From Brachionus manjavacas (taxonomy: Eukaryota > Rotifera > Eurotatoria > Ploima > Brachionidae): a stretch of 64,000 nt of DNA. Positions 1-64,000 of this stretch are shown piece by piece (positions within the stretch are counted from its first letter, which is position 1; every line of letters starts with the position of its first letter). Both the position numbers and the translations under genes were made by a program. The notes below the pieces were generated by a model, which made no database searches, had not been told where the DNA came from, and worked only from the letters and a program-made list of their open reading frames with translations. Where the stretch lies: NCBI GenBank assembly GCA_019054805.1, contig JAHQIY010000001.1, forward strand, positions 2,432,501 through 2,496,500, given 5' to 3'.

Positions 1-40
1 TTATTTATTTATTTATTTCAATAAACGCCTTGTAGGCGAT
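1..40 (-). repeat. 3' end of a LINE (hairpin plus AAAT tail), cut by window edge
   Basis: Read on the minus strand, a short hairpin (CGCC, five-base loop, GGCG, at 26-38) is followed by an A-rich tail of repeated AAAT units running to the window edge. The LINE at 45118-46786 ends in the same way (ATCGCC, loop, GGCG, then an AT-rich repeated tail). I read this as the 3' terminus of a related non-LTR retrotransposon. No coding sequence accompanies it, so the element is either severely 5'-truncated or only its tail remains recognisable. Confidence 0.5.
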
Positions 41-1870
41 GTAAAAAAAAATAAAATAAAGTAATTTAAATTTATAATTCAAATTTGAATTTATTAAATA
101 AAAGGCTATTATTAAAATAGAATAAAAAAAAGCTAATAAAAGGCATTATCTGTTATGTGACAAAAGGCTGTTTTTAAATAAAAGAGATATTTAAGAAATG
201 TTTTTTTTATGTGGTTATAAATCAAAAAATTAGTTTGAGTTTAGAAAAATAGCTTAAGAAAAAGACTCTTTTCAATCATTCATTCACTAAATTTGTAATA
301 AATTTCTTCCAAAAATTTGAGATATTGTGATTTGGTACGATTTTGTATTTTTTTTTCCAAATTTAAGAAAAATTAGCTGAATGAACTTAAAAAATTTCAA
401 TTTATAATATAAAATTACATCAACATAAATCTATTTTGGCATCAAAAAGGAAAAAAACTTAATTTAATAAAACAACGACAATGTTTGTTTCAAAAAGAAA
501 TAAAAATTTTTTTGATCATCTTTAGAAAAACCATTAGGCTTTCTTATCATCTTTTCAATTAATTTTTTGATTATCTATAATTTAGTCAACATTTTTATCA
601 GGAATATCTTTTCATATTTCTGGTTTGATTCATTAACGTTCTAAATTTGGTGAATCTAGCTAAATTCGCTCATACTTTTGGCAGCAAGAATTTCATGATC
701 AAAACTAAATTAATTAAATTCTCAAAGAAATTTTGAAATTAACTTTTTTTTTTCCTTAATGAATTAAATTTTTAATATTTTAACTATAAAAATGGGCCAA
801 ATTGAAGTTCATGATCAAATGTAAATTTCAAACCAAAATTTTTAGTTTTTGGTTTAAATAAAAAGATATTTTTTTATCAATTTTTTTAAAATAAATGACT
901 AAACTTTACTAAACATTATTTGTTTAATCAATTATTAGATAAAAAATTATATGAATTTTTGTCTGAAGTAAATTGAATACTTAATCAATATTTTGAAAAT
1001 TTACAAAACAAAAATTTAACTTTGTTTCGTCGTAATATAATTTAATTGATATTTAAATATCATTTAAAGCGTTTATTTGAGCCATAATTTGGATACCTAA
1101 ATGTCGATTTTAAATTTGTCTTCAAAGTTTTCAAATAAAGATTTTGGAAGAATCAATTAAAGGTCAATTAGAGAAAAAAGATTTGTTTTTTTTTTTAAAT
1201 TAAAATAATAAACATCTTATGTTTAAAATAAAAAAATTAAAAAATTTAATTTTATCATTTTTATTATAATTTTAATCAATTAAATTTTGATCATTTGATT
1301 ATGATTATGAACTTCAAGTTGCCAAAAAATGGTTATTTCAAATTTATTTTTAATTTGTTCTTCTAAAATCCTTATTTGAATATCATAAAGACAAATTTAA
1401 AATCTAAATTATTTCAGGTAAAAATTCTTCCTTTTAAAGTTGATGATCAATACAAACTATCATTTCGATACAAAGAGTTTAACTTTAGATATTAGAATTA
1501 ATCTTTGAACAATATTAAAGAAGCTTCAATGTAGCATACTTTACATTCTATGTAGATTTAAAAAATATTTGCTCAATCCGTTGATAAAATCGATTTTTAA
1601 ATTTAAATATATTATCTGATGTTTTTTAAAATTTTTTTTGATATTTTAAAATCAACATTACATGTAAAGCATGTAGCATTAAAATTATCGAAATTGGTTC
1701 AAAGATCAATTTTAAAATCTAAAGATAAAATCTTGAATTGATCATCAACTTCAAGATACAAAAAAATTCATATAATTTTATTTCATGCATAAAGAAAATT
1801 AATTAAGTTCAGTTATTTAATATTAAAAAAATTCAAACTTTCACTCTTACATGAACTACAATTTTCTCAA
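41..1870. other. AT-rich noncoding, nothing recognised
   Basis: Very AT-rich sequence with many A and T runs. No ORF of useful length on either strand, no recognisable protein similarity and no clear RNA gene. The missing 3' exons of the polycystin gene could lie here, but I could not find an S6 or coiled-coil exon. Confidence 0.6.
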
Positions 1871-1947
1871 ACAATTTTGAATTAGAAAAATTATGTCAAT
1901 ATTTAGAATAACCCGAGTTTCAATAAATTACAAAATTTGAATAATTT
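1871..1947 (+). repeat. direct repeat copy A (about 77 bp)
   Basis: Nearly identical to 3061-3137, with about three mismatches, in the same orientation and 1190 bp apart. It has no coding content. The two copies may flank an inserted segment or be members of a dispersed repeat. Confidence 0.75.
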
Positions 1948-2159
1948 TAGCAATTTTTAAAATTTAATAAAATTTTTTTTTTTTCAAGAATAAGTACGAC
2001 GCCTTCAATTTTCAATTTTCATTGTTCAAGCAATTTTTCAAGAATATTTAACTTAATTAAATTAAAATTATTCAATTTTTTTTGTATATCATTAACTTTT
2101 TACTCTAATTTATGTGTTTTTTCAATTTCTTAACAAACCAAAAATAACATCTACAAATC

Positions 2160-2665
2160 TCAAAATTAACGCTAACGTGGCTGAAAGGGAGAATTTATAT
2201 TCATTCCAAACAGCCAAGGGATTTTTTCCCAAATTATTTTTTAAATAAATAAATAAAAATACGACGCCTTCAAGTCTAGCATATGATTTCACTAACGCGC
2301 ACTAGTTCCTTCCACCTTTTATTATTGTATACTTCTTCTTTTTTAATTTTTAATTGTAATTTTATTTGATTTGTAATGGTATTTAAACTGTAATCTATTT
2401 ATTATGTAATTCTATTTTTGTATTCTTGCGTATTTTTCCTTTGTAAAATTCTTGTACATAATACTTACTTAATTCCACACAATACTTTAGATTTAAATTA
2501 AACAATGACTCTTACTGAACTAAAAAAAAAAAAAAAAAATGTATTTGTCAGTTATTTTCCATCTTTTCTGCGCAATTTCGGCTACCATAGATGTCCTCCT
2601 AGTAGGTCATCTCCGCAAGCTTGCTTGCTGTAGCTTATTCTTATTATTCTTATTCTTTAGAATAT
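2160..2665. repeat. retroposon-like debris with an A18 tract
   Basis: Slightly GC-richer than its surroundings. An uninterrupted run of about 18 A (2522-2539) ends a stretch resembling a 3' untranslated region. Immediately after it, a GC-richer block (about 2570-2635) containing the palindrome GCAAGCTTGC leads into a TTATTC/TTATTA simple repeat (2635-2657). Both look like 3' ends of retroposed elements lying back to back. No coding remnant was recognised, so the family is unknown. Confidence 0.3.
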
Positions 2666-3060
2666 AAAAATGGAACAAAATCCAAATGCTTGAGCTCGCA
2701 ATCGCCTAAACAAACTCAAAAAATCTACAATTTTTTCTTTTTATTTTTAGCTTTTATTTTTTCTTAAAAATTCTAATTTCTATTTATAACAATTTTTTTA
2801 TATCAAATTCAAATATTCATTTGTAACTAGATTAAACTTTAATTCAAATTTCCATGTAAAAATATTCATAATTATCGTATTCGATATTAAAATTATGCTC
2901 AATTAAAATTAAATTGTTTATTTTTTCTTAACTTTATTTATTTTAATGCAGAAATTTTTCTTATTTAAAATATTATTTACGTTGGGCTGAAAAGAAGTAC
3001 TTTGATCCATTTTCAAACAATAAAAAATTTAATTTAATTTAATGAAGTTCAATTTGTTCA

Positions 3061-3137
3061 ACAATTTTGAATTAGAAAAATTATGTCAATATATAGAGTA
3101 ACCCGAGTTTCAATAAATTACAAAATTTGAATAATTT
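3061..3137 (+). repeat. direct repeat copy B
   Basis: Partner of 1871-1947. The similarity stops abruptly on both sides. Between this copy and the polycystin exon (3138-3871) I see only AT-rich noncoding sequence. Confidence 0.75.
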
Positions 3138-3871
3138 TTTTTAGAATTTAAAAATAAAACCAAATTTTGGCTACAGTGAAAAAAGGCAAGAATTTCTTAA
3201 ATTACGTGATGTAATCTAATGTTAATTTTAGTAGGTAGGGACATGTAATTTTGCATTGAATTTTAAAAAATTTTAACAAAATTATTAAAAAACGCTTACG
3301 GCAAAAGAAAAATTTTCAATAATTTTCAATATTTTGAATGAATTATTTTGAAAAAAAATAAAATCTAATTATTTCTTACAATTTCTTGCGTTATTTTATG
3401 TAAAAATTACATATTAATTGGTAATTAATTTTTTAAATTTTCATTAACAGGTTACGTAGATTGTTACTGTCTCCTTATAAATAAGTTTTTAAAAAAAAGT
3501 GAATAGAAAAATTAAAGATAATTGAATTTTTTTAAAATGATAATCTGAAAAACTTTCAAATGATTAAATTTCATTAAAAGAGATATTTTGAATATTATCC
3601 TGTTTGATTTTTATTAAAATAGCCAATTTTTTTGTTTTGCTTTTAGATTTATTGAAAAATGAGGAATAGAAAAAAAAATCTTGCCATTTCCCAAAAGACT
3701 AAATGAACGTAAAATTACGAAAAATAACGCGATTTTAAACACAATTGTATATTTTTGATTATGGGGGAAAAAAAATTTATTTAGGACAATTTTTTGCTCA
3801 AAATTTTCCATTCAATTGTTACACTCAAAGAATTAAGAGAAAAGTTTTTTTAAATTAAAAAATTAAAAATG

Positions 3872-5257
3872 TCATTTACCTGAAAAAATAATGAAAACAG
3901 TCATGTAGAATGAAAAAAAAATTAACTGTGTTCCGGGATTGGCGGCTATGAACTTGAAATTAATATTGGCCAAAAGCATTCTGAACATGGTAAACTGAGC
4001 CAGAATTCGTTGACTAAAGTCGGCCTCGTACGGTCCAAACAGTCGATGCATCATTTCAGCATGGGTGCAAAACACAATCGAATAGATAAACAAATAACTG
4101 ATCAAGTGATTTGCGGATTTTGTCAACGCCGCATTCATTTGTGTCAGACCAGTGCTAAAGTTCACATATTTGAATATTTTGATCCAAATTAGAATGACTT
4201 GGAGTATGGCTAGATTTATTTCCATATCTGGATTTAGAAAGTCATTAAAGAATTCAATTTTTTCAATAATCGAATGAAATTTGGACTTGAAATTTAAGTC
4301 TAACCTTGGTTTTCGGTCATAATTGGCAAAGGTCTCAATCGCATTCAGTTGAAACGATGTCTTGTAGAAAATGAATCCGAGGAGCCGTGCCGAGAGCAGA
4401 ATTATCATAAAATCCACCAAATTCACGTAGTTGGACACATAGCCGAGTTTATACTTGACCATTTCGATTAGCTCTTCAACCACGAAGAAAACAAAAAAAA
4501 TGCAAAAAACGACCAAATAGATCAAAAATTCAAAGTTATTTATTTTCCTGGCCACATTGAGATTATAGGATTTTTTTGTGAATTTTTTTACCAAAAAATT
4601 AGACTCAAGCTCAACTATTTTGACATTCTCTATTTTCTCCAGGGCTATTAGCTTGATAAAAATTTTTTGTGTTTTATTGCGTAAGCTTAAGAAACACAAT
4701 TTGTTAATAGGAAATGAAACCTTGCTGAAATAGAACATTAGAGAGCTTTCTTCTTTGACTGTAATTGTGTTCTTGCACTTTTCGTCCAGAATACTCTCGG
4801 CTAAGCTTGACGATTTTTCTCCAAACTCAATCATGTACTTGATCACTATTAAAAATTTATCCTTGCCGGGAAAGTTCCTGCCGAAAATATTATTTGAACT
4901 TGAGCGGAAGTTCATCTTAAAAATAAAATGCCACTTAATATGAAAAATCTTATCATCTTTTATCAAATTTCTATAAACTTCGATAAGGATTTCATCTATT
5001 AATAAGTTGTCAAAGAGCAGTTTTTCATCACTAGAATAATTGAATTGGGTTCCATCCACCAAGTCGTTGTATAATACTAGAAATTTAATGCATACAAACA
5101 CAAAGCCTATTGTTATCAAAGTTTCTATTAGAGTTGATTTTAAAAATTTGTCGTATAGCTTGCTATTTTTGAAAATGTCTTCGCCTGGTGGTAAACGCTC
5201 GACTCCATTTAGTTTACGAACCAAATAAGAGAACTTATTTAGTTGTAAAAATCGCAT
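3872..5257 (-). CDS. polycystin-2-like TRP channel, long exon; 3' exons missing
   Basis: Divergent member of the polycystin (PKD2/PKD1-like) cation channels of cilia and endomembranes. Translation from ATG 5257 shows a first membrane helix (about residues 41-63), an extracellular polycystin/TOP domain (about 64-235), then S2 (about 242-262), S3 (about 278-298), S4 (about 347-366, preceding the family-typical WIKIFKYVNF), S5 (about 383-403), a pore helix (about 415-432) and the start of S6 (about 441-459). The reading frame ends two residues after a splice donor (CAG|GTAAAT), so the true exon ends at 3880 and the stop at 3872-3874 is intronic. The rest of S6 and the C-terminal tail should lie at lower coordinates, but I found no exon there. 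A TGA lies directly upstream in frame with the ATG, supporting this start unless a further 5' exon exists. The selectivity-filter position reads NINF instead of the usual GDF-type motif. Family assignment is firm; subfamily is not. Confidence 0.8.
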   Translation of the reverse strand: MRFLQLNKFSYLVRKLNGVERLPPGEDIFKNSKLYDKFLKSTLIETLITIGFVFVCIKFLVLYNDLVDGTQFNYSSDEKLLFDNLLIDEILIEVYRNLIKDDKIFHIKWHFIFKMNFRSSSNNIFGRNFPGKDKFLIVIKYMIEFGEKSSSLAESILDEKCKNTITVKEESSLMFYFSKVSFPINKLCFLSLRNKTQKIFIKLIALEKIENVKIVELESNFLVKKFTKKSYNLNVARKINNFEFLIYLVVFCIFFVFFVVEELIEMVKYKLGYVSNYVNLVDFMIILLSARLLGFIFYKTSFQLNAIETFANYDRKPRLDLNFKSKFHSIIEKIEFFNDFLNPDMEINLAILQVILIWIKIFKYVNFSTGLTQMNAALTKSANHLISYLFIYSIVFCTHAEMMHRLFGPYEADFSQRILAQFTMFRMLLANINFKFIAANPGTQLIFFSFYMTVFIIFSGK

Positions 5258-5767
5258 TCAAGTATTTTCGTTTATCATTTTTATTTCTAGGGCTTTGATT
5301 TTTGGTTAAAATATTTTTTGAGAGAGCGCCTTTTTTTAATAAAAGAGAAAATAGCTAAATCCTAAAAAATCTAATCAAAATATTTTTTCTTGGAAAAAGA
5401 TTGCTCATAAAATCTACTATGTCTTTCAATACAAGCAGCAAAACTCAGAAATGTGTCATCTATTTTCTGAAAAAGGACGTATAGACAATGAAAATATAAA
5501 AAAGTAAAAATCCTCTCAGCACTTTTTGTCCCTTATCAGAATGTTATCTTATTTGACCTTGTTCCCTTTTGTACTTTTTGACATTAATATAAACATTAGA
5601 ATTAATATTGTTAAAAAAATTACAATAAAATAAAATAAAATAACCTTAAAATAAAAAAAGGAGCTGGAACAAATAAAAAAAATTCTGATAATTTACAAAA
5701 AGTTAGAAATCGAAAGTGCTAAACGGTGAGATAAACGGGAATTTTTGGGAGTTAAAAGGCAAACAAG
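5258..5767. other. intergenic, promoter side of the polycystin gene
   Basis: AT-rich and noncoding, between the polycystin start and the small plus-strand ORF at 5768. It may hold divergent promoters, but no specific element can be named. Confidence 0.5.
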
Positions 5768-6061
5768 ATGGGATTAGTCGATATTATTGTGGCTTCATGG
5801 GGCACCGATGTAGAGCAGCTTTGGTTTTATAATTGATCGATGATCGAACCATTTGACTGCATTCAGAACGAAGAAAATGCTTTTCTTGAATCTGACCAAG
5901 ACTCTGGTATAGAATCAAAACCAACTCCAAAATCATCTAAAAAACCAAAGCCAAATGATGCAGTTTTATCTATCGAAAATAATTGTAAAACTTGTAATGC
6001 TGTCATGAAGAAAAAAAGAGGTTTTTACTGCCCAAATGGTTGTACTAAGAAAAAAAATTGA
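5768..6061 (+). CDS. small ORF with C-terminal four-cysteine motif, interrupted by one TGA
   Basis: I do not recognise this protein. From ATG 5768 the frame reads MGLVDIIVASWGTDVEQLWF, then two residues, then TGA (5834-5836). It resumes in the same frame at ATG 5840 for 73 codons. The second part is acidic, then rich in S, K and P, and ends with CKTC, eleven residues, CPNGC and a lysine-rich tail, so it has a zinc-ribbon-like spacing. AATAAA-type signals follow near 6130. It could be a gene whose true start is 5840, an upstream mini-ORF plus main ORF, or a pseudogene with a nonsense change. A selenocysteine reading of TGA is possible in principle, but I see no supporting structure. There is no operon or neighbour logic. 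Confidence 0.35.
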
Positions 6062-6861
6062 ATTTTTTTGCAGATTTTTTTTAAGTTTTCTTTTACTAAA
6101 TATGTTTTTTTTATTGATTAAATGGGAAAAATAAAATTTTTTTGGTATTTTTACTTATTATGCTTATTTAAAAAAAAAATGGAAACAATATCAACTTTAT
6201 TAATTTTTTATTTTTTTTTGGGATTTTTATTTATTCTGTGGAATTTTTATTAAAAATATTGTGCACAAATATTAAGACTCAATAAGAAATGGGGTCTACA
6301 ACCAAAAAAATAAGATAATCTTTATAAATCTTTTAAAGGATAAATTTCGGATTATTATCTTCCTTGTTTAAATTCATTTTCAGAAACTGATAAAAAAAAT
6401 ACAGGATATTCAAAATTCAGTATTTCGATTTATTTTTAAGCTGAAATATGATACCCCTTCAATATTATGCACCAAGAGGCTTTCAATATGCTTAAACTAC
6501 TAACAGTCCCAAATCGACTTTTCGAGTTGGGTGAGAGATATGTCAGGGCAGGGTTGAGTCATTCTGTTCAGACTGGTGGAAGATTTTAGAGAAGGTTTTG
6601 AATCAAGATATATCGAAAATTCAACTCCATTGTGTTTTTGCTACCTAAAAATTTCTTGTTTTTTTCTTGAACTATCAAACATCTAAACATGTCTAACATC
6701 TAGCTATTTCAACTTATCGTTCTTAATTTTCTTTTCATTACTAAGACTTTTTTATCCTTTTTTTTCTTTTTATTTCTTTTCGGCTTAAATTTTTTGGGGG
6801 TGGCAAATTTAATCTTATTAATTTAATTAAGATGACAAAATATAAACGATTCACAAATATA
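6062..6861. other. intergenic, nothing assigned
   Basis: Mostly AT-rich. A short segment of more balanced composition at about 6460-6620 has no ORF or recognisable RNA. The Tc1-like element begins at its end. Confidence 0.5.
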
Positions 6862-7080
6862 CAGTACTGCTATGATAAACTGTTTTTACGTTATTTCACG
6901 GAAAATACCGGAAATTACCTAAATTCCAAAAAATACTATTTTTTTTGAGAATTTTGACATTTTTTAACTTTATTAAATTTTTTCAGCCTGAATTCGAAAA
7001 AAAGAAATGACTTTTTTTCACGTAATTTTACGTGAAATTTTATTTAATAGTGGTAATTTTAAGTAAGAAAAAGTAAATTT
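6862..7080 (+). repeat. left terminal inverted repeat of the Tc1-like element
   Basis: Reverse-complementary to 10829-11092. Long matched blocks include the outer CAGTACTGC motif and inner blocks around GGAATTT/AAATTCC, GAATTC and CACGTAATTT. This arm is about 45 bp shorter than the right one, owing to a missing stretch near 6890-6925. Confidence 0.85.
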
Positions 7081-7133
7081 TTCTAGAGAATATCTTACAA
7101 CATTTTTTCAAAAATAATAAATTATCATAAATT

Positions 7134-8161
7134 ATGGACCAAAATGTCTCAGCGCTGGACCATATCGATCCTTCTCCGACTATGCCCCCACCAACTCATA
7201 GGAATCAGAGACGAAGAACAAGCATTAAAAGGATAAAAACTGACCAGGAGGAAGAAAGCTCGGATGACGATCCAACAGCCTCTCCAAAACAAATTGAAGA
7301 GCTGATAAAGCAAAATAAAAAGCTGATTGCAGCCAACGGCAAACTAATGAAAAAAGTTGAAACCTTTTCTGACACGGTCGAATCCTTAAACACACTAATT
7401 GCCAAGGTATCGGAAAGCATAACACAGTCGGAATCAAAGCTGATGGCTTGTTTTGCTGACCTAGAGACCAAAGTAGCGGCATTATCAAAGAGACTTAGCG
7501 ACATTGAAAGTAACAACACCGTAATGGACTACAGTACGTTTGAATGTCAGTCAGAATCACGAATTTGAGTACTAGAAAATAAGAAAAAAGAAACCTTCCT
7601 TCTCAGCGACTTATTTAGCAGCAATGGTAGAAAAAGTACCAACCAAGAAATAGTTATGATTGAAAAAATAGCTAGGGAAGCGAAAGTCAAGGAAAGCAAG
7701 GCAAATAATCTTGTGATAAGTGGAATTGAACAATCTATCAACAAAAATCTACAAGATGCAGATGAAGACGATAATCTTTTTGTGATCAATTTATTCAATG
7801 AAATTGCCATTTCCTCATCAAATTGTGTCATAAAGAGAACTCATCGCATCAGACGTATCAACAAGAATAATAAGCCCTAACTCCTTGTAGTAGAACTCGA
7901 CAATAAAGAAAGTGCGAATTTGATTATAAGGAATGCCAAAAAGTTGAAAACAATATAATCTACAAGAATATCTTTATAAATCGTGATCTTACAACAAATG
8001 AGATGGAAGTACTGAGAGCGGCAAGAAAAGAATGCTTAGAGAGGAATGAGAAATTGCCTCTCAGTGACGGGAGGCATAAATATGGAACTGTCAACTGTAG
8101 CAAAGACTCAAACAAAGAAATTGAATTCTTCTTGGGTCTCAGATTCGGTAAAATCCACTAG
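7134..8161 (+). pseudogene. LINE ORF1 (coiled coil + RRM-like), disrupted
   Basis: Starts at ATG 7134 with a short basic-acidic head (RNQRRRTSIKR, then EEESSDDD), followed by a heptad-rich coiled coil (about residues 50-130). An in-frame TGA lies at 7566-7568 and the frame then continues to TAA at 7878-7880, covering an RRM-like part (NNLVISGIE ... RTHRIRRI). A frame change near 7950 leads to the usual ORF1 C-terminal segment (IFINRDLTTNEMEVLRAAR). Expected role in a live element: RNA binding and chaperone activity for the LINE transcript. Confidence 0.7.
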
Positions 8162-8162
8162 A

Positions 8163-10385
8163 TTGAAAGAAATAGCAGGAAGATTATCTTCTAGTTTAAA
8201 CGAAATAACTTGCACCAACTTAAAAAAATCAACGAAAATAAAGAATAAAATTATATTTAATAAAGGCAATTCATGTCTCAAATGCATTTACACTAACGCA
8301 ACTTCCTTGGTCAACAAATGGGATGAATTCAACTCTCTATTCCAAGCAAACGACTTCCCACATATTATAATAATCACGGAAACTTGGTTCAATTCAATGT
8401 CTATCAAGCATCTATCAAACTACTCACTTTTTAACAGAGATCCTGAAGAGTTGATTGGAGGCGGCGTAGCAATCTATGTCCGCAACGATATTGATGCCTA
8501 CGAAGCAAATGATTTTTGCTTTTCCCAAAGATGCACTGAACAAGTCTGGTGTTACTTTCACATTGGATCAGATAAATTTCTGTTAGGATGCATTTTCCGA
8601 CCACCTTACGCAAGCAGGGATACCAACATGGAAATTAATCCCACCATAACCCGTGCCAGAATGATGATTGACAAAAAAAAATTCACAGGTCTCTTAATTG
8701 CAGGCGATTTAAACTACCCATGATCAAATGGAATAGTGCATTTGGGATTGTAACAGGCAAAGGGAACAGTATGGGTAAAAATAACTGTATTGAAACCTTA
8801 GAGTAAAACTTTTTAAAGCAACATGTCTTTGAACCAACTTTTGGAAACAATGTTTTAGATCTAGTAATTACGGAAAAAACTGATAGAATATATGCGATTG
8901 GGATTGGACCACATCTAAGCTCATCCAACAAGAACAAACTTCACGCGGTCCCTTCTTGGGAATATTTTTTAGTTAGCAATATAACAAAGATATTCGATAG
9001 TCGTCTCCTCTACGAGAAAGGAAATTACTGTGAACTAAGTCATTACCTTGAACAGAACGTTCTCAAATTATCGAATGGTACAAATGATATTGAAAAACCT
9101 TACAAAATACTAATAGAGGTATATAAAAATGGTGTCTCAGAATACATACCATCAAAAAAAATTTCAATAAACTCCAAAGGATCTAAAAAAAATCCGAAAT
9201 GGTTCAAAAATAATTTAAAAAAGCTAACCAGGCGCAAATACAAGCTTCATTTGCAAATGAGGACCCCATTAGGATCATCAGCACTCAAAGATGAATACAA
9301 AGAAATTTGTAAGAAACTGAAATTAATGGTTGAAGCAACGAGAAGATCGTACGAGGAACACATTATTAGAGAAAGTAAAAACAACCCAAAATTAATTTAT
9401 GGATACTTAAATCACCAAAGAAAGCAAAAGGATAAAATACGCTCTGATCGGTCTTTGAGTCGAGATGCACAGAAATCTGTCAAGTTGATATCAAATTGTT
9501 CTCTAGTCTAAATATTCTTAAGCAGCTTAGCAAAATAAATATGAGAAAGCCGAGTGGAAACGACGAATTACATCCGCATGTAATCAAAAGTTGTTCTGAA
9601 AGCTTCTCAAGAAATTTGGAGTCAATTTTCAAGAACTCATTCATTACAGGCAAGTTACCATCATCTTGGAAAGAGGCAAACATTACGCCAATCTTTAAAA
9701 AAGGTAAAAAAAACTGACCCGAGTAACTATAGACCGATCTCACTCACTTCCGTTCCTTGTAAAATAATTGAGAGAATTATTAGAGACGCCATGATGGCTC
9801 ATCTGAACAAATACCATCTGATTACAGAACAACAACATGGCTTTGTCGAGAAAAAATCATGTTTGACAAATCTTCTTGAAACGATTTACATTATCACAGA
9901 AGCAGCGAATCGTGGATTTGCATCGGCGGTGGTTTTTCTAGACTTTGCTATAGCCTTCGATAAAGTTTCACATCGGGCACTTATATTAAAACTGGAGGCA
10001 TACGGATTCAGAGGTTGCATCTTGAATTGGATCTGCGATTTCTTGACTTGTAGGAAGCAACGCGTAGTATTAGGTGATAACGTCTCCTATTGAAAAGATG
10101 TCTTAAGTGGAGTCCCACAAGGTTCTGTCCTTGGTCCTCTACTTTTCGTGATATTTATCAATGACATCCCTAGTGTGACAAAGGGTTTATTCAAACTTTT
10201 CGCAGATGATTCTAAACTGATAAACATAATCCGTAATCGCCTTGACGTTGAACAAGTACAGTCAAACATTGACAAGATTGTTAAATGGTCCGACGATTGG
10301 CTAATGAAATTTAACACCGATAAATGTAAATTTATGCTCTTCAAAAGTAAAGAAATTAAGACAGTGGAACAATTAATGAACAGCT
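8163..10385 (+). pseudogene. LINE ORF2 (APE endonuclease + reverse transcriptase), disrupted
   Basis: The endonuclease domain is recognisable by ITETW, GGGVAIYVRN and GDLNYP (8250-8720). A frame change follows GDLNYP, after which LDLVITEKTDRIYAIGIGPH and the linker (NPKWFKNNLKKLTRRKYKLH, 9190-9250) can be read. The RT begins near 9490 (RKPSGNDELHP) and runs, with a frame change near 9715 and a stop at about 10092, to NTDKCKFMLF. Fingers and palm are present with FADDS; the thumb is lost. The element could neither nick nor prime DNA. Confidence 0.75.
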
Positions 10386-10449
10386 TACCAATGAGTCAAA
10401 CAAGGTCATTTTTGCTTGGGTCATTTTTGACCCATTTTGGACGGATAAG

Positions 10450-10615
10450 AGTTAAACGAAGATTAAATCTCCCCCAAAGTCTCCCGATTTAAATCCCATT
10501 GAACTTATGTGGAACGAGTTAAACAGAATGTTAGGAAGAGAATGATTTTATCGGAAGTTGATGCCGAAATGACGGTCAAAGATTTCGAAAAATCTTTAAC
10601 CAAAGAAAAATGCCA
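10450..10615 (+). pseudogene. Tc1/mariner transposase, C-terminal remnant
   Basis: Reads KSPDLNPIELMWNELNRML, the highly conserved end of the DDE/D catalytic core of Tc1-family transposases (PPxSPDLNPIE, with the last catalytic acid). After a frame change it continues as MILSEVDAEMTVKDFEKSLT and stops near 10614. The N-terminal DNA-binding domain and first two catalytic acids are gone. Its location just inside the right inverted repeat is where the transposase 3' end should be. Confidence 0.8.
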
Positions 10616-10828
10616 AAATATATAAATCAATTAAGGTTTTTATTAGTTTTTATTTAAAATTTGATCTTTAAAGTAAATTTTAATAGAAATTAAGGTTATT
10701 AAAGTGGTTATAGAAAGAAATGGAGATTGGTCGAATCATTGAATTATATTGGGATGTGTATAATTAAAATTTTTTTTTTTGCCTTTTTGTTTATTGTTTG
10801 TAATTACCTTTTTTAAAATTTGTACAAT

Positions 10829-11092
10829 ATTTACTTTTTTTTACTAAAAATTACCACTATTAAATAAAATTTCACTCAAATTACGTGAAAAAAAGTAATT
10901 TCTTATTTTTCGAATTCAGGCAGAAAAAATTTAAAAAAAGTTAAAAAAATGTCAAAATTCTCAAAAAAATAGTATTTTTTGGAATTTTACTTTATGCAAA
11001 AATTTACGTAATTTCCGGAAATTTTACGTTAAATTACGTAAAATCCGGTAAATTTACTTTTGTTACTTAAACAGTTTATCATAGCAGTACTG
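10829..11092 (-). repeat. right terminal inverted repeat of the Tc1-like element
   Basis: Reverse complement of 6862-7080 over about 219-264 bp with mismatches and one length difference. The outer end reads GCAGTACTG at 11084-11092. Confidence 0.85.
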
Positions 11093-11750
11093 TTTATATA
11101 TTGAGATAACTATTTAATAATTTTGCACTGACAAAATAAAACCTATTTTATAGATAGGTTTTATTTTTATTTTATTTTATTTTGGTTCTAATTAAGCTAT
11201 TTAATAATATAATTCTCTATGATTGTAAGGAATGAACTTAAATTGTGACGTTTTCTCATGACTCTAGCTTGATGATGACATTTGAACAAAACGGTTTGTC
11301 ATAATCGTCTGGAACTCCCTTCCGATTTTGGTGCTATAGTCCAAGATTCTGATTTTTATTGTCACCTCAAATCATTAATTTGTTGTAAAAATAATTAATT
11401 AGTCAAAAAAGTATTTATGTCACTCAAATCATTTTTTTATCAGTCCATTAATTGATGGCCTTTATTTTTATTGTTTCATATATAACTTTATTTTTATTTT
11501 TTTTATTCTGAAGGAGCATTATCCCGGTTCAGTTTAACAAATGACCCCTTATTTATTTGAAACATCGCACTTTTTGATGTTTTTTATACATTAAATACAT
11601 TTTCAAATTCAAATACAAAAAATTAAGCCGTACTATTTTAAATTTATTTTTTGATCGATAATATATTTTTGTTGTCATGAGAACAGATAAAATGAAAAAA
11701 AAATTTTTTTTTCGTCATATTTTTCGAATTATAATAAATTCTTTTTAAAA
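11093..11750 (+). other. intergenic with probable LINE C-terminal relic
   Basis: About 11290-11385 translates to FVIIVWNSLPILVL, a stop, then SKILIF, which resembles the WNSLPxxVVxAxSxxxFK end of CR1/L2 ORF2 proteins. I take it as a short LINE relic. A small hairpin (AAACCTAT ... ATAGGTTT) sits at 11139-11162. The rest, up to the TTC23-like start, is AT-rich and presumably contains that gene's promoter and leader. Confidence 0.4.
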
Positions 11751-14700
11751 ATGAGTAGAAAAAAAAGTGAATGGAGCTCTAGCGAATCCGACTCTGAATC
11801 TTTCTCATCCCTATCATCTCATTCTAAATCCCAATCGGTAAACAGCAAATCAAGTCGAAAAAGTAAAGACAGGCAAACGTCAAGTCGATACTCAGACAAT
11901 TTTTCAAGTGGATCCTCAGACACTGGCATTAAATCCAAAAAGACAAAAACGCCAAGTTTTTCGGACACAGAATCGATATCTAGTTCAAAAAGTGTTGGAT
12001 CCGAACCAAACAGTTTCAAAAATTTAATCCAAGATAATGAACCCAATGGACAACTTCCTCCAAAAGTCTACCAAATTCTAGAATCGTTAAAGAATTCATT
12101 AATAAATATTTACAATTTAAAAAAAACTTTTAGGGAAAATACTTTTCTTATAAAACAATATAGCACCCAAAGCTCTGAATTGATAGCAAATAATGAGAAA
12201 ATATCCGACTTAATGATCCAGGAGTGTCTCGGTTGCATTGCCTTGAGCCAGGTGGTATTTGGCAGTTCGCATTGGAGATACGCAATGGCTTACACGGAAC
12301 TAGCACATATTTACTTAGAGTTTAAAAACTTGCCTAAACAGTCCAAACAGTACTGTGAAATTGCGTGGAAAATTTTATATGAAGAGCTCAAGAATAAGAC
12401 TTTACATGAAGCGAATAAAAGCGAGAATCAGTCAAACAATTTTGCCTCGATTACCCCACAAGTTGTTAACAAGCATCAAATGATGTTGAATTATATTTAT
12501 GGCAGAGCTTGCACTTTACTTAAAGAGTATTTGAAAAAAGTCTAATTTTTGGGTCGAATTTAATCTTAAAATGTTAAGGAATGATAGTGGAGTGTCAATT
12601 TTGGAGAAAGCTGAAGAATTTTATGAAAATTGGTTAAATGACTTGTCAGAATTAAAGCTAAAATTTAAATACAAAGAAGAAATATGCAGCTGGAAGTTAA
12701 AAATTTACTTTGCTCTTGCCAAGTAAGACATTTTATTTAATGATTTTTTGCTATATATTCGTTAATCAATTTCTTAGGAACCAATATTATGATTTTTTTC
12801 TCTTTAGAAATATAATAGTTTAGTGTATTTTTAATTAAAACACTTTTTGTTTCTTCTGATTTAAAGTTTTCAAATTTTCAAAGTAATTGTAAAAAATAAT
12901 AATAATTATAAATAATTGTAAGTATCAAAGTAAAGTAAATCAAATCTTCTAAGCAATTTTTTTAAAACCCGTTTTTCAAATTTTTCACAATTTTTTTTAA
13001 AATCAAGCTTAAAAAATCAAGTCACCAAAATCTCTGAAAATTATCAATTTTAATTGAACATCACAATAATGATAGATTATTAATAAATTTAATTTTAAAT
13101 GATAATAATAAAAGTATGCTATTTAAAAAATAGATTTTTCTCCGAACCAGTTTTTTTCATTTTTTTCTATTATGTCTTGACCAGAACAAAATAGTCAGAA
13201 TTTGACTTGAGTCAACTCAAGTAAACTTAATTATTTTCAGGCTTTAACATTAGACCTGATCGTTCTAGATTAACACCAAATTACTTAGTAAAATTAACAA
13301 TGATAAAATGTAAGTTAAAAATATTGAAATTTGAGAACTAAATTTCATTTAAAATAAAAAATTTTAAATAAGAATTTTAGTTTTAATCAAAGTCCAGACT
13401 TGACTTTGACTTGACTTTCATTTTTTATGACGCTGTAGTTGTTGTGCAACATTTAAATCAATTTTTGATCGCTAAATTTGAATTTAAAGCTTGTGCAGTA
13501 ATTTTCACTTTTATTAGAGCCTGGAATGAAACAGTCTCTATTTTTTATTTCTCTATTAATCTATGTTAATTTTCTTTTCTGCAGTTATTATTTTGTTATA
13601 AATTAATTTACATTTTTTTCTAATAATAATAATAGATTCCGAATAAAAGAGTTTACTCAACAAAGTCTTCTTTCTATCTTTTAATTAATTGATACCAATT
13701 AAGTCCATGAATACCTCTGGTAAGGAAACAGGCTCAGAATAAAGGGAATTTTTACACTTTGTCATTTTTACTTTATTTATGAGTAGAAAAATCAAATACT
13801 TTCACTAAAAACTTTGAAACTTAAAAATTAATTTTGCTCACAAAAACATAAACATTGATTAAAATTTTTTTACTTTTTTTTACGATTCCAATGTGTGAAG
13901 GCTCTAATGCGAACATATTGAACCCACTCATTTATTTAAAAAAAAAAATTTAGTGTTTAAAATCAAAATGTTCTAATCTGTTTAATAAATTTAAATTAAA
14001 AAAGCGATTTGATTTATACTTATTTTTTTTTATTATTTTTTTTTTTTGTATTTAACATAATTAAGAAAAAAAAAAGATATATGTCAAATTTGGGAAAAAA
14101 TTTGATAAACTCAAAAAAATATAAATTTACATCATTTATTTTTCTCTGTTTAAAACTTAAACCAAAATCGTTCAGTGAAAATGAGTTGATAAATTTATAA
14201 AAAAACAAGAAAAAGATAATTCGTCCTTGAATGAGCCCTAGACTTCCTGGAGTGTAAAGTTTATTGCTATTTCTTTAACTATTTGGTTTGTTAAGAGACT
14301 CGCTTTACAAAAAATTGAGTTTTGAGTGAAAGAGCCGATTCTGAATTTTTAAAAATCTAATTGGAAAACAAAGCTTAATTATCAATCCATATATAAATCC
14401 GTAAAGACTGTAATGACGACATTTTATTTGTTATAATTTATTTTAATCTTATTGTTAGGAAGTTGAAGAATATTACTTCATTTGTTATTTTAAATTTTTA
14501 ACATAAATAGAACTTTAAATTTTTTAAATTATATAATATAGTATTTGAAATAAGGATTATTCAAAATAAACTTTAATTTTTATTTTACCTATTATATCCG
14601 AGCGGCTTAGTTTTAAGTCTCTCGTTAAACTAAAGGAAGACTGAATAAGTCATCCAGAGTTCTGAACAAGAACTCGAATCTTTTTGATATTTCAATAGAT

Positions 14701-16282
14701 ATCAAAAGATAGAAGTAATAGGCTTACTGTTTCGAAGAGCTGCCAAATAGGTGACTCTATAATCGGAACCAACTGGAAAAGTTAGTTCAAGTCGGTTGCT
14801 GACCAACAGACTATAAACAGAACCAACTGATTGGTTCTAGGCTCTGGCTGAAAAAGTCATCAATACGGGGCTGCATAAGTCTCATAGGGATTTATTAAGG
14901 TATTTAGGGAAAAAGCGCCTGCATAATAACATTCAGGTATTATTCACTTCTCTGTCTCATTGTCAGGAAAAAACCCATCCATCGGCATTACAAGACCTAG
15001 AATTTCAAAATCATGATTAACTATATTGAAATCGATAGCACAATTAACTTGGACTTTAAAATGGAACAATTTGAAAAGCGAAATATAATAAGAGTCAGAT
15101 AAGGATTGAATAGAAGATTAAGGGAAGTAGATGGCTAGGGATGGTTTTTTTAACTTTTTTTGATCACATGATGTGTGATCATGAATTTAGTCTTGGTTAT
15201 TTATCAAAATTTAAAATTTGATGCCTTCCGAGAAAAAAATCTTTGTAAATTTTTTTCGTTGCTTTATTTTTATTATTTTTTAAGTAAAATTTTTTAGCAA
15301 ATGTTTCCGATTTTATACTAATCTTTTGCAAAATTATTTTTCATATGCTTTCACATTTTAATCAAAAAAAAGTCAAATCTATTTTAAAAAAATGAACAAA
15401 CTATATAGGAACTAAAGTTAATTTCTGTTTCAAGTACTTGAACAATTTTCTTCGTTGAAACCACTTTTATAATAATAAAAATAAAATTTTATTATAGGCA
15501 ATATGCGATCAATAAATCAAATAGCAATGCTATCGAGTACTATGATAAATGTATCGATTGCATTGAGCCAAATAAACAACTCGATTTGGATTTACTGTTC
15601 GAGATTTATAATGACAAAGCTAAAATCGAATTGAATAGAGGAAATTTTGACAAGTCTGCTGACATAATAAAAGAATGCTTGCTAAACATCGAGGCTATAG
15701 GCTCGGATTTTTACACCTTTGAATGCAAGCTAGCGTTGGCTAAAATTTACGGAGAACTTGATGAGATGAACAGTGTGGACAAAGCTGAAGATTTGTACAA
15801 ACAAGTTCTAGAGGGCCATTCAAAACTAATCAATAATCTGAATGAAAAAATTATCAACGACAAAAATGACTTGATTAAGTTTTATCTAAAACAGGAAAAA
15901 TATGATGTAAATTCGACTTTATTATTATATTTTTTAATCATTTTTTTTTAAGAATGCTTTCACTTTGTTGGAAGAATTATTAAAAAATAAAATAGAATTT
16001 TATGGAGATTTCAGCGCAAAGCTAGTCTCAAGTCATAAATTATTATGTTCAATACTTTTGAAGAAAAATGATTTGGATAGCGCTGTTAAACATCTACAAA
16101 AAAGTTTGGAAATAGAAGAATTAAATTATGGTAAAAAAAGTAAACAATTTGCGCAAACTAGTGAAACTTTGGCAAATTTGCAGTCAAAATTAAGCACAAA
16201 ATCAGAAAAACCAACTTTTAATCCAAGTAGAAAAATAAATCATTTTAAACAAGATCTTGCTTTGTATGCTCCAAAAAATTAG
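11751..16282 (+). CDS. TTC23: TTC23-like tetratricopeptide repeat protein
   Basis: Helical-repeat protein resembling TTC23/TTC23L, a family tied to primary cilia in vertebrates. Proposed exons are 11751-12722, 15498-15906 and 15953-16282. The splice sites are AA|GTAAGA with TATAG|GC, and GAT|GTAAAT with TTAAG|AAT; both keep the frame, and the second intron is only 46 bp. The N-terminus (about 95 residues) is Ser/Lys-rich and disordered. TPR pairs begin near residue 155 (CIALSQVVFGSSHWRYAMAY, typical of TTC23) and continue through the last exon (AVKHLQKSLEIEELNYGKKS). Exon 1 is closed by TAA at 12543-12545, but one A fewer in the A6 run at about 12533-12538 would open the frame through to the donor at 12722. 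This is either a homopolymer sequencing error or a real frameshift. AATAAA lies at 16299. The symbol reflects family resemblance; TTC23 versus TTC23L is unresolved. Confidence 0.7.
12723..15497 (+). other. large TTC23-like intron with an inserted repeat
   Basis: Donor GTAAGA at 12723, acceptor TATAG ending at 15497, 2775 bp in all. It contains a copy of a dispersed repeat (13190-13435). Around 14590-15130 lies a stretch of balanced composition with repeated fragments such as GGAACCAACTG/GAACCAACTGATTGGTTC that I could not classify. No exon was recognised between these sites. Confidence 0.6.
13190..13435 (+). repeat. dispersed repeat, copy inverted relative to 18990-19255
   Basis: About 245 bp, starting near GACTTGAGTCAACTCAAGT and ending near AGTCCAGACTTGACTTTGAC. 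The reverse complement lies at 18990-19255 with high similarity, especially the central block containing TTAACATTAGACCTGATCGT. It is rich in AAGTC/GACTT motifs that recur elsewhere in the window. Probably a nonautonomous element. Confidence 0.75.
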
Positions 16283-18989
16283 TTTAAAAAAAAAACTCAA
16301 TAAATAAAAATGGATCAATTATTTCTTAATTTTTTTTAATTTTAAATTTTTTTGCAAACAAAATTATCAATTAAAGTGTCTTTATATTTTATTTAAAAAA
16401 AAAAAGTTAAAAATAAATTATAATTTAGATATCATTTGAATATTTTCATCAACTATAGAAGATCAGCATTTACAAAGTGTTTTATTTCAAAATTTTAGAA
16501 CCACTTTCAAAAAATTGAACGTAATTGATATTTTAATATTAATATAGAACCAAATTTATTTATAATAGCATAAGCACTCGAAATGTAGCTAATTTTAAGA
16601 TAAAATATGAAATTAAATTGATTATCTTATATTTAAATGGATTTAAATTTAATTCATAATTTTTTAAGTACTTAAAATGTAGCCCAGGATATATTTTAGT
16701 TTAATTCATTTTGCTTTATCATTTAATGTAAAAGGATTTTAAAAAGAAGATATATAAGTTCTAAATTTTTTTTTATCAAAGTTGAATAAATTTTTTAAAT
16801 AATTTCATTTTTAATTCGATTAATCAGTAAAACTAGCTCAATGTTTGATTTTAATTGTTTTGAATTATTATTATGCAAAAATTTATATTTAAAAATAATC
16901 TAAAAACTCGAACAATAGTTCTTTTGAATATTTTACATGACTATTAAAAAAGTTGGAAGAAGCCAATTTTGAATATATTGTAAATCATGAAGCTCTCATT
17001 AAAAATTCTATTTTCTATATCCTTTGGTTTTTTTAAGTCATCAAGAATCAATATTTTGATATATCTAATATTAATCTCAATTTCTTCGAAAGCATCTTCC
17101 ATCTTTTAGATAAAAATTACACTTTCCAAACTAAAGAGGCTAAAAAGGTGCTTTTCAAATATTTCTATAAAAACTAAAAGTTTCAATTTTGATACTAATA
17201 AGATGCATAATCATCTTCAGTTCATAAAAATGTTGAATTTAACAAATGATCATGTAAAACGAAAAAAATAAAATATAATTCAATTATTTTTATTTAAATT
17301 TTCCTCAATTTTTTTGATAAGTAAGATATATTTATACATTGTATAACTTTTTCAAGTATCACAAATATCAACAAAAAGTCTTTTGACGATTTAAAAAAAT
17401 TAGCATAAAAAGGATAAATAAAATTACAAGCATGGCATGTAAAAATTTTAAAAAATTAAAAATCAAACTTTCTAAGTTTTGAAAGAAAATTAATCAATTT
17501 TTAATGCTAGTAAAAGGTTTTAATTTTTTATTCAATTTAATTCATTATTTAAACTTTTGGAATGAAAAAATTACATAAGTCTAATACAGAAAATTTGGAC
17601 TTGGGTCTTTATATTGAAATTTTTTTATAGATTTGACTTTTCCATTTTTCATAGATATTTTGTTTATAGAAATATTTTATTATTTTATTTGTTTATAGTA
17701 AAAACAAAAAAAAATCTTTTGTTGTTGAAAAAATTAAGAGAAAATTTTCATAGAAATTAAATTGTTTCTCTCTGTAAACTTTTAATTAGAGAGCAACATG
17801 TAACAGAGATAAGTTTATAAAATTACAGAAATATGGGTAAGAATATTGACTGAGGAGGCTAGGACCAAATCCTAACAATGACTTGCCAGTACCCTCTAAT
17901 GATTCCAATTCGATGATTTCGATTCAGTAGAACTTGAATAACTTTCTTAATATAAAAAATAATTTAGTCTGTAAAATTCTGAAAGCGAAAAAACATTCCT
18001 GCAAAAACTTTGCATATCAATTGCACAAATGATACTTTATAGTGGCGTGCAAAATGCAGAAAATTGCAGAGATTTTGGCATACTTATTTTACTAAGCAAA
18101 TTTGCTTAAAATCAAGCATTTTACAAAACTAAATTATTTCTTTTAGTAAAAAAGTTATTCAAGTTTTTCTGAGTTGAAATTATCAAATTGAATAGAACTT
18201 CACAATCCCGTGAAATTTCTAATTCTGAAAATTTTTACATCAAATTAAAAATTATCATTTTATTTCGAATTTACTACTAATGGTGCTTTGCTTCCAATTT
18301 AACTATAGTAATGCTTTAGTTATAAAAAAATCATGCTTTTCAATTTTTCAAAATTAGATAAAATTAATGGCAAGTAATTTTTTTTTTGTATCTAGGAAAT
18401 TGGTGATAATTTTATAAAAATTAATAATGAGAAGCAATACGAGTGATTTGGCACATTCATTTTAATTTTTGATTAATTATGGATTATTTTTCATTTAAAG
18501 ATATATTTTTTTCATCTTTCATTAGAGCCATGTATTAAGTTTATATGTAAAGTAAAAATGACTACCATAAGACACTTCTCCACAAGTTTAGTTTAGAATT
18601 CTCCTCTAAAAATTTTCATTTTGATTAAAAAGTATTCAAGTTCTCAACCTCAAGCGTTTTTTAAAAAATATGTGCAATGCTCATTAATGCGATTTTTTAC
18701 ACTAAAAATAAGTATTTGTTATTTTAAATAAAAATTTTTTTTTTTAAATTAATTAAAGTCTTAATATTTTCTATTTTTGGTATTTTAGCATTTATTATAT
18801 TTAAATTTAAATTTAAAAAAAAAGTGTATCAAAAAGTGTTAAAATGAATCAATACTTCAGAACACTTGTCACAACACTTGAACAATTGCTAAGTGATTTT
18901 CTCAGATCTTTATTAAATTTTCTTACTCTTTATCAAGTGTTCCAAAATTTTTTTATCTATTATTTTTATTTTTCACCAATATTTTTATC
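16283..18989. other. AT-rich intergenic sequence, nothing recognised
   Basis: The 3' side of the TTC23-like gene, then about 2.5 kb without a credible coding region or RNA. The one 79-codon frame at 18844 is low-complexity, overlaps the repeat, and is not treated as a gene. Confidence 0.6.
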
Positions 18990-19255
18990 CAGAATTGGTC
19001 AAAAGACAAAGTCAAGTCTGGACTTTGACTTAAGATTTTATTTTTTTGAAGTTAAGTTAAAACTTATTAAAATTATTATTTAAAAATTTTTATTTTAAAT
19101 GAAGTTTAGTTCTCGAATTTCAATATTTTTAACTTACATTTTATCATTGTTAATTTTACTAAGTAATTTGGTGTTAATCTAAAACGATCAGGTCTAATGT
19201 TAAAGCCTGAAAATAATTAAGTTTACTTGAGTGGACTCAAGTCAAAGTCAGACTT
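18990..19255 (-). repeat. dispersed repeat, second copy
   Basis: Reverse-complement partner of 13190-13435. It is followed (19240-19335) by a run of GACTTTGACT/AAGTCAAAGT-type motifs that form loose local inverted repeats. Confidence 0.75.
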
Positions 19256-20338
19256 TACTTTGACTATAAATAATTTCAAAGTCAAAGTTACTTTTAACGA
19301 GTCTGACTTTAAAAGTTGACTTTTGACAGACTTTGATTTTTATCTATTCTATTTACAACCAGTAGGTTTTTATCTTTTATTAAATTTGAATCCCTCTTAA
19401 CCTTAGTAAATGACTCATATATTAATTTCTTTAAATTTGAGAAATTAATATCATATTTTGATTTTTTTTAAAAGAAACTTGTCCTAAGTTAAGTCAATCA
19501 ATTAAAATTTAAAAAAAAAAAGCCCGAACAACATGAATTTTTTGTCCATGTGATTACTTGGACTTTTATTTTAGTGAGTTAGACTTAAAACTGTTACTTA
19601 AAACGGGTGTAAGTTCAAAAAATTAAGTGAAAATTTGGAAAAGCATGGAAAATAATAAATAACATAGATAGATTAAATTTAGATAGTTTTTCAAAAATTT
19701 TATCAAATATTTAAAAAAATGAAAAACAAACAACTTTCGTTTTTCCAAACGTTTGGAAGTTGAATTTTGAATGATCAAGCCGTATCACAAACGCTTATTT
19801 AATCAAATTAATATAAAATAAACACCTTCGAGTGATAATAAATTAACTCTTTGAGAATCTTTAAAAAATAAATTGTAAAATACTGTAAACCCTTGTGATA
19901 TCTAAAAAAATTGAAAATTAAAATAAATTGTGGGCAAAAATTTAATTTTTTTAGTTATAGTGTGGAGTTAAAATTTACGATAAAAAAATCGATTTTAAGA
20001 TAAAGTGCAGTGTTAAAATTAAAGATTTTAACAAAATGCCCTATTAAAAATTGAATTTTAAATTAAGTTTTTAAATATGCTTAGAAATAGATATAAATAC
20101 TAAAGTATTGTATGTTTAAGTAAAAAGTTAATTTTTTCTTATTCTCTTTGGCTTTTACAAGTTGGCAATAACAAGTTCGGCTCTTCAGTTTGAATTTTAA
20201 GGCCGCCTCAAAACATAAAAAAGGGCCCGATTTTAACACGGGATCGATGGCCGCTAATGCGTGGAGCCGCTAATTAGGGAATCAGGTTAATTTAAAAAAA
20301 AAATTTATTTTTTATACTATTTTTTATTTTTATATTAC
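19256..20338. other. intergenic, with a GC-richer island at 20160-20290
   Basis: Mostly AT-rich. The island contains GGCCGCC, GGGCCCG and GGATCGATGGCCGC and then GGAGCCGCTAATTAGGG, unlike anything nearby, and ends before an A-rich run. It has no ORF and no convincing tRNA or rRNA match. It may be the head of an uncharacterised short element or leader sequence of the LINE that starts at 20339. Confidence 0.35.
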
Positions 20339-21359
20339 TTGAAGGTATTATAAGAGATCGACTTATGTCTTATTTAATAGAGAATAATGTGATATCCGGA
20401 AGTCAACATGGTTTTGTTCCCAAAAAAGGATGCGTCTCTAATCTCTTGGAGACTTTTGACATGATCACGAGTGAGTTAATTAAAGGGAAATAGCGTTGAC
20501 GAAATTTACCTCGATCTTTCGAAAGCCTTTGACACAGTTCCGCACAAACGCCTCCTACATAAATTGAGCAGTTACGGACTGAGTAAACGAATGATCAAAT
20601 GGCTTAAAGACTTTTTAAGGGGAAGGGTTCAGCGCGTTGTGCTTGGAGATGCAGTTTCGGATTAGTCAGAAGTACTGAGTGGCGTACCTCAAGGGTCTGT
20701 GCTTGCTTTTTGTTATATATATAAACGATCTACCTGACATCATTTCAAACAAAATAAAAATTTATGCCAATGACTCGAAGATTCTTGGAGCAGATAGCAA
20801 CTTGTATGATAGGGCAAATATGCAGAAAGACCTGGATGCTCTGTGTGAATGGATTGATGTATGGAGAATGGGTCTCTGTGCTCAAAAATGTAAGATTATG
20901 CATTTTTGAAGGCTAAATGCTAGATTTTCCTATGAAACATCGGGAAAAGAGGGATTGGATAAAAATCAACTGTGTACCACTGAGTGTGAAAAGGATCTAG
21001 GCGTTATGGTGTCTTCAGACCTTAAATGGACATGTCAAGTAAAGAACGCGTGCGCGAAAGCAAATAAAGCACTCGGAATTCTTAAAAGAACATTTTTATA
21101 TTTTTCCAGTACAAAAAAGAAATGATTTTTCTGCCGCAGTGAGTGCTAGACACGTTTTTTTCTCGAACAGAGTAGCTCCGCACTGGAAAAGACTTCCTGA
21201 GGAGTTGGTTAAAGCTAAGACAGTTAATGGCTTCAAAGTAGCATTAGATAGGTTTAACAGAATTGGCTGCTAAAGCTTCATACGCCTTTAAGCGGTGATG
21301 AGCTCAGATTTCCTACTTGTTAGGATTTCGCAGCAAGAACTACTACTACTAATACTAAC
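20339..21359 (+). mobile_element. CR1/L2-like LINE, 5'-truncated and internally deleted
   Basis: Starts inside the RT (EGIIRDRLM ... SGSQHGFVPKKGCVSNLLET), then, after a frame change, VDEIYLDLSKAFDTVPHKRL, an in-frame TAG, VLSGVPQGSVL, another frame change, and INDLPDIISNKIKIYANDSK. The catalytic YADD motif reads YAND, so an essential Asp is lost. After KWTCQVKNACAKANKALGIL the sequence jumps to the C-terminal block (FFSNRVAPHWKRLPEELVKA), so roughly 100 codons are missing. The 3' end has the hairpin TCCTACTTGTTAGGA (21311-21325) followed by ACT repeats (21338-21359). Inactive. Confidence 0.85.
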
Positions 21360-22795
21360 AGGAAACAATGCTAAGGTTTAGTTAAAAAAGGGCACAAAAG
21401 GACAGAATATTCTACTTGCCAAGAAAAGTACGCAAAAAAAAAGAAAAAAAAGATTCATAACAAAAGGACACTTTATTCAAGGGTTTAATTTGTAAAAAAG
21501 AAGTTCATTTACTATTGCTCTCAAAAATATCAAAAAAGAAATTTTAAAATAAAATTTTGCTAATTTAATTGATTACTTCGGTCGAATCTTTTTCATCAAA
21601 TTTTGAAAATTACCCCAAGAATTTAAGAAAAGTGTAAATAAACATGAATTTTTTACTTTTCCATAGAGAGTTTACAAAAATTTATTTAAAAAAAAATCAA
21701 ATGCTTTTTATTTAATAAATTTTCCAGACATCGCGATTTTTCGCGTAAAAACATGGTGTAGTTTTTTAACCGAGTTTTAATGTTTTTATTTCACTAACTC
21801 AGCTCAAAAGGATACAGGTAAAAGAGATGATGAGCGCCAATTTAAATTTCCGCTAGGACAGAAAAGAGACAAATTATTATTATTATTAATACACTAACTA
21901 TTTTTGGCACATCTAAAATTCCACATCTTATTGATCTCGATTTCTAGGTCTTTTAACATGATTTTTGTATCATCTAGAACAGCTATATAGATTAACAGGT
22001 ATTATTTATCTTTCCAATTATGGAGTACAATATCAGAACGGTTAGCTAAAATAGTTATATGTGTTGTTATTGGGCCAACTAATAAAACAATATTAACTGT
22101 TTCATCTGGTTGATGTTGATTGTACTTTTCTGGCAATTGTACCCTCAGAAACTTTGACATTTATTATTATCTAACCATTCCATCTCATATGGAAATTCTT
22201 ATAATGAATCTTTAGGAAAATGGTAAATCTAAGGTTCTCAGAATATTCTTTTAGAATCTAAAAAAAAATTCTTATGAATTCTTAAATTGCCAAGATTTTT
22301 TATGAAAATTTTAAGATTTCGTTAAGCAATTTTAAACTAAAATCTTAATAAATTTTTTTCAAAAATCTTTTAAGAATGTTTCAGATCTTAGATAAAAACC
22401 TATAGGAAAATTTTGTAAGATCTTGTCTTAGGAATCTTAAGGAACAAGAAATTGTTTAAGAATTATTAAGTAATTTTCGAAAATCCTAAAAATAGATTCT
22501 TGTCTTATCTTAGTACCCTTAGAATACGAATATTAATAAGAAAATATAAGAAAAACTCAGATCTTAAAGGAATTGATAAGTGAAGTTATATATTAAACAA
22601 ATTTGTTTTAAAAAATTTATTAATTAAGGCAAGCTAATCACTTTTATTCATTTTTTCGCAGGTATGATACTATTGATTTGTTCCTCAACAATTATGCATG
22701 TTCTTGAAATGTAAGAGCTATTTATCAATATTAAATTATGTGTTTTTTCACAAGAAAAAAAATTTTTTTTAAGCAATTTTCATTTCTAAAATAAA
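21360..22795 (-). mobile_element. retroelement relic (about 21890-22165, -) in repeat-rich sequence
   Basis: On the minus strand at about 22165-21890, fragments such as ETVNIVLLVGPITTHITILA, then IAVLDDTKIMLKDLEIEINK and MWN resemble the region after the RT in many LINE-like elements (a divalent D followed by KYxDLxxEIxRMW). It has stops and no neighbouring RT. From 22180 to 22570 the sequence is dominated by near-palindromic AATCTTAAG/CTTAAGATT words, perhaps decayed inverted repeats belonging to the Tc1-like relic next to it. Confidence 0.4.
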
Positions 22796-23062
22796 AAAGT
22801 TTATTTGGCAATCGAAGTCTGACACTCTCGACGAGAGAATCTGAAACAATATTAAATCGACTAATTGCAGCGTAAAATCAGTGGCATAAAATTAAAATGT
22901 AATTTTCATCTTTAAAAGTAAACTTCCAAGGTCTACCAGAACGGCTTCGATCAGATAGTTTTTTAGTTGAAGAGACACATTTTGGAGATACACCTAGCAG
23001 CTTTACTATATCATTTTTCTTTTTATCTCCACTTTTTAGAAGAGCCACGATCGTAAAAAAAT
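22796..23062 (-). pseudogene. Tc1/mariner transposase, N-terminal remnant
   Basis: Minus-strand reading gives IVALLKSGDKKKNDIVKLLG, VSPKCVSSTKK, then LSDRSRSGRPWKFTFKDEN. These are a paired-type helix-turn-helix followed by the GRP linker of Tc1-family transposases. A TGA interrupts the second helix-turn-helix region. No catalytic domain follows. It is unrelated in position to the C-terminal remnant at 10450. AATCTTAAG-rich stretches lie on both sides (22180-22570 and 23400-23690) and could be eroded inverted repeats. Confidence 0.65.
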
Positions 23063-26000
23063 GATTATTTTAATTGTTAAATCTATTGGATTTTCCGAAT
23101 TTCTAAACTTTTGAACCGACTTTTATTTTTTAATTTTTATAGGAAGATTTTTGATTATAAATATTTAATAGTTAATTATATTTTTATGCCGATGCCGAGT
23201 ATGGTCAAATTGAAGAGAAAAAAAATTCAAATTAATGTTTTTATTTTTTTTCTTTTGCACTCAACTTTTCGTCAAATTCAATAAATAAACATTTTAAGAT
23301 AAATAAAATAATTAAGTTCTAAATTTATGCAACATACTGTAAATAATTCATTTAATTTTATTTTTATGTAATTATTTTCGGAAAATGTAAAAGTTCTCTT
23401 AATTCAATTCTTATCTTATCTTGCATAATCTTATCTAGATACCTAAATATGTAATTTTTTTAAGAAAAATAATGATCGCATAAAAAAATTAAAGGAAATC
23501 TTTCCAATCTTAGCAAATTCTCCTTTTTCCTGTTCAGTACTTGTAGGATCAAATACTGAACATGATCCAGACTCATCAAGAAATTATCCTGAAACTAATA
23601 GGATTTTAATCAAGATTTGGATAGAATTCTTAAAGGGAATCCTTAGGAGATCCTGTTTGAGATCTTGTCAAGAATGATATGGAATGATATGATTTTCATG
23701 TAATTTAACATTTTAAAAATGAATTAATTTTTTTTTTGTTTTTCATAAAATGTAAATTTACGAAAAATTTGAAAAATTTCTTGGCTTTTTAAAAATTTTA
23801 TAAATATTCCAAGCGTAAATTTTGGAAAATTTGCGATAAATCACATTTTTTTCGCAAAATATTGTTAATTTACGTAAATTTCTCATCTAAAATCACTGTT
23901 GTATATCAAATAGACAGATGCATTCCTTGGCTAGCCTTGCACCGCACTTCTTCTTTCTTAGAACTAGAACTTTTTAATTATTATTGTTATTTAAGTAATT
24001 GTAGATTTTTTACTCGGGTAGAAATATCTTTTTTAGAATTATATTTTAAATGTTTCATTAGATGAAATTATAAAATTTAAAGTAAACTTTGATATATCTA
24101 AAGAATAAAATTTGAAAAAAAAAATACAAATTTTAATTTAAACCATCATTGCTAATTTAATTATTGTGACATTTCCAGTTTCAATTAGACACAATTTCCT
24201 CACTTTTCTATTATTTTGGCATTTGCCACAGCAATTTTTCTTTCACCTTCAGAAGTCGATTGAAGCTTATTTAGATTCAAGTTTTTCAGTTTGTTTTTAC
24301 ATTTTTACAATTAATTCCTAGCATAACATTCACGTATGATATCAATCTTTTTAATGGTCAGATACCGGTACTTGAACAGTTGGCGCAATTCCTAATTATT
24401 TTATTTTCTTGATGAAGTAAGCCTAGATGAATTACTCAAGATACAAATGAAGCTCTAGAGAGAGAAATTTTAATTTTTTGAATTTTAAGGTTGCATTTCA
24501 AGCTGAAATTTGCAAAATTTATTCGTTAATGACATCAAAAATTTTTAATAAAAAATTCGCACTTTTAAACATCATTCGATTATAGACTCAAAGTTTGGTT
24601 TATTAAACCATGCTTCATTTTATTAATCAAATTGCATATAAAATGCGTCACTTTTAATTTTTTAAAAACTAAAAAGGAAAGTTTTGAAAATGTTGTTTGA
24701 CCATAAAGTAGACAGCGAATTCAAATTTATTTTGTCATTTTTTTTCAATTGTTTTGAATTTATGAATTTTGAAAGAGTAATAAAATAATCTTGTAAACAG
24801 AAATGTTAAATTAATCAAAGTAGAATGCTTAGTTTTACATTTGATTTAGCATTTGAAAAATAATCGAATTATTATTTTTTTTAACTTAAACCGAGACACT
24901 CAAAATAACTTCTAAACTACCATGAATATTTATTTTTTAACTTTTTATTTATATTTAAAAATTGATGCGTTACTAAATCCAAAAATAGCAAAAATTCAAA
25001 AAGTATTATTTTTAAGGTTAATTATTAAAATTAAAAATAAAGTTTAAAAAAAAAAATTAATATCACGTTAGAGCATTAAAAACAATAAATTTTTCATTTT
25101 TCGTTTTTTTTTATCTTGCTGAAACTTTTGAAGACTTCAAACAAAAACAGTCATTATTCCACCTAGGTTTACTAACATCTTACAGCCAGCAAATGTTAAA
25201 TAAAATTATCCTGAAGAATGGAACAAATGTTACATGTCCTTAGAAAATTAATTCACTAATAATCGATATCCAGAATCACCTCGGTTTTCAAATTCTATTA
25301 ATTTTGCATCCTTGTCATAAATATATAGTATAAAAATTAAATTTTTTATTCTTTTAATGAAAGTTAGTCATTTATTTCAAAAAAAACTTCCCAGACTTCA
25401 CTGAATAACTTTTTCCAATTAACATTTTAAGAAATTTTAAACGAAAGTGACCCAGTAATTAGTAATAGAAAAAAAAAGAGAAAGACTGAAAAGGTTCGAA
25501 AAAAAAAAATCTTGAAAATAAGAATTCATTTTTTTCGATTTTCCTGTATACATTTAGAGTCGCATACAAATTCGTATAAATTGCCAATTTTATTTTTAAA
25601 TTTTTTTTTGTTTTAAAAAACTTAAATTTAAACTCATATTTTCTTGTAATACTCTTTTTAATAAATATTTTTTTAAGTTAAAATAATAATAGCATAAATA
25701 ATGTGATAAACGGTGCATGCACCAAAGCTGAATTTCTGCATTTTAAAAACGCTTTAAAAAAAGAATTATTTATGGTAAACTTCTCGGCTCTCCCCGATTA
25801 TATTAATCATCGATTCTGTAAAGAACTTTTGTTCACAGATCTCATGATAAATCTGTTCACCAAATAATTTTTTTTTTAAATTCCAGTTTTAGTAGAAATT
25901 TAAATAAAAATTAAAGTTTAATGAAAATTAAAATGTTAAGGTCAAAAAATTTAATTTTTTTTTCATCAAAATATTGTTAACGAAAATTCACTAAAAGCAA

Positions 26001-26373
26001 ATTTATTTAAAGAGCCTAAATTGCATTTAAAAAATAATTTTTTAAATTCATTCGAGACATAAGACATAAGTCGATTTCAAATACAAAATTCAAGTGCCAC
26101 ATTTATACACAAATTAAAAGAACTTTTTTTTAAAGTAAAATTTGTGAGAACATTTCGAGATACTGCATTCTATTTCTGAACATTTAGGTTACTTTTTTTC
26201 TAATTATAAAAATTAATTCAGTAGTAAATTTAATATTCATCATTCAATACTTAAATTAATTATTTCAAAATTTCAGAAATATGCAAAAACTTTAAACAAT
26301 CAGAATTGGTTTTGGTAAAAGATGCTTTTTTACATTAAATGTATCTAAATTAAGTCTAAAAATTAAAAATCAA
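23063..26373. other. AT-rich intergenic, nothing firm
   Basis: About 3.3 kb. The part at 23400-23690 shares AATCTTA/TAAGATT-type words with 22180-22570. The remainder has no recognisable gene, RNA or repeat boundary. The 67-codon frame at 23862 is cysteine-poor, low-complexity and unlike a protein family. Confidence 0.5.
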
Positions 26374-26826
26374 TAGTAGTAGTAGTAGCATTGAGACTGT
26401 AGTATAGCTATGCTATACTAACGCTTGTCAACATTTAGCCCCTGGAGGGCTTTGACAGTCTTTCTTCTCTTGTTTTGCCCATTGCCAAACAATTCATTGT
26501 TTATCCTTGATTTGAAACTGTTGATTGATTTAGAACTGACACTGTCCTGTGACAGGTTATTCCATTTTGACACTACTCGATTTGTAAGGAAATTGTATCT
26601 GTATGAGCCGCGTTTGGTCAATTCTCTTGTAAGCCTCATATTATTATCCCTTCTTAAATTAAGTGCCAAACTTTTAGCAGAATTGATACCATTCACTAGA
26701 TTAATTTTCTCAAAGCCATTGATTATTTTGTACATTTGAATGAGGTCTCCTCTAGTTCTACGATCTTCTAGACTTGTAAGTCCCAAGCTATTTAATCTAT
26801 CCTCATATGAAACGTTTCTCAAACAT
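26374..26826 (-). mobile_element. CR1/L2-like LINE, 3' fragment
   Basis: The minus-strand reading of 134 codons covers the ORF2 C-terminus: YEDRLNSLGLTSLEDRRTRG, DLIQMYKIINGF, then NRVVSKWNNLSQDSVSSKSI and NSFKSRIN. This is open to a natural stop with no disruption visible. The 3' end carries the hairpin AGTATAGCTATGCTATACT (26401-26419) and a CTA/ACT repeat tail (26374-26388). It is 5'-truncated near 26826 by about the whole RT, as usual for LINE copies. It is the cleanest copy of the hairpin-plus-ACT family here. Confidence 0.85.
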
Positions 26827-27587
26827 TTAATAATTTTTAATAATAATTAATAGTTATTAATAATAATTTTTGATTATAACTAATTGACTTAAGTTTTTGT
26901 CTTAAAAAAAAATTAATCAAAAGATAAATGAAAATTATTTTTAGATAAAAAATTGGCTGATTTTTTTTTTCGCAGAATTAAAAAAAGAAAATTAATTTTT
27001 TCGCTTACCTTTTTAAAATGACATTTATTCATCATGAAAATTTAAAAAAAGATTAATCAATCGGAAGAATCTTAAGAACAAAAGCGTCAGTATCGTGACT
27101 GATTAGTTTTTTTGTGCAATAATCATCTGATAACATATTATTAAAGTTAAGGTGAAATTCTCAAACGGTATCACATTTTAAACAAAATTGTTCTCATTGT
27201 TAATAAATTTAAATGATATGGATTAAATAAAAATGTTCAAAATTTTAATTCTTTTAGCTAAGGCTAGATAATTTTTTTCAACAAATTTTTAAAATTATTT
27301 CCTCTTTATGTTATATCTTAAATTGAAGAATTAATTTTTAAGTATTTTTCTATCAAAACTGATTTCCTAATGCGAAATTTATGTAACAGGACTGCTACAA
27401 AGCCTATTTGATAATCAGAAGTAATTTGAAAGACATAAAAATCGATTTTAAACAATTAGGAGTCTGAGGACATAGTAAATAATAATAAGAATACACCTAG
27501 CTCATTATAATAGTGGAAGTCAAAAATAAAAATAAAAAAAATTATTTTTAATTTTTGATTTCTTTATTTTAAATAAAAATTTAGACA
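26827..27587. other. intergenic, upstream of the GPCR
   Basis: AT-rich, starting with TAATAATTTTTAATAA simple sequence beside the LINE. A possible splice acceptor (AATTTAG|ACAATG) lies directly before the GPCR start codon, so an untranslated 5' exon may exist upstream. Confidence 0.5.
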
Positions 27588-29387
27588 ATGCGTTTTCGAA
27601 GCGACAAGGCAGAAAAAGCCTGCCAGCCTGACCAGAGCTGTCAACTGCTCTACGCAATTATTGAAGCTCAAGTATCACTTTTCAGCAATTCATCCGAAAT
27701 AGAGCCTTCAACTTTAATGCAATACATTAGCCCGGATTTGACCGAATTGACTCAAAAACTGCACAATTGTCCTTTTTTCTTTTATCCTAATCTAGGCACG
27801 GGTTCCAATCAATCGGTTAGATTGACCGATATATGCCGGTGCATAGTCCTCTCATTCGAATGTGACGTTTACCAACAACAGGAAAAAAATACCATCGACT
27901 CTGAATTAATAAAAATTATCTACTTAATTCTTTACATTTTACTAATAATTGGATCAATTTTTATCAATCTAGTGACCAGTGTTCTATTGCTCAGTGAGCA
28001 CAAAAATTCCACCTTGCTTAACTTTTTTAGGCGAGCTTTTTTTTGCCACAAAGCAAATAGCCAAAGCTATTCTTGCAGCAAAACCATTACTGCCAAAAAA
28101 CTAACCCAAATCACATCCCTAAACTCGATCAGCGATGCTCTAATAACGTGTCTGCTGGTCAGCCACTGGATCATCACTATCTATGTCATTCCGAATCAGG
28201 CCTACCTGTTCTACACCAACTCAAACATCCTGGACTGCAGATTGACCGAGTTTTTCAAGGCGTTCTCGGTAAGCTTGTCCATTTACAGCATTGTTGCCAT
28301 ATCGCTGCAGCGTTTTTTTGCCATCAAGTACAGCCAGTACTCGTGTAACACAATAACCAGTCGTCTGATCGACACGGTCAGCTTCATATCAATAGTTTCG
28401 TTCATTAAATCAATTGGAACTTTAGTGAAGACAATTTTTCTTTCGCGCACATATCGCCGCTATTTGATCACAATTATTCTGGTGGTTCTCATGTGGATAG
28501 TCAGCATTCTGATAGGCAAGTACAACATGTCGCAGTACCAAGAGAATTACTACACTCTCAAAGGCCTTCAGTTTTACGAGCAGAATATGTCGTGCAAGTT
28601 TCCGGCCGAGCTGAAAGTCGCGGCCAAAAGTTGCACCAGCATTGGCAGTCAAAGCAGCGATTTATTGATCGAGAAATCAGATATTATTTACATGGTTTTT
28701 CTTCTCGTTATTCCAAACATAATTGTGCTGATATCTTATACATGGGTGTGCTATCACATTTGGTCTCATGGAAGCAAGCTGAACAAAGTATCGTTTCGGC
28801 TCTTTTACAGGCACAGCAAAAGTCTAAATGGTCGCAAAGTGGAAATGCAGAAAGTGCACACTTCGGTGAAACTAGCAAACAAAAATGGAATTTTGTCATC
28901 AGGGAACAGCTCAAGCACAGACGCCTTGGTTTCCAAAGCCGAACAGACAATCAGAGATAAACACATCAACCCAGAGGCCTTTGACAAAATTATAAAATCA
29001 AGCACGACCCAAACCATTCAGAATTATCATCAGTTTTCAATTAAAAAAAGAAACATGTCTGTCACAATTACCACGTTTTGTATGGTAATGTGTTTTTCGC
29101 TGTGCTGGGCACCGTTTTTTATGTTTCCCATATTTTATTTTAAAATAGCTGAGGCTAATACTTACGTAAATGCCAAAGTAATAATACATCTGGTTGGCTA
29201 TTCGTCTGCTGTTTGGAACCCTATTATTCTGATTATAAAGTCCAAGAGATTCAAACTAAAAGTGGCACGATTAATGCACAAATTTTCATGTTGTTTGCCA
29301 AAGAGCAAATGTTTGACAGATAATTTTGCCACTGACGGACAGGTTCTAAAGAGTAACAACCGCAATTTTGAACAAATTAAATTGTGA
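27588..29387 (+). CDS. rhodopsin-class (class A) G-protein-coupled receptor
   Basis: Seven-helix plasma-membrane receptor of 599 residues in a single open frame. TM1 is at about 108-134, TM2 176-200, TM3 218-242 (after Cys217), TM4 290-310, TM5 364-390, TM6 490-515 and TM7 528-550. TM6 carries CWAPF, a class A signature. TM3 ends in LQRFFAI where most receptors have DRY, and TM7 has NPIILII where NPxxY is usual. The N-terminus (about 105 residues) has Asn-X-Ser sites at 34 and 74 but no obvious signal peptide. Intracellular loop 3 (391-489) is long and Ser/Thr/Lys-rich. The overall layout resembles invertebrate neuropeptide receptors, but the ligand cannot be named. No introns are visible inside the coding region. 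AATAAA lies at 29524. Confidence 0.85.
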   Translation: MRFRSDKAEKACQPDQSCQLLYAIIEAQVSLFSNSSEIEPSTLMQYISPDLTELTQKLHNCPFFFYPNLGTGSNQSVRLTDICRCIVLSFECDVYQQQEKNTIDSELIKIIYLILYILLIIGSIFINLVTSVLLLSEHKNSTLLNFFRRAFFCHKANSQSYSCSKTITAKKLTQITSLNSISDALITCLLVSHWIITIYVIPNQAYLFYTNSNILDCRLTEFFKAFSVSLSIYSIVAISLQRFFAIKYSQYSCNTITSRLIDTVSFISIVSFIKSIGTLVKTIFLSRTYRRYLITIILVVLMWIVSILIGKYNMSQYQENYYTLKGLQFYEQNMSCKFPAELKVAAKSCTSIGSQSSDLLIEKSDIIYMVFLLVIPNIIVLISYTWVCYHIWSHGSKLNKVSFRLFYRHSKSLNGRKVEMQKVHTSVKLANKNGILSSGNSSSTDALVSKAEQTIRDKHINPEAFDKIIKSSTTQTIQNYHQFSIKKRNMSVTITTFCMVMCFSLCWAPFFMFPIFYFKIAEANTYVNAKVIIHLVGYSSAVWNPIILIIKSKRFKLKVARLMHKFSCCLPKSKCLTDNFATDGQVLKSNNRNFEQIKL

Positions 29388-31880
29388 AATAATTACTTTT
29401 GGATATTTTAGTGGGCATGAGTCAATGACCACATACTCTGTAGTTAAATCAGGAAAATAATTATTCTTCAATTTTTTGAAAAAACAAGTTTTTATTTATG
29501 TGTTAAAGAAAAATATTAAAGAAAATAAATTTTATCTTAAATATGATTTTAGCGATTTTGAGTTTGATTTTGTTTTAAATTTTGGGTAATCTTTCAATTG
29601 ATTGAATTATTTGTCAAAAAATTATTTTCATAGAAAATTTTTAATGGATTAAATTAAAAAAAATTAATTTATCATAATTTTTTTGATCAGAATATTAATC
29701 TCTCGTAATTTTTCATTGACAAAATATATTTAAAAATGTTTACTATAATCTATAAAAAATTTAAATTTTAATTGAAATCAGAATTGTTTGAAAGTCACAA
29801 GTCTCAAGTCAAGTCCAAGGCCGGACTTTTTTTTTAAATTTCCTTTCAAAAGTCCAAGTCCAGGCTTTAAAATTTTGAATATTGTGAAGACATTTATGCT
29901 AAAATTGCAAGAAAATTCTGATATTTGGCAAATCTATTGCATTTGACAACCCAAGAGTTTATAATTTTTTTGATATGAAGCCTGATCTAGCAAATTTAAA
30001 AAAAAAATTTAGATTTAAAATTTTTTTGGGACTTTTAAACAACTCTGATTGAAATAATATAAACAAATTCACGGGTTTATCTAGATAAACCCCTGAAAAG
30101 TTTTTGTCTAATAAATTATGTTAGTAATAGTGATCGTAATTACAAATAAATTTTAAATTTATTCTATTAAACAACTCTGATTAATTTAGTTTAATTTAAT
30201 TCAATTTAAATGTCTTTTTTTATATTCTTCTATTTAATTTCTATGTAAAATTTTTCCATTAATCATTTTTCTATCAAAAAGTGTTACAATGGGTTATGTC
30301 TGATTTTAATTTTATATGAATTAGTTTTTCAATCAATTGAAAAAAAAAATTTTTTATTGCAATATACAATTCTTTCAATAATGAACTTGGTAACGCCTTT
30401 CCAATTTCCATCATTTTGCTGAGATTATCTCCTTTATAAGGTTATGTTTTATTGTCTTTATTTATTGTCTTTAAGAAACTCTTTTTATTTTATTTCGAAA
30501 ATAATTTATTTAAATGACAAAGAATCAAATTATTTATTTTGGATTTTTTGCTCTTAATATTAATTAAAATTTAAATAAAATCAATTTTTTCCTAAATTAA
30601 GATGGAAGAATACAAATAAAGAATGAATTGTTTTTCAATTTTTCTTGGTTTATTGAAGTTCATTATAATTCGAAAAAAATTTAATAGGATTTTAAAGCAA
30701 ATAATATACCAACTCTAGAATTTTTATTCAATTGGATTAACATTTTTGACAACCTAAAATTGTTCTACACAAATCCTGAATTTAAAAATTACACGCCTCA
30801 TAAAAATTAAAATATCTAATTGCATTACTTTTGTTTTAAATGAAACCACCAGCATTATTAAAATGACCACATTTTGAACCAGACAGCAAAATTTGGTATT
30901 TCACAAGCATATAAAAATTGATCCTTCACACGTATTTTTTTAATTATTTATGGCAAGTTTTTTTTCTATTTAACTTTTTTGAAATTTTGAAATTACGTTG
31001 TTTCATTAAAACTCAATACTTAAGCATGTAAAAATTTGAAATATAATTACGCAATTATTTTTAGAAATGTAAAATAGAAAAAAAAACTTGCCATATATTG
31101 AATTAATATAATTTTTTTTAGATTGAATTGAATATTTCTGTTCATTATAAAATGCTTCAATTTAAAGCTTAATTAAATGCAATGAAAGACATTTATTCTC
31201 ATGACATTTTTTTTAAATTACTTCATCCAGACAAATGTAAATATCATGATGACAACGAAAAAAAAAATAAAAAATCTACATTGAAAGCACATTTCAATAA
31301 AGATACACCCATCGCATTCTTACCCTATGAACGATTCATTTCCTCCAGTTGAACTACTTTTCCGGTATATCTTTGAATGTAGGGATGCTTGATAGCAGAA
31401 AAAGCGAAAATTTTTTAAATAAAAACCTTAATTTTTTGTGACAAAAAAATTAGTTCACGGATTTAACATGCTTATTTTTGAATAAATATGGTTTAATTTT
31501 TTTTGCGTTTGAATTACAAAATGTATCCAATGTTGAAATAGCATTGAAAAAGTGCCATGTTTCAAATATTTTTTTCAGTTTCAAAAAAAATATTTTATAG
31601 TTAATATTGCAAGCATTTTCATATTTGATATTAAACTCTTTGGAAAAATAGAATGAGTTTAATTTTTGTTTGGAAATTTGAAAAAAATATTGAAAATTCT
31701 TTTTTAACTTTTAAACAATCGATTTATTTATTTTTTACCGAGTTTATGCTCCTTCAGAATAAAAACATATGAAAAACTAAAAATACAGTTAAATAATATA
31801 GAATTAAATAAAAAATTAATAGCAAGAAAAAAAAAATAATTCACTTAGATTAAAGTTTATATACAACCGTTGAAAAACTA
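29388..31880. other. AT-rich intergenic; one small ORF and repeated words
   Basis: Contains AAGTC-type repeat motifs (29796-29875) and a perfect 20-bp palindrome at 30073. The word ACAACTCTGAT occurs at about 30042 and 30173, and again near 32865. An unrecognised 56-codon plus-strand ORF lies at 31182-31352 (MKDIYSHDIFFKLLHPDKCK...). It has no neighbouring exon and may be a relic. Confidence 0.45.
30073..30092. repeat. perfect 20-bp palindrome
   Basis: GGGTTTATCTAGATAAACCC, a complete palindrome in otherwise AT-rich noncoding DNA. It could be a footprint of an inverted-repeat element or a dimeric protein site. Nothing else identifies it. Confidence 0.6.
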
Positions 31881-32492
31881 GGTCTAGTCGGTTAGGTGAA
31901 CCATAGTTCACTTATTATTCGAAAAACTCTTGTTCTCAGATTTTGTGAAATATTGGTTCACCCAATTTTTTTGTTCAAAATAGAATTAGGGTGAACAATT
32001 TTTAGATTACGTGAACAAATTGCATAAAGCTATTTAATAGAATTCCTAATTCTCGAAACTGATTTAAAATTGAGTAAATAATTTTTTTGTTTTTTTTTAA
32101 TTTGAAGGAGCTTTAGAAATAGCATTTGCTCTGATCTGGTTTACTTGGTATTACTCTTTCAGCAATCCCAAATACCCAAATGCACTCTCTACTTAAATCT
32201 TTGCCTTTCAGCATAAAATGATAAAATTTAAAGAAAATTTTTCACCCTTTAAGTGTTTAACTTCGGGGAACAAAGATTCATCTTTTTTGCAAAATCTTCC
32301 TACTCCGCCCAAATTTAAATTTTCTATGTAATTATTTTTTCTTTCTTATTTTTTATCTTTTTTCTAAATAGATGAAAAAATTTCAAAATAGGTGAACAAT
32401 TTTTAGATTAGATCAACTAATAGTTCATAAAACCTGTGAAGAAGAATTGTTTCAGTAACACGTGAACCATAGTTCAACTAAGCGAGTAGACC
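31881..32492. mobile_element. MITE-like element with about 31-bp inverted ends
   Basis: The left end GGTCTAGTCGGTTAGGTGAA (31881 on) and the reverse complement of the right end GGTCTACTCGCTTAGTTGAA (from 32492) match over about 31 bp with six mismatches, continuing into CCATAGTTCAC/CTATGGTTCAC. Internal direct copies of GTGAACAATTTTTAGATTA occur near 31993 and 32392. It is 612 bp with no ORF. Target duplications are not clear. Probably a nonautonomous DNA transposon; superfamily unknown. Confidence 0.6.
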
Positions 32493-33462
32493 CGAAAAAA
32501 ATAAAATATAAAATTAAAAAATTTAATAAAATATAAATTCTTATAAAATTTTGACTTTAGTGATAATTTACTTTCGTTTGGTGCATTTTAACAAGTACTC
32601 AATTTATGAAAAATTTATGGAAAACTACAAATATTATCTTTAAGGATCATCATATCACAAACCAAAAGTCAAAACTCACTTTTTCAATATTATTTCAACA
32701 TGGGATACAATTTGTAATTCAAACACAAAAAATCAAACCATATGTTAAATTTAAATTTCATTAAACTAAATTAAAATGACAAATAAAAAATTTCATCAAA
32801 ATGACTAAATAAATTGAATTTTGTTTTCAATAAAAATTTTATTTACTAAAAAAACAACTCTGATAAATAAAAAATAAGTTTATTTAATATTCATTTATTT
32901 TTTTTTTATTTATTAAATAACTTGAGGAAATAAATCTCAGACCACTTAAGATATTCAAAGTCCTTCTTTTTGGCCTAACGATTTAGAAAAAAAAGGTTTA
33001 AATTATTTTTTCAACTGGCCAGTATTCTTCACGTAATATTCGTGTATCAAAGCATTTTTCTAGATTTTTTTTTGTATTTTTTTTCTTCTAATAGTTTGGT
33101 TTATTTTGTTTTCTTTTTAAATTTTTTCTTAATACTCAGTAATGTTAACTCGGTAATGTCTCAGTAATGTTTTTTTATTAAAAGAGTTAAAATAAATAAA
33201 CTCGTAATTTTGAATCAATTTTTTTTCATTGAATTTGTGGTTTAATTTGTCTTATTATTAGGATTAAATAATAATGTTTCTTCATTAAAAACAGCAAATT
33301 TTTAATGAAAAATAGTTTTGATCAAAATACAACATTTTAGAAATCTACCTAAATTTGCATTTTTCAAGAATTCTTATCAAAAAAATTTTTTCACTCAAAA
33401 AATTTATTTACAAAATTTTAAAAGACAAAATATAATCACCGGCAATCCTAGTAAAATCCAGC
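32493..33462. other. AT-rich 3' flank of the ACE-like gene
   Basis: Noncoding and T-rich, between the MITE and the last ACE-like exon. It presumably contains the 3' untranslated region of that minus-strand gene. Nothing else was recognised. Confidence 0.5.
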
Positions 33463-36400
33463 CTAGCAAAATAATTTCTTAAAACAAAGTAGAAAAATTA
33501 ATTTGATCATTAGAGACGAAGCACTGACTCTGAAGGCTTTATTGATCATATAGCCCTTAACTTGGTTAGCTTCGTGATCAAAATACTTATCACAATTCCA
33601 CTCTTGTTCTGGCAAGTTTTGTTCAAGCAACCATTCATGCAGAGGCTTAAAATACTCAAGCATAGCATTTGGATCCATTTTATTAGTTTGTCCACCCGTG
33701 AACTCAAACAAAACTTTGTTCCATGACTCACTACTTCCTTTTTCCATCATTTTCCTCAATCTAGCTCCGGCTTCTTTAGACTGATATATATCGCACTTAT
33801 GCAATGGGCCTTTGTGATTGCTCGCCTTGCATAAGGCATCGTGAAACTGAAATGTTAATATCAAAGAAACAAAATATCTATAAATAATTGATTATATTTA
33901 GGTTTTGGTTTTATTAGTTGATTCCCACCTGTCGTATGGAACACCAGCAGCAATGTGATACTTAGAGCCCGGATCAAAGTCATCTTCATTTCGATCCACC
34001 GGCGGGACAACACCTTGATAGTTGCATCTAAAAGATTTAAAATTTGATTGAGAAATTTTTTTCTTAATTTGTACCTTAGTTTCCACCAGTCTAAATTATA
34101 TTTTTCTGGTGTTGTATTACCGGCAAATACGCTCCATCTCCATTTTTCTACTGCTAGACTAAACGGCGCGAACGCTATGTTCCGTAGGGCCGAAAACAGC
34201 AAAAAATTAATATCTTGCTCTAAAAAAAAATTTTAATTGAAAAAAAAAATAATAAGTTAAATTGTTTCGCCATTTTAGTGGTGACCTAAAAGTAAATTTT
34301 ATAAAATTTTGATAACTATTTTTTTTAATTTAATTTCATGATCTGGACTTGTCACATTATAAATTATTTTTTTTTTGTTGCTGACCAGGTTTAATTTAAT
34401 TAATTTTTGAATAAAAATTGATCTGTTATTTACTATTAAAATTTATCTGTTAAATAATTATGTCATCGGTAATAGTTTTGCGTGGTCACTATTTCAAAGA
34501 TATTCAAAGCGAATTTAAATTAATGAAAACAAAAAAATAAATTAATCAAATATTACTGATCGGTTTTTTACTTAAAGATTTTATTGTCTAAAGATAGTTT
34601 GATTTTTTAAAATTAAAAAATAATAAAAATACTGATATGCCACTAAACAGTTATAACAGCGTGTCACTGAAATAGAGTACTCTATTTTAAAGACATGTCA
34701 ATTCGGATAATTACATTAGAATGTAAATTTTATGAATTTTACAGAATTTTTAATGAAAACTAGCTTTGTATAATTTTATTTCATGATATTTTCTTTTCTG
34801 TAAACTTTTTTTTTTATTTTTAAAAAATGGGTTCATTTGAATCGTGAGAATCTTTGTCGTTAAGCCACTTGAATGAATTGCAATTATAGTATCTTAAAAT
34901 TTATAATTAATGTTAACCATCTGCAGATTTTACCGTTTTTATCATTTAATAATTGAATCTAAAAATTTAAACAATTTTCGACTTTATTTTTGAAATCCTC
35001 CGACATTTTTTTATTTTATAAAATTAAATTTTAAAATTTTAAATTTTGATTATTTTTACAGTTTTGATCAGTTTTGTTTTTTAAAACACTTAACTGAAAT
35101 TTATAAAATGTAATTTAAATATTTAGATTAAAATGAAGGAGAGTGGTCTTTGTCATAAGAACATTAAAGCTGTGTGAAATTTTTTAATTTTTTTTTTTAA
35201 TTCATTTAAAAATGCTTTTTAAGCTTACAAATACAAATATTTCTATATTACTTTTTTTTACGATACTCTAATAGAATGAATTTTAATAAAATTTAATTAA
35301 ATTAAAGTGAATTTTTTTGATAAATTTAAAAATTTTGCAAATTATTATAGAATCTTCATTTAAAAAAAAAACATCAAAATTCTTCAAAATTTTGCACATT
35401 CTTATTTTTATGCCAATTTACGTAAAATATTATATATTTTAGGCAAGTGTTGAATAGAACAAAAAGCCGTACATCACGTACAATAATTTAAATTTGAGAA
35501 ATTTTAGAGTATTTTTCTATTCCTTGAATTTAATTACTGATTCACCCGCTTAATATTCTACAATAAGGAAATAAATTTATTTTAGCAAAGCGTACCTTTA
35601 TCTTCTACTAGTTGATCAATGAGGCCAATTTTGTGTAAATGACGCGGAGTCATTACAGACAAAGTCATGAGATCGCCCAAAGCTTCGTGGAAGCCCGGAT
35701 TAGCGCCTTCTTTAAAGTGAAATGGCTGATCTTTGTAGCTCATATAGTACTGTATATGACCCATTTCATGATGAATGGTGAACATGTCATTCATGGACAC
35801 TTTGGTACACATTTTTATGCGAAAATCTTTTCCGTCATAAAAGTCCCAAGCTGACGCGTGGCAATTAACCTCACGTCCATCATTTGGCTTCTCAAACAAA
35901 GAATTATTCCAAAATGTTTCAGGTAACGGGTCCAGACCCAGACTAGTATAAAACTCCTCGGCAATCAAGAACAAATCTTTGGCTGTGAGATTTTTTTCTT
36001 TCATTTTGGGCGTCACATCCAGCAAAGTCTTGTTCCTATAAGGCTTGATATCCTCGAATATGTTGTGCCACTGCTGAGCCCATAGGTCACCAAGCACATG
36101 CGCTGGTAGTACTCCTTCACTCTGCGACAAGTCGTACACTTCCCTTAGCTTGTGGCGCACATAGCTATGCAATAATTTGTACAAAGGCTTTATTTTATAA
36201 TAAATGCTGTCCAGCTGATCGGGCAGATCATCAAGCTCAAAGCTGGAGCGCGAGTATTCGCCATAGTCCTTGAAGTCATAGTCCCGTACCGCATAGTTGC
36301 TCAACTCGATGTACTCGGGAAACAATTTTGAGATTTTTTTGCCACTATGATCTCTCCAGAGCTTCCATATTGTACTCAGGTACGAATAATTTCGGCTGGA

Positions 36401-37273
36401 CTGGAATATGCCCGTTATATTGGGCTCTAGTGATATGTTCTTATTTTTCAGTGTTATCTTTGATGTGGTGTACATGGTGTTCATGTCGGCTTTTAGTTGT
36501 TTCCATCTGAGCACCTTGCTGCCCTCGGGTATGCCCGAATCGCCGATTACAATGACTGCGCGCAAAAAAGCCCGCTTCAAATTCTCGTCCTGGAACGAGC
36601 GCCAGTCAAATTTTTTCAACTCGCTGATTTTTTCTCGCGAAAAATTTGCTGACAGCATCACTGATTTTTCCTTTTAAAAAAAATAAAATTTTTTGATACA
36701 CATTTATTTATTTCAGGTCAGTGATCAATGAACATGCAAAAAGGTACAAAGAAAGGAGTGTGAGTGCGGGATGACTAAAATTAGTCTTACGTAAGATTTT
36801 TTATTAAATTGAGTCAAGTTAGTGTATAGATTCCATTTGGATGAGATCAATTTTTGTACTATATGTTCCGATTGTGTCGTGTAATTGTCATAAAATTTGC
36901 TTGCCTGCTAAAAAAAGTTTAAACAAAAAGCCAAATTTAAGAGCTGAGATAAAAGAAGATAGGAAAAAGGAAATGACTAAAATTTGCATGCATTTTTTAA
37001 TTTTTTTTTCATTTTTCTTACAAATTGGCTTTCAAGGACATCGATCTCGTCATCGCTGGCAATCTCGTCGGACCAAAATAGTTTAGTGACTAGATGCATT
37101 TCTTGATAGGTTAGCTGGTCCCAATCGTCGAGCCATTGTTTAAACTGAGCCGGACAGTTTTAAAAGATTGAGAAAAAATGAAGCAAAAAAGGTGGCCTTA
37201 CCTGCTCCTCGGTGTACGGCGCATACTTGGCCCATACAACATTCATAAGCGCGATTAAGATGAGAAAAAACAT
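33463..37273 (-). CDS. ACE: angiotensin-converting-enzyme-like peptidyl-dipeptidase (M2)
   Basis: Zinc metallopeptidase that removes C-terminal dipeptides from peptides, probably secreted or surface-bound. Six exons on the minus strand: 37273-37202, 37144-37022, 36670-35596, 34219-34075, 34027-33929 and 33877-33463. All junctions are GT-AG, and the lengths sum to 1929 nt, i.e. 642 residues plus stop. Exon 1 encodes a signal peptide ([15 protein letters not shown]). The M2 domain is complete: [26 protein letters not shown] (about 366-370) with the third zinc ligand in GFHEALGD (about 394), then [24 protein letters not shown] and [11 protein letters not shown]. It ends with a hydrophobic stretch (about [11 protein letters not shown]) that could anchor it in the membrane. 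It is a single domain, like insect and testis-type enzymes. Introns are 57, 351, 1376, 47 and 51 bp. Confidence 0.9.
34220..35595 (-). other. largest ACE intron
   Basis: 1376 bp between the HEMGH exon and the next exon, AT-rich throughout. No repeat or embedded gene was recognised. Confidence 0.6.
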
Positions 37274-38574
37274 TTTTCTTTATTTGATTATCTCAATAGG
37301 AACATTTTTATCTTATCTATCAGATAATAAAAAGTGTTGAGCGATTTTTTTATTGTTTTTAATTAAATCAACAATGAAAATGATTTTTTTTTAATTATTA
37401 ATTAGAGCTGTCTAGGGAGGACCGTGAATGATGTCCATTAACTAAGACTTCAATTAATGATAAACATTTGATCATGCTGTCCAAATTAGAGGCATCCACT
37501 GGGACTTGGTATTTTTAATTAGTTTCCCGTCGGCTTTACACTTCTCTGTTTACAATTTATCTTTTCTAATTAATTTTAAATTAATTCAAATCCTCGATTT
37601 CTAGAGATCACATTATTCAGTCGTATTAAAGAAAGATTTTCTTGTTTACAAATTCAATATAAATAAATAAAAAATTATGAATGTGTAAATAATTATCTGT
37701 TTAATTTTATTTCAATTTTTTCCTAGGTAAAAAAAGAAATTCAATCTTTTATTTGAAAATAAATGACTCATATTAATATCGAATTCCATTAAATTACTCC
37801 TATGTTTTTAAATTTATTTATTCTAATTTAATTTAAAATTTTTTAATAAAAATTAAACATTCTTAATTTTGAATGATTTTACTGAATTAGTAATTAAATT
37901 AAAAAATATATATATATTTATGAATTAAAACCTCATTCATTTAATGTTAATTCAAAAGTCGATTTAAATGGAAATATCTAAAAAGGTATTGAGCATTATT
38001 TCCTTGCAAGGAGGTGCAAATAAATGTGTTCTGATTTAAAAAATATTTTTTTAAGATTTAAATTTGACTTCTAGATAGAAATACTAGTTTAAATTTGAAA
38101 ATAGAATAAAATAAAAATACCATTTTTAAATTGATTTTTGGCATAGTTAAACGTTACCATGAAATTTTTGTTTTTTATTAATTATGGCACTTTAACCAGA
38201 TTCAAGTGTTTTCAGCTCTTATCAAGAAAATAATTAATGAATTCGTGCTCAATGATTCACATTTTTATCGGCTTTACAAAATGAATATATTAGCGTTATT
38301 TTTTTTTGAATACTTAAAAAAATTATGACCGTCTTTCAAAATTAATCTAGCAGAAGTTAGATATTTATACTTTACTTCTAATTAAATTATTTAATTTATT
38401 TAATAAAAACTAATATTTTTACTAGCTGATTCGGGATTATTTTTACTCTTTTCTCTTGTTGGATGTTAGATTAATTAGAATTTTATTTCATTATTATTTT
38501 TTTAATACTTGAATTAAAAAATTAAATTTTTTTTAATAAAAGATGAAATTTTAAAATTTAGTAACGGTCTAATT
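37274..38574. other. ACE 5' flank and intergenic sequence
   Basis: Upstream of the ACE-like start on the minus strand, so promoter sequence is expected here, but no specific element can be named. AT-rich with no ORF. Confidence 0.5.
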
Positions 38575-39382
38575 ATTTTAGATTTAAAATTTTTTTTCTT
38601 AGCAAAAAGTTAGCCCCAAAAAGTTGTGAAAATACTTAAATAATAACCTAAAAAATCTGAATTTTTTTTTTTAATTAAAAATTAGATTCAATTAATTTTA
38701 TTAATTGCGATTGCAAGGTTTTTTATAAAACAAACCTGGTAAATTTACAAACTTAAAAAATATTCATGCTCATTATTTAAAATTCAACTAATAAGTTTTT
38801 CGTTATCTTTCTCGGCTCGATTTATGTTATGTAATTTTTTTCTTATAACCTTCAGTTTCTTTTATCAAACAAAAATATAAAAATTTTAACTACAGTTTTA
38901 TCTGTACAATTGCAGAGACAATTTTTTTCCGAAAAACCTCTTAAATTGTAAAAAAGTAAAGACAAAACGTTTTAACCATTAAACTATGTAATTTCTTTAT
39001 TTGAATAAACTTATTTTACTTTTTCACCAGGAAATTATTTCATGAACTAAAAAAGTTTATTGAATTACATTTTCACTCAAATCAGCAAAAAAGAGTCACT
39101 TCCTGGCCATGTCTTAGAGCATTTCTGTCTTCTATTTGAACCAACATGGTCTGAAGTAAACGAGTTTGTACATGAAGCAACCAAATAGAACCGCTCATTA
39201 GTATCCAAGTTTTTTTGGACTTATTCAGGTTGTTTTATACCAAGTCACTAGACCTTACTCTAGCAAAGAAGGTGAAGAGTAACTTTATTGTTCTAGTATC
39301 TGTAATTTTTACATCAGAACTCATCCGATTTCCTTGTTAAACGTATTGGAGTAGTTGTTTATGTTCATCAAACCCTCATGGT
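38575..39382 (+). repeat. foldback left arm, outer part
   Basis: Pairs with about 41483-42291. It contains unmistakable shared blocks such as CCTTACTCTAGCAAAGAAGG and ACTTCCTGGCCATGTCTTAG. No coding content. Confidence 0.85.
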
Positions 39383-39814
39383 TGAGTTAATCAACTTTCC
39401 AGAGATATCGACAAAGACGTCGCCAAATCACAGTATTCAACTCTTGAGTCTTCCAAGAAGAAAATTCAATTAATTTATCTGTAAGTAGCCAGAATTGGAG
39501 CCGGTTGAATCTAATAAATTTCTAATTAAAATTACTTAATAAATTTGTAATTCTTCTTTACAATTTCAAATCTTGAGTAGTCATAAAGTCAATTTTAATC
39601 AATGTTTAAACAACCTTAATTAAAAAAAGTTCTAAAGATTACGAGTTAAAATATCCTGAGCACTAAGAAAAAGGAAGTAAAGAATCAGTACTAACAAAGC
39701 TGGTGCCCTGTTGTTGTATTCAATAGAGAATTTTTATCTTAAAAAGTTAACTAGCTGTTAAATAGGTTGATTCGAATAATGGATTCGATCGATTCTATGA
39801 ACGCCGACGGCACT
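39383..39814. other. 432-bp segment present only in the left arm
   Basis: Interrupts the left arm between TTCATCAAA and ACTCGTAATT. In the right arm those two sequences are contiguous. It is slightly GC-richer and has no ORF. Either an insertion into the left arm or a deletion from the right one. Confidence 0.75.
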
Positions 39815-39967
39815 AACTCGTAATTTTTTAAACATCTTTTTTAGAATATCTAGCTAATTAATTTTAAAATAAATAGATTTTTTTAACCTTTTAAAATACG
39901 TAAATTTCATCTAAACTAAATTAATTAGACACAGCTATTTAATTATTTCAATACGCTAGACTAGCAA
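39815..39967 (+). repeat. foldback left arm, inner part
   Basis: Pairs with 41346-41493 (AATACGCTAGACTA against TAGTCTAGCGTATT at the inner boundary). Confidence 0.85.
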
Positions 39968-41345
39968 AATACGCTTGAAACTTATATAAATAAAAATAAA
40001 ACTAATCAATTATTTGAAGAGCTCAATTTTTGAAAAGCTTCATCAAAACTGGCTCACTTAAGCTAAAATCACACTAATGATTTTTCCAATTTTGTTTATC
40101 TATTAGCTTAGTAGTCAAGCAACAGAATTTTATGATTAATGAGTGCAGGTCGTATTGAAGTATATCATCGACCTTCAATTTTGTTCCATCATCAATTCTA
40201 AAGCTTATGCAACTAATCATTTTTCATCTTTTATTCATCAATATGTCACACTTGGTTAGATGCTCTTATTCTCTGTCGGAAAATGCATCTATCATTTAGT
40301 AATGATAAGCATATCAATGATGAACGGCTCAAGTATTTCAATACACTAAGTTTTTATTTACATAATTAAAGTTATTCAAATGCTTTATCAAACAAAAAGT
40401 TTCTACTTAATGAAAAAAACTTTCTCATTTAAATTTTTGTCTATTTTGCAATTTTAACCAACTTATAAATTAAAAATTATTATTTTAAAGCTTTCATTTT
40501 ACTTTATTGTCAATTAAAAAAATTATAGAAAAAATTCTATGAAAAAATGGGTCTGGTGTGCTATTTAGCAAGAATTCTTGTTTAGCACTCAAATAAGATG
40601 CCCTGCACCATTTGTGGTGAATTTATGAAGAATGAAAATAGTGTTGAATAGCATGTCAATCAAACATTAGTTAAATTTTTTATTTTTCAATAAATAACAA
40701 TATTTTTCAATTAAAAATTTTTTGATCACAAAAAATATTTCCCATTTTAATTTTAAATTTTTTGATTGTTTTTATTACAAAAATGTGAACAAAATTTAAT
40801 TATCAAATATTTCGTGATCACTTGATCACATAGTCGACATGACCCGGAAATTGGATGAGCTTTTTCTGTCACAATTATCAAAAACTTTCACTTTAGACGT
40901 GTTCTTGATCCTAAATGGTTCCTGGATATGAATATGAAATTGTCTTGAATAAATTAACGAGCATTTGTTATAAACAAGCTTATTTAAAAAAAAAAACAAA
41001 AAGAGTTCCATTGTTTTGAAAAATAAGGAAATTTGTATTTACAGTGCTACAACTGCATTTTTTACATAAAAATTAAATCGGTTTTGTCAAGTTCAGCACA
41101 AAAGAACAGAACAAAATGTTAAAAAATAAAATAAATTTTTTTCTAAAAGTTAAAAATTAGTTCTGTGAATGCCGCATGGTGCAATATTCAAATTTGCATC
41201 AACTGTTAAAGTCTGCTTAAGGTGTGCAAAATGCACTTAGCTTGATTTTATTGAATTTTAATTCCTGCCAAACCCTGCAAATTTATCAGGCTTAGATATT
41301 TGATGCAACTTTGAATGTTACACTATGTTGCATATACAGAACTAA
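39968..41345. other. foldback spacer
   Basis: 1378 bp between the arms. It includes a short reading with CTICGEFMKNENSVE, a stop, then HVN (about 40600-40660), faintly like a single C2H2/BED-type finger. This is too weak to call a transposase. Repeated AATACACTA/AATACGCTA words occur near the edges. Confidence 0.4.
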
Positions 41346-42291
41346 GTTAGTCTAGCGTATTGAAATAATTAAATAGCTGTGTCTAATTAATTTAGTTCAG
41401 ATGAAATTTACGTATTTTAAAAGGTTAAAAAAATCTATTTATTTTAAAATTAATTAGCTAGATATTCTAAAAAAGATGTTTAAAAAATTACGAGTTTGAT
41501 GAACATAAACAACTACTCCAATACGTTTAACAAGGAAATCGGATGAGTTCTAATGTAAAAATTACAGATACTAGAACAATAAAGTTACTCTTACCTTCTT
41601 TGCTAGAGTAAGGTCTAGTGACTTGGTATAAAACAACCTGAATAAGTCCAAAAAAACTTGGATACTACTGATCGGTTCTATTTGGATGCTTCATCTACAA
41701 ACTCGTTTACTTCAGACCATGTTGGTTCAAATAGAAGACAGAAATGCTCTAAGACATGGCCAGGAAGTGACTCTTTTTTGCTGATTTGAGTGAAAATGTA
41801 ATTCAATAAACTTTTTTAGTTCATGAAATAATTTCCTGGTGAAAAAGTAAAATAAGTTTATTCAAATAAAAAAATTACATAGTTTAATAGTTAAAACGTT
41901 TTGTCTTTACTTTTTTACAATTTAAGAGGTTTTTCGGAAAAAAATTGTCTCTGCAATTGTACAGATAAAACTGTAGTTAAAATTTTTATATTTTTGTTTG
42001 ATAAAAGAAACTGAAGGTTATAAGAAAAAAATTACATAACATAAATCGAGCCGAGAAAGATAACGAAAAACTTATTAGTTGAATTTTAAATAATGAGCAT
42101 GAATATTTTTTAAGTTTGTAAATTTACCAGGTTTGTTTTATAAAAAACCTTGCAATCGCAATTAATAAAATTAATTGAATCTAATTTTTAATTTAAAAAA
42201 AAAATTCAGATTTTTTAGGTTATTATTTAAGTATTTTCACAACTTTTAGGGGCTAACTTTTTGCAAAGAAAAAAAATTTTAAATCTAAAAT
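41346..42291 (-). repeat. foldback right arm (uninterrupted)
   Basis: 946 bp, the contiguous version of the arm. The unexplained minus-strand 86-codon ORF 42285-42545 begins outside and barely overlaps its end. Confidence 0.85.
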
Positions 42292-43240
42292 GAGCTAAAG
42301 GCAGAAAAAGTTGCTAAGAGATTTTTATTGGTTATACAATTTAAATCAGGGCATCTTGTAAAACTTGAAAATGATTGTATAAACGAGTATCTACTCAGAA
42401 ATGAAGCATGTTCAGAATTAAAACAGTTGTAACTAAAAAAATTTTCAGAAATTTTCTTTTTTTCAATGGATAAAATAATATTTAGCCATAACAGACGTCC
42501 AAAATCCCAATTATTATTGTCGATAAGAGTTTCTATTTCTCTCAAAATTTTCTAAAGTGTTGCAATTACGGTTCTTATAAATATTTTTTTTCCTTTTCGA
42601 CAAAATATATTATAACAAAATGAAATAGTCAATTGTACATGTATTTTTGATCTCAATAATAATGTTTCCGTTTTTGTAAAATGAACCATTTTTTTGAATA
42701 ACATCTTTTACAAATTCTAAATTACAGTGACTAAAAATATCAAGGATTTATTTAGCTAAAGTAACCAGCAGGCATTAGGATTTTTGATTTTGTTTAAACC
42801 TTAAAAAAATTATTTTTCCTTTGAATTTTGACTTTTTACAAAAAGTTTTTATATGAAAAATATAAACGATTCATTTAATTTAATTTTTTTTTGAAATTAA
42901 AGATAAAATTCTATTTTTAATTAAAGTCAGATTTGACTTTTTAACTGAGTTTTTTTGGTTAAGTCCAGATAACTTAATTGAAAGGCAAAAAGATCATTTG
43001 GGCGGGATAAGTCACATAATTAAATTCAAAGTCCGGACTTATACTAAAAAAGTTAAAAATTTAAGTCTGGATTTGACTTTTGGCGATTTTTTTTAGTAAG
43101 TCTTCTTTAAATAGTCGTCTTAAATGATCTATTACTAATTAGGTCAATGTAAATTCAATTTTCACTATTTTTAAAAACATCTTCTAATGTAAATTGACCT
43201 ATTGACAACTGACCCTAAGACATACTCTCTTTTTTGAAAG
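42292..43240. other. intergenic with AAGTC-type repeat motifs
   Basis: Includes an 86-codon minus-strand ORF (42545-42285) with CPDLNCI near its C-terminus that I do not recognise. At 42905-43085 there are clustered AAGTC/GACTT words, including the perfect palindrome AAGTCCGGACTT at 43029-43040, shared in style with 13190, 18990-19335 and 29796. Confidence 0.4.
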
Positions 43241-43524
43241 GATGTTCTTTTTAGTGTAAAATTAGAGCCTTGGTCTAGAAAAGACGCCCTTTTTATCCAT
43301 TTCTACTAAAAGTCAAAAAGAATGTTCTTTTTATACTTTTTAAAATCGAATATTCGCCTTGGTTTAGAAAAGACGTACTATTTGTCATTTTTGACTTTTC
43401 TAGACTAAGGCTAATATTAAATTCTAAAATGCATAAAAAGAACATTCTTTTTGAGCAAAAAAAGTCAAAAAGGATAAAAAGTACGTCTTTTCTAAACTAA
43501 GGTGAATATTAGATTTTAAAAAGT
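43241..43524. mobile_element. small foldback MITE
   Basis: Two arms of about 115 bp (about 43258-43373 and 43393-43510) are reverse complements. Shared blocks include CTTGGTCTAGAAAAGAC, AAAAAGAATGTTCTTTTTAT and CTTGGTTTAGAAAAGACGTA. The loop is about 20 bp. Each arm itself contains a tandem variant of the CCTTGGTxTAGAAAAGAC word. No coding capacity. Confidence 0.7.
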
Positions 43525-44345
43525 AAAAATTTAAAAAGTTCGAGAAGGAACAATTATTTCCAAATATTTTTTAAAATTAAACAAATATTTTGAAACTTTA
43601 ATTGAATTGTGCGAAGTCGAAATAAAATCGAAAATTGGGATAATTGTTTTTTTCAGGGGATCGTGCATCTTTAGAGAAATAAAAATGGATCCTTTTGGTC
43701 GGGAATATTTTTAATTACCGATCCTGTAGCATCAAGATACCAAACAGAATTTATTTCCTGAATTTTAACCAAATTTTTATCTTTAAATATATGAAGTTTT
43801 TATCTTTTAATATATATTTTGCATCATATTTTTTAAATAAAGTACCTGAATTTCATACATTAACATTAAACCAAAAGGGTATTCAGTCTCAAGTATCAAT
43901 TGAAACTACATACAATTCAAGTAAAAATATGCGTCGTTTTTGGCTTTTATTTAATAAATAAAATTGAATACAGTCAAGAAAATTTTATGCTCTTTCAGAA
44001 TATATAAAAAATTACAAATTTTTTTAATTTTATCATTGAATCCAGGGTCTGAAAGAACTTCAATTTTTATGGGGTATGTTATTTTTGGACTCATTATTTG
44101 ACTTGATCATTTTAACGTGCTCATTCCATTCATCAAAAGACATTCTAACTGCAAAATCGAATCGAGGTATAGACATAGTTTAAAGTTTTATAAAGTTTAA
44201 CTGTTTTTTGCTATTCGGGTATTTATTTTCCTTAATATGCTAAGAAAAATAACTAACCTTTCCTAAATTCTTCTCTTAAACTTCAATATTTTTTCTATTT
44301 AATTTCAAAATTTTTTAATTTTTAATTATATACACAAAAACAACA
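43525..44345. other. intergenic, nothing recognised
   Basis: AT-rich. The 88-codon frame at 43695 is low-complexity and is not called a gene. Confidence 0.5.
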
Positions 44346-44655
44346 ATGAAAACGAAAAGTCAAAATAAAAGACCATTGTTGAGCTCAAGCTCTTCTGCTC
44401 AATTACCCGAGCAAAGAAATTTATTTAATATTATCAGATCAGGTTTGAATGATATAGTTGATTTAGGCTCAAAGAAAGTATCTTTCTCGCTTAGACCAAA
44501 AATACAAAAGTCAAACACAAATGACAAATTATCCGACAGAAAAAAGACAGGCATTTAAGATAGAATTATGCCAAATTTATCCGATGGTTATCTTGAAAAG
44601 TACCAAGTAGATAATGATGAAATTACACTCCTCCTCCACCTATTTTTTTAATATT
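44346..44655 (+). pseudogene. possible N-terminal exon fragment of an unknown protein
   Basis: ATG 44346 opens 70 codons of Ser/Lys-rich sequence (MKTKSQNKRPLLSSSSSAQL...). A stop follows, then in another reading SDGYLEKYQVDNDEITL. It lies back to back with the minus-strand coiled-coil relic. The basic, Ser-rich head could be the N-terminus of the same coiled-coil protein after an inversion, but that is speculation. Not assigned to a family. Confidence 0.3.
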
Positions 44656-44739
44656 TTGTTAGTATCTAACAAAAATATAACTTCTGATTGGGGATTTAAT
44701 AGTCTCATCGTAAAATCAGCGGGTTATTTGATGATTTTT

Positions 44740-46985
44740 CCATGAACTTCGCTAATTCGTCGATTAAACATTATTTTGGTTGTGACTGGGCAAGTTCAAT
44801 TCGAGTCGAGTCCAACTGATTCTGGATGCCGAGATTTGACTGTTTAACCGAGTCAATCTCCTTTAATCTTGGAACACAAGCTTGTCAATCTCGCTAGATA
44901 AAGATTCAATTCTTGAATTCAAAAAATCTTCATAAGATTTTTGAAGACCACCAAGTTCAATTCGAGTCGAGTGCAAATGGGTCTGGATGCTAAAATATTC
45001 TTCTTTCATTAATTTATAAGCTGTTTCTTTAAAATCTAACTCTTTATGCATTATTTCAAATTCACTTGTCTTTTCTGTAACCAAGATTTATTTTTCTTCT
45101 TTTAATTCCTCAAATATTTAATTTAATTTAATTTATTCATAAAAATTACGCCAGACTTGGCGATGTTATACATAGAAATATAATAAATATAAGAAATAGT
45201 TTAATTCACAAAAGTTAAGTTTTTTTTTCTTTAAAACTGAAAAATAAAAATAGACTGAACAATTATTTTTAGTGACTGAAATTCATAATTTTAATTTACA
45301 AATAATTTTTTCCATTTATATCTACATTATAAAATTAAATTCATTTATTATTCATTTTAATTGAAACAGAGATTTTTTTTTTTTTTTTTTTTATTCTTAC
45401 GGTCGGGATTTAAAAGCTTGGATTATTCCCGTGTAAGTACACTTTTACTAATAGTTTTAATTCTCGTGTTCTTTCTTCTATGTTATCTAGGCAGAATTTA
45501 ATCGATTCGGAAATTCAATTTTTGCTAAGTTTCTTATCTTCCTTTTTTATTTGTTTAATCTTGTCTTCAAGGATTTCTTCAGTTATTGGTTCGTCTAATC
45601 CAATAATTTCCTTTAATTCACTAATAAATTTGTTATTTCTGTTGTCTTTTGTTTCATTTGATTTAAATATTCTCAACGTAAAATCGTTAGCGAGAACTCT
45701 CTTAGCAAATCCAAGTTTTAGTTTTTTTATTTTTGACACTACAGGTTCTATATTCAGTGCATAAAGTAGGTTCGTCGTTCTTGATCTTTTTCCGAGGAAC
45801 AGCATTTGTTTGATCATTAAGCCTTCCATTGTTTGAATTTTTGTCCTTTCAGATTTACTAATAGTACAATTTTCTAGGCCGTAATACATTATTGGTCTTA
45901 CGTATGTTTTGAATAAGTGTGCCTTAAGTTGGGGACTAATATGTTTGCTCCCAATTTCTAGGTTGGTTTTAAGTAGGTAGAAAGCTCTCCAGGTGCTAAG
46001 TCTTCTTTCTCGTAGATGCTCTTTACTGTAATGTTTACCGTCTACCCACACACCAAGGTATTTTAATTTTCTTACCCATTCGATTTCTTCTCCACAAAGC
46101 TCGAGACTGGTCTCATCTTGCTTTGTTCCATTTATACGCATTATTTGGGTTTTTGTGGGATTGAATTTGATTTCAGTTTTGATTCCGAAAGTTTCACATA
46201 TTTTTAGTACTTTTTCCATTTTTTTGACCGAGTCTGTCATAATTAATAAGTCGTCATACATCAGTATTCCTGATTTTATTCCGTCTATGTCTGTTATTAG
46301 TTCTGTGCTCATAATTTCATTTATTAGATCTTCAACGTATATTGAAAATAGCTTCGGAGAGAGGGGTCCGCCTTGTTTTACACCGATTGACGTTTTGAAA
46401 ATTGAGGATATTTGATCTTTATTTTGGACAAAAGCAAGCGACTCTTCATAGTAGCTTTTTAATACCCTCCAAATCTCAGGATCAATTTTGCCAATCATGT
46501 TTTTTAACATGATTTCTCTGATTACTTTATCGAACGCTTTGCTGGCGTCAATTGCACATATAAATAACTTTTTTTTACGAGCTTTATAGTATTCTATAGT
46601 TTCGGTCAAGGTATAAATTCCATGATTTGTTGAGCTCTTTACTTTAAAGCCGAACTGTGTCTGAGGATCACTATGTTTTCTTTCCAATCTATGAAGGATG
46701 TATTTTTCAAACAAATTCGCAATGGTGTCAGATATTGTGATAGGTCTTGTGTTATTAATTTCGTTATTTGGACCGTTGTTATTCTTAAAATATGTCTTTT
46801 TTATTTTTTAGTTCAATAATTTTATCATCACAAATTGTTTTTAAACTTTCTTGGTGACCTCTTTCTAGTTTTTTTAATATAATTTTTCCGGCTTCTTTGA
46901 TTTCTAAAAGTTCTCTTTTTTCTTTTTTCATTTCAAAAATGTATTCATTTCTTTTTTTCAATTCCTCTCTTTGGTCATTAAAAAT
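44740..46985 (-). pseudogene. coiled-coil protein gene relic split by a LINE
   Basis: Two minus-strand pieces join logically across the LINE insertion. 46985-46787 reads REELKKRNEYIFEMKKEKRE ... DDKIIELKNKKDIF; 45117-44863 continues EELKEEK, a stop, ILVTEKTSEFEIMHKELDFK ... RIESLSSEIDKLVFQD. Further on, in another frame, come KEIDSVKQSNLGIQNQLDST and RIELAQSQPK. The whole is heptad-rich. A 164-bp direct repeat lies inside it (ACTCGACTCGAATTGAACTT at about 44790 and 44955). The upstream part abuts a Ty3/gypsy fossil near 46975. The parent could be a kinesin-like or other filament-associated protein; no motor domain is seen, so no name is given. Confidence 0.5.
45118..46786 (-). mobile_element. 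LINE inserted in the coiled-coil relic, 5'-truncated
   Basis: The minus-strand reading from about 46780 gives TRPITISDTIANLFEKYILH, QTQFGFKVKSSTNHGIYTLT, CAIDASKAFDKVIREI, GVKQGGPLSPKLFSIYVEDL, LMYDDLLIMTDS, and then a long open C-terminal region to the stop at 45515 (399 codons from the first Met at 46714). The catalytic motif is YDD, with the usual Ala of YADD absent, so activity is doubtful. The 3' UTR contains an A20 tract (about 45368-45390) and ends with the hairpin CGCC-AAGTCT-GGCG and TTAAA repeats. AAATAT at 45112-45117 and at about 46788-46792 looks like the target duplication. Its clade is distinct from the ACT-tailed LINEs. Confidence 0.8.
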
Positions 46986-49805
46986 CAGAAAAGACCCGAA
47001 AACGTTGAGAACATCCAATCTTTCATCGGTATGGCCTCTCACTACAGAAAGTTCATTAAGGATTTCTGTAAAACGTCTTTCCCTCTACATGAACTTTGCG
47101 CCAAAGACGTCTCTTTCGTTTCTGGAATGACGATTGCCAAGCCGCCTTCGACAAGCTAAAGGAAGCGCTTACCAATGAACCAGTCTTGACAATACCAGAC
47201 TTCAAAAAGCGATTCTTTTTGGAAACAGACGCTTCAAACAAGGGAATCGGCGTAGTATTGTCACAAATGGAATCAGAAGGCTAGTTAAGACCATTGGCTT
47301 ACTACTCAAGGAAACTGAGCAAAGCAGAGCAAAATTACTCAGCGTCGGAAAGAGAAATGCTTTCAATAGTAAACGCAGTCGAACATTTTAAAGAATTCTT
47401 ATATGGTGCTGAATTCTCAATTGTCACAGACCATCAACCACTAAAATGGATTAACAGCGTAAAAAATCCCGCTCCGATCTAATAAGATGGATAATGAGAC
47501 TCGAAAATATGTATTCGACATTTTGTACAGAACAGGCGTCGACAACCAAGCAGCTGACGGATTTTCCAGATGGCCAATGGATAAACTAACAGAGACGTCT
47601 GAGGACGAAAACGAAAGTTTCATTATAAATAATTTGGTAGGAAAAGGGTCAATCAACACAATTATGTTAAAAAATTTAGAAGGCGATTTAAGTAACCTCA
47701 ACCCCGACGAAAACATCGAATGGATCAAAAAAGTGATTGAAAGTGAAATAGGACACCAAGAAATCGAAGTTCAAAAATTAAACGACGAACAGGCTGACCC
47801 ATTAAAACAGTCAAAAAATCTCAAAGTACATAAAAATCAACTTTGGAGAGTAATCGAGAACGATAACGATCAAATACTCCAACTTGTAGTTCCTGAAGCT
47901 GACCAAAGAAAAAGAGACCCAGCGGAAAAACAAACAAGCCCGAGAGAGGAAAATGAGACGTCCTTCAATCCAAATATCAAACCATCACACAACACCAAAA
48001 CGGATAAGGCTTCTTTTTTAGAAAAATTTTAAAGGAGCTACCTCGAGAAGACGTCCAATAACGTGATTAGGTTGTATGACAAAATAAAAGTCAAAAACTA
48101 TAGGAACGGAATAGGGTGAAAGGAAGAAGAACGGGCAAAAAATGAAGCCAGGAGAGAGCTGTTGGACGAATTGTGCGAATTGTACCCAAAATACTATTTT
48201 TTATGATAAACACCACAAATCGGAAATGAGCGATTGGTCACTGTTTAAAATCAATAGTGAAATAGAAGTGACAAGGAAGTGGCAGCTAAAAAGAACCGCG
48301 ATAATTGAGCTCAATAAACTCGACCCAAGCCAAATGAAATTCGGTATGGAGGCTCAAAGGATGGATTGGCCTTTTGAGAAAATCCAATAAGAGAAAGAGA
48401 AGGCCAAAAAACGGATAGAGGAAAAAGCCGAAAATGAAACACCCTCGACTAATTTCACTTTTAGGGGGAAGTAGTAGTAGTAGTAGTTTTGACTGTAGCT
48501 GGCTAGCCAGCGAGTATGCTGATAAGGCACACTATGACAGCTGATGTGATTGATTGCTGCTCATCCAGCAATCAATGCCTGCTTTAAAGCTGTTAACATT
48601 AGGGGCTTCAACTAATTGATTTGGCAGTGAGTTCCATATGTTAGCGGTTCTGTTGAAAAAAAAGTTATCTCTATGTTGGAGCCTCGAAATTTCTTTGTGA
48701 TATTTGAAGCAGTGACCTCTTCCTTGGATTTTGATGACATTAAAATTGTTGATTTTTTCAACCAATTCTATTCCATGCATGAACTTGTATAATTGAATTA
48801 GATCACCTCTTTTTCTTCTTTCCACCAGATTTGGAATGTTTAAAGCCTTCAATCTGCTTTCATACGGTTTGTTTCTAATTGAAGAAACAAATTTCGTAGC
48901 TCTGCGTTGAATCCTCTCAAGATTCTCACAATCCGACTTAAGAAATGGAGACCATACAAGCACAGCAAATTCCAAAAGAGGACGAACAAAAGTTAAATAC
49001 AATGATCTAAATAACTTACAATCAAAACGAGCGAATGATTTCCTGATGCGACCCAACATTTGATTTGCTTTGTTTGTAGCCTCTATCACTTGGTTTTTCC
49101 ATTTGAGATTTGTATTGAAGATAACTCCAAGATCTCTTTCGGTTTCAGACGTTGATAACTGTTTACCATTAATAGAATAAGTGAATTCTTTGTTTTTATG
49201 ACCGTAATGCCACACATTTTGATGTGTTGAAGAGAAGAAGCCAATCTTGAGTCCACTTGAAAATTAAATCTAAATCTGATTGAAGTTTCACTGCGCATAT
49301 TTCTGATACCGTTTGCGAGAATATTTTTGTATCATCTGCATACATTTTGACAATATTCTCTATTCCTTTTGGTAGATCATTGATATACAAAACGAACAAA
49401 AGTGGACCAATCACTGATCCTTGTGGTAAACCGCTAAAAATTCCACCCAATCCGACAAAATTTCACCTTGAACAACTCGTTGTCTTCTATTTTTCAAAAA
49501 AAAGTGGTGTAGACGTCCAAGAAAAAAGCAAGTCAGGTTTGCTCAAAAAACGTTGTTTTGTTTTTTATATATATATGCTTTTCAGTTCAGTTGAATGATG
49601 AGTTTTATTGTTAAGTTTATATATAATTTAATTTTGTGTTGTTAATTTTTTGGTTTTGGATTTGGACCTCGTGTCCCAATAAAGTTATTTAAAAAACCTT
49701 ATTGTGTTAGCCTCGAGGGTTATGATCCGAAATCCTCGAGGCTAGAATAGGACTTGAGAAGTCTGACTGGGGAATAAAAGCCTACCAGCAGATCCATAAA
49801 TATTA
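46975..49805 (+). mobile_element. Ty3/gypsy LTR-retrotransposon fossil, 3' part, with nested LINE
   Basis: Old, broken copy. The end of the reverse transcriptase and an RNase H domain are recognisable from about 46975 to 47485 (FIGMASHYRKFIKDF; ETDASNKGIGVVLSQ; YYSRKLSKAEQNYSASEREM; TDHQPLKW). A charged downstream region runs to about 48440. A purine-rich AGGGGGAAG (48463-48471) is in the place of a polypurine tract. The minus-strand LINE at 48471-49495 sits at that point. A TG...CA-like stretch beyond it (about 49505-49805, with AATAAAG near 49679) may be the remaining 3' LTR. The 5' portion of the element (gag, protease, most of RT) and the 5' LTR are absent. Roughly half a dozen breaks. 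Age cannot be dated without an LTR pair. Confidence 0.7.
48471..49495 (-). mobile_element. CR1/L2-like LINE, 5'-truncated, inserted in the gypsy fossil
   Basis: Minus strand: RRQRVVQGEILSDWV, a frame change, GLPQGSVIGPLLFVLYINDL, KMYADDTKIF (catalytic YADD intact), QDWLLLFNTSKC, another frame change near 49205, then an open 227-codon C-terminus (ERDLGVIFNTNLKWKNQVIE ... NIWNSLPNQLVEAPNVNSFK). The 3' end has the palindrome GCTGGCTAGCCAGC (48498-48511), ACTGTC on the plus strand beside it, and an AGT repeat tail (48471-48487). It belongs with the copies at 20339 and 26374 by its end structure. Confidence 0.85.
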
Positions 49806-49834
49806 CATCTCATTTATTTTTTATTTTGTCTTTC

Positions 49835-50645
49835 CTGTTCCTTTGGCGTCAACTTTGAAAACTCATTGCATCACACTCATTTTCGAGCTCATCACCTGCC
49901 TGTTCTGCAGTCGCTGCGACTGTCGTTTCGGCTGCATTGCCTGCAAACGCTTCTGCTTTAGTCTGTCCGCCTTGAAACATGGCCAGAATCACGTGCAAGT
50001 ACTGATTCCGGTCAGCTCTCCTATCTCGTCGTCCTGCTTTTCCTTCTTTTCCTTTAGCTACTCGGCCTTTGCAAGCTGCCACCTCGATGACCTGACCTCC
50101 CCCCCTTTTTTTTTTTTTCACCACTTTGCTCTTGATCTGCACTCCGGATTTCTCTCCTCGTACAGCCTCAGGTCGCCAAAGCACCAGAACCAAGTGCCCA
50201 CTGATTCCACTGCCAAAGTCTCCAGACACAGTTACTGGCTTTATAGTCGCTTAGCTTGGTCTAAATGTGTCTACGAGTTTTAGACGCTCTTGGTCGAGTC
50301 GTCTTTGCGCCCGCTGGCTAGGATTAAGTCCAGTTAGTATATGCGCAGTACTTAAAGCAAGAATTGATCAATATTTGTGACGTCTATTGATATTTTGGTG
50401 AAAGCTTTGATAATTTTTGGAGAAGATGAACAATGGTTATGTTGCGCTCGTTGCCACAGTCGTCGGGCAGCGTCCTCAAATTCGTCCACTCGTAGGTCGA
50501 TCAAGTCGATCAAGTCGATCAAGTCTTTTGCTCGAAAAAATAGGGCATTTTCCAGGATCGTCTTAGATCTTCCATCTTTCAAGCAAAGGGGCATGGTTAT
50601 CAGAAAGTGTCTTATGTGAATGTGACTCGAGTGGTGGACATGCAT
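49835..50645 (-). other. GC-rich island with overlapping ORFs, unclassified
   Basis: Composition jumps to near-balanced GC. Minus-strand readings include KDGRSKTILENALFFRAKDL, then LID repeats and RVDEFEDAARRLWQRAQHNH (50645-50352), and a 126-codon ORF 50229-49849 rich in Lys, Gly and Ala. A plus-strand frame of 146 codons (49843-50283) overlaps it. The tandem 9-mer TCGATCAAG (50502-50525) encodes the LID repeat. Possibilities are a GC-rich host exon cluster, a decayed retroelement coding region or horizontally acquired DNA. I cannot choose, and I do not name a function. Confidence 0.35.
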
Positions 50646-51721
50646 GAAAAATTTTTTTATTTTAATTTGAAAGCGTCTGGAAAATGAGGGTTGTCAACAA
50701 AGCTCCTAGATTCGACCTAATGTCCAAGGCCATTAGTGACTAGAATTGTCCGCTAAACGTCATCCTAATTGTTCCTTAAATCAGTCATTTTTTTTACTTC
50801 TTTATTTTTGTTCCTAGCTTTTCAAAAAACATATTTTTAAAAATAACAAATACTCAATTGATAATTAATTAAAAAGAGAGCGTAGATAATTTTTTTAAAC
50901 AACAAATCTGATTATCTGAAGGATCATTATTTAACAAACCTTAAGTGAAGATTAATAAAAAAAATACCAAGTTATTCATGCTTGCAATATTTACTAAGAA
51001 TTATTTTTTTTTATTTGAAACAGAAAAAATAAAAATGCAACAATGCAAATCTGTTAAATTATATGTTTTTATTTTTTTATTTGAAAATTTTGAAAATTGA
51101 TTTGAGCAAAATTTTTACTTTGCCATTTCAATTAAAAAAGAAAAAAAAATAAATCTAGAAAATTTTAATTAAAACTATTGTTGGGACCATTTTTTCTGGA
51201 ATTTTTTATAAGTTATTTTTTTCTTTTTTAAAATTAGTGAATAATCTTACAAAAATTTTTTTTAATTAAAAGTGTGATTTTTAACTTAACACACTTCTTA
51301 ATATTTTATTTAAAACCAGAGTGAAAGTTATTCTCTCAGTTATCTTTAAAAAATTGTGCCTTAAATATTGTCATTTTGAACTATTAAACAAACCATTAAT
51401 GGAACTACTTATACGAACCCAACGAACGCCGTCATTTCTTTCATCTTTGTGAACTCATCTAATGGCTTTTTGTGGGTGTTTTACTCAATTCTTGTTTCTG
51501 ATGTTTTTTGTGGTTTCTGCTTTGGGAAATCTTTTTTCAACACCTCATCTGTTGAGAGAAAATACTCTCCATGTATATGGATATATTTAGGAGCCACAAT
51601 GGATGTTTAGGATTTGTAATACCAACTAATTAGCGAATTGAAAATAGTCCACATGTTTCTTTTTTCAAACCCTTTTATTCACTTGATTCTATTTGGTATA
51701 AAGACAAAGACCAATATCGTA
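50646..51721. other. sequence left of the tandem array
   Basis: AT-rich to about 51330, then a more balanced 51370-51715 stretch. On the minus strand this gives PKYIHIHGEYFLSTDEVLKK and DFPKQKPQKTSETRIE followed by a stop. It looks like a decayed coding region but I cannot place it. It stops exactly where the array begins. Confidence 0.35.
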
Positions 51722-51972
51722 ACAAAAGCTATTCGTTCTTAAACTAAAGTGTGTGGTACAAGATCCACATCTCCAACTATTTTAATCTGAATCATCTTTT
51801 CTTTCACTCCAATATGTAGAACGTTTGCATTTTGGACAAATAAGTGACTTGTTTTTCAAGATATTTTTTTCGTTTAAGTAATAAATTAAGCCAAAAACTG
51901 GTCCATTAATAATATGTAAAAGATTATTTGATTCAAATTCTTGCATCATCATTAAAATCAAGTTTCTCAAAA
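51722..51972 (-). pseudogene. Merlin transposase relic, N-terminal part only (array border)
   Basis: Only the first 62 codons and the second half of the zinc ribbon up to THFSLRTNSF remain. Everything C-terminal is replaced by non-array sequence at 51721. This marks the left end of the array. Confidence 0.8.
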
Positions 51973-52800
51973 AAAAATTAAATCAAAGTTGCAAGAAATA
52001 AAATCAAATAATTTGAAAAAATGAAACTTTTATTTGCTTTTTTTTTACAATTTTTTTTGTGATCGTACGAATTCACATCTGTTCGTCAAACAAAAATTAC
52101 TGCTCGTAAAAATTGAAGATCAGATAAATTAATTGATTTACCTGGTCTAGACATGATTTCAACAATTTATTCCTGCTTCAAATGAATTAATGAAATTAAG
52201 TAGAGATTGAAAGTTAAATCAAAATCAACCCATGTCTATAATTGATTTTACGAAAAAAATTAATTTTTTTAGATGGTTTAAAAAACTAAATTTGGGATAA
52301 AAGTATACATTTTATTTTAATTAAATTTTTTTTGTACTAATTTTTAATTAATTGTAAAATTTTTTAGTTTTAGCTTTGATGGATAAAAAATTTCAAAAAG
52401 ATTTAATTTATTGATCAAGAATTTAAAAAAAAATACCAAAAAGTCAAACCTTGCAGGATTTTGAGTCTAAAAATTTAAAACGGAAAGACCCCCTTTTTGA
52501 AAAAAAAATGATTTCAAAATTTTGGTTAGAATTAAATTTGAATACAGCTTTAGTTATTTATTATTTAATGCATATTATTTCAAATCGCACAAAATACAAC
52601 ATATGTTATTTAAACAAAAGAAAAGTCATATTTAAAAAAAAAATTTTATCATGCTTAAATATAATTAGTTTGATATTATTAAAATTATAGATAATTCAAA
52701 TATAAATTTTGAATTATTATTGTTTTTAAACACATTTATTTTTTACATCCCTTTTTTTTTTCAAATAAATAATTCTAAAAATTAATTTTTTATAAATAAA

Positions 52801-53169
52801 ATGAATATTAAAATATTTACTGTCTTTTGTACGCTAGCAATATGTCCTTTTATCTCAGCAACCACAATTGAATGTTTATATCCTTATACCGTTAATGCAA
52901 ACAACAATGGTTTTCAAGGGACATATGTCAGTGGATGTACTGGTTATATTTCAACCTCAAATAGAAATGTAATGGTGAGAAATTCTTATTGTGGCACTGT
53001 TCAATTAAACGTTGCTTTAGAAATAAATAATGAAGAGCAAGATTGGGACACCATTCCTCCAGGTCAAGCAAAATATCTTTATGTTTTTAGAACTGGTAAT
53101 TTTAGAATTAGAATAAGTTCTCAATCTGGTTACGCATCTAGCTGCAGATTCGAAGTGACATACCAGTAA
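52801..53169 (+). CDS. secreted four-cysteine protein, array copy 1
   Basis: 122 residues in one exon. It starts with a clear signal peptide (MNIKIFTVFCTLAICPFISA, cleavage near residue 20). The mature part of about 102 residues has four Cys (25, 46, 64, 115), enough for two disulfides. It alternates short hydrophobic strands with polar turns (VQLNVALEI, IPPGQAKYLYVF, NFRIRISSQSG), suggesting a small all-beta fold. No transmembrane segment follows. I do not recognise a family; a role outside the cell (defence, coat or mucus, or signalling) is possible but unsupported. TATAAATAAA directly precedes the ATG, and AATAAA follows at 53222. The neighbouring transposase is convergent downstream and divergent upstream. 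Confidence 0.85.
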   Translation: MNIKIFTVFCTLAICPFISATTIECLYPYTVNANNNGFQGTYVSGCTGYISTSNRNVMVRNSYCGTVQLNVALEINNEEQDWDTIPPGQAKYLYVFRTGNFRIRISSQSGYASSCRFEVTYQ

Positions 53170-53914
53170 TATCAACTTAAAATTTCTTTTAATATTAATT
53201 TTTGATTTAATTTATAAGCACAATAAATAATTAGAAAAAAATCATTAATTCTTTCAGTAAAGCTAATTAAAATAGAAATTAAATGGTAAGTAAAATTACC
53301 TTTGCTTATCAAAAATATAAGAGATTTTCTTTCTTAAAGTGATTAATTTTTTGATCAATTTAATTCTTCTTTTAATTGATTTAAAATATCCCTAAATAAT
53401 ATTGCGAAAAAAACTGCCCATAAAAGCATTTTATCTTTTAAAAATGAATGCGCACAATTTCGAATATTTCTTAATACTTAGATACCGGAATTATTTTTAA
53501 ACGTTAAGTACTAAAAGAGTCCAAAAAACCGCTTTTAAATATAATTCTTTAAAAGAAATCGTAAAATATGTTTTAAAAAAGTATTTTTATTTAAAATAAA
53601 TGTATCCGGTAGTTGTTTAATAACCATCAAATGTAAACTTGGTCTAAAGAAAGCTTGAGAAACCTTTACTTTATATCGTTCATTTAATTTAAGATTGTCT
53701 GTCATTGCTTAGTTGAAAATCATTAAAAATGCTGAGAGAATGTCTCATTTATTTGACCTAAAACATAGATTACTGGTTCTGACTTCTCACAAAAATTTTT
53801 TATTATTCTTTTATAGTCGAATGTCTTTTATCCGAGACTCCTTCATCCGTAAAATTTGACATTCGTTCTATTTCTTACGGTCAAACTCCCTCTTTGATAA
53901 AAGCAAAGGAATTT

Positions 53915-55322
53915 TTTTTTTTTTAAATCGAAATTTTTTGTTCGGACGGCCTCTATTTCTTTTAATTGGGATATTAATTACGTCTTCAATATTATTGTCT
54001 CTAAGAACACTTTCCAATCATATACTAAATAATTTCTGATTTAATTTATCGCATTCATAAGGAACATCAATTGAAGAAAAATAAATAGTTAACTTTTTAA
54101 ATCGAGTGCCTTTAGTTTTTTTCTTTAAGCAGTATAAATCGCAAAGTTCATGTATTATTTTACGTTTTTTGAACTAAGACAACTCCTAAAAGTAAAACTT
54201 TCAAATTCTCGACTTTTAATTTTGAGTAATAATGTCTTTAATTGATGAAATAAATGAAATCTAATTAAAATCATTAATGTAAACACAACTCGATTCAATT
54301 TCAAAACATAATAAATTATCATCATATTTATGCATAGATTTAGCAGGTGCAGCATAGCCATCTAAATACTCATAAACAAAATTATTTATATCCCCATCTT
54401 GTAAATCGGGATTCTGTCTCTTTAAACCAGGAATCCTTTAAGTTTTTTCCATCAATTTCCGGTGAAAATTCGACTCAAATCGCCTCTATTATTGCTTCAA
54501 AAGCACCATGTCTACTTAAGTTTAAATTATGGCGCCAATCAAACTCGGCTTAGTATGATTGTAAATATACACCCCTCATTTTTTTTAAATGAATTTAAGC
54601 AGAATTCCAAATCGATTCAATCGAATTGGTACGGACTCTTGTTGTAGGATCTACAAAGAAAAGATCATGATTGACGGTTAGATGGATGTAATTTTTATTT
54701 ATAAGTCTAATTCGGTTATAGGGTGACCAACAATCGGAGTGGAAGATCAATTACGGAGCTATATGCCTATAAATAATGTCCAAAAGATTTACACCATCGC
54801 GTTTATGAACGACAAATAATAGACATTTTCGGGATCCTCTTTCGTACATGCCAAACACCTATTCTCTCTCTCTTTAAAAATCTTTCCCTTTTCAATATTT
54901 GATACGTACAAAAAGTGACTCATCGATCTCAACGACCTTACTGTCACTACCCAATACAAGTTATCCCTTGTTTATTTATTTTATACAAATTGTTCTTAAA
55001 TACTTAAAACACCGACTAATGACCAAAAATAAATTATGTTTACCAATTATACAAGCTGAATGTGAAAAAGGCTACAAAAGCTATTCGTTCTTAAACTAAA
55101 GTGTGTGGTACAAGATCCACATCTCCAACTATTTTAATCTGAATCATCTTTTCTTTCACTCCAATATGTAGAACGTTTGCATTTTGGACAAATAAGTGAC
55201 TTGTTTTTCAAGATATTTTTTTCGTTTAAGTAATAAATTAAGCCAAAAACTGGTCCATTAATAATATGTAAAAGATTATTTGATTCAAATTCTTGCATCA
55301 TCATTAAAATCAAGTTTCTCAA
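53915..55322 (-). pseudogene. Merlin (ISXO2-like) DDE transposase relic, copy 1, with R3H-like tail
   Basis: Read on the minus strand: a zinc ribbon with CPKC and, after a stop, RCGSC followed by THFSLRTNSF; a DDE core with VVEIDES, VFGMYERGSRKCLLFVVHKR, FHSDCWSPYNRI and NSIESIWNSA; then AEFDWRHNLNLSRHGAFEAI. These are the signature blocks of Merlin/ISXO2 transposases. Downstream, ESFTFRSCLSSK and RKIIHELCDLYCLKKKTKG resemble an R3H nucleic-acid-binding domain (R-x3-H). KRNRGRPNKKFRF follows, like an AT-hook. At least six stops and two frame changes are visible. In this copy the R3H segment has an extra frame break in a T run near 54170. Terminal inverted repeats of the original transposon were not identified. 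Confidence 0.8.
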
Positions 55323-56150
55323 AAAAAAATTAAATCAAAGTTGCAAGAAATAAAATCAAATAATTTGAAAAAATGAAACTTTTATTTGCTTTTTTTTTAC
55401 AATTTTTTTTTGTGATCGTACGAATTCACATCTGTTCGTCAAACAAAAATTACTGCTCGTAAAAATTGAAGATCAGATAAATTAATTGATTTACCTGGTC
55501 TAGACATGATTTCAACAATTTATTCCTGCTTCAAATGAATTAATGAAATTAAGTAGAGATTGAAAGTTAAATCAAAATCAACCCATGTCTATAATTGATT
55601 TTACGAAAAAAATTAATTTTTTTAGATGGTTTAAAAAACTAAATTTGGGATAAAAGTATACATTTTATTTTAATTAAATTTTTTTTGTACTAATTTTTAA
55701 TTAATTGTAAAATTTTTTAGTTTTAGCTTTGATGGATAAAAAATTTCAAAAAGATTTAATTTATTGATCAAGAATTTAAAAAAAAATACCAAAAAGTCAA
55801 ACCTTGCAGGATTTTGAGTCTAAAAATTTAAAACGGAAAGACCCCCTTTTTGAAAAAAAATGATTTCAAAATTTTGGTTAGAATTAAATTTGAATACAGC
55901 TTTAGTTATTTATTATTTAATGCATATTATTTCAAATCGCACAAAATACAACATATGTTATTTAAACAAAAGAAAAGTCATATTTAAAAAAAATTTTATC
56001 ATGCTTAAATATAATTAGTTTGATATTATTAAAATTATAGATAATTCAAATATAAATTTTGAATTATTATTGTTTTTAAACACATTTATTTTTTACATCC
56101 CTTTTTTTTTTCAAATAAATAATTCTAAAAATTAATTTTTTATAAATAAA
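55323..56150. other. intra-array spacer (divergent promoter side)
   Basis: Lies between the transposase start (-) and the next secreted gene (+), so it must contain the gene's promoter. Near 55373 a plus-strand ATG opens MKLLFAFF-, a signal-peptide-like start whose frame after the first T run differs between units. A frame beginning MQDFESKNLKRKDPLFEK lies about 350 bp before the gene. Neither is convincingly coding. The same spacer occurs at 51973-52800, 58668-59485 and 63341-64000. Confidence 0.5.
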
Positions 56151-56519
56151 ATGAATATTAAAATATTTACTGTCTTTTGTACGCTAGCAATATGTCCTTT
56201 TATCTCAGCAACCACAATTGAATGTTTATATCCTTATACCGTTAATGCAAACAACAATGGTTTTCAAGGGACATATGTCAGTGGATGTACTGGTTATATT
56301 TCAACCTCAAATAGAAATGTAATGGTGAGAAATTCTTATTGTGGCACTGTTCAATTAAACGTTGCTTTAGAAATAAATAATGAAGAGCAAGATTGGGACA
56401 CCATTCCTCCAGGTCAAGCAAAATATCTTTATGTTTTTAGAACTGGTAATTTTAGAATTAGAATAAGTTCTCAATCTGGTTACGCATCTAGCTGCAGATT
56501 CGAAGTGACATACCAGTAA
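56151..56519 (+). CDS. secreted four-cysteine protein, array copy 2
   Basis: Identical to copy 1 at every coding base I compared, with the same 5' leader and 3' AATAAA. Its flanks match unit 1 in A/T run lengths at several sites (for example nine A after TTTCTC near 55320), so units 1 and 2 form one sequence subtype. Confidence 0.85.
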   Translation: MNIKIFTVFCTLAICPFISATTIECLYPYTVNANNNGFQGTYVSGCTGYISTSNRNVMVRNSYCGTVQLNVALEINNEEQDWDTIPPGQAKYLYVFRTGNFRIRISSQSGYASSCRFEVTYQ

Positions 56520-57257
56520 TATCAACTTAAAATTTCTTTTAATATTAATTTTTGATTTAATTTATAAGCACAATAAATAATTAGAAAAAAATCATTAATT
56601 CTTTCAGTAAAGCTAATTAAAATAGAAATTAAATGGTAAGTAAAATTACCTTTGCTTATCAAAAATATAAGAGATTTTCTTTCTTAAAGTGATTAATTTT
56701 TTGATCAATTTAATTCTTCTTTTAATTGATTTAAAATATCCCTAAATAATATTGCGAAAAAACTGCCCATAAAAGCATTTTATCTTTTAAAAATGAATGC
56801 GCACAATTTCGAATATTTCTTAATACTTAGATACCGGAATTATTTTTAAACGTTAAGTACTAAAAGAGTCCAAAAAACCGCTTTTAAATATAATTCTTTA
56901 AAAGAAATCGTAAAATATGTTTTAAAAAGTATTTTTATTTAAAATAAATGTATCCGGTAGTTGTTTAATAACCATCAAATGTAAACTTGGTCTAAAGAAA
57001 GCTTGAGAAACCTTTACTTTATATCGTTCATTTAATTTAAGATTGTCTGTCATTGCTTAGTTGAAAATCATTAAAAATGCTGAGAGAATGTCTCATTTAT
57101 TTGACCTAAAACATAGATTACTGGTTCTGACTTCTCACAAAAATTTTTTATTATTCTTTTATAGTCGAATGTCTTTTATCCGAGACTCCTTCATCCGTAA
57201 AATTTGACATTCGTTCTATTTCTTACGGTCAAACTCCCTCTTTGATAAAAGCAAAGG

Positions 57258-58667
57258 AATTTTTTTTTAAATCGAAATTTTTTGTTCGGACGGCCTCTAT
57301 TTCTTTTAATTGGGATATTAATTACGTCTTCAATATTATTGTCTCTAAGAACACTTTCCAATCATATACTAAATAATTTCTGATTTAATTTATCGCATTC
57401 ATAAGGAACATCAATTGAAGAAAAATAAATAGTTAACTTTTTAAATCGAGTGCCTTTAGTTTTTTTCTTTAAGCAGTATAAATCGCAAAGTTCATGTATT
57501 ATTTTACGTTTTTTTGAACTAAGACAACTCCTAAAAGTAAAACTTTCAAATTCTCGACTTTTAATTTTGAGTAATAATGTCTTTAATTGATGAAATAAAT
57601 GAAATCTAATTAAAATCATTAATGTAAACACAACTCGATTCAATTTCAAAACATAATAAATTATCATCATATTTATGCATAGATTTAGCAGGTGCAGCAT
57701 AGCCATCTAAATACTCATAAACAAAATTATTTATATCCCCATCTTGTAAATCGGGATTCTGTCTCTTTAAACCAGGAATCCTTTAAGTTTTTTCCATCAA
57801 TTTCCGGTGAAAATTCGACTCAAATCGCCTCTATTATTGCTTCAAAAGCACCATGTCTACTTAAGTTTAAATTATGGCGCCAATCAAACTCGGCTTAGTA
57901 TGATTGTAAATATACACCCCTCATTTTTTTTAAATGAATTTAAGCAGAATTCCAAATCGATTCAATCGAATTGGTACGGACTCTTGTTGTAGGATCTACA
58001 AAGAAAAGATCATGATTGACGGTTAGATGGATGTAATTTTTATTTATAAGTCTAATTCGGTTATAGGGTGACCAACAATCGGAGTGGAAGATCAATTACG
58101 GAGCTATATGCCTATAAATAATGTCCAAAAGATTTACACCATCGCGTTTATGAACGACAAATAATAGACATTTTCGGGATCCTCTTTCGTACATGCCAAA
58201 CACCTATTCTCTCTCTCTTTAAAAATCTTTCCCTTTTCAATATTTGATACGTACAAAAAGTGACTCATCGATCTCAACGACCTTACTGTCACTACCCAAT
58301 ACAAGTTATCCCTTGTTTATTTATTTTATACAAATTGTTCTTAAATACTTAAAACACCGACTAATGACCAAAAATAAATTATGTTTACCAATTATACAAG
58401 CTGAATGTGAAAAAGGCTACAAAAGCTATTCGTTCTTAAACTAAAGTGTGTGGTACAAGATCCACATCTCCAACTATTTTAATCTGAATCATCTTTTCTT
58501 TCACTCCAATATGTAGAACGTTTGCATTTTGGACAAATAAGTGACTTGTTTTTCAAGATATTTTTTTCGTTTAAGTAATAAATTAAGCCAAAAACTGGTC
58601 CATTAATAATATGTAAAAGATTATTTGATTCAAATTCTTGCATCATCATTAAAATCAAGTTTCTCAA
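57258..58667 (-). pseudogene. Merlin transposase relic, copy 2
   Basis: Same blocks and the same stops as copy 1. Here the R3H-like segment is open as part of a 114-codon frame (57706-57362), because the T run near 57512 is one base longer. HSDCW is preceded by a stop in place of the Lys seen in the 61.9-63.3 kb copy. Confidence 0.8.
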
Positions 58668-59485
58668 AAAAATTAAATCAAAGTTGCAAGAAATAAAATC
58701 AAATAATTTGAAAAAATGAAACTTTTATTTGCTTTTTTTACAATTTTTTTTGTGATCGTACGAATTCACATCTGTTCGTCAAACAAAAATTACTGCTCGT
58801 AAAAATTGAAGATCAGATAAATTAATTGATTTACCTGGTCTAGACATGATTTTAACAATTTATTCCTGCTTCAAATGAATTAATGAAATTAAGTAGAGAT
58901 TGAAAGTTAAATCAAAATCAACCCATGTCTATAATTGATTTTACGAAAAAATTAATTTTTTTAGATGGTTTAAAAAACTAAATTTGGGATAAAAGTATAC
59001 ATTTTATTTTAATTAAATTTTTTTTGTACTAATTTTTAATTAATTGTAAAATTTTTAGTTTTAGCTTTGATGGATAAAAAATTTCAAAAAGATTTAATTT
59101 ATTGATCAAGAATTTAAAAAAATACCAAAAAGTCAAACCTTGCAGGATTTTGAGTCTAAAAATTTAAAACGGAAAGACCCCCTTTTTGAAAAAAAAAATG
59201 ATTTCAAAATTTTGGTTAGAATTAAATTTGAATACAGCTTTAGTTATTTATTATTTAATGCATATTATTTCAAATCGCACAAAATACAACATATGTTATT
59301 TAAACAAAAGAAAAGTCATATTTAAAAAAATTTTATCATGCTTAAATATAATTAGTTTGATATTATTAAAATTATAGATAATTCAAATATAAATTTTGAA
59401 TTATTATTGTTTTTAAACACATTTATTTTTTACATCCCTTTTTTTTCAAATAAATAATTCTAAAAATTAATTTTTTATAAATAAA

Positions 59486-59854
59486 ATGAATATTAAAATA
59501 TTTACTGTCTTTTGTACGCTAGCAATATGTCCTTTTATCTCAGCAACCACAATTGAATGTTTATATCCTTATACCGTTAATGCAAACAACAATGGTTTTC
59601 AAGGGACATATGTCAGTGGATGTACTGGTTATATTTCAACCTCAAATAGAAATGTAATGGTGAGAAATTCTTATTGTGGCACTGTTCAATTAAACGTTGC
59701 TTTAGAAATAAATAATGAAGAGCAAGATTGGGACACCATTCCTCCAGGTCAAGCAAAATATCTTTATGTTTTTAGAACTGGTAATTTTAGAATTAGAATA
59801 AGTTCTCAATCTGGTTACGCATCTAGCTGCAGATTCGAAGTGACATACCAGTAA
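59486..59854 (+). CDS. secreted four-cysteine protein, array copy 3
   Basis: Identical protein to the other copies. It heads the shortened unit: only about 970 bp separate its stop codon from the next gene, because most of the transposase and the upstream spacer are deleted. Confidence 0.85.
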   Translation: MNIKIFTVFCTLAICPFISATTIECLYPYTVNANNNGFQGTYVSGCTGYISTSNRNVMVRNSYCGTVQLNVALEINNEEQDWDTIPPGQAKYLYVFRTGNFRIRISSQSGYASSCRFEVTYQ

Positions 59855-60587
59855 TATCAACTTAAAATTTCTTTTAATATTAATTTTTGATTTAATTTAT
59901 AAGCACAATAAATAATTAGAAAAAAATCATTAATTCTTTCAGTAAAGCTAATTAAAATAGAAATTAAATGGTAAGTAAAATTACCTTTGCTTATCAAAAA
60001 TATAAGAGATTTTCTTTCTTAAAGTGATTAATTTTTTGATCAATTTAATTCTTCTTTTAATTGATTTAAAATATCCCTAAATAATATTGCGAAAAAAACT
60101 GCCCATAAAAGCATTTTATCTTTTAAAAATGAATGCGCACAATTTCGAATATTTCTTAATACTTAGATACCGGAATTATTTTTAAACGTTAAGTACTAAA
60201 AGAGTCCAAAAAACCGCTTTTAAATATAATTCTTTAAAAGAAATCGTAAAATATGTTTTAAAAAGTATTTTTATTTAAAATAAATGTATCCGGTAGTTGT
60301 TTAATAACCATCAAATGTAAACTTGGTCTAAAGAAAGCTTGAGAAACCTTTACTTTATATCGTTCATTTAATTTAAGATTGTCTGTCATTGCTTAGTTGA
60401 AAATCATTAAAAATGCTGAGAGAATGTCTCATTTATTTGACCTAAAACATAGATTACTGGTTCTGACTTCTCACAAAAATTTTTTATTATTCTTTTATAG
60501 TCGAATGTCTTTTATCCGAGACTCCTTCATCCGTAAAATTTGACATTCGTTCTATTTCTTACGGTCAAACTCCCTCTTTGAATAGGA

Positions 60588-60727
60588 ATTTTTATTTTTT
60601 TAAAATCGAAATTTTTTGTTCGGACGGCCTCTATTTCTTTTAATTGGGATATCAATTACGTCTTCAATATTATTGTCTCTAAGAACACTTTCCAATCATA
60701 TACTAGATAATTTCTGATTTAATTTAT
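60588..60727 (-). pseudogene. Merlin relic, C-terminal tip only (deletion junction)
   Basis: Retains only the RGRP-containing end. At about 60725-60727 the sequence switches from transposase (GATTTAATTTAT) to the spacer just before a secreted gene (AAATTTTGAATTATT), with a shared TAT at the junction. About 2 kb is missing compared with a full unit. Confidence 0.85.
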
Positions 60728-60824
60728 AAATTTTGAATTATTATTGTTTTTAAACACATTTATTTTTTACATCCCTTTTTTTTTTCAAATAAATAATTCT
60801 AAAAATTAATTTTTTATAAATAAA

Positions 60825-61193
60825 ATGAATATTAAAATATTTACTGTCTTTTGTACGCTAGCAATATGTCCTTTTATCTCAGCAACCACAATTGAATGTT
60901 TATATCCTTATACCGTTAATGCAAACAACAATGGTTTTCAAGGGACATATGTCAGTGGATGTACTGGTTATATTTCAACCTCAAATAGAAATGTAATGGT
61001 GAGAAATTCTTATTGTGGCACTGTTCAATTAAACGTTGCTTTAGAAATAAATAATGAAGAGCAAGATTGGGACACCATTCCTCCAGGTCAAGCAAAATAT
61101 CTTTATGTTTTTAGAACTGGTAATTTTAGAATTAGAATAAGTTCTCAATCTGGTTACGCATCTAGCTGTAGATTCGAAGTGACATACCAGTAA
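60825..61193 (+). CDS. secreted four-cysteine protein, array copy 4
   Basis: Same 122-residue protein. The only coding difference I found among the four copies is here: the codon for Cys115 is TGT (61167-61169) instead of TGC, a silent change. Confidence 0.85.
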   Translation: MNIKIFTVFCTLAICPFISATTIECLYPYTVNANNNGFQGTYVSGCTGYISTSNRNVMVRNSYCGTVQLNVALEINNEEQDWDTIPPGQAKYLYVFRTGNFRIRISSQSGYASSCRFEVTYQ

Positions 61194-61927
61194 TATCAAC
61201 TTAAAATTTCTTTTAATATTAATTTTTGATTTAATTTATAAGCACAATAAATAATTAGAAAAAAATCATTAATTCTTTCAGTAAAGCTAATTAAAATAGA
61301 AATTAAATGGTAAGTAAAATTACCTTTGCTTATCAAAAATATAAGAGATTTTCTTTCTTAAAGTGATTAATTTTTTGATCAATTTAATTCTTCTTTTAAT
61401 TTATTTAAAATATCCCTAAATAATATTGCGAAAAAAACTGCCCATAAAAGCATTTTATCTTTTAAAAATGAATGCGCACAATTTCGAATATTTCTTAATA
61501 CTTAGATACCGGAATTATTTTTAAACGTTAAGTACTAAAAGAGTCCAAAAAACCGCTTTTAAATATAATTCTTTAAAAGAAATCGTAAAATATGTTTTAA
61601 AAAAGTATTTTTATTTAAAATAAATGTATCCGGTAGTTGTTTAATAACCATCAAATGTAAACTTGGTCTAAAGAAAGCTTGAGAAACCTTTACTTTATAT
61701 CGTTCATTTAATTTAAGATTGTCTGTCATTGCTTAGTTGAAAATCATTAAAAATGCTGAGAGAATGTCTCATTTATTTGACCTAAAACATAGATTACTGG
61801 TTCTGACTTCTCACAAAAATTTTTTATTATTCTTTTATAGTCGAATGTCTTTTATCCGAGACTCCTTCATCCGTAAAATTTGACATTCGTTCTATTTCTT
61901 ACGGTCAAACTCCCTCTTTGAATAGGA

Positions 61928-63340
61928 ATTTTTATTTTTTTAAAATCGAAATTTTTTGTTCGGACGGCCTCTATTTCTTTTAATTGGGATATTAATTACG
62001 TCTTCAATATTATTGTCTCTAAGAACACTTTCCAATCATATACTAAATAATTTCTGATTTAATTTATCGCATTCATAAGGAACATCAATTGAAGAAAAAT
62101 AAATAGTTAACTTTTTAAATCGAGTGCCTTTAGTTTTTTTCTTTAAGCAGTATAAATCGCAAAGTTCATGTATTATTTTACGTTTTTTTGAACTAAGACA
62201 ACTCCTAAAAGTAAAACTTTCAAATTCTCGACTTTTAATTTTGAGTAATAATGTCTTTAATTGATGAAATAAATGAAATCTAATTAAAATCATTAATGTA
62301 AACACAACTCGATTCAATTTCAAAACATAATAAATTATCATCATATTTATGCATAGATTTAGCAGGTGCAGCATAGCCATCTAAATACTCATAAACAAAA
62401 TTATTTATATCCCCATCTTGTAAATCGGGATTCTGTCTCTTTAAACCAGGAATCCTTTAAGTTTTTTCCATCAATTTCCGGTGAAAATTCGACTCAAATC
62501 GCCTCTATTATTGCTTCAAAAGCACCATGTCTACTTAAGTTTAAATTATGGCGCCAATCAAACTCGGCTTAGTATGATTGTAAATATACACCCTCATTTT
62601 TTTTAAATGAATTTAAGCAGAATTCCAAATCGATTCAATCGAATTGGTACGGACTCTTGTTGTAGGATCTACAAAGAAAAGATCATGATTGACGGTTAGA
62701 TGGATGTAATTTTTATTTATAAGTCTAATTCGGTTATAGGGTGACCAACAATCGGAGTGGAAGATCAATTTCGGAGCTATATGCCTATAAATAATGTCCA
62801 AAAGATTTACACCATCGCGTTTATGAACGACAAATAATAGACATTTTCGGGATCCTCTTTCGTACATGCCAAACACCTATTCTCTCTCTCTTTAAAAATC
62901 TTTCCCTTTTCAATATTTGATACGTACAAAAAGTGACTCATCGATCTCAACGACCTTACTGTCACTACCCAATACAAGTTATCCCTTGTTTATTTATTTT
63001 ATACAAATTGTTCTTAAATACTTAAAACACCGACTAATGACCAAAAATAAATTATGTTTACCAATTATACAAGCTGAATGTGAAAAAGGCTACAAAAGCT
63101 ATTCGTTCTTAAACTAAAGTGTGTGGTACAAGATCCACATCTCCAACTATTTTAATCTGAATCATCTTTTCTTTCACTCCAATATGTAGAACGTTTGCAT
63201 TTTGGACAAATAAGTGACTTGTTTTTCAAGATATTTTTTTCGTTTAAGTAATAAATTAAGCCAAAAACTGGTCCATTAATAATATGTAAAAGATTATTTG
63301 ATTCAAATTCTTGCATCATCATTAAAATCAAGTTTCTCAA
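61928..63340 (-). pseudogene. Merlin transposase relic, copy 3 (least damaged)
   Basis: As the other copies, but the DDE-core reading is longer: 87 codons (62876-62613) run through IIYRHIAPKLIFHSDCWSPY to NSIESIWNSA without the stop seen between the first and second blocks in copies 1 and 2. It therefore preserves the ancestral base at that site. Shared stops elsewhere keep it dead. Confidence 0.8.
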
Positions 63341-64000
63341 AAAAATTAAATCAAAGTTGCAAGAAATAAAATCAAATAATTTGAAAAAATGAAACTTTTA
63401 TTTGCTTTTTTTACAATTTTTTTTTGTGATCGTACGAATTCACATCTGTTCGTCAAACAAAAATTACTGCTCGTAAAAATTGAAGATCAGATAAATTAAT
63501 TGATTTACCTGGTCTAGACATGATTTTAACAATTTATTCCTGCTTCAAATGAATTAATGAAATTAAGTAGAGATTGAAAGTTAAATCAAAATCAACCCAT
63601 GTCTATAATTGATTTTACGAAAAAATTAATTTTTTTAGATGGTTTAAAAAACTAAATTTGGGATAAAAGTATACATTTTATTTTAATTAAATTTTTTTTG
63701 TACTAATTTTTAATTAATTGTAAAATTTTTTAGTTTTAGCTTTGATGGATAAAAAATTTCAAAAAGATTTAATTTATTGATCAAGAATTTAAAAAAATAC
63801 CAAAAAGTCAAACCTTGCAGGATTTTGAGTCTAAAAATTTAAAACGGAAAGACCCCCTTTTTGAAAAAAATGATTTCAAAATTTTGGTTAGAATTAAATT
63901 TGAATACAGCTTTAGTTATTTATTATTTAATGCATATTATTTCAAATCGCACAAAAAACAACATATGTTATTTAAACAAAAGAAAAGTCATATTTAAAAA
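63341..64000. other. start of unit 5, cut by window edge
   Basis: Spacer sequence matching 58668-59330 up to the last base. A fifth secreted gene would be expected to begin roughly 130-160 bp beyond the window. Confidence 0.8.

Follow-up and report, generated by a model that had tools for sequence, protein, structure and literature searches.

Tandem arrays of small genes and the transposases of the Merlin group have both been described in other organisms, and these systems provide the references for the locus analysed here. The CUP1 arrays of Saccharomyces cerevisiae are reported to have formed by unequal nonhomologous recombination (PMC4232551). Merlin elements have been paired with IS1016-like elements (PMC5718144), and their terminal inverted repeats are described as 24-462 bp in length and starting with GG, being imperfect or missing in some elements (PMC8101967). 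Two mmr-a copies were reported on one fosmid (PMC3495898), and the rotifer Brachionus asplanchnoidis has been described as having satellite arrays as well as duplicated genes (PMC8447722). In the 64-kb window, by which we mean the whole stretch of DNA that was analysed, we found a tandem array in which a small intact gene lies beside the relic of a transposase. With a probability of about 0.8, we consider this array to be a recent local tandem duplication that grew by exchange between its units, with the transposase relic as a passenger.

Upon comparison with the CUP1 arrays, as these are described in PMC4232551, the present array was found to be similar in several respects. In each, a small gene lies in units of kb size that follow one another head to tail. 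Homology is at most 3 bp at the CUP1 junctions and 3 bp at the present deletion junction, and the divergence between units is low in both (0.5% in CUP1 and 0.10-0.55% here). Some differences were also present. In particular, the 3-bp overlap in the present array belongs to a deletion junction and not to a duplication seam. In addition, the same source describes single-copy strains that reveal the origin of CUP1 and copper as an agent that selects longer arrays, whereas the present array offers neither.

Self-BLAST of the window, combined with alignment, revealed direct repeats of approximately 3.34 kb with approximately 99% identity that extend from position 51722 to the end of the window. Position 64000 is the edge of the window and not the right end of the array, whose right flank lies outside our view. 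The starts of units U1 to U4 were set at an arbitrary phase. Two units are full, namely U1 (52701-56050, 3350 bp) and U2 (56051-59387, 3337 bp), and U4 (60725-64000) is cut by the window end; these three were delimited by self-BLAST and alignment. The letters at the junctions were used additionally for the partial, gene-less left-most unit U0 (51722-52700, 979 bp) and for the truncated unit U3 (59388-60724, 1337 bp), which retains the gene and is without the DDE transposase. Altogether, the window contains four copies of the gene and three copies of the DDE relic (in U1, U2 and U4). The distances between successive gene starts are 3350, 3335 and 1339 bp, the last of which is short owing to a 2.0-kb deletion in U3 that removed the DDE part of the transposase. 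The copies are adjacent and arranged head to tail, no spacer between the units was found by self-BLAST, identity is high and homology covers the whole unit, as in a young tandem segmental duplication array. The original prediction had described repeats of about 3.34 kb, each with the gene and the transposase; the repeats are real, but U0 is without the gene and U3 without the DDE transposase, and the array is thus less regular than had been described. The window also holds animal-type genes, including those for a polycystin channel, an angiotensin-converting-enzyme-type peptidase and a rhodopsin-type receptor, and a search of the window against Rfam gave no match at the gathering score.

The gene is a single open frame of 122 codons on the forward strand, located at 52801-53169, 56151-56519, 59486-59854 and 60825-61193. 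The second and third copies are identical in DNA to the first, the fourth differs by one synonymous change, and an identical protein is encoded by all four. An AATAAA motif begins 53 bp beyond the stop codon in each copy. As judged by length alone, with U1 as the model for 400 first-order Markov sequences, an open frame of 122 codons was reached in two of these (approximately 0.005), and the frame is likely to be a real gene, although length alone does not make this certain. The N-terminus carries a hydrophobic stretch, with 9-residue hydropathy reaching 2.33 among the windows sampled, and this stretch is probably a signal peptide. The earlier description of an intact 122-codon gene for a secreted protein holds for the same open frame at all four positions, with secretion itself being putative. 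The protein contains six cysteines, two of which (residues 10 and 15) lie inside the putative signal peptide, and no N-glycosylation motif.

No family model was matched by the 122-aa protein in Pfam or in NCBIfam (E up to 1 in each), and no chain of a solved structure was matched in the PDB (E up to 10). Of the pattern stretches found in searches for homologues, 43 in the genome_contigs collection and 12 in the viral_contigs collection, none was confirmed by tblastn, and no plasmid match was obtained at E up to 1; these collections are prokaryotic, viral, plasmid or curated and none is eukaryotic, which makes the absence of matches weak evidence. The AlphaFold2 model from the single sequence had a mean pLDDT of 32.8 and was unusable as a fold model. 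The array gene resembles the mmr-b mate recognition genes of Brachionus, as described in PMC3495898, in its (putative) signal peptide and in its near-identical copies, whose likeness in mmr-b has been attributed to concerted evolution. In contrast, the mmr-b repeats are 261-276 bp long and lie inside the coding frame (PMC3495898), the comparison being one of gene build and not of sequence. Assignment of the array gene as a rotifer mate recognition gene was set aside for this different build, on the description given in that report.

We compared the units with one another and found 1-9 substitutions per pair, corresponding to 0.10-0.55% over nine overlapping pairs, and many of the further differences were in homopolymer length. 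Twelve substitutions were inferred over 8912 branch-sites, of which 1 fell among 1107 coding sites and 11 among 7805 non-coding sites. Given the non-coding rate, 1.56 coding changes would be expected without constraint, and the difference is not significant (Fisher p=1.0), with few changes and low power. Low-complexity sequence of uncertain alignment contains five of the 11 non-coding changes (columns 1206, 1225, 2699, 2700 and 2705); when these were dropped, the coding expectation fell to approximately 0.85 and the conclusion was the same. Among all possible single changes, 78.6% would alter or stop the 122-aa protein, and the probability of obtaining four identical proteins without selection is approximately 0.29.

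These values bear on the proposal that selection for dosage favoured additional copies of the gene for the secreted protein, as it did for CUP1 in yeast. The proposal agrees with the identical protein in all four copies and a lone change that is synonymous, with the AATAAA motif present 53 bp past every stop and with U3 having lost the DDE relic yet retained the gene. However, one coding change was seen where 1.56 were expected without selection, and an outcome with no protein change would arise by chance in more than a quarter of such cases. Since the units are very young, an intact and identical gene is expected even without selection, and the contrast between an intact gene and a wrecked transposase tells only the state of each at the time of duplication. 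The earlier claim that the copy-number increase was favoured for the secreted product thus found no support in the substitutions, in a test of low power. The absence of a substitution signal is compatible with recent selection for dosage; overall, we regard amplification for dosage as distinctly unlikely.

The relic lies on the reverse strand. Its DDE_Tnp_IS1595 (Merlin-type) domain was located with PF12762 and tblastn at 54526-54936 in U1, with tblastn at 57871-58281 in U2, and with alignment and tblastn at 62545-62954 in U4. With stops written as X, the relic matched PF12762 with E=1.7e-13 (51.3 bits, cut-off 27), and an uninterrupted stretch of U4 matched the same model with E=1.8e-6 (28.5 bits). 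The NCBIfam IS1595 model gave E=1.4e-12 with a score of 47.9, below its curated cut-off of 75. When transposase relatives were searched for, 1 of 112 stretches was confirmed in genome_contigs and none of 10 in viral_contigs. The confirmed relative (L001, from the bacterium Mucilaginibacter terrigena) aligns over the DDE domain with 28% identity (tblastn E=2e-08), and the D, D and E positions of the relic domain match those of this relative in the alignment. We take these positions to be the catalytic residues. As read from these matches, the relic is an IS1595/Merlin-type transposase.

Upstream of the DDE part, the relic of U1 contains a zinc-ribbon-like part (55074-55298, reverse strand; CPKC...CGSC), which matched PF12760 with E=0.013, below the cut-off, other zinc-ribbon models scoring at least as well. 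By-eye comparison revealed that a zinc ribbon followed by the DDE domain is also the order in the bacterial relative. No NCBIfam family matched the linker between the two parts. A 114-aa frame that directly follows the relic and is read in the same orientation is open in U2 (57362-57706) and in U4 (62036-62380); its match to PF01424 (R3H) had E=1.6e-4 and 22.1 bits against a cut-off of 26.8. In the reading of U1, one piece of this region gave E=0.17 for R3H and another gave no match; a longer piece was without a family, and the frame downstream of the relic is at most weakly R3H-like. The overall character of the relic is that of the Merlin, IS1016 and IS1595-type transposases (PMC8101967), with a DDE_Tnp_IS1595 domain whose D, D and E align with those of a bacterial relative. 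In contrast to these, the relic is broken by stops and frameshifts and is followed by the weakly R3H-like frame, and no terminal inverted repeats were found for it in the stretches searched. Moreover, the relic appears zinc-ribbon-like at its N-terminus, whereas the Merlins described so far in that source are without the IS1595 zinc domain (PMC8101967).

The decay of the transposase could be read directly from the units. The DDE frame of U1 (54999-54400) contains nine stops and its equivalent in U2 also nine; one further stop lies in the zinc-ribbon-like part, and the frame changes between the parts of the relic. Eight of the nine DDE-frame stops are common to U1, U2 and U4 in the DNA, while the ninth is a lysine codon in U4. 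Relative to U1 and U2, the U4 relic also has a 1-bp deletion (column 1874) that shifts the frame, and the U1 relic has one base fewer downstream (column 1466) than those of U2 and U4. An active element needs an intact transposase, and none was found among these copies. The original prediction that every unit has the same stops is correct for the eight that are common, but not for the ninth, and U3 has no DDE domain in which to carry them. Its further statement that the transposase had died before the array formed is borne out by the eight common stops: the death of the relic predates the array, with small later changes. The formation of the array in cis was therefore not the work of this transposase, which was dead by then.

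In a search for terminal inverted repeats between 53170-54000 and 55250-56150, the best score was 18.2 against a chance mean of maxima of 19.0 (sd 1.8) from 40 Markov samples, where the ends of the element may be eroded or may lie outside these stretches. The locus had been described as a dead Merlin transposon; the transposase relic stands, but the word transposon is too strong, given that the search of these two stretches gave no terminal inverted repeat beyond chance. Since no element ends could be set, at which the 8-9-bp target-site duplications of Merlin elements would lie, only a transposase relic is claimed here. The same result weighs against the explanation that the unit is itself mobile and that an active Merlin transposase encoded elsewhere moved it in trans, with the gene as cargo, which would account for the close association of gene and relic in every full unit. 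Head-to-tail packing without a spacer, and an array edge and a deletion that are unlike element ends, also argue against this explanation. Apart from the three DDE copies, the only tblastn match in the 64 kb was a single 18-residue stretch with E=0.13. We consider movement as a mobile unit to be very improbable.

The left edge of the array at 51722 corresponds to phase 55074 of U1, inside the transposase-relic segment. U0 starts at this point, and the phase-equivalent of the zinc-ribbon-like part is its sole relic remnant. The relic of the full units seems to run through this phase from zinc ribbon to DDE domain, judging from its order and strand and from comparison by eye. With such continuity across phase 55074, the edge at 51722 would be no transposon end. 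It is probably not the original duplication seam either, and more likely arose through a later deletion or at an assembly join. At the other irregular point, the U3/U4 junction at approximately 60725-60727, 3 bp (TAT) are common to both sides, including the bases preceding the point at which the unit resumes.

Such an abrupt edge within the relic segment is also what might be seen if misassembly or the joining of haplotypes had produced the left edge, the junction at 60725 or some of the units, and homopolymer length, in which many of the inter-unit differences consist, is a frequent type of sequencing error. However, a simple duplicated-contig error would yield units that are identical or that differ at random, whereas here the units have distinct substitutions, the 2.0-kb deletion is private to U3, and several variants are shared between neighbours. 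As read from the alignment columns, U1 and U2 group against U3 and U4 at columns 1198-1204, 1206 and 1225, and U0 and U1 group against U2 and U4 at columns 2699, 2700 and 2815. Variants that cross this neighbour pattern are found at columns 875, 1213-1216, 2705 and 3156 and are mostly in homopolymers or low-complexity sequence. An assembly artefact is accordingly held to be unlikely.

Taking the array as a recent local duplication, we infer the recombination routes and the sequence of events as follows. The starting point would have been a single-copy segment in which the small intact gene lay beside the long-dead IS1595/Merlin-type relic. By illegitimate recombination or the ordinary repair of a break, this segment may have been duplicated head to tail. 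That copies of the transposon gave the homology from which the array started, one of two options suggested earlier, is not supported: there is one relic per full unit, and a second copy was not seen in the window left of the array. With two units present, the entire 3.3-kb unit is homologous, and unequal crossing over, gene conversion or both between the units would then have enlarged and homogenised the array. Later, end-joining would have taken 2.0 kb out of the third unit, and it probably also cut the left edge within the relic. Throughout these steps, the relic would have been carried as a passenger.

For the biology of such arrays, the locus carries a caution, namely that the presence of an intact gene next to a transposase relic does not speak for selection as long as the repeats are too young for the gene to have decayed. 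A bolder and distinctly unlikely reading is that the gene encodes a lineage-specific, putatively secreted protein that is currently undergoing dosage amplification, in a young array of which single-, few- and many-copy haplotypes should still segregate. If true, the haplotypes of a small invertebrate would form a dosage series that occurs naturally. As it stands, the array is one more young tandem array, and it would gain greater importance if individuals were to differ in copy number in step with the expression of the putative secreted protein.

To the left of the tandem array, a reverse transcriptase was detected on the minus strand at 45515-46807 (PF00078, E=2.1e-27). On the plus strand, the region 8040-10492 carried a weak endonuclease match over 8040-8723 (PF03372, E=4.8e-4), which fell under the cut-off. 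By eye, the frames at 8807-10492 and 26418-26846 also appeared retroelement-like, and the domain scan revealed no match for the frame at 48532-49263.

Self-comparison of the window revealed a long inverted repeat (38575-39373 / 41494-42291) with arms of ~0.8 kb showing 98.6% identity; an inner inverted pair (39815-39963 / 41348-41496) showed 99.3% identity, and the left arm was split by a 441-bp insert (39374-39814). The outer ends showed no target duplication of 3-12 bp, and the sequence between them contained no stop-free frame of >70 codons. This repeat may be a fold-back-type element or a MITE-like relic. The same comparison identified a 187-bp inverted pair (13193-13379 / 19068-19254; 95.7% identity), possibly a short dispersed repeat, and an imperfect self-complementary palindrome of ~200-240 bp at 43268-43529, which matches its reverse complement at 76-78% identity. 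G+C content was raised over 49850-50525 (47% in 50000-50499 versus 27% overall). This stretch includes a tandem repeat with a 9-bp period (GTCGATCAA; 50496-50525).

Within the array, an open frame was present on the minus strand immediately downstream of the dead Merlin-type transposase (57362-57706 and, equivalently, 62036-62380). Its R3H-domain match was weak (E=1.6e-4, under the cut-off), and an RGRPNKK stretch, read in the DNA, follows it. This R3H-like frame may belong to the element as a second ORF, or may be a dead gene in its own right. Upstream of the DDE domain, on the same minus strand, we observed a zinc-ribbon-like CxxC...CxxC segment (55074-55298). Merlins so far described are without such a zinc domain, according to a survey (PMC8101967); the relic would differ from them in carrying this segment, whose match was under the cut-off.
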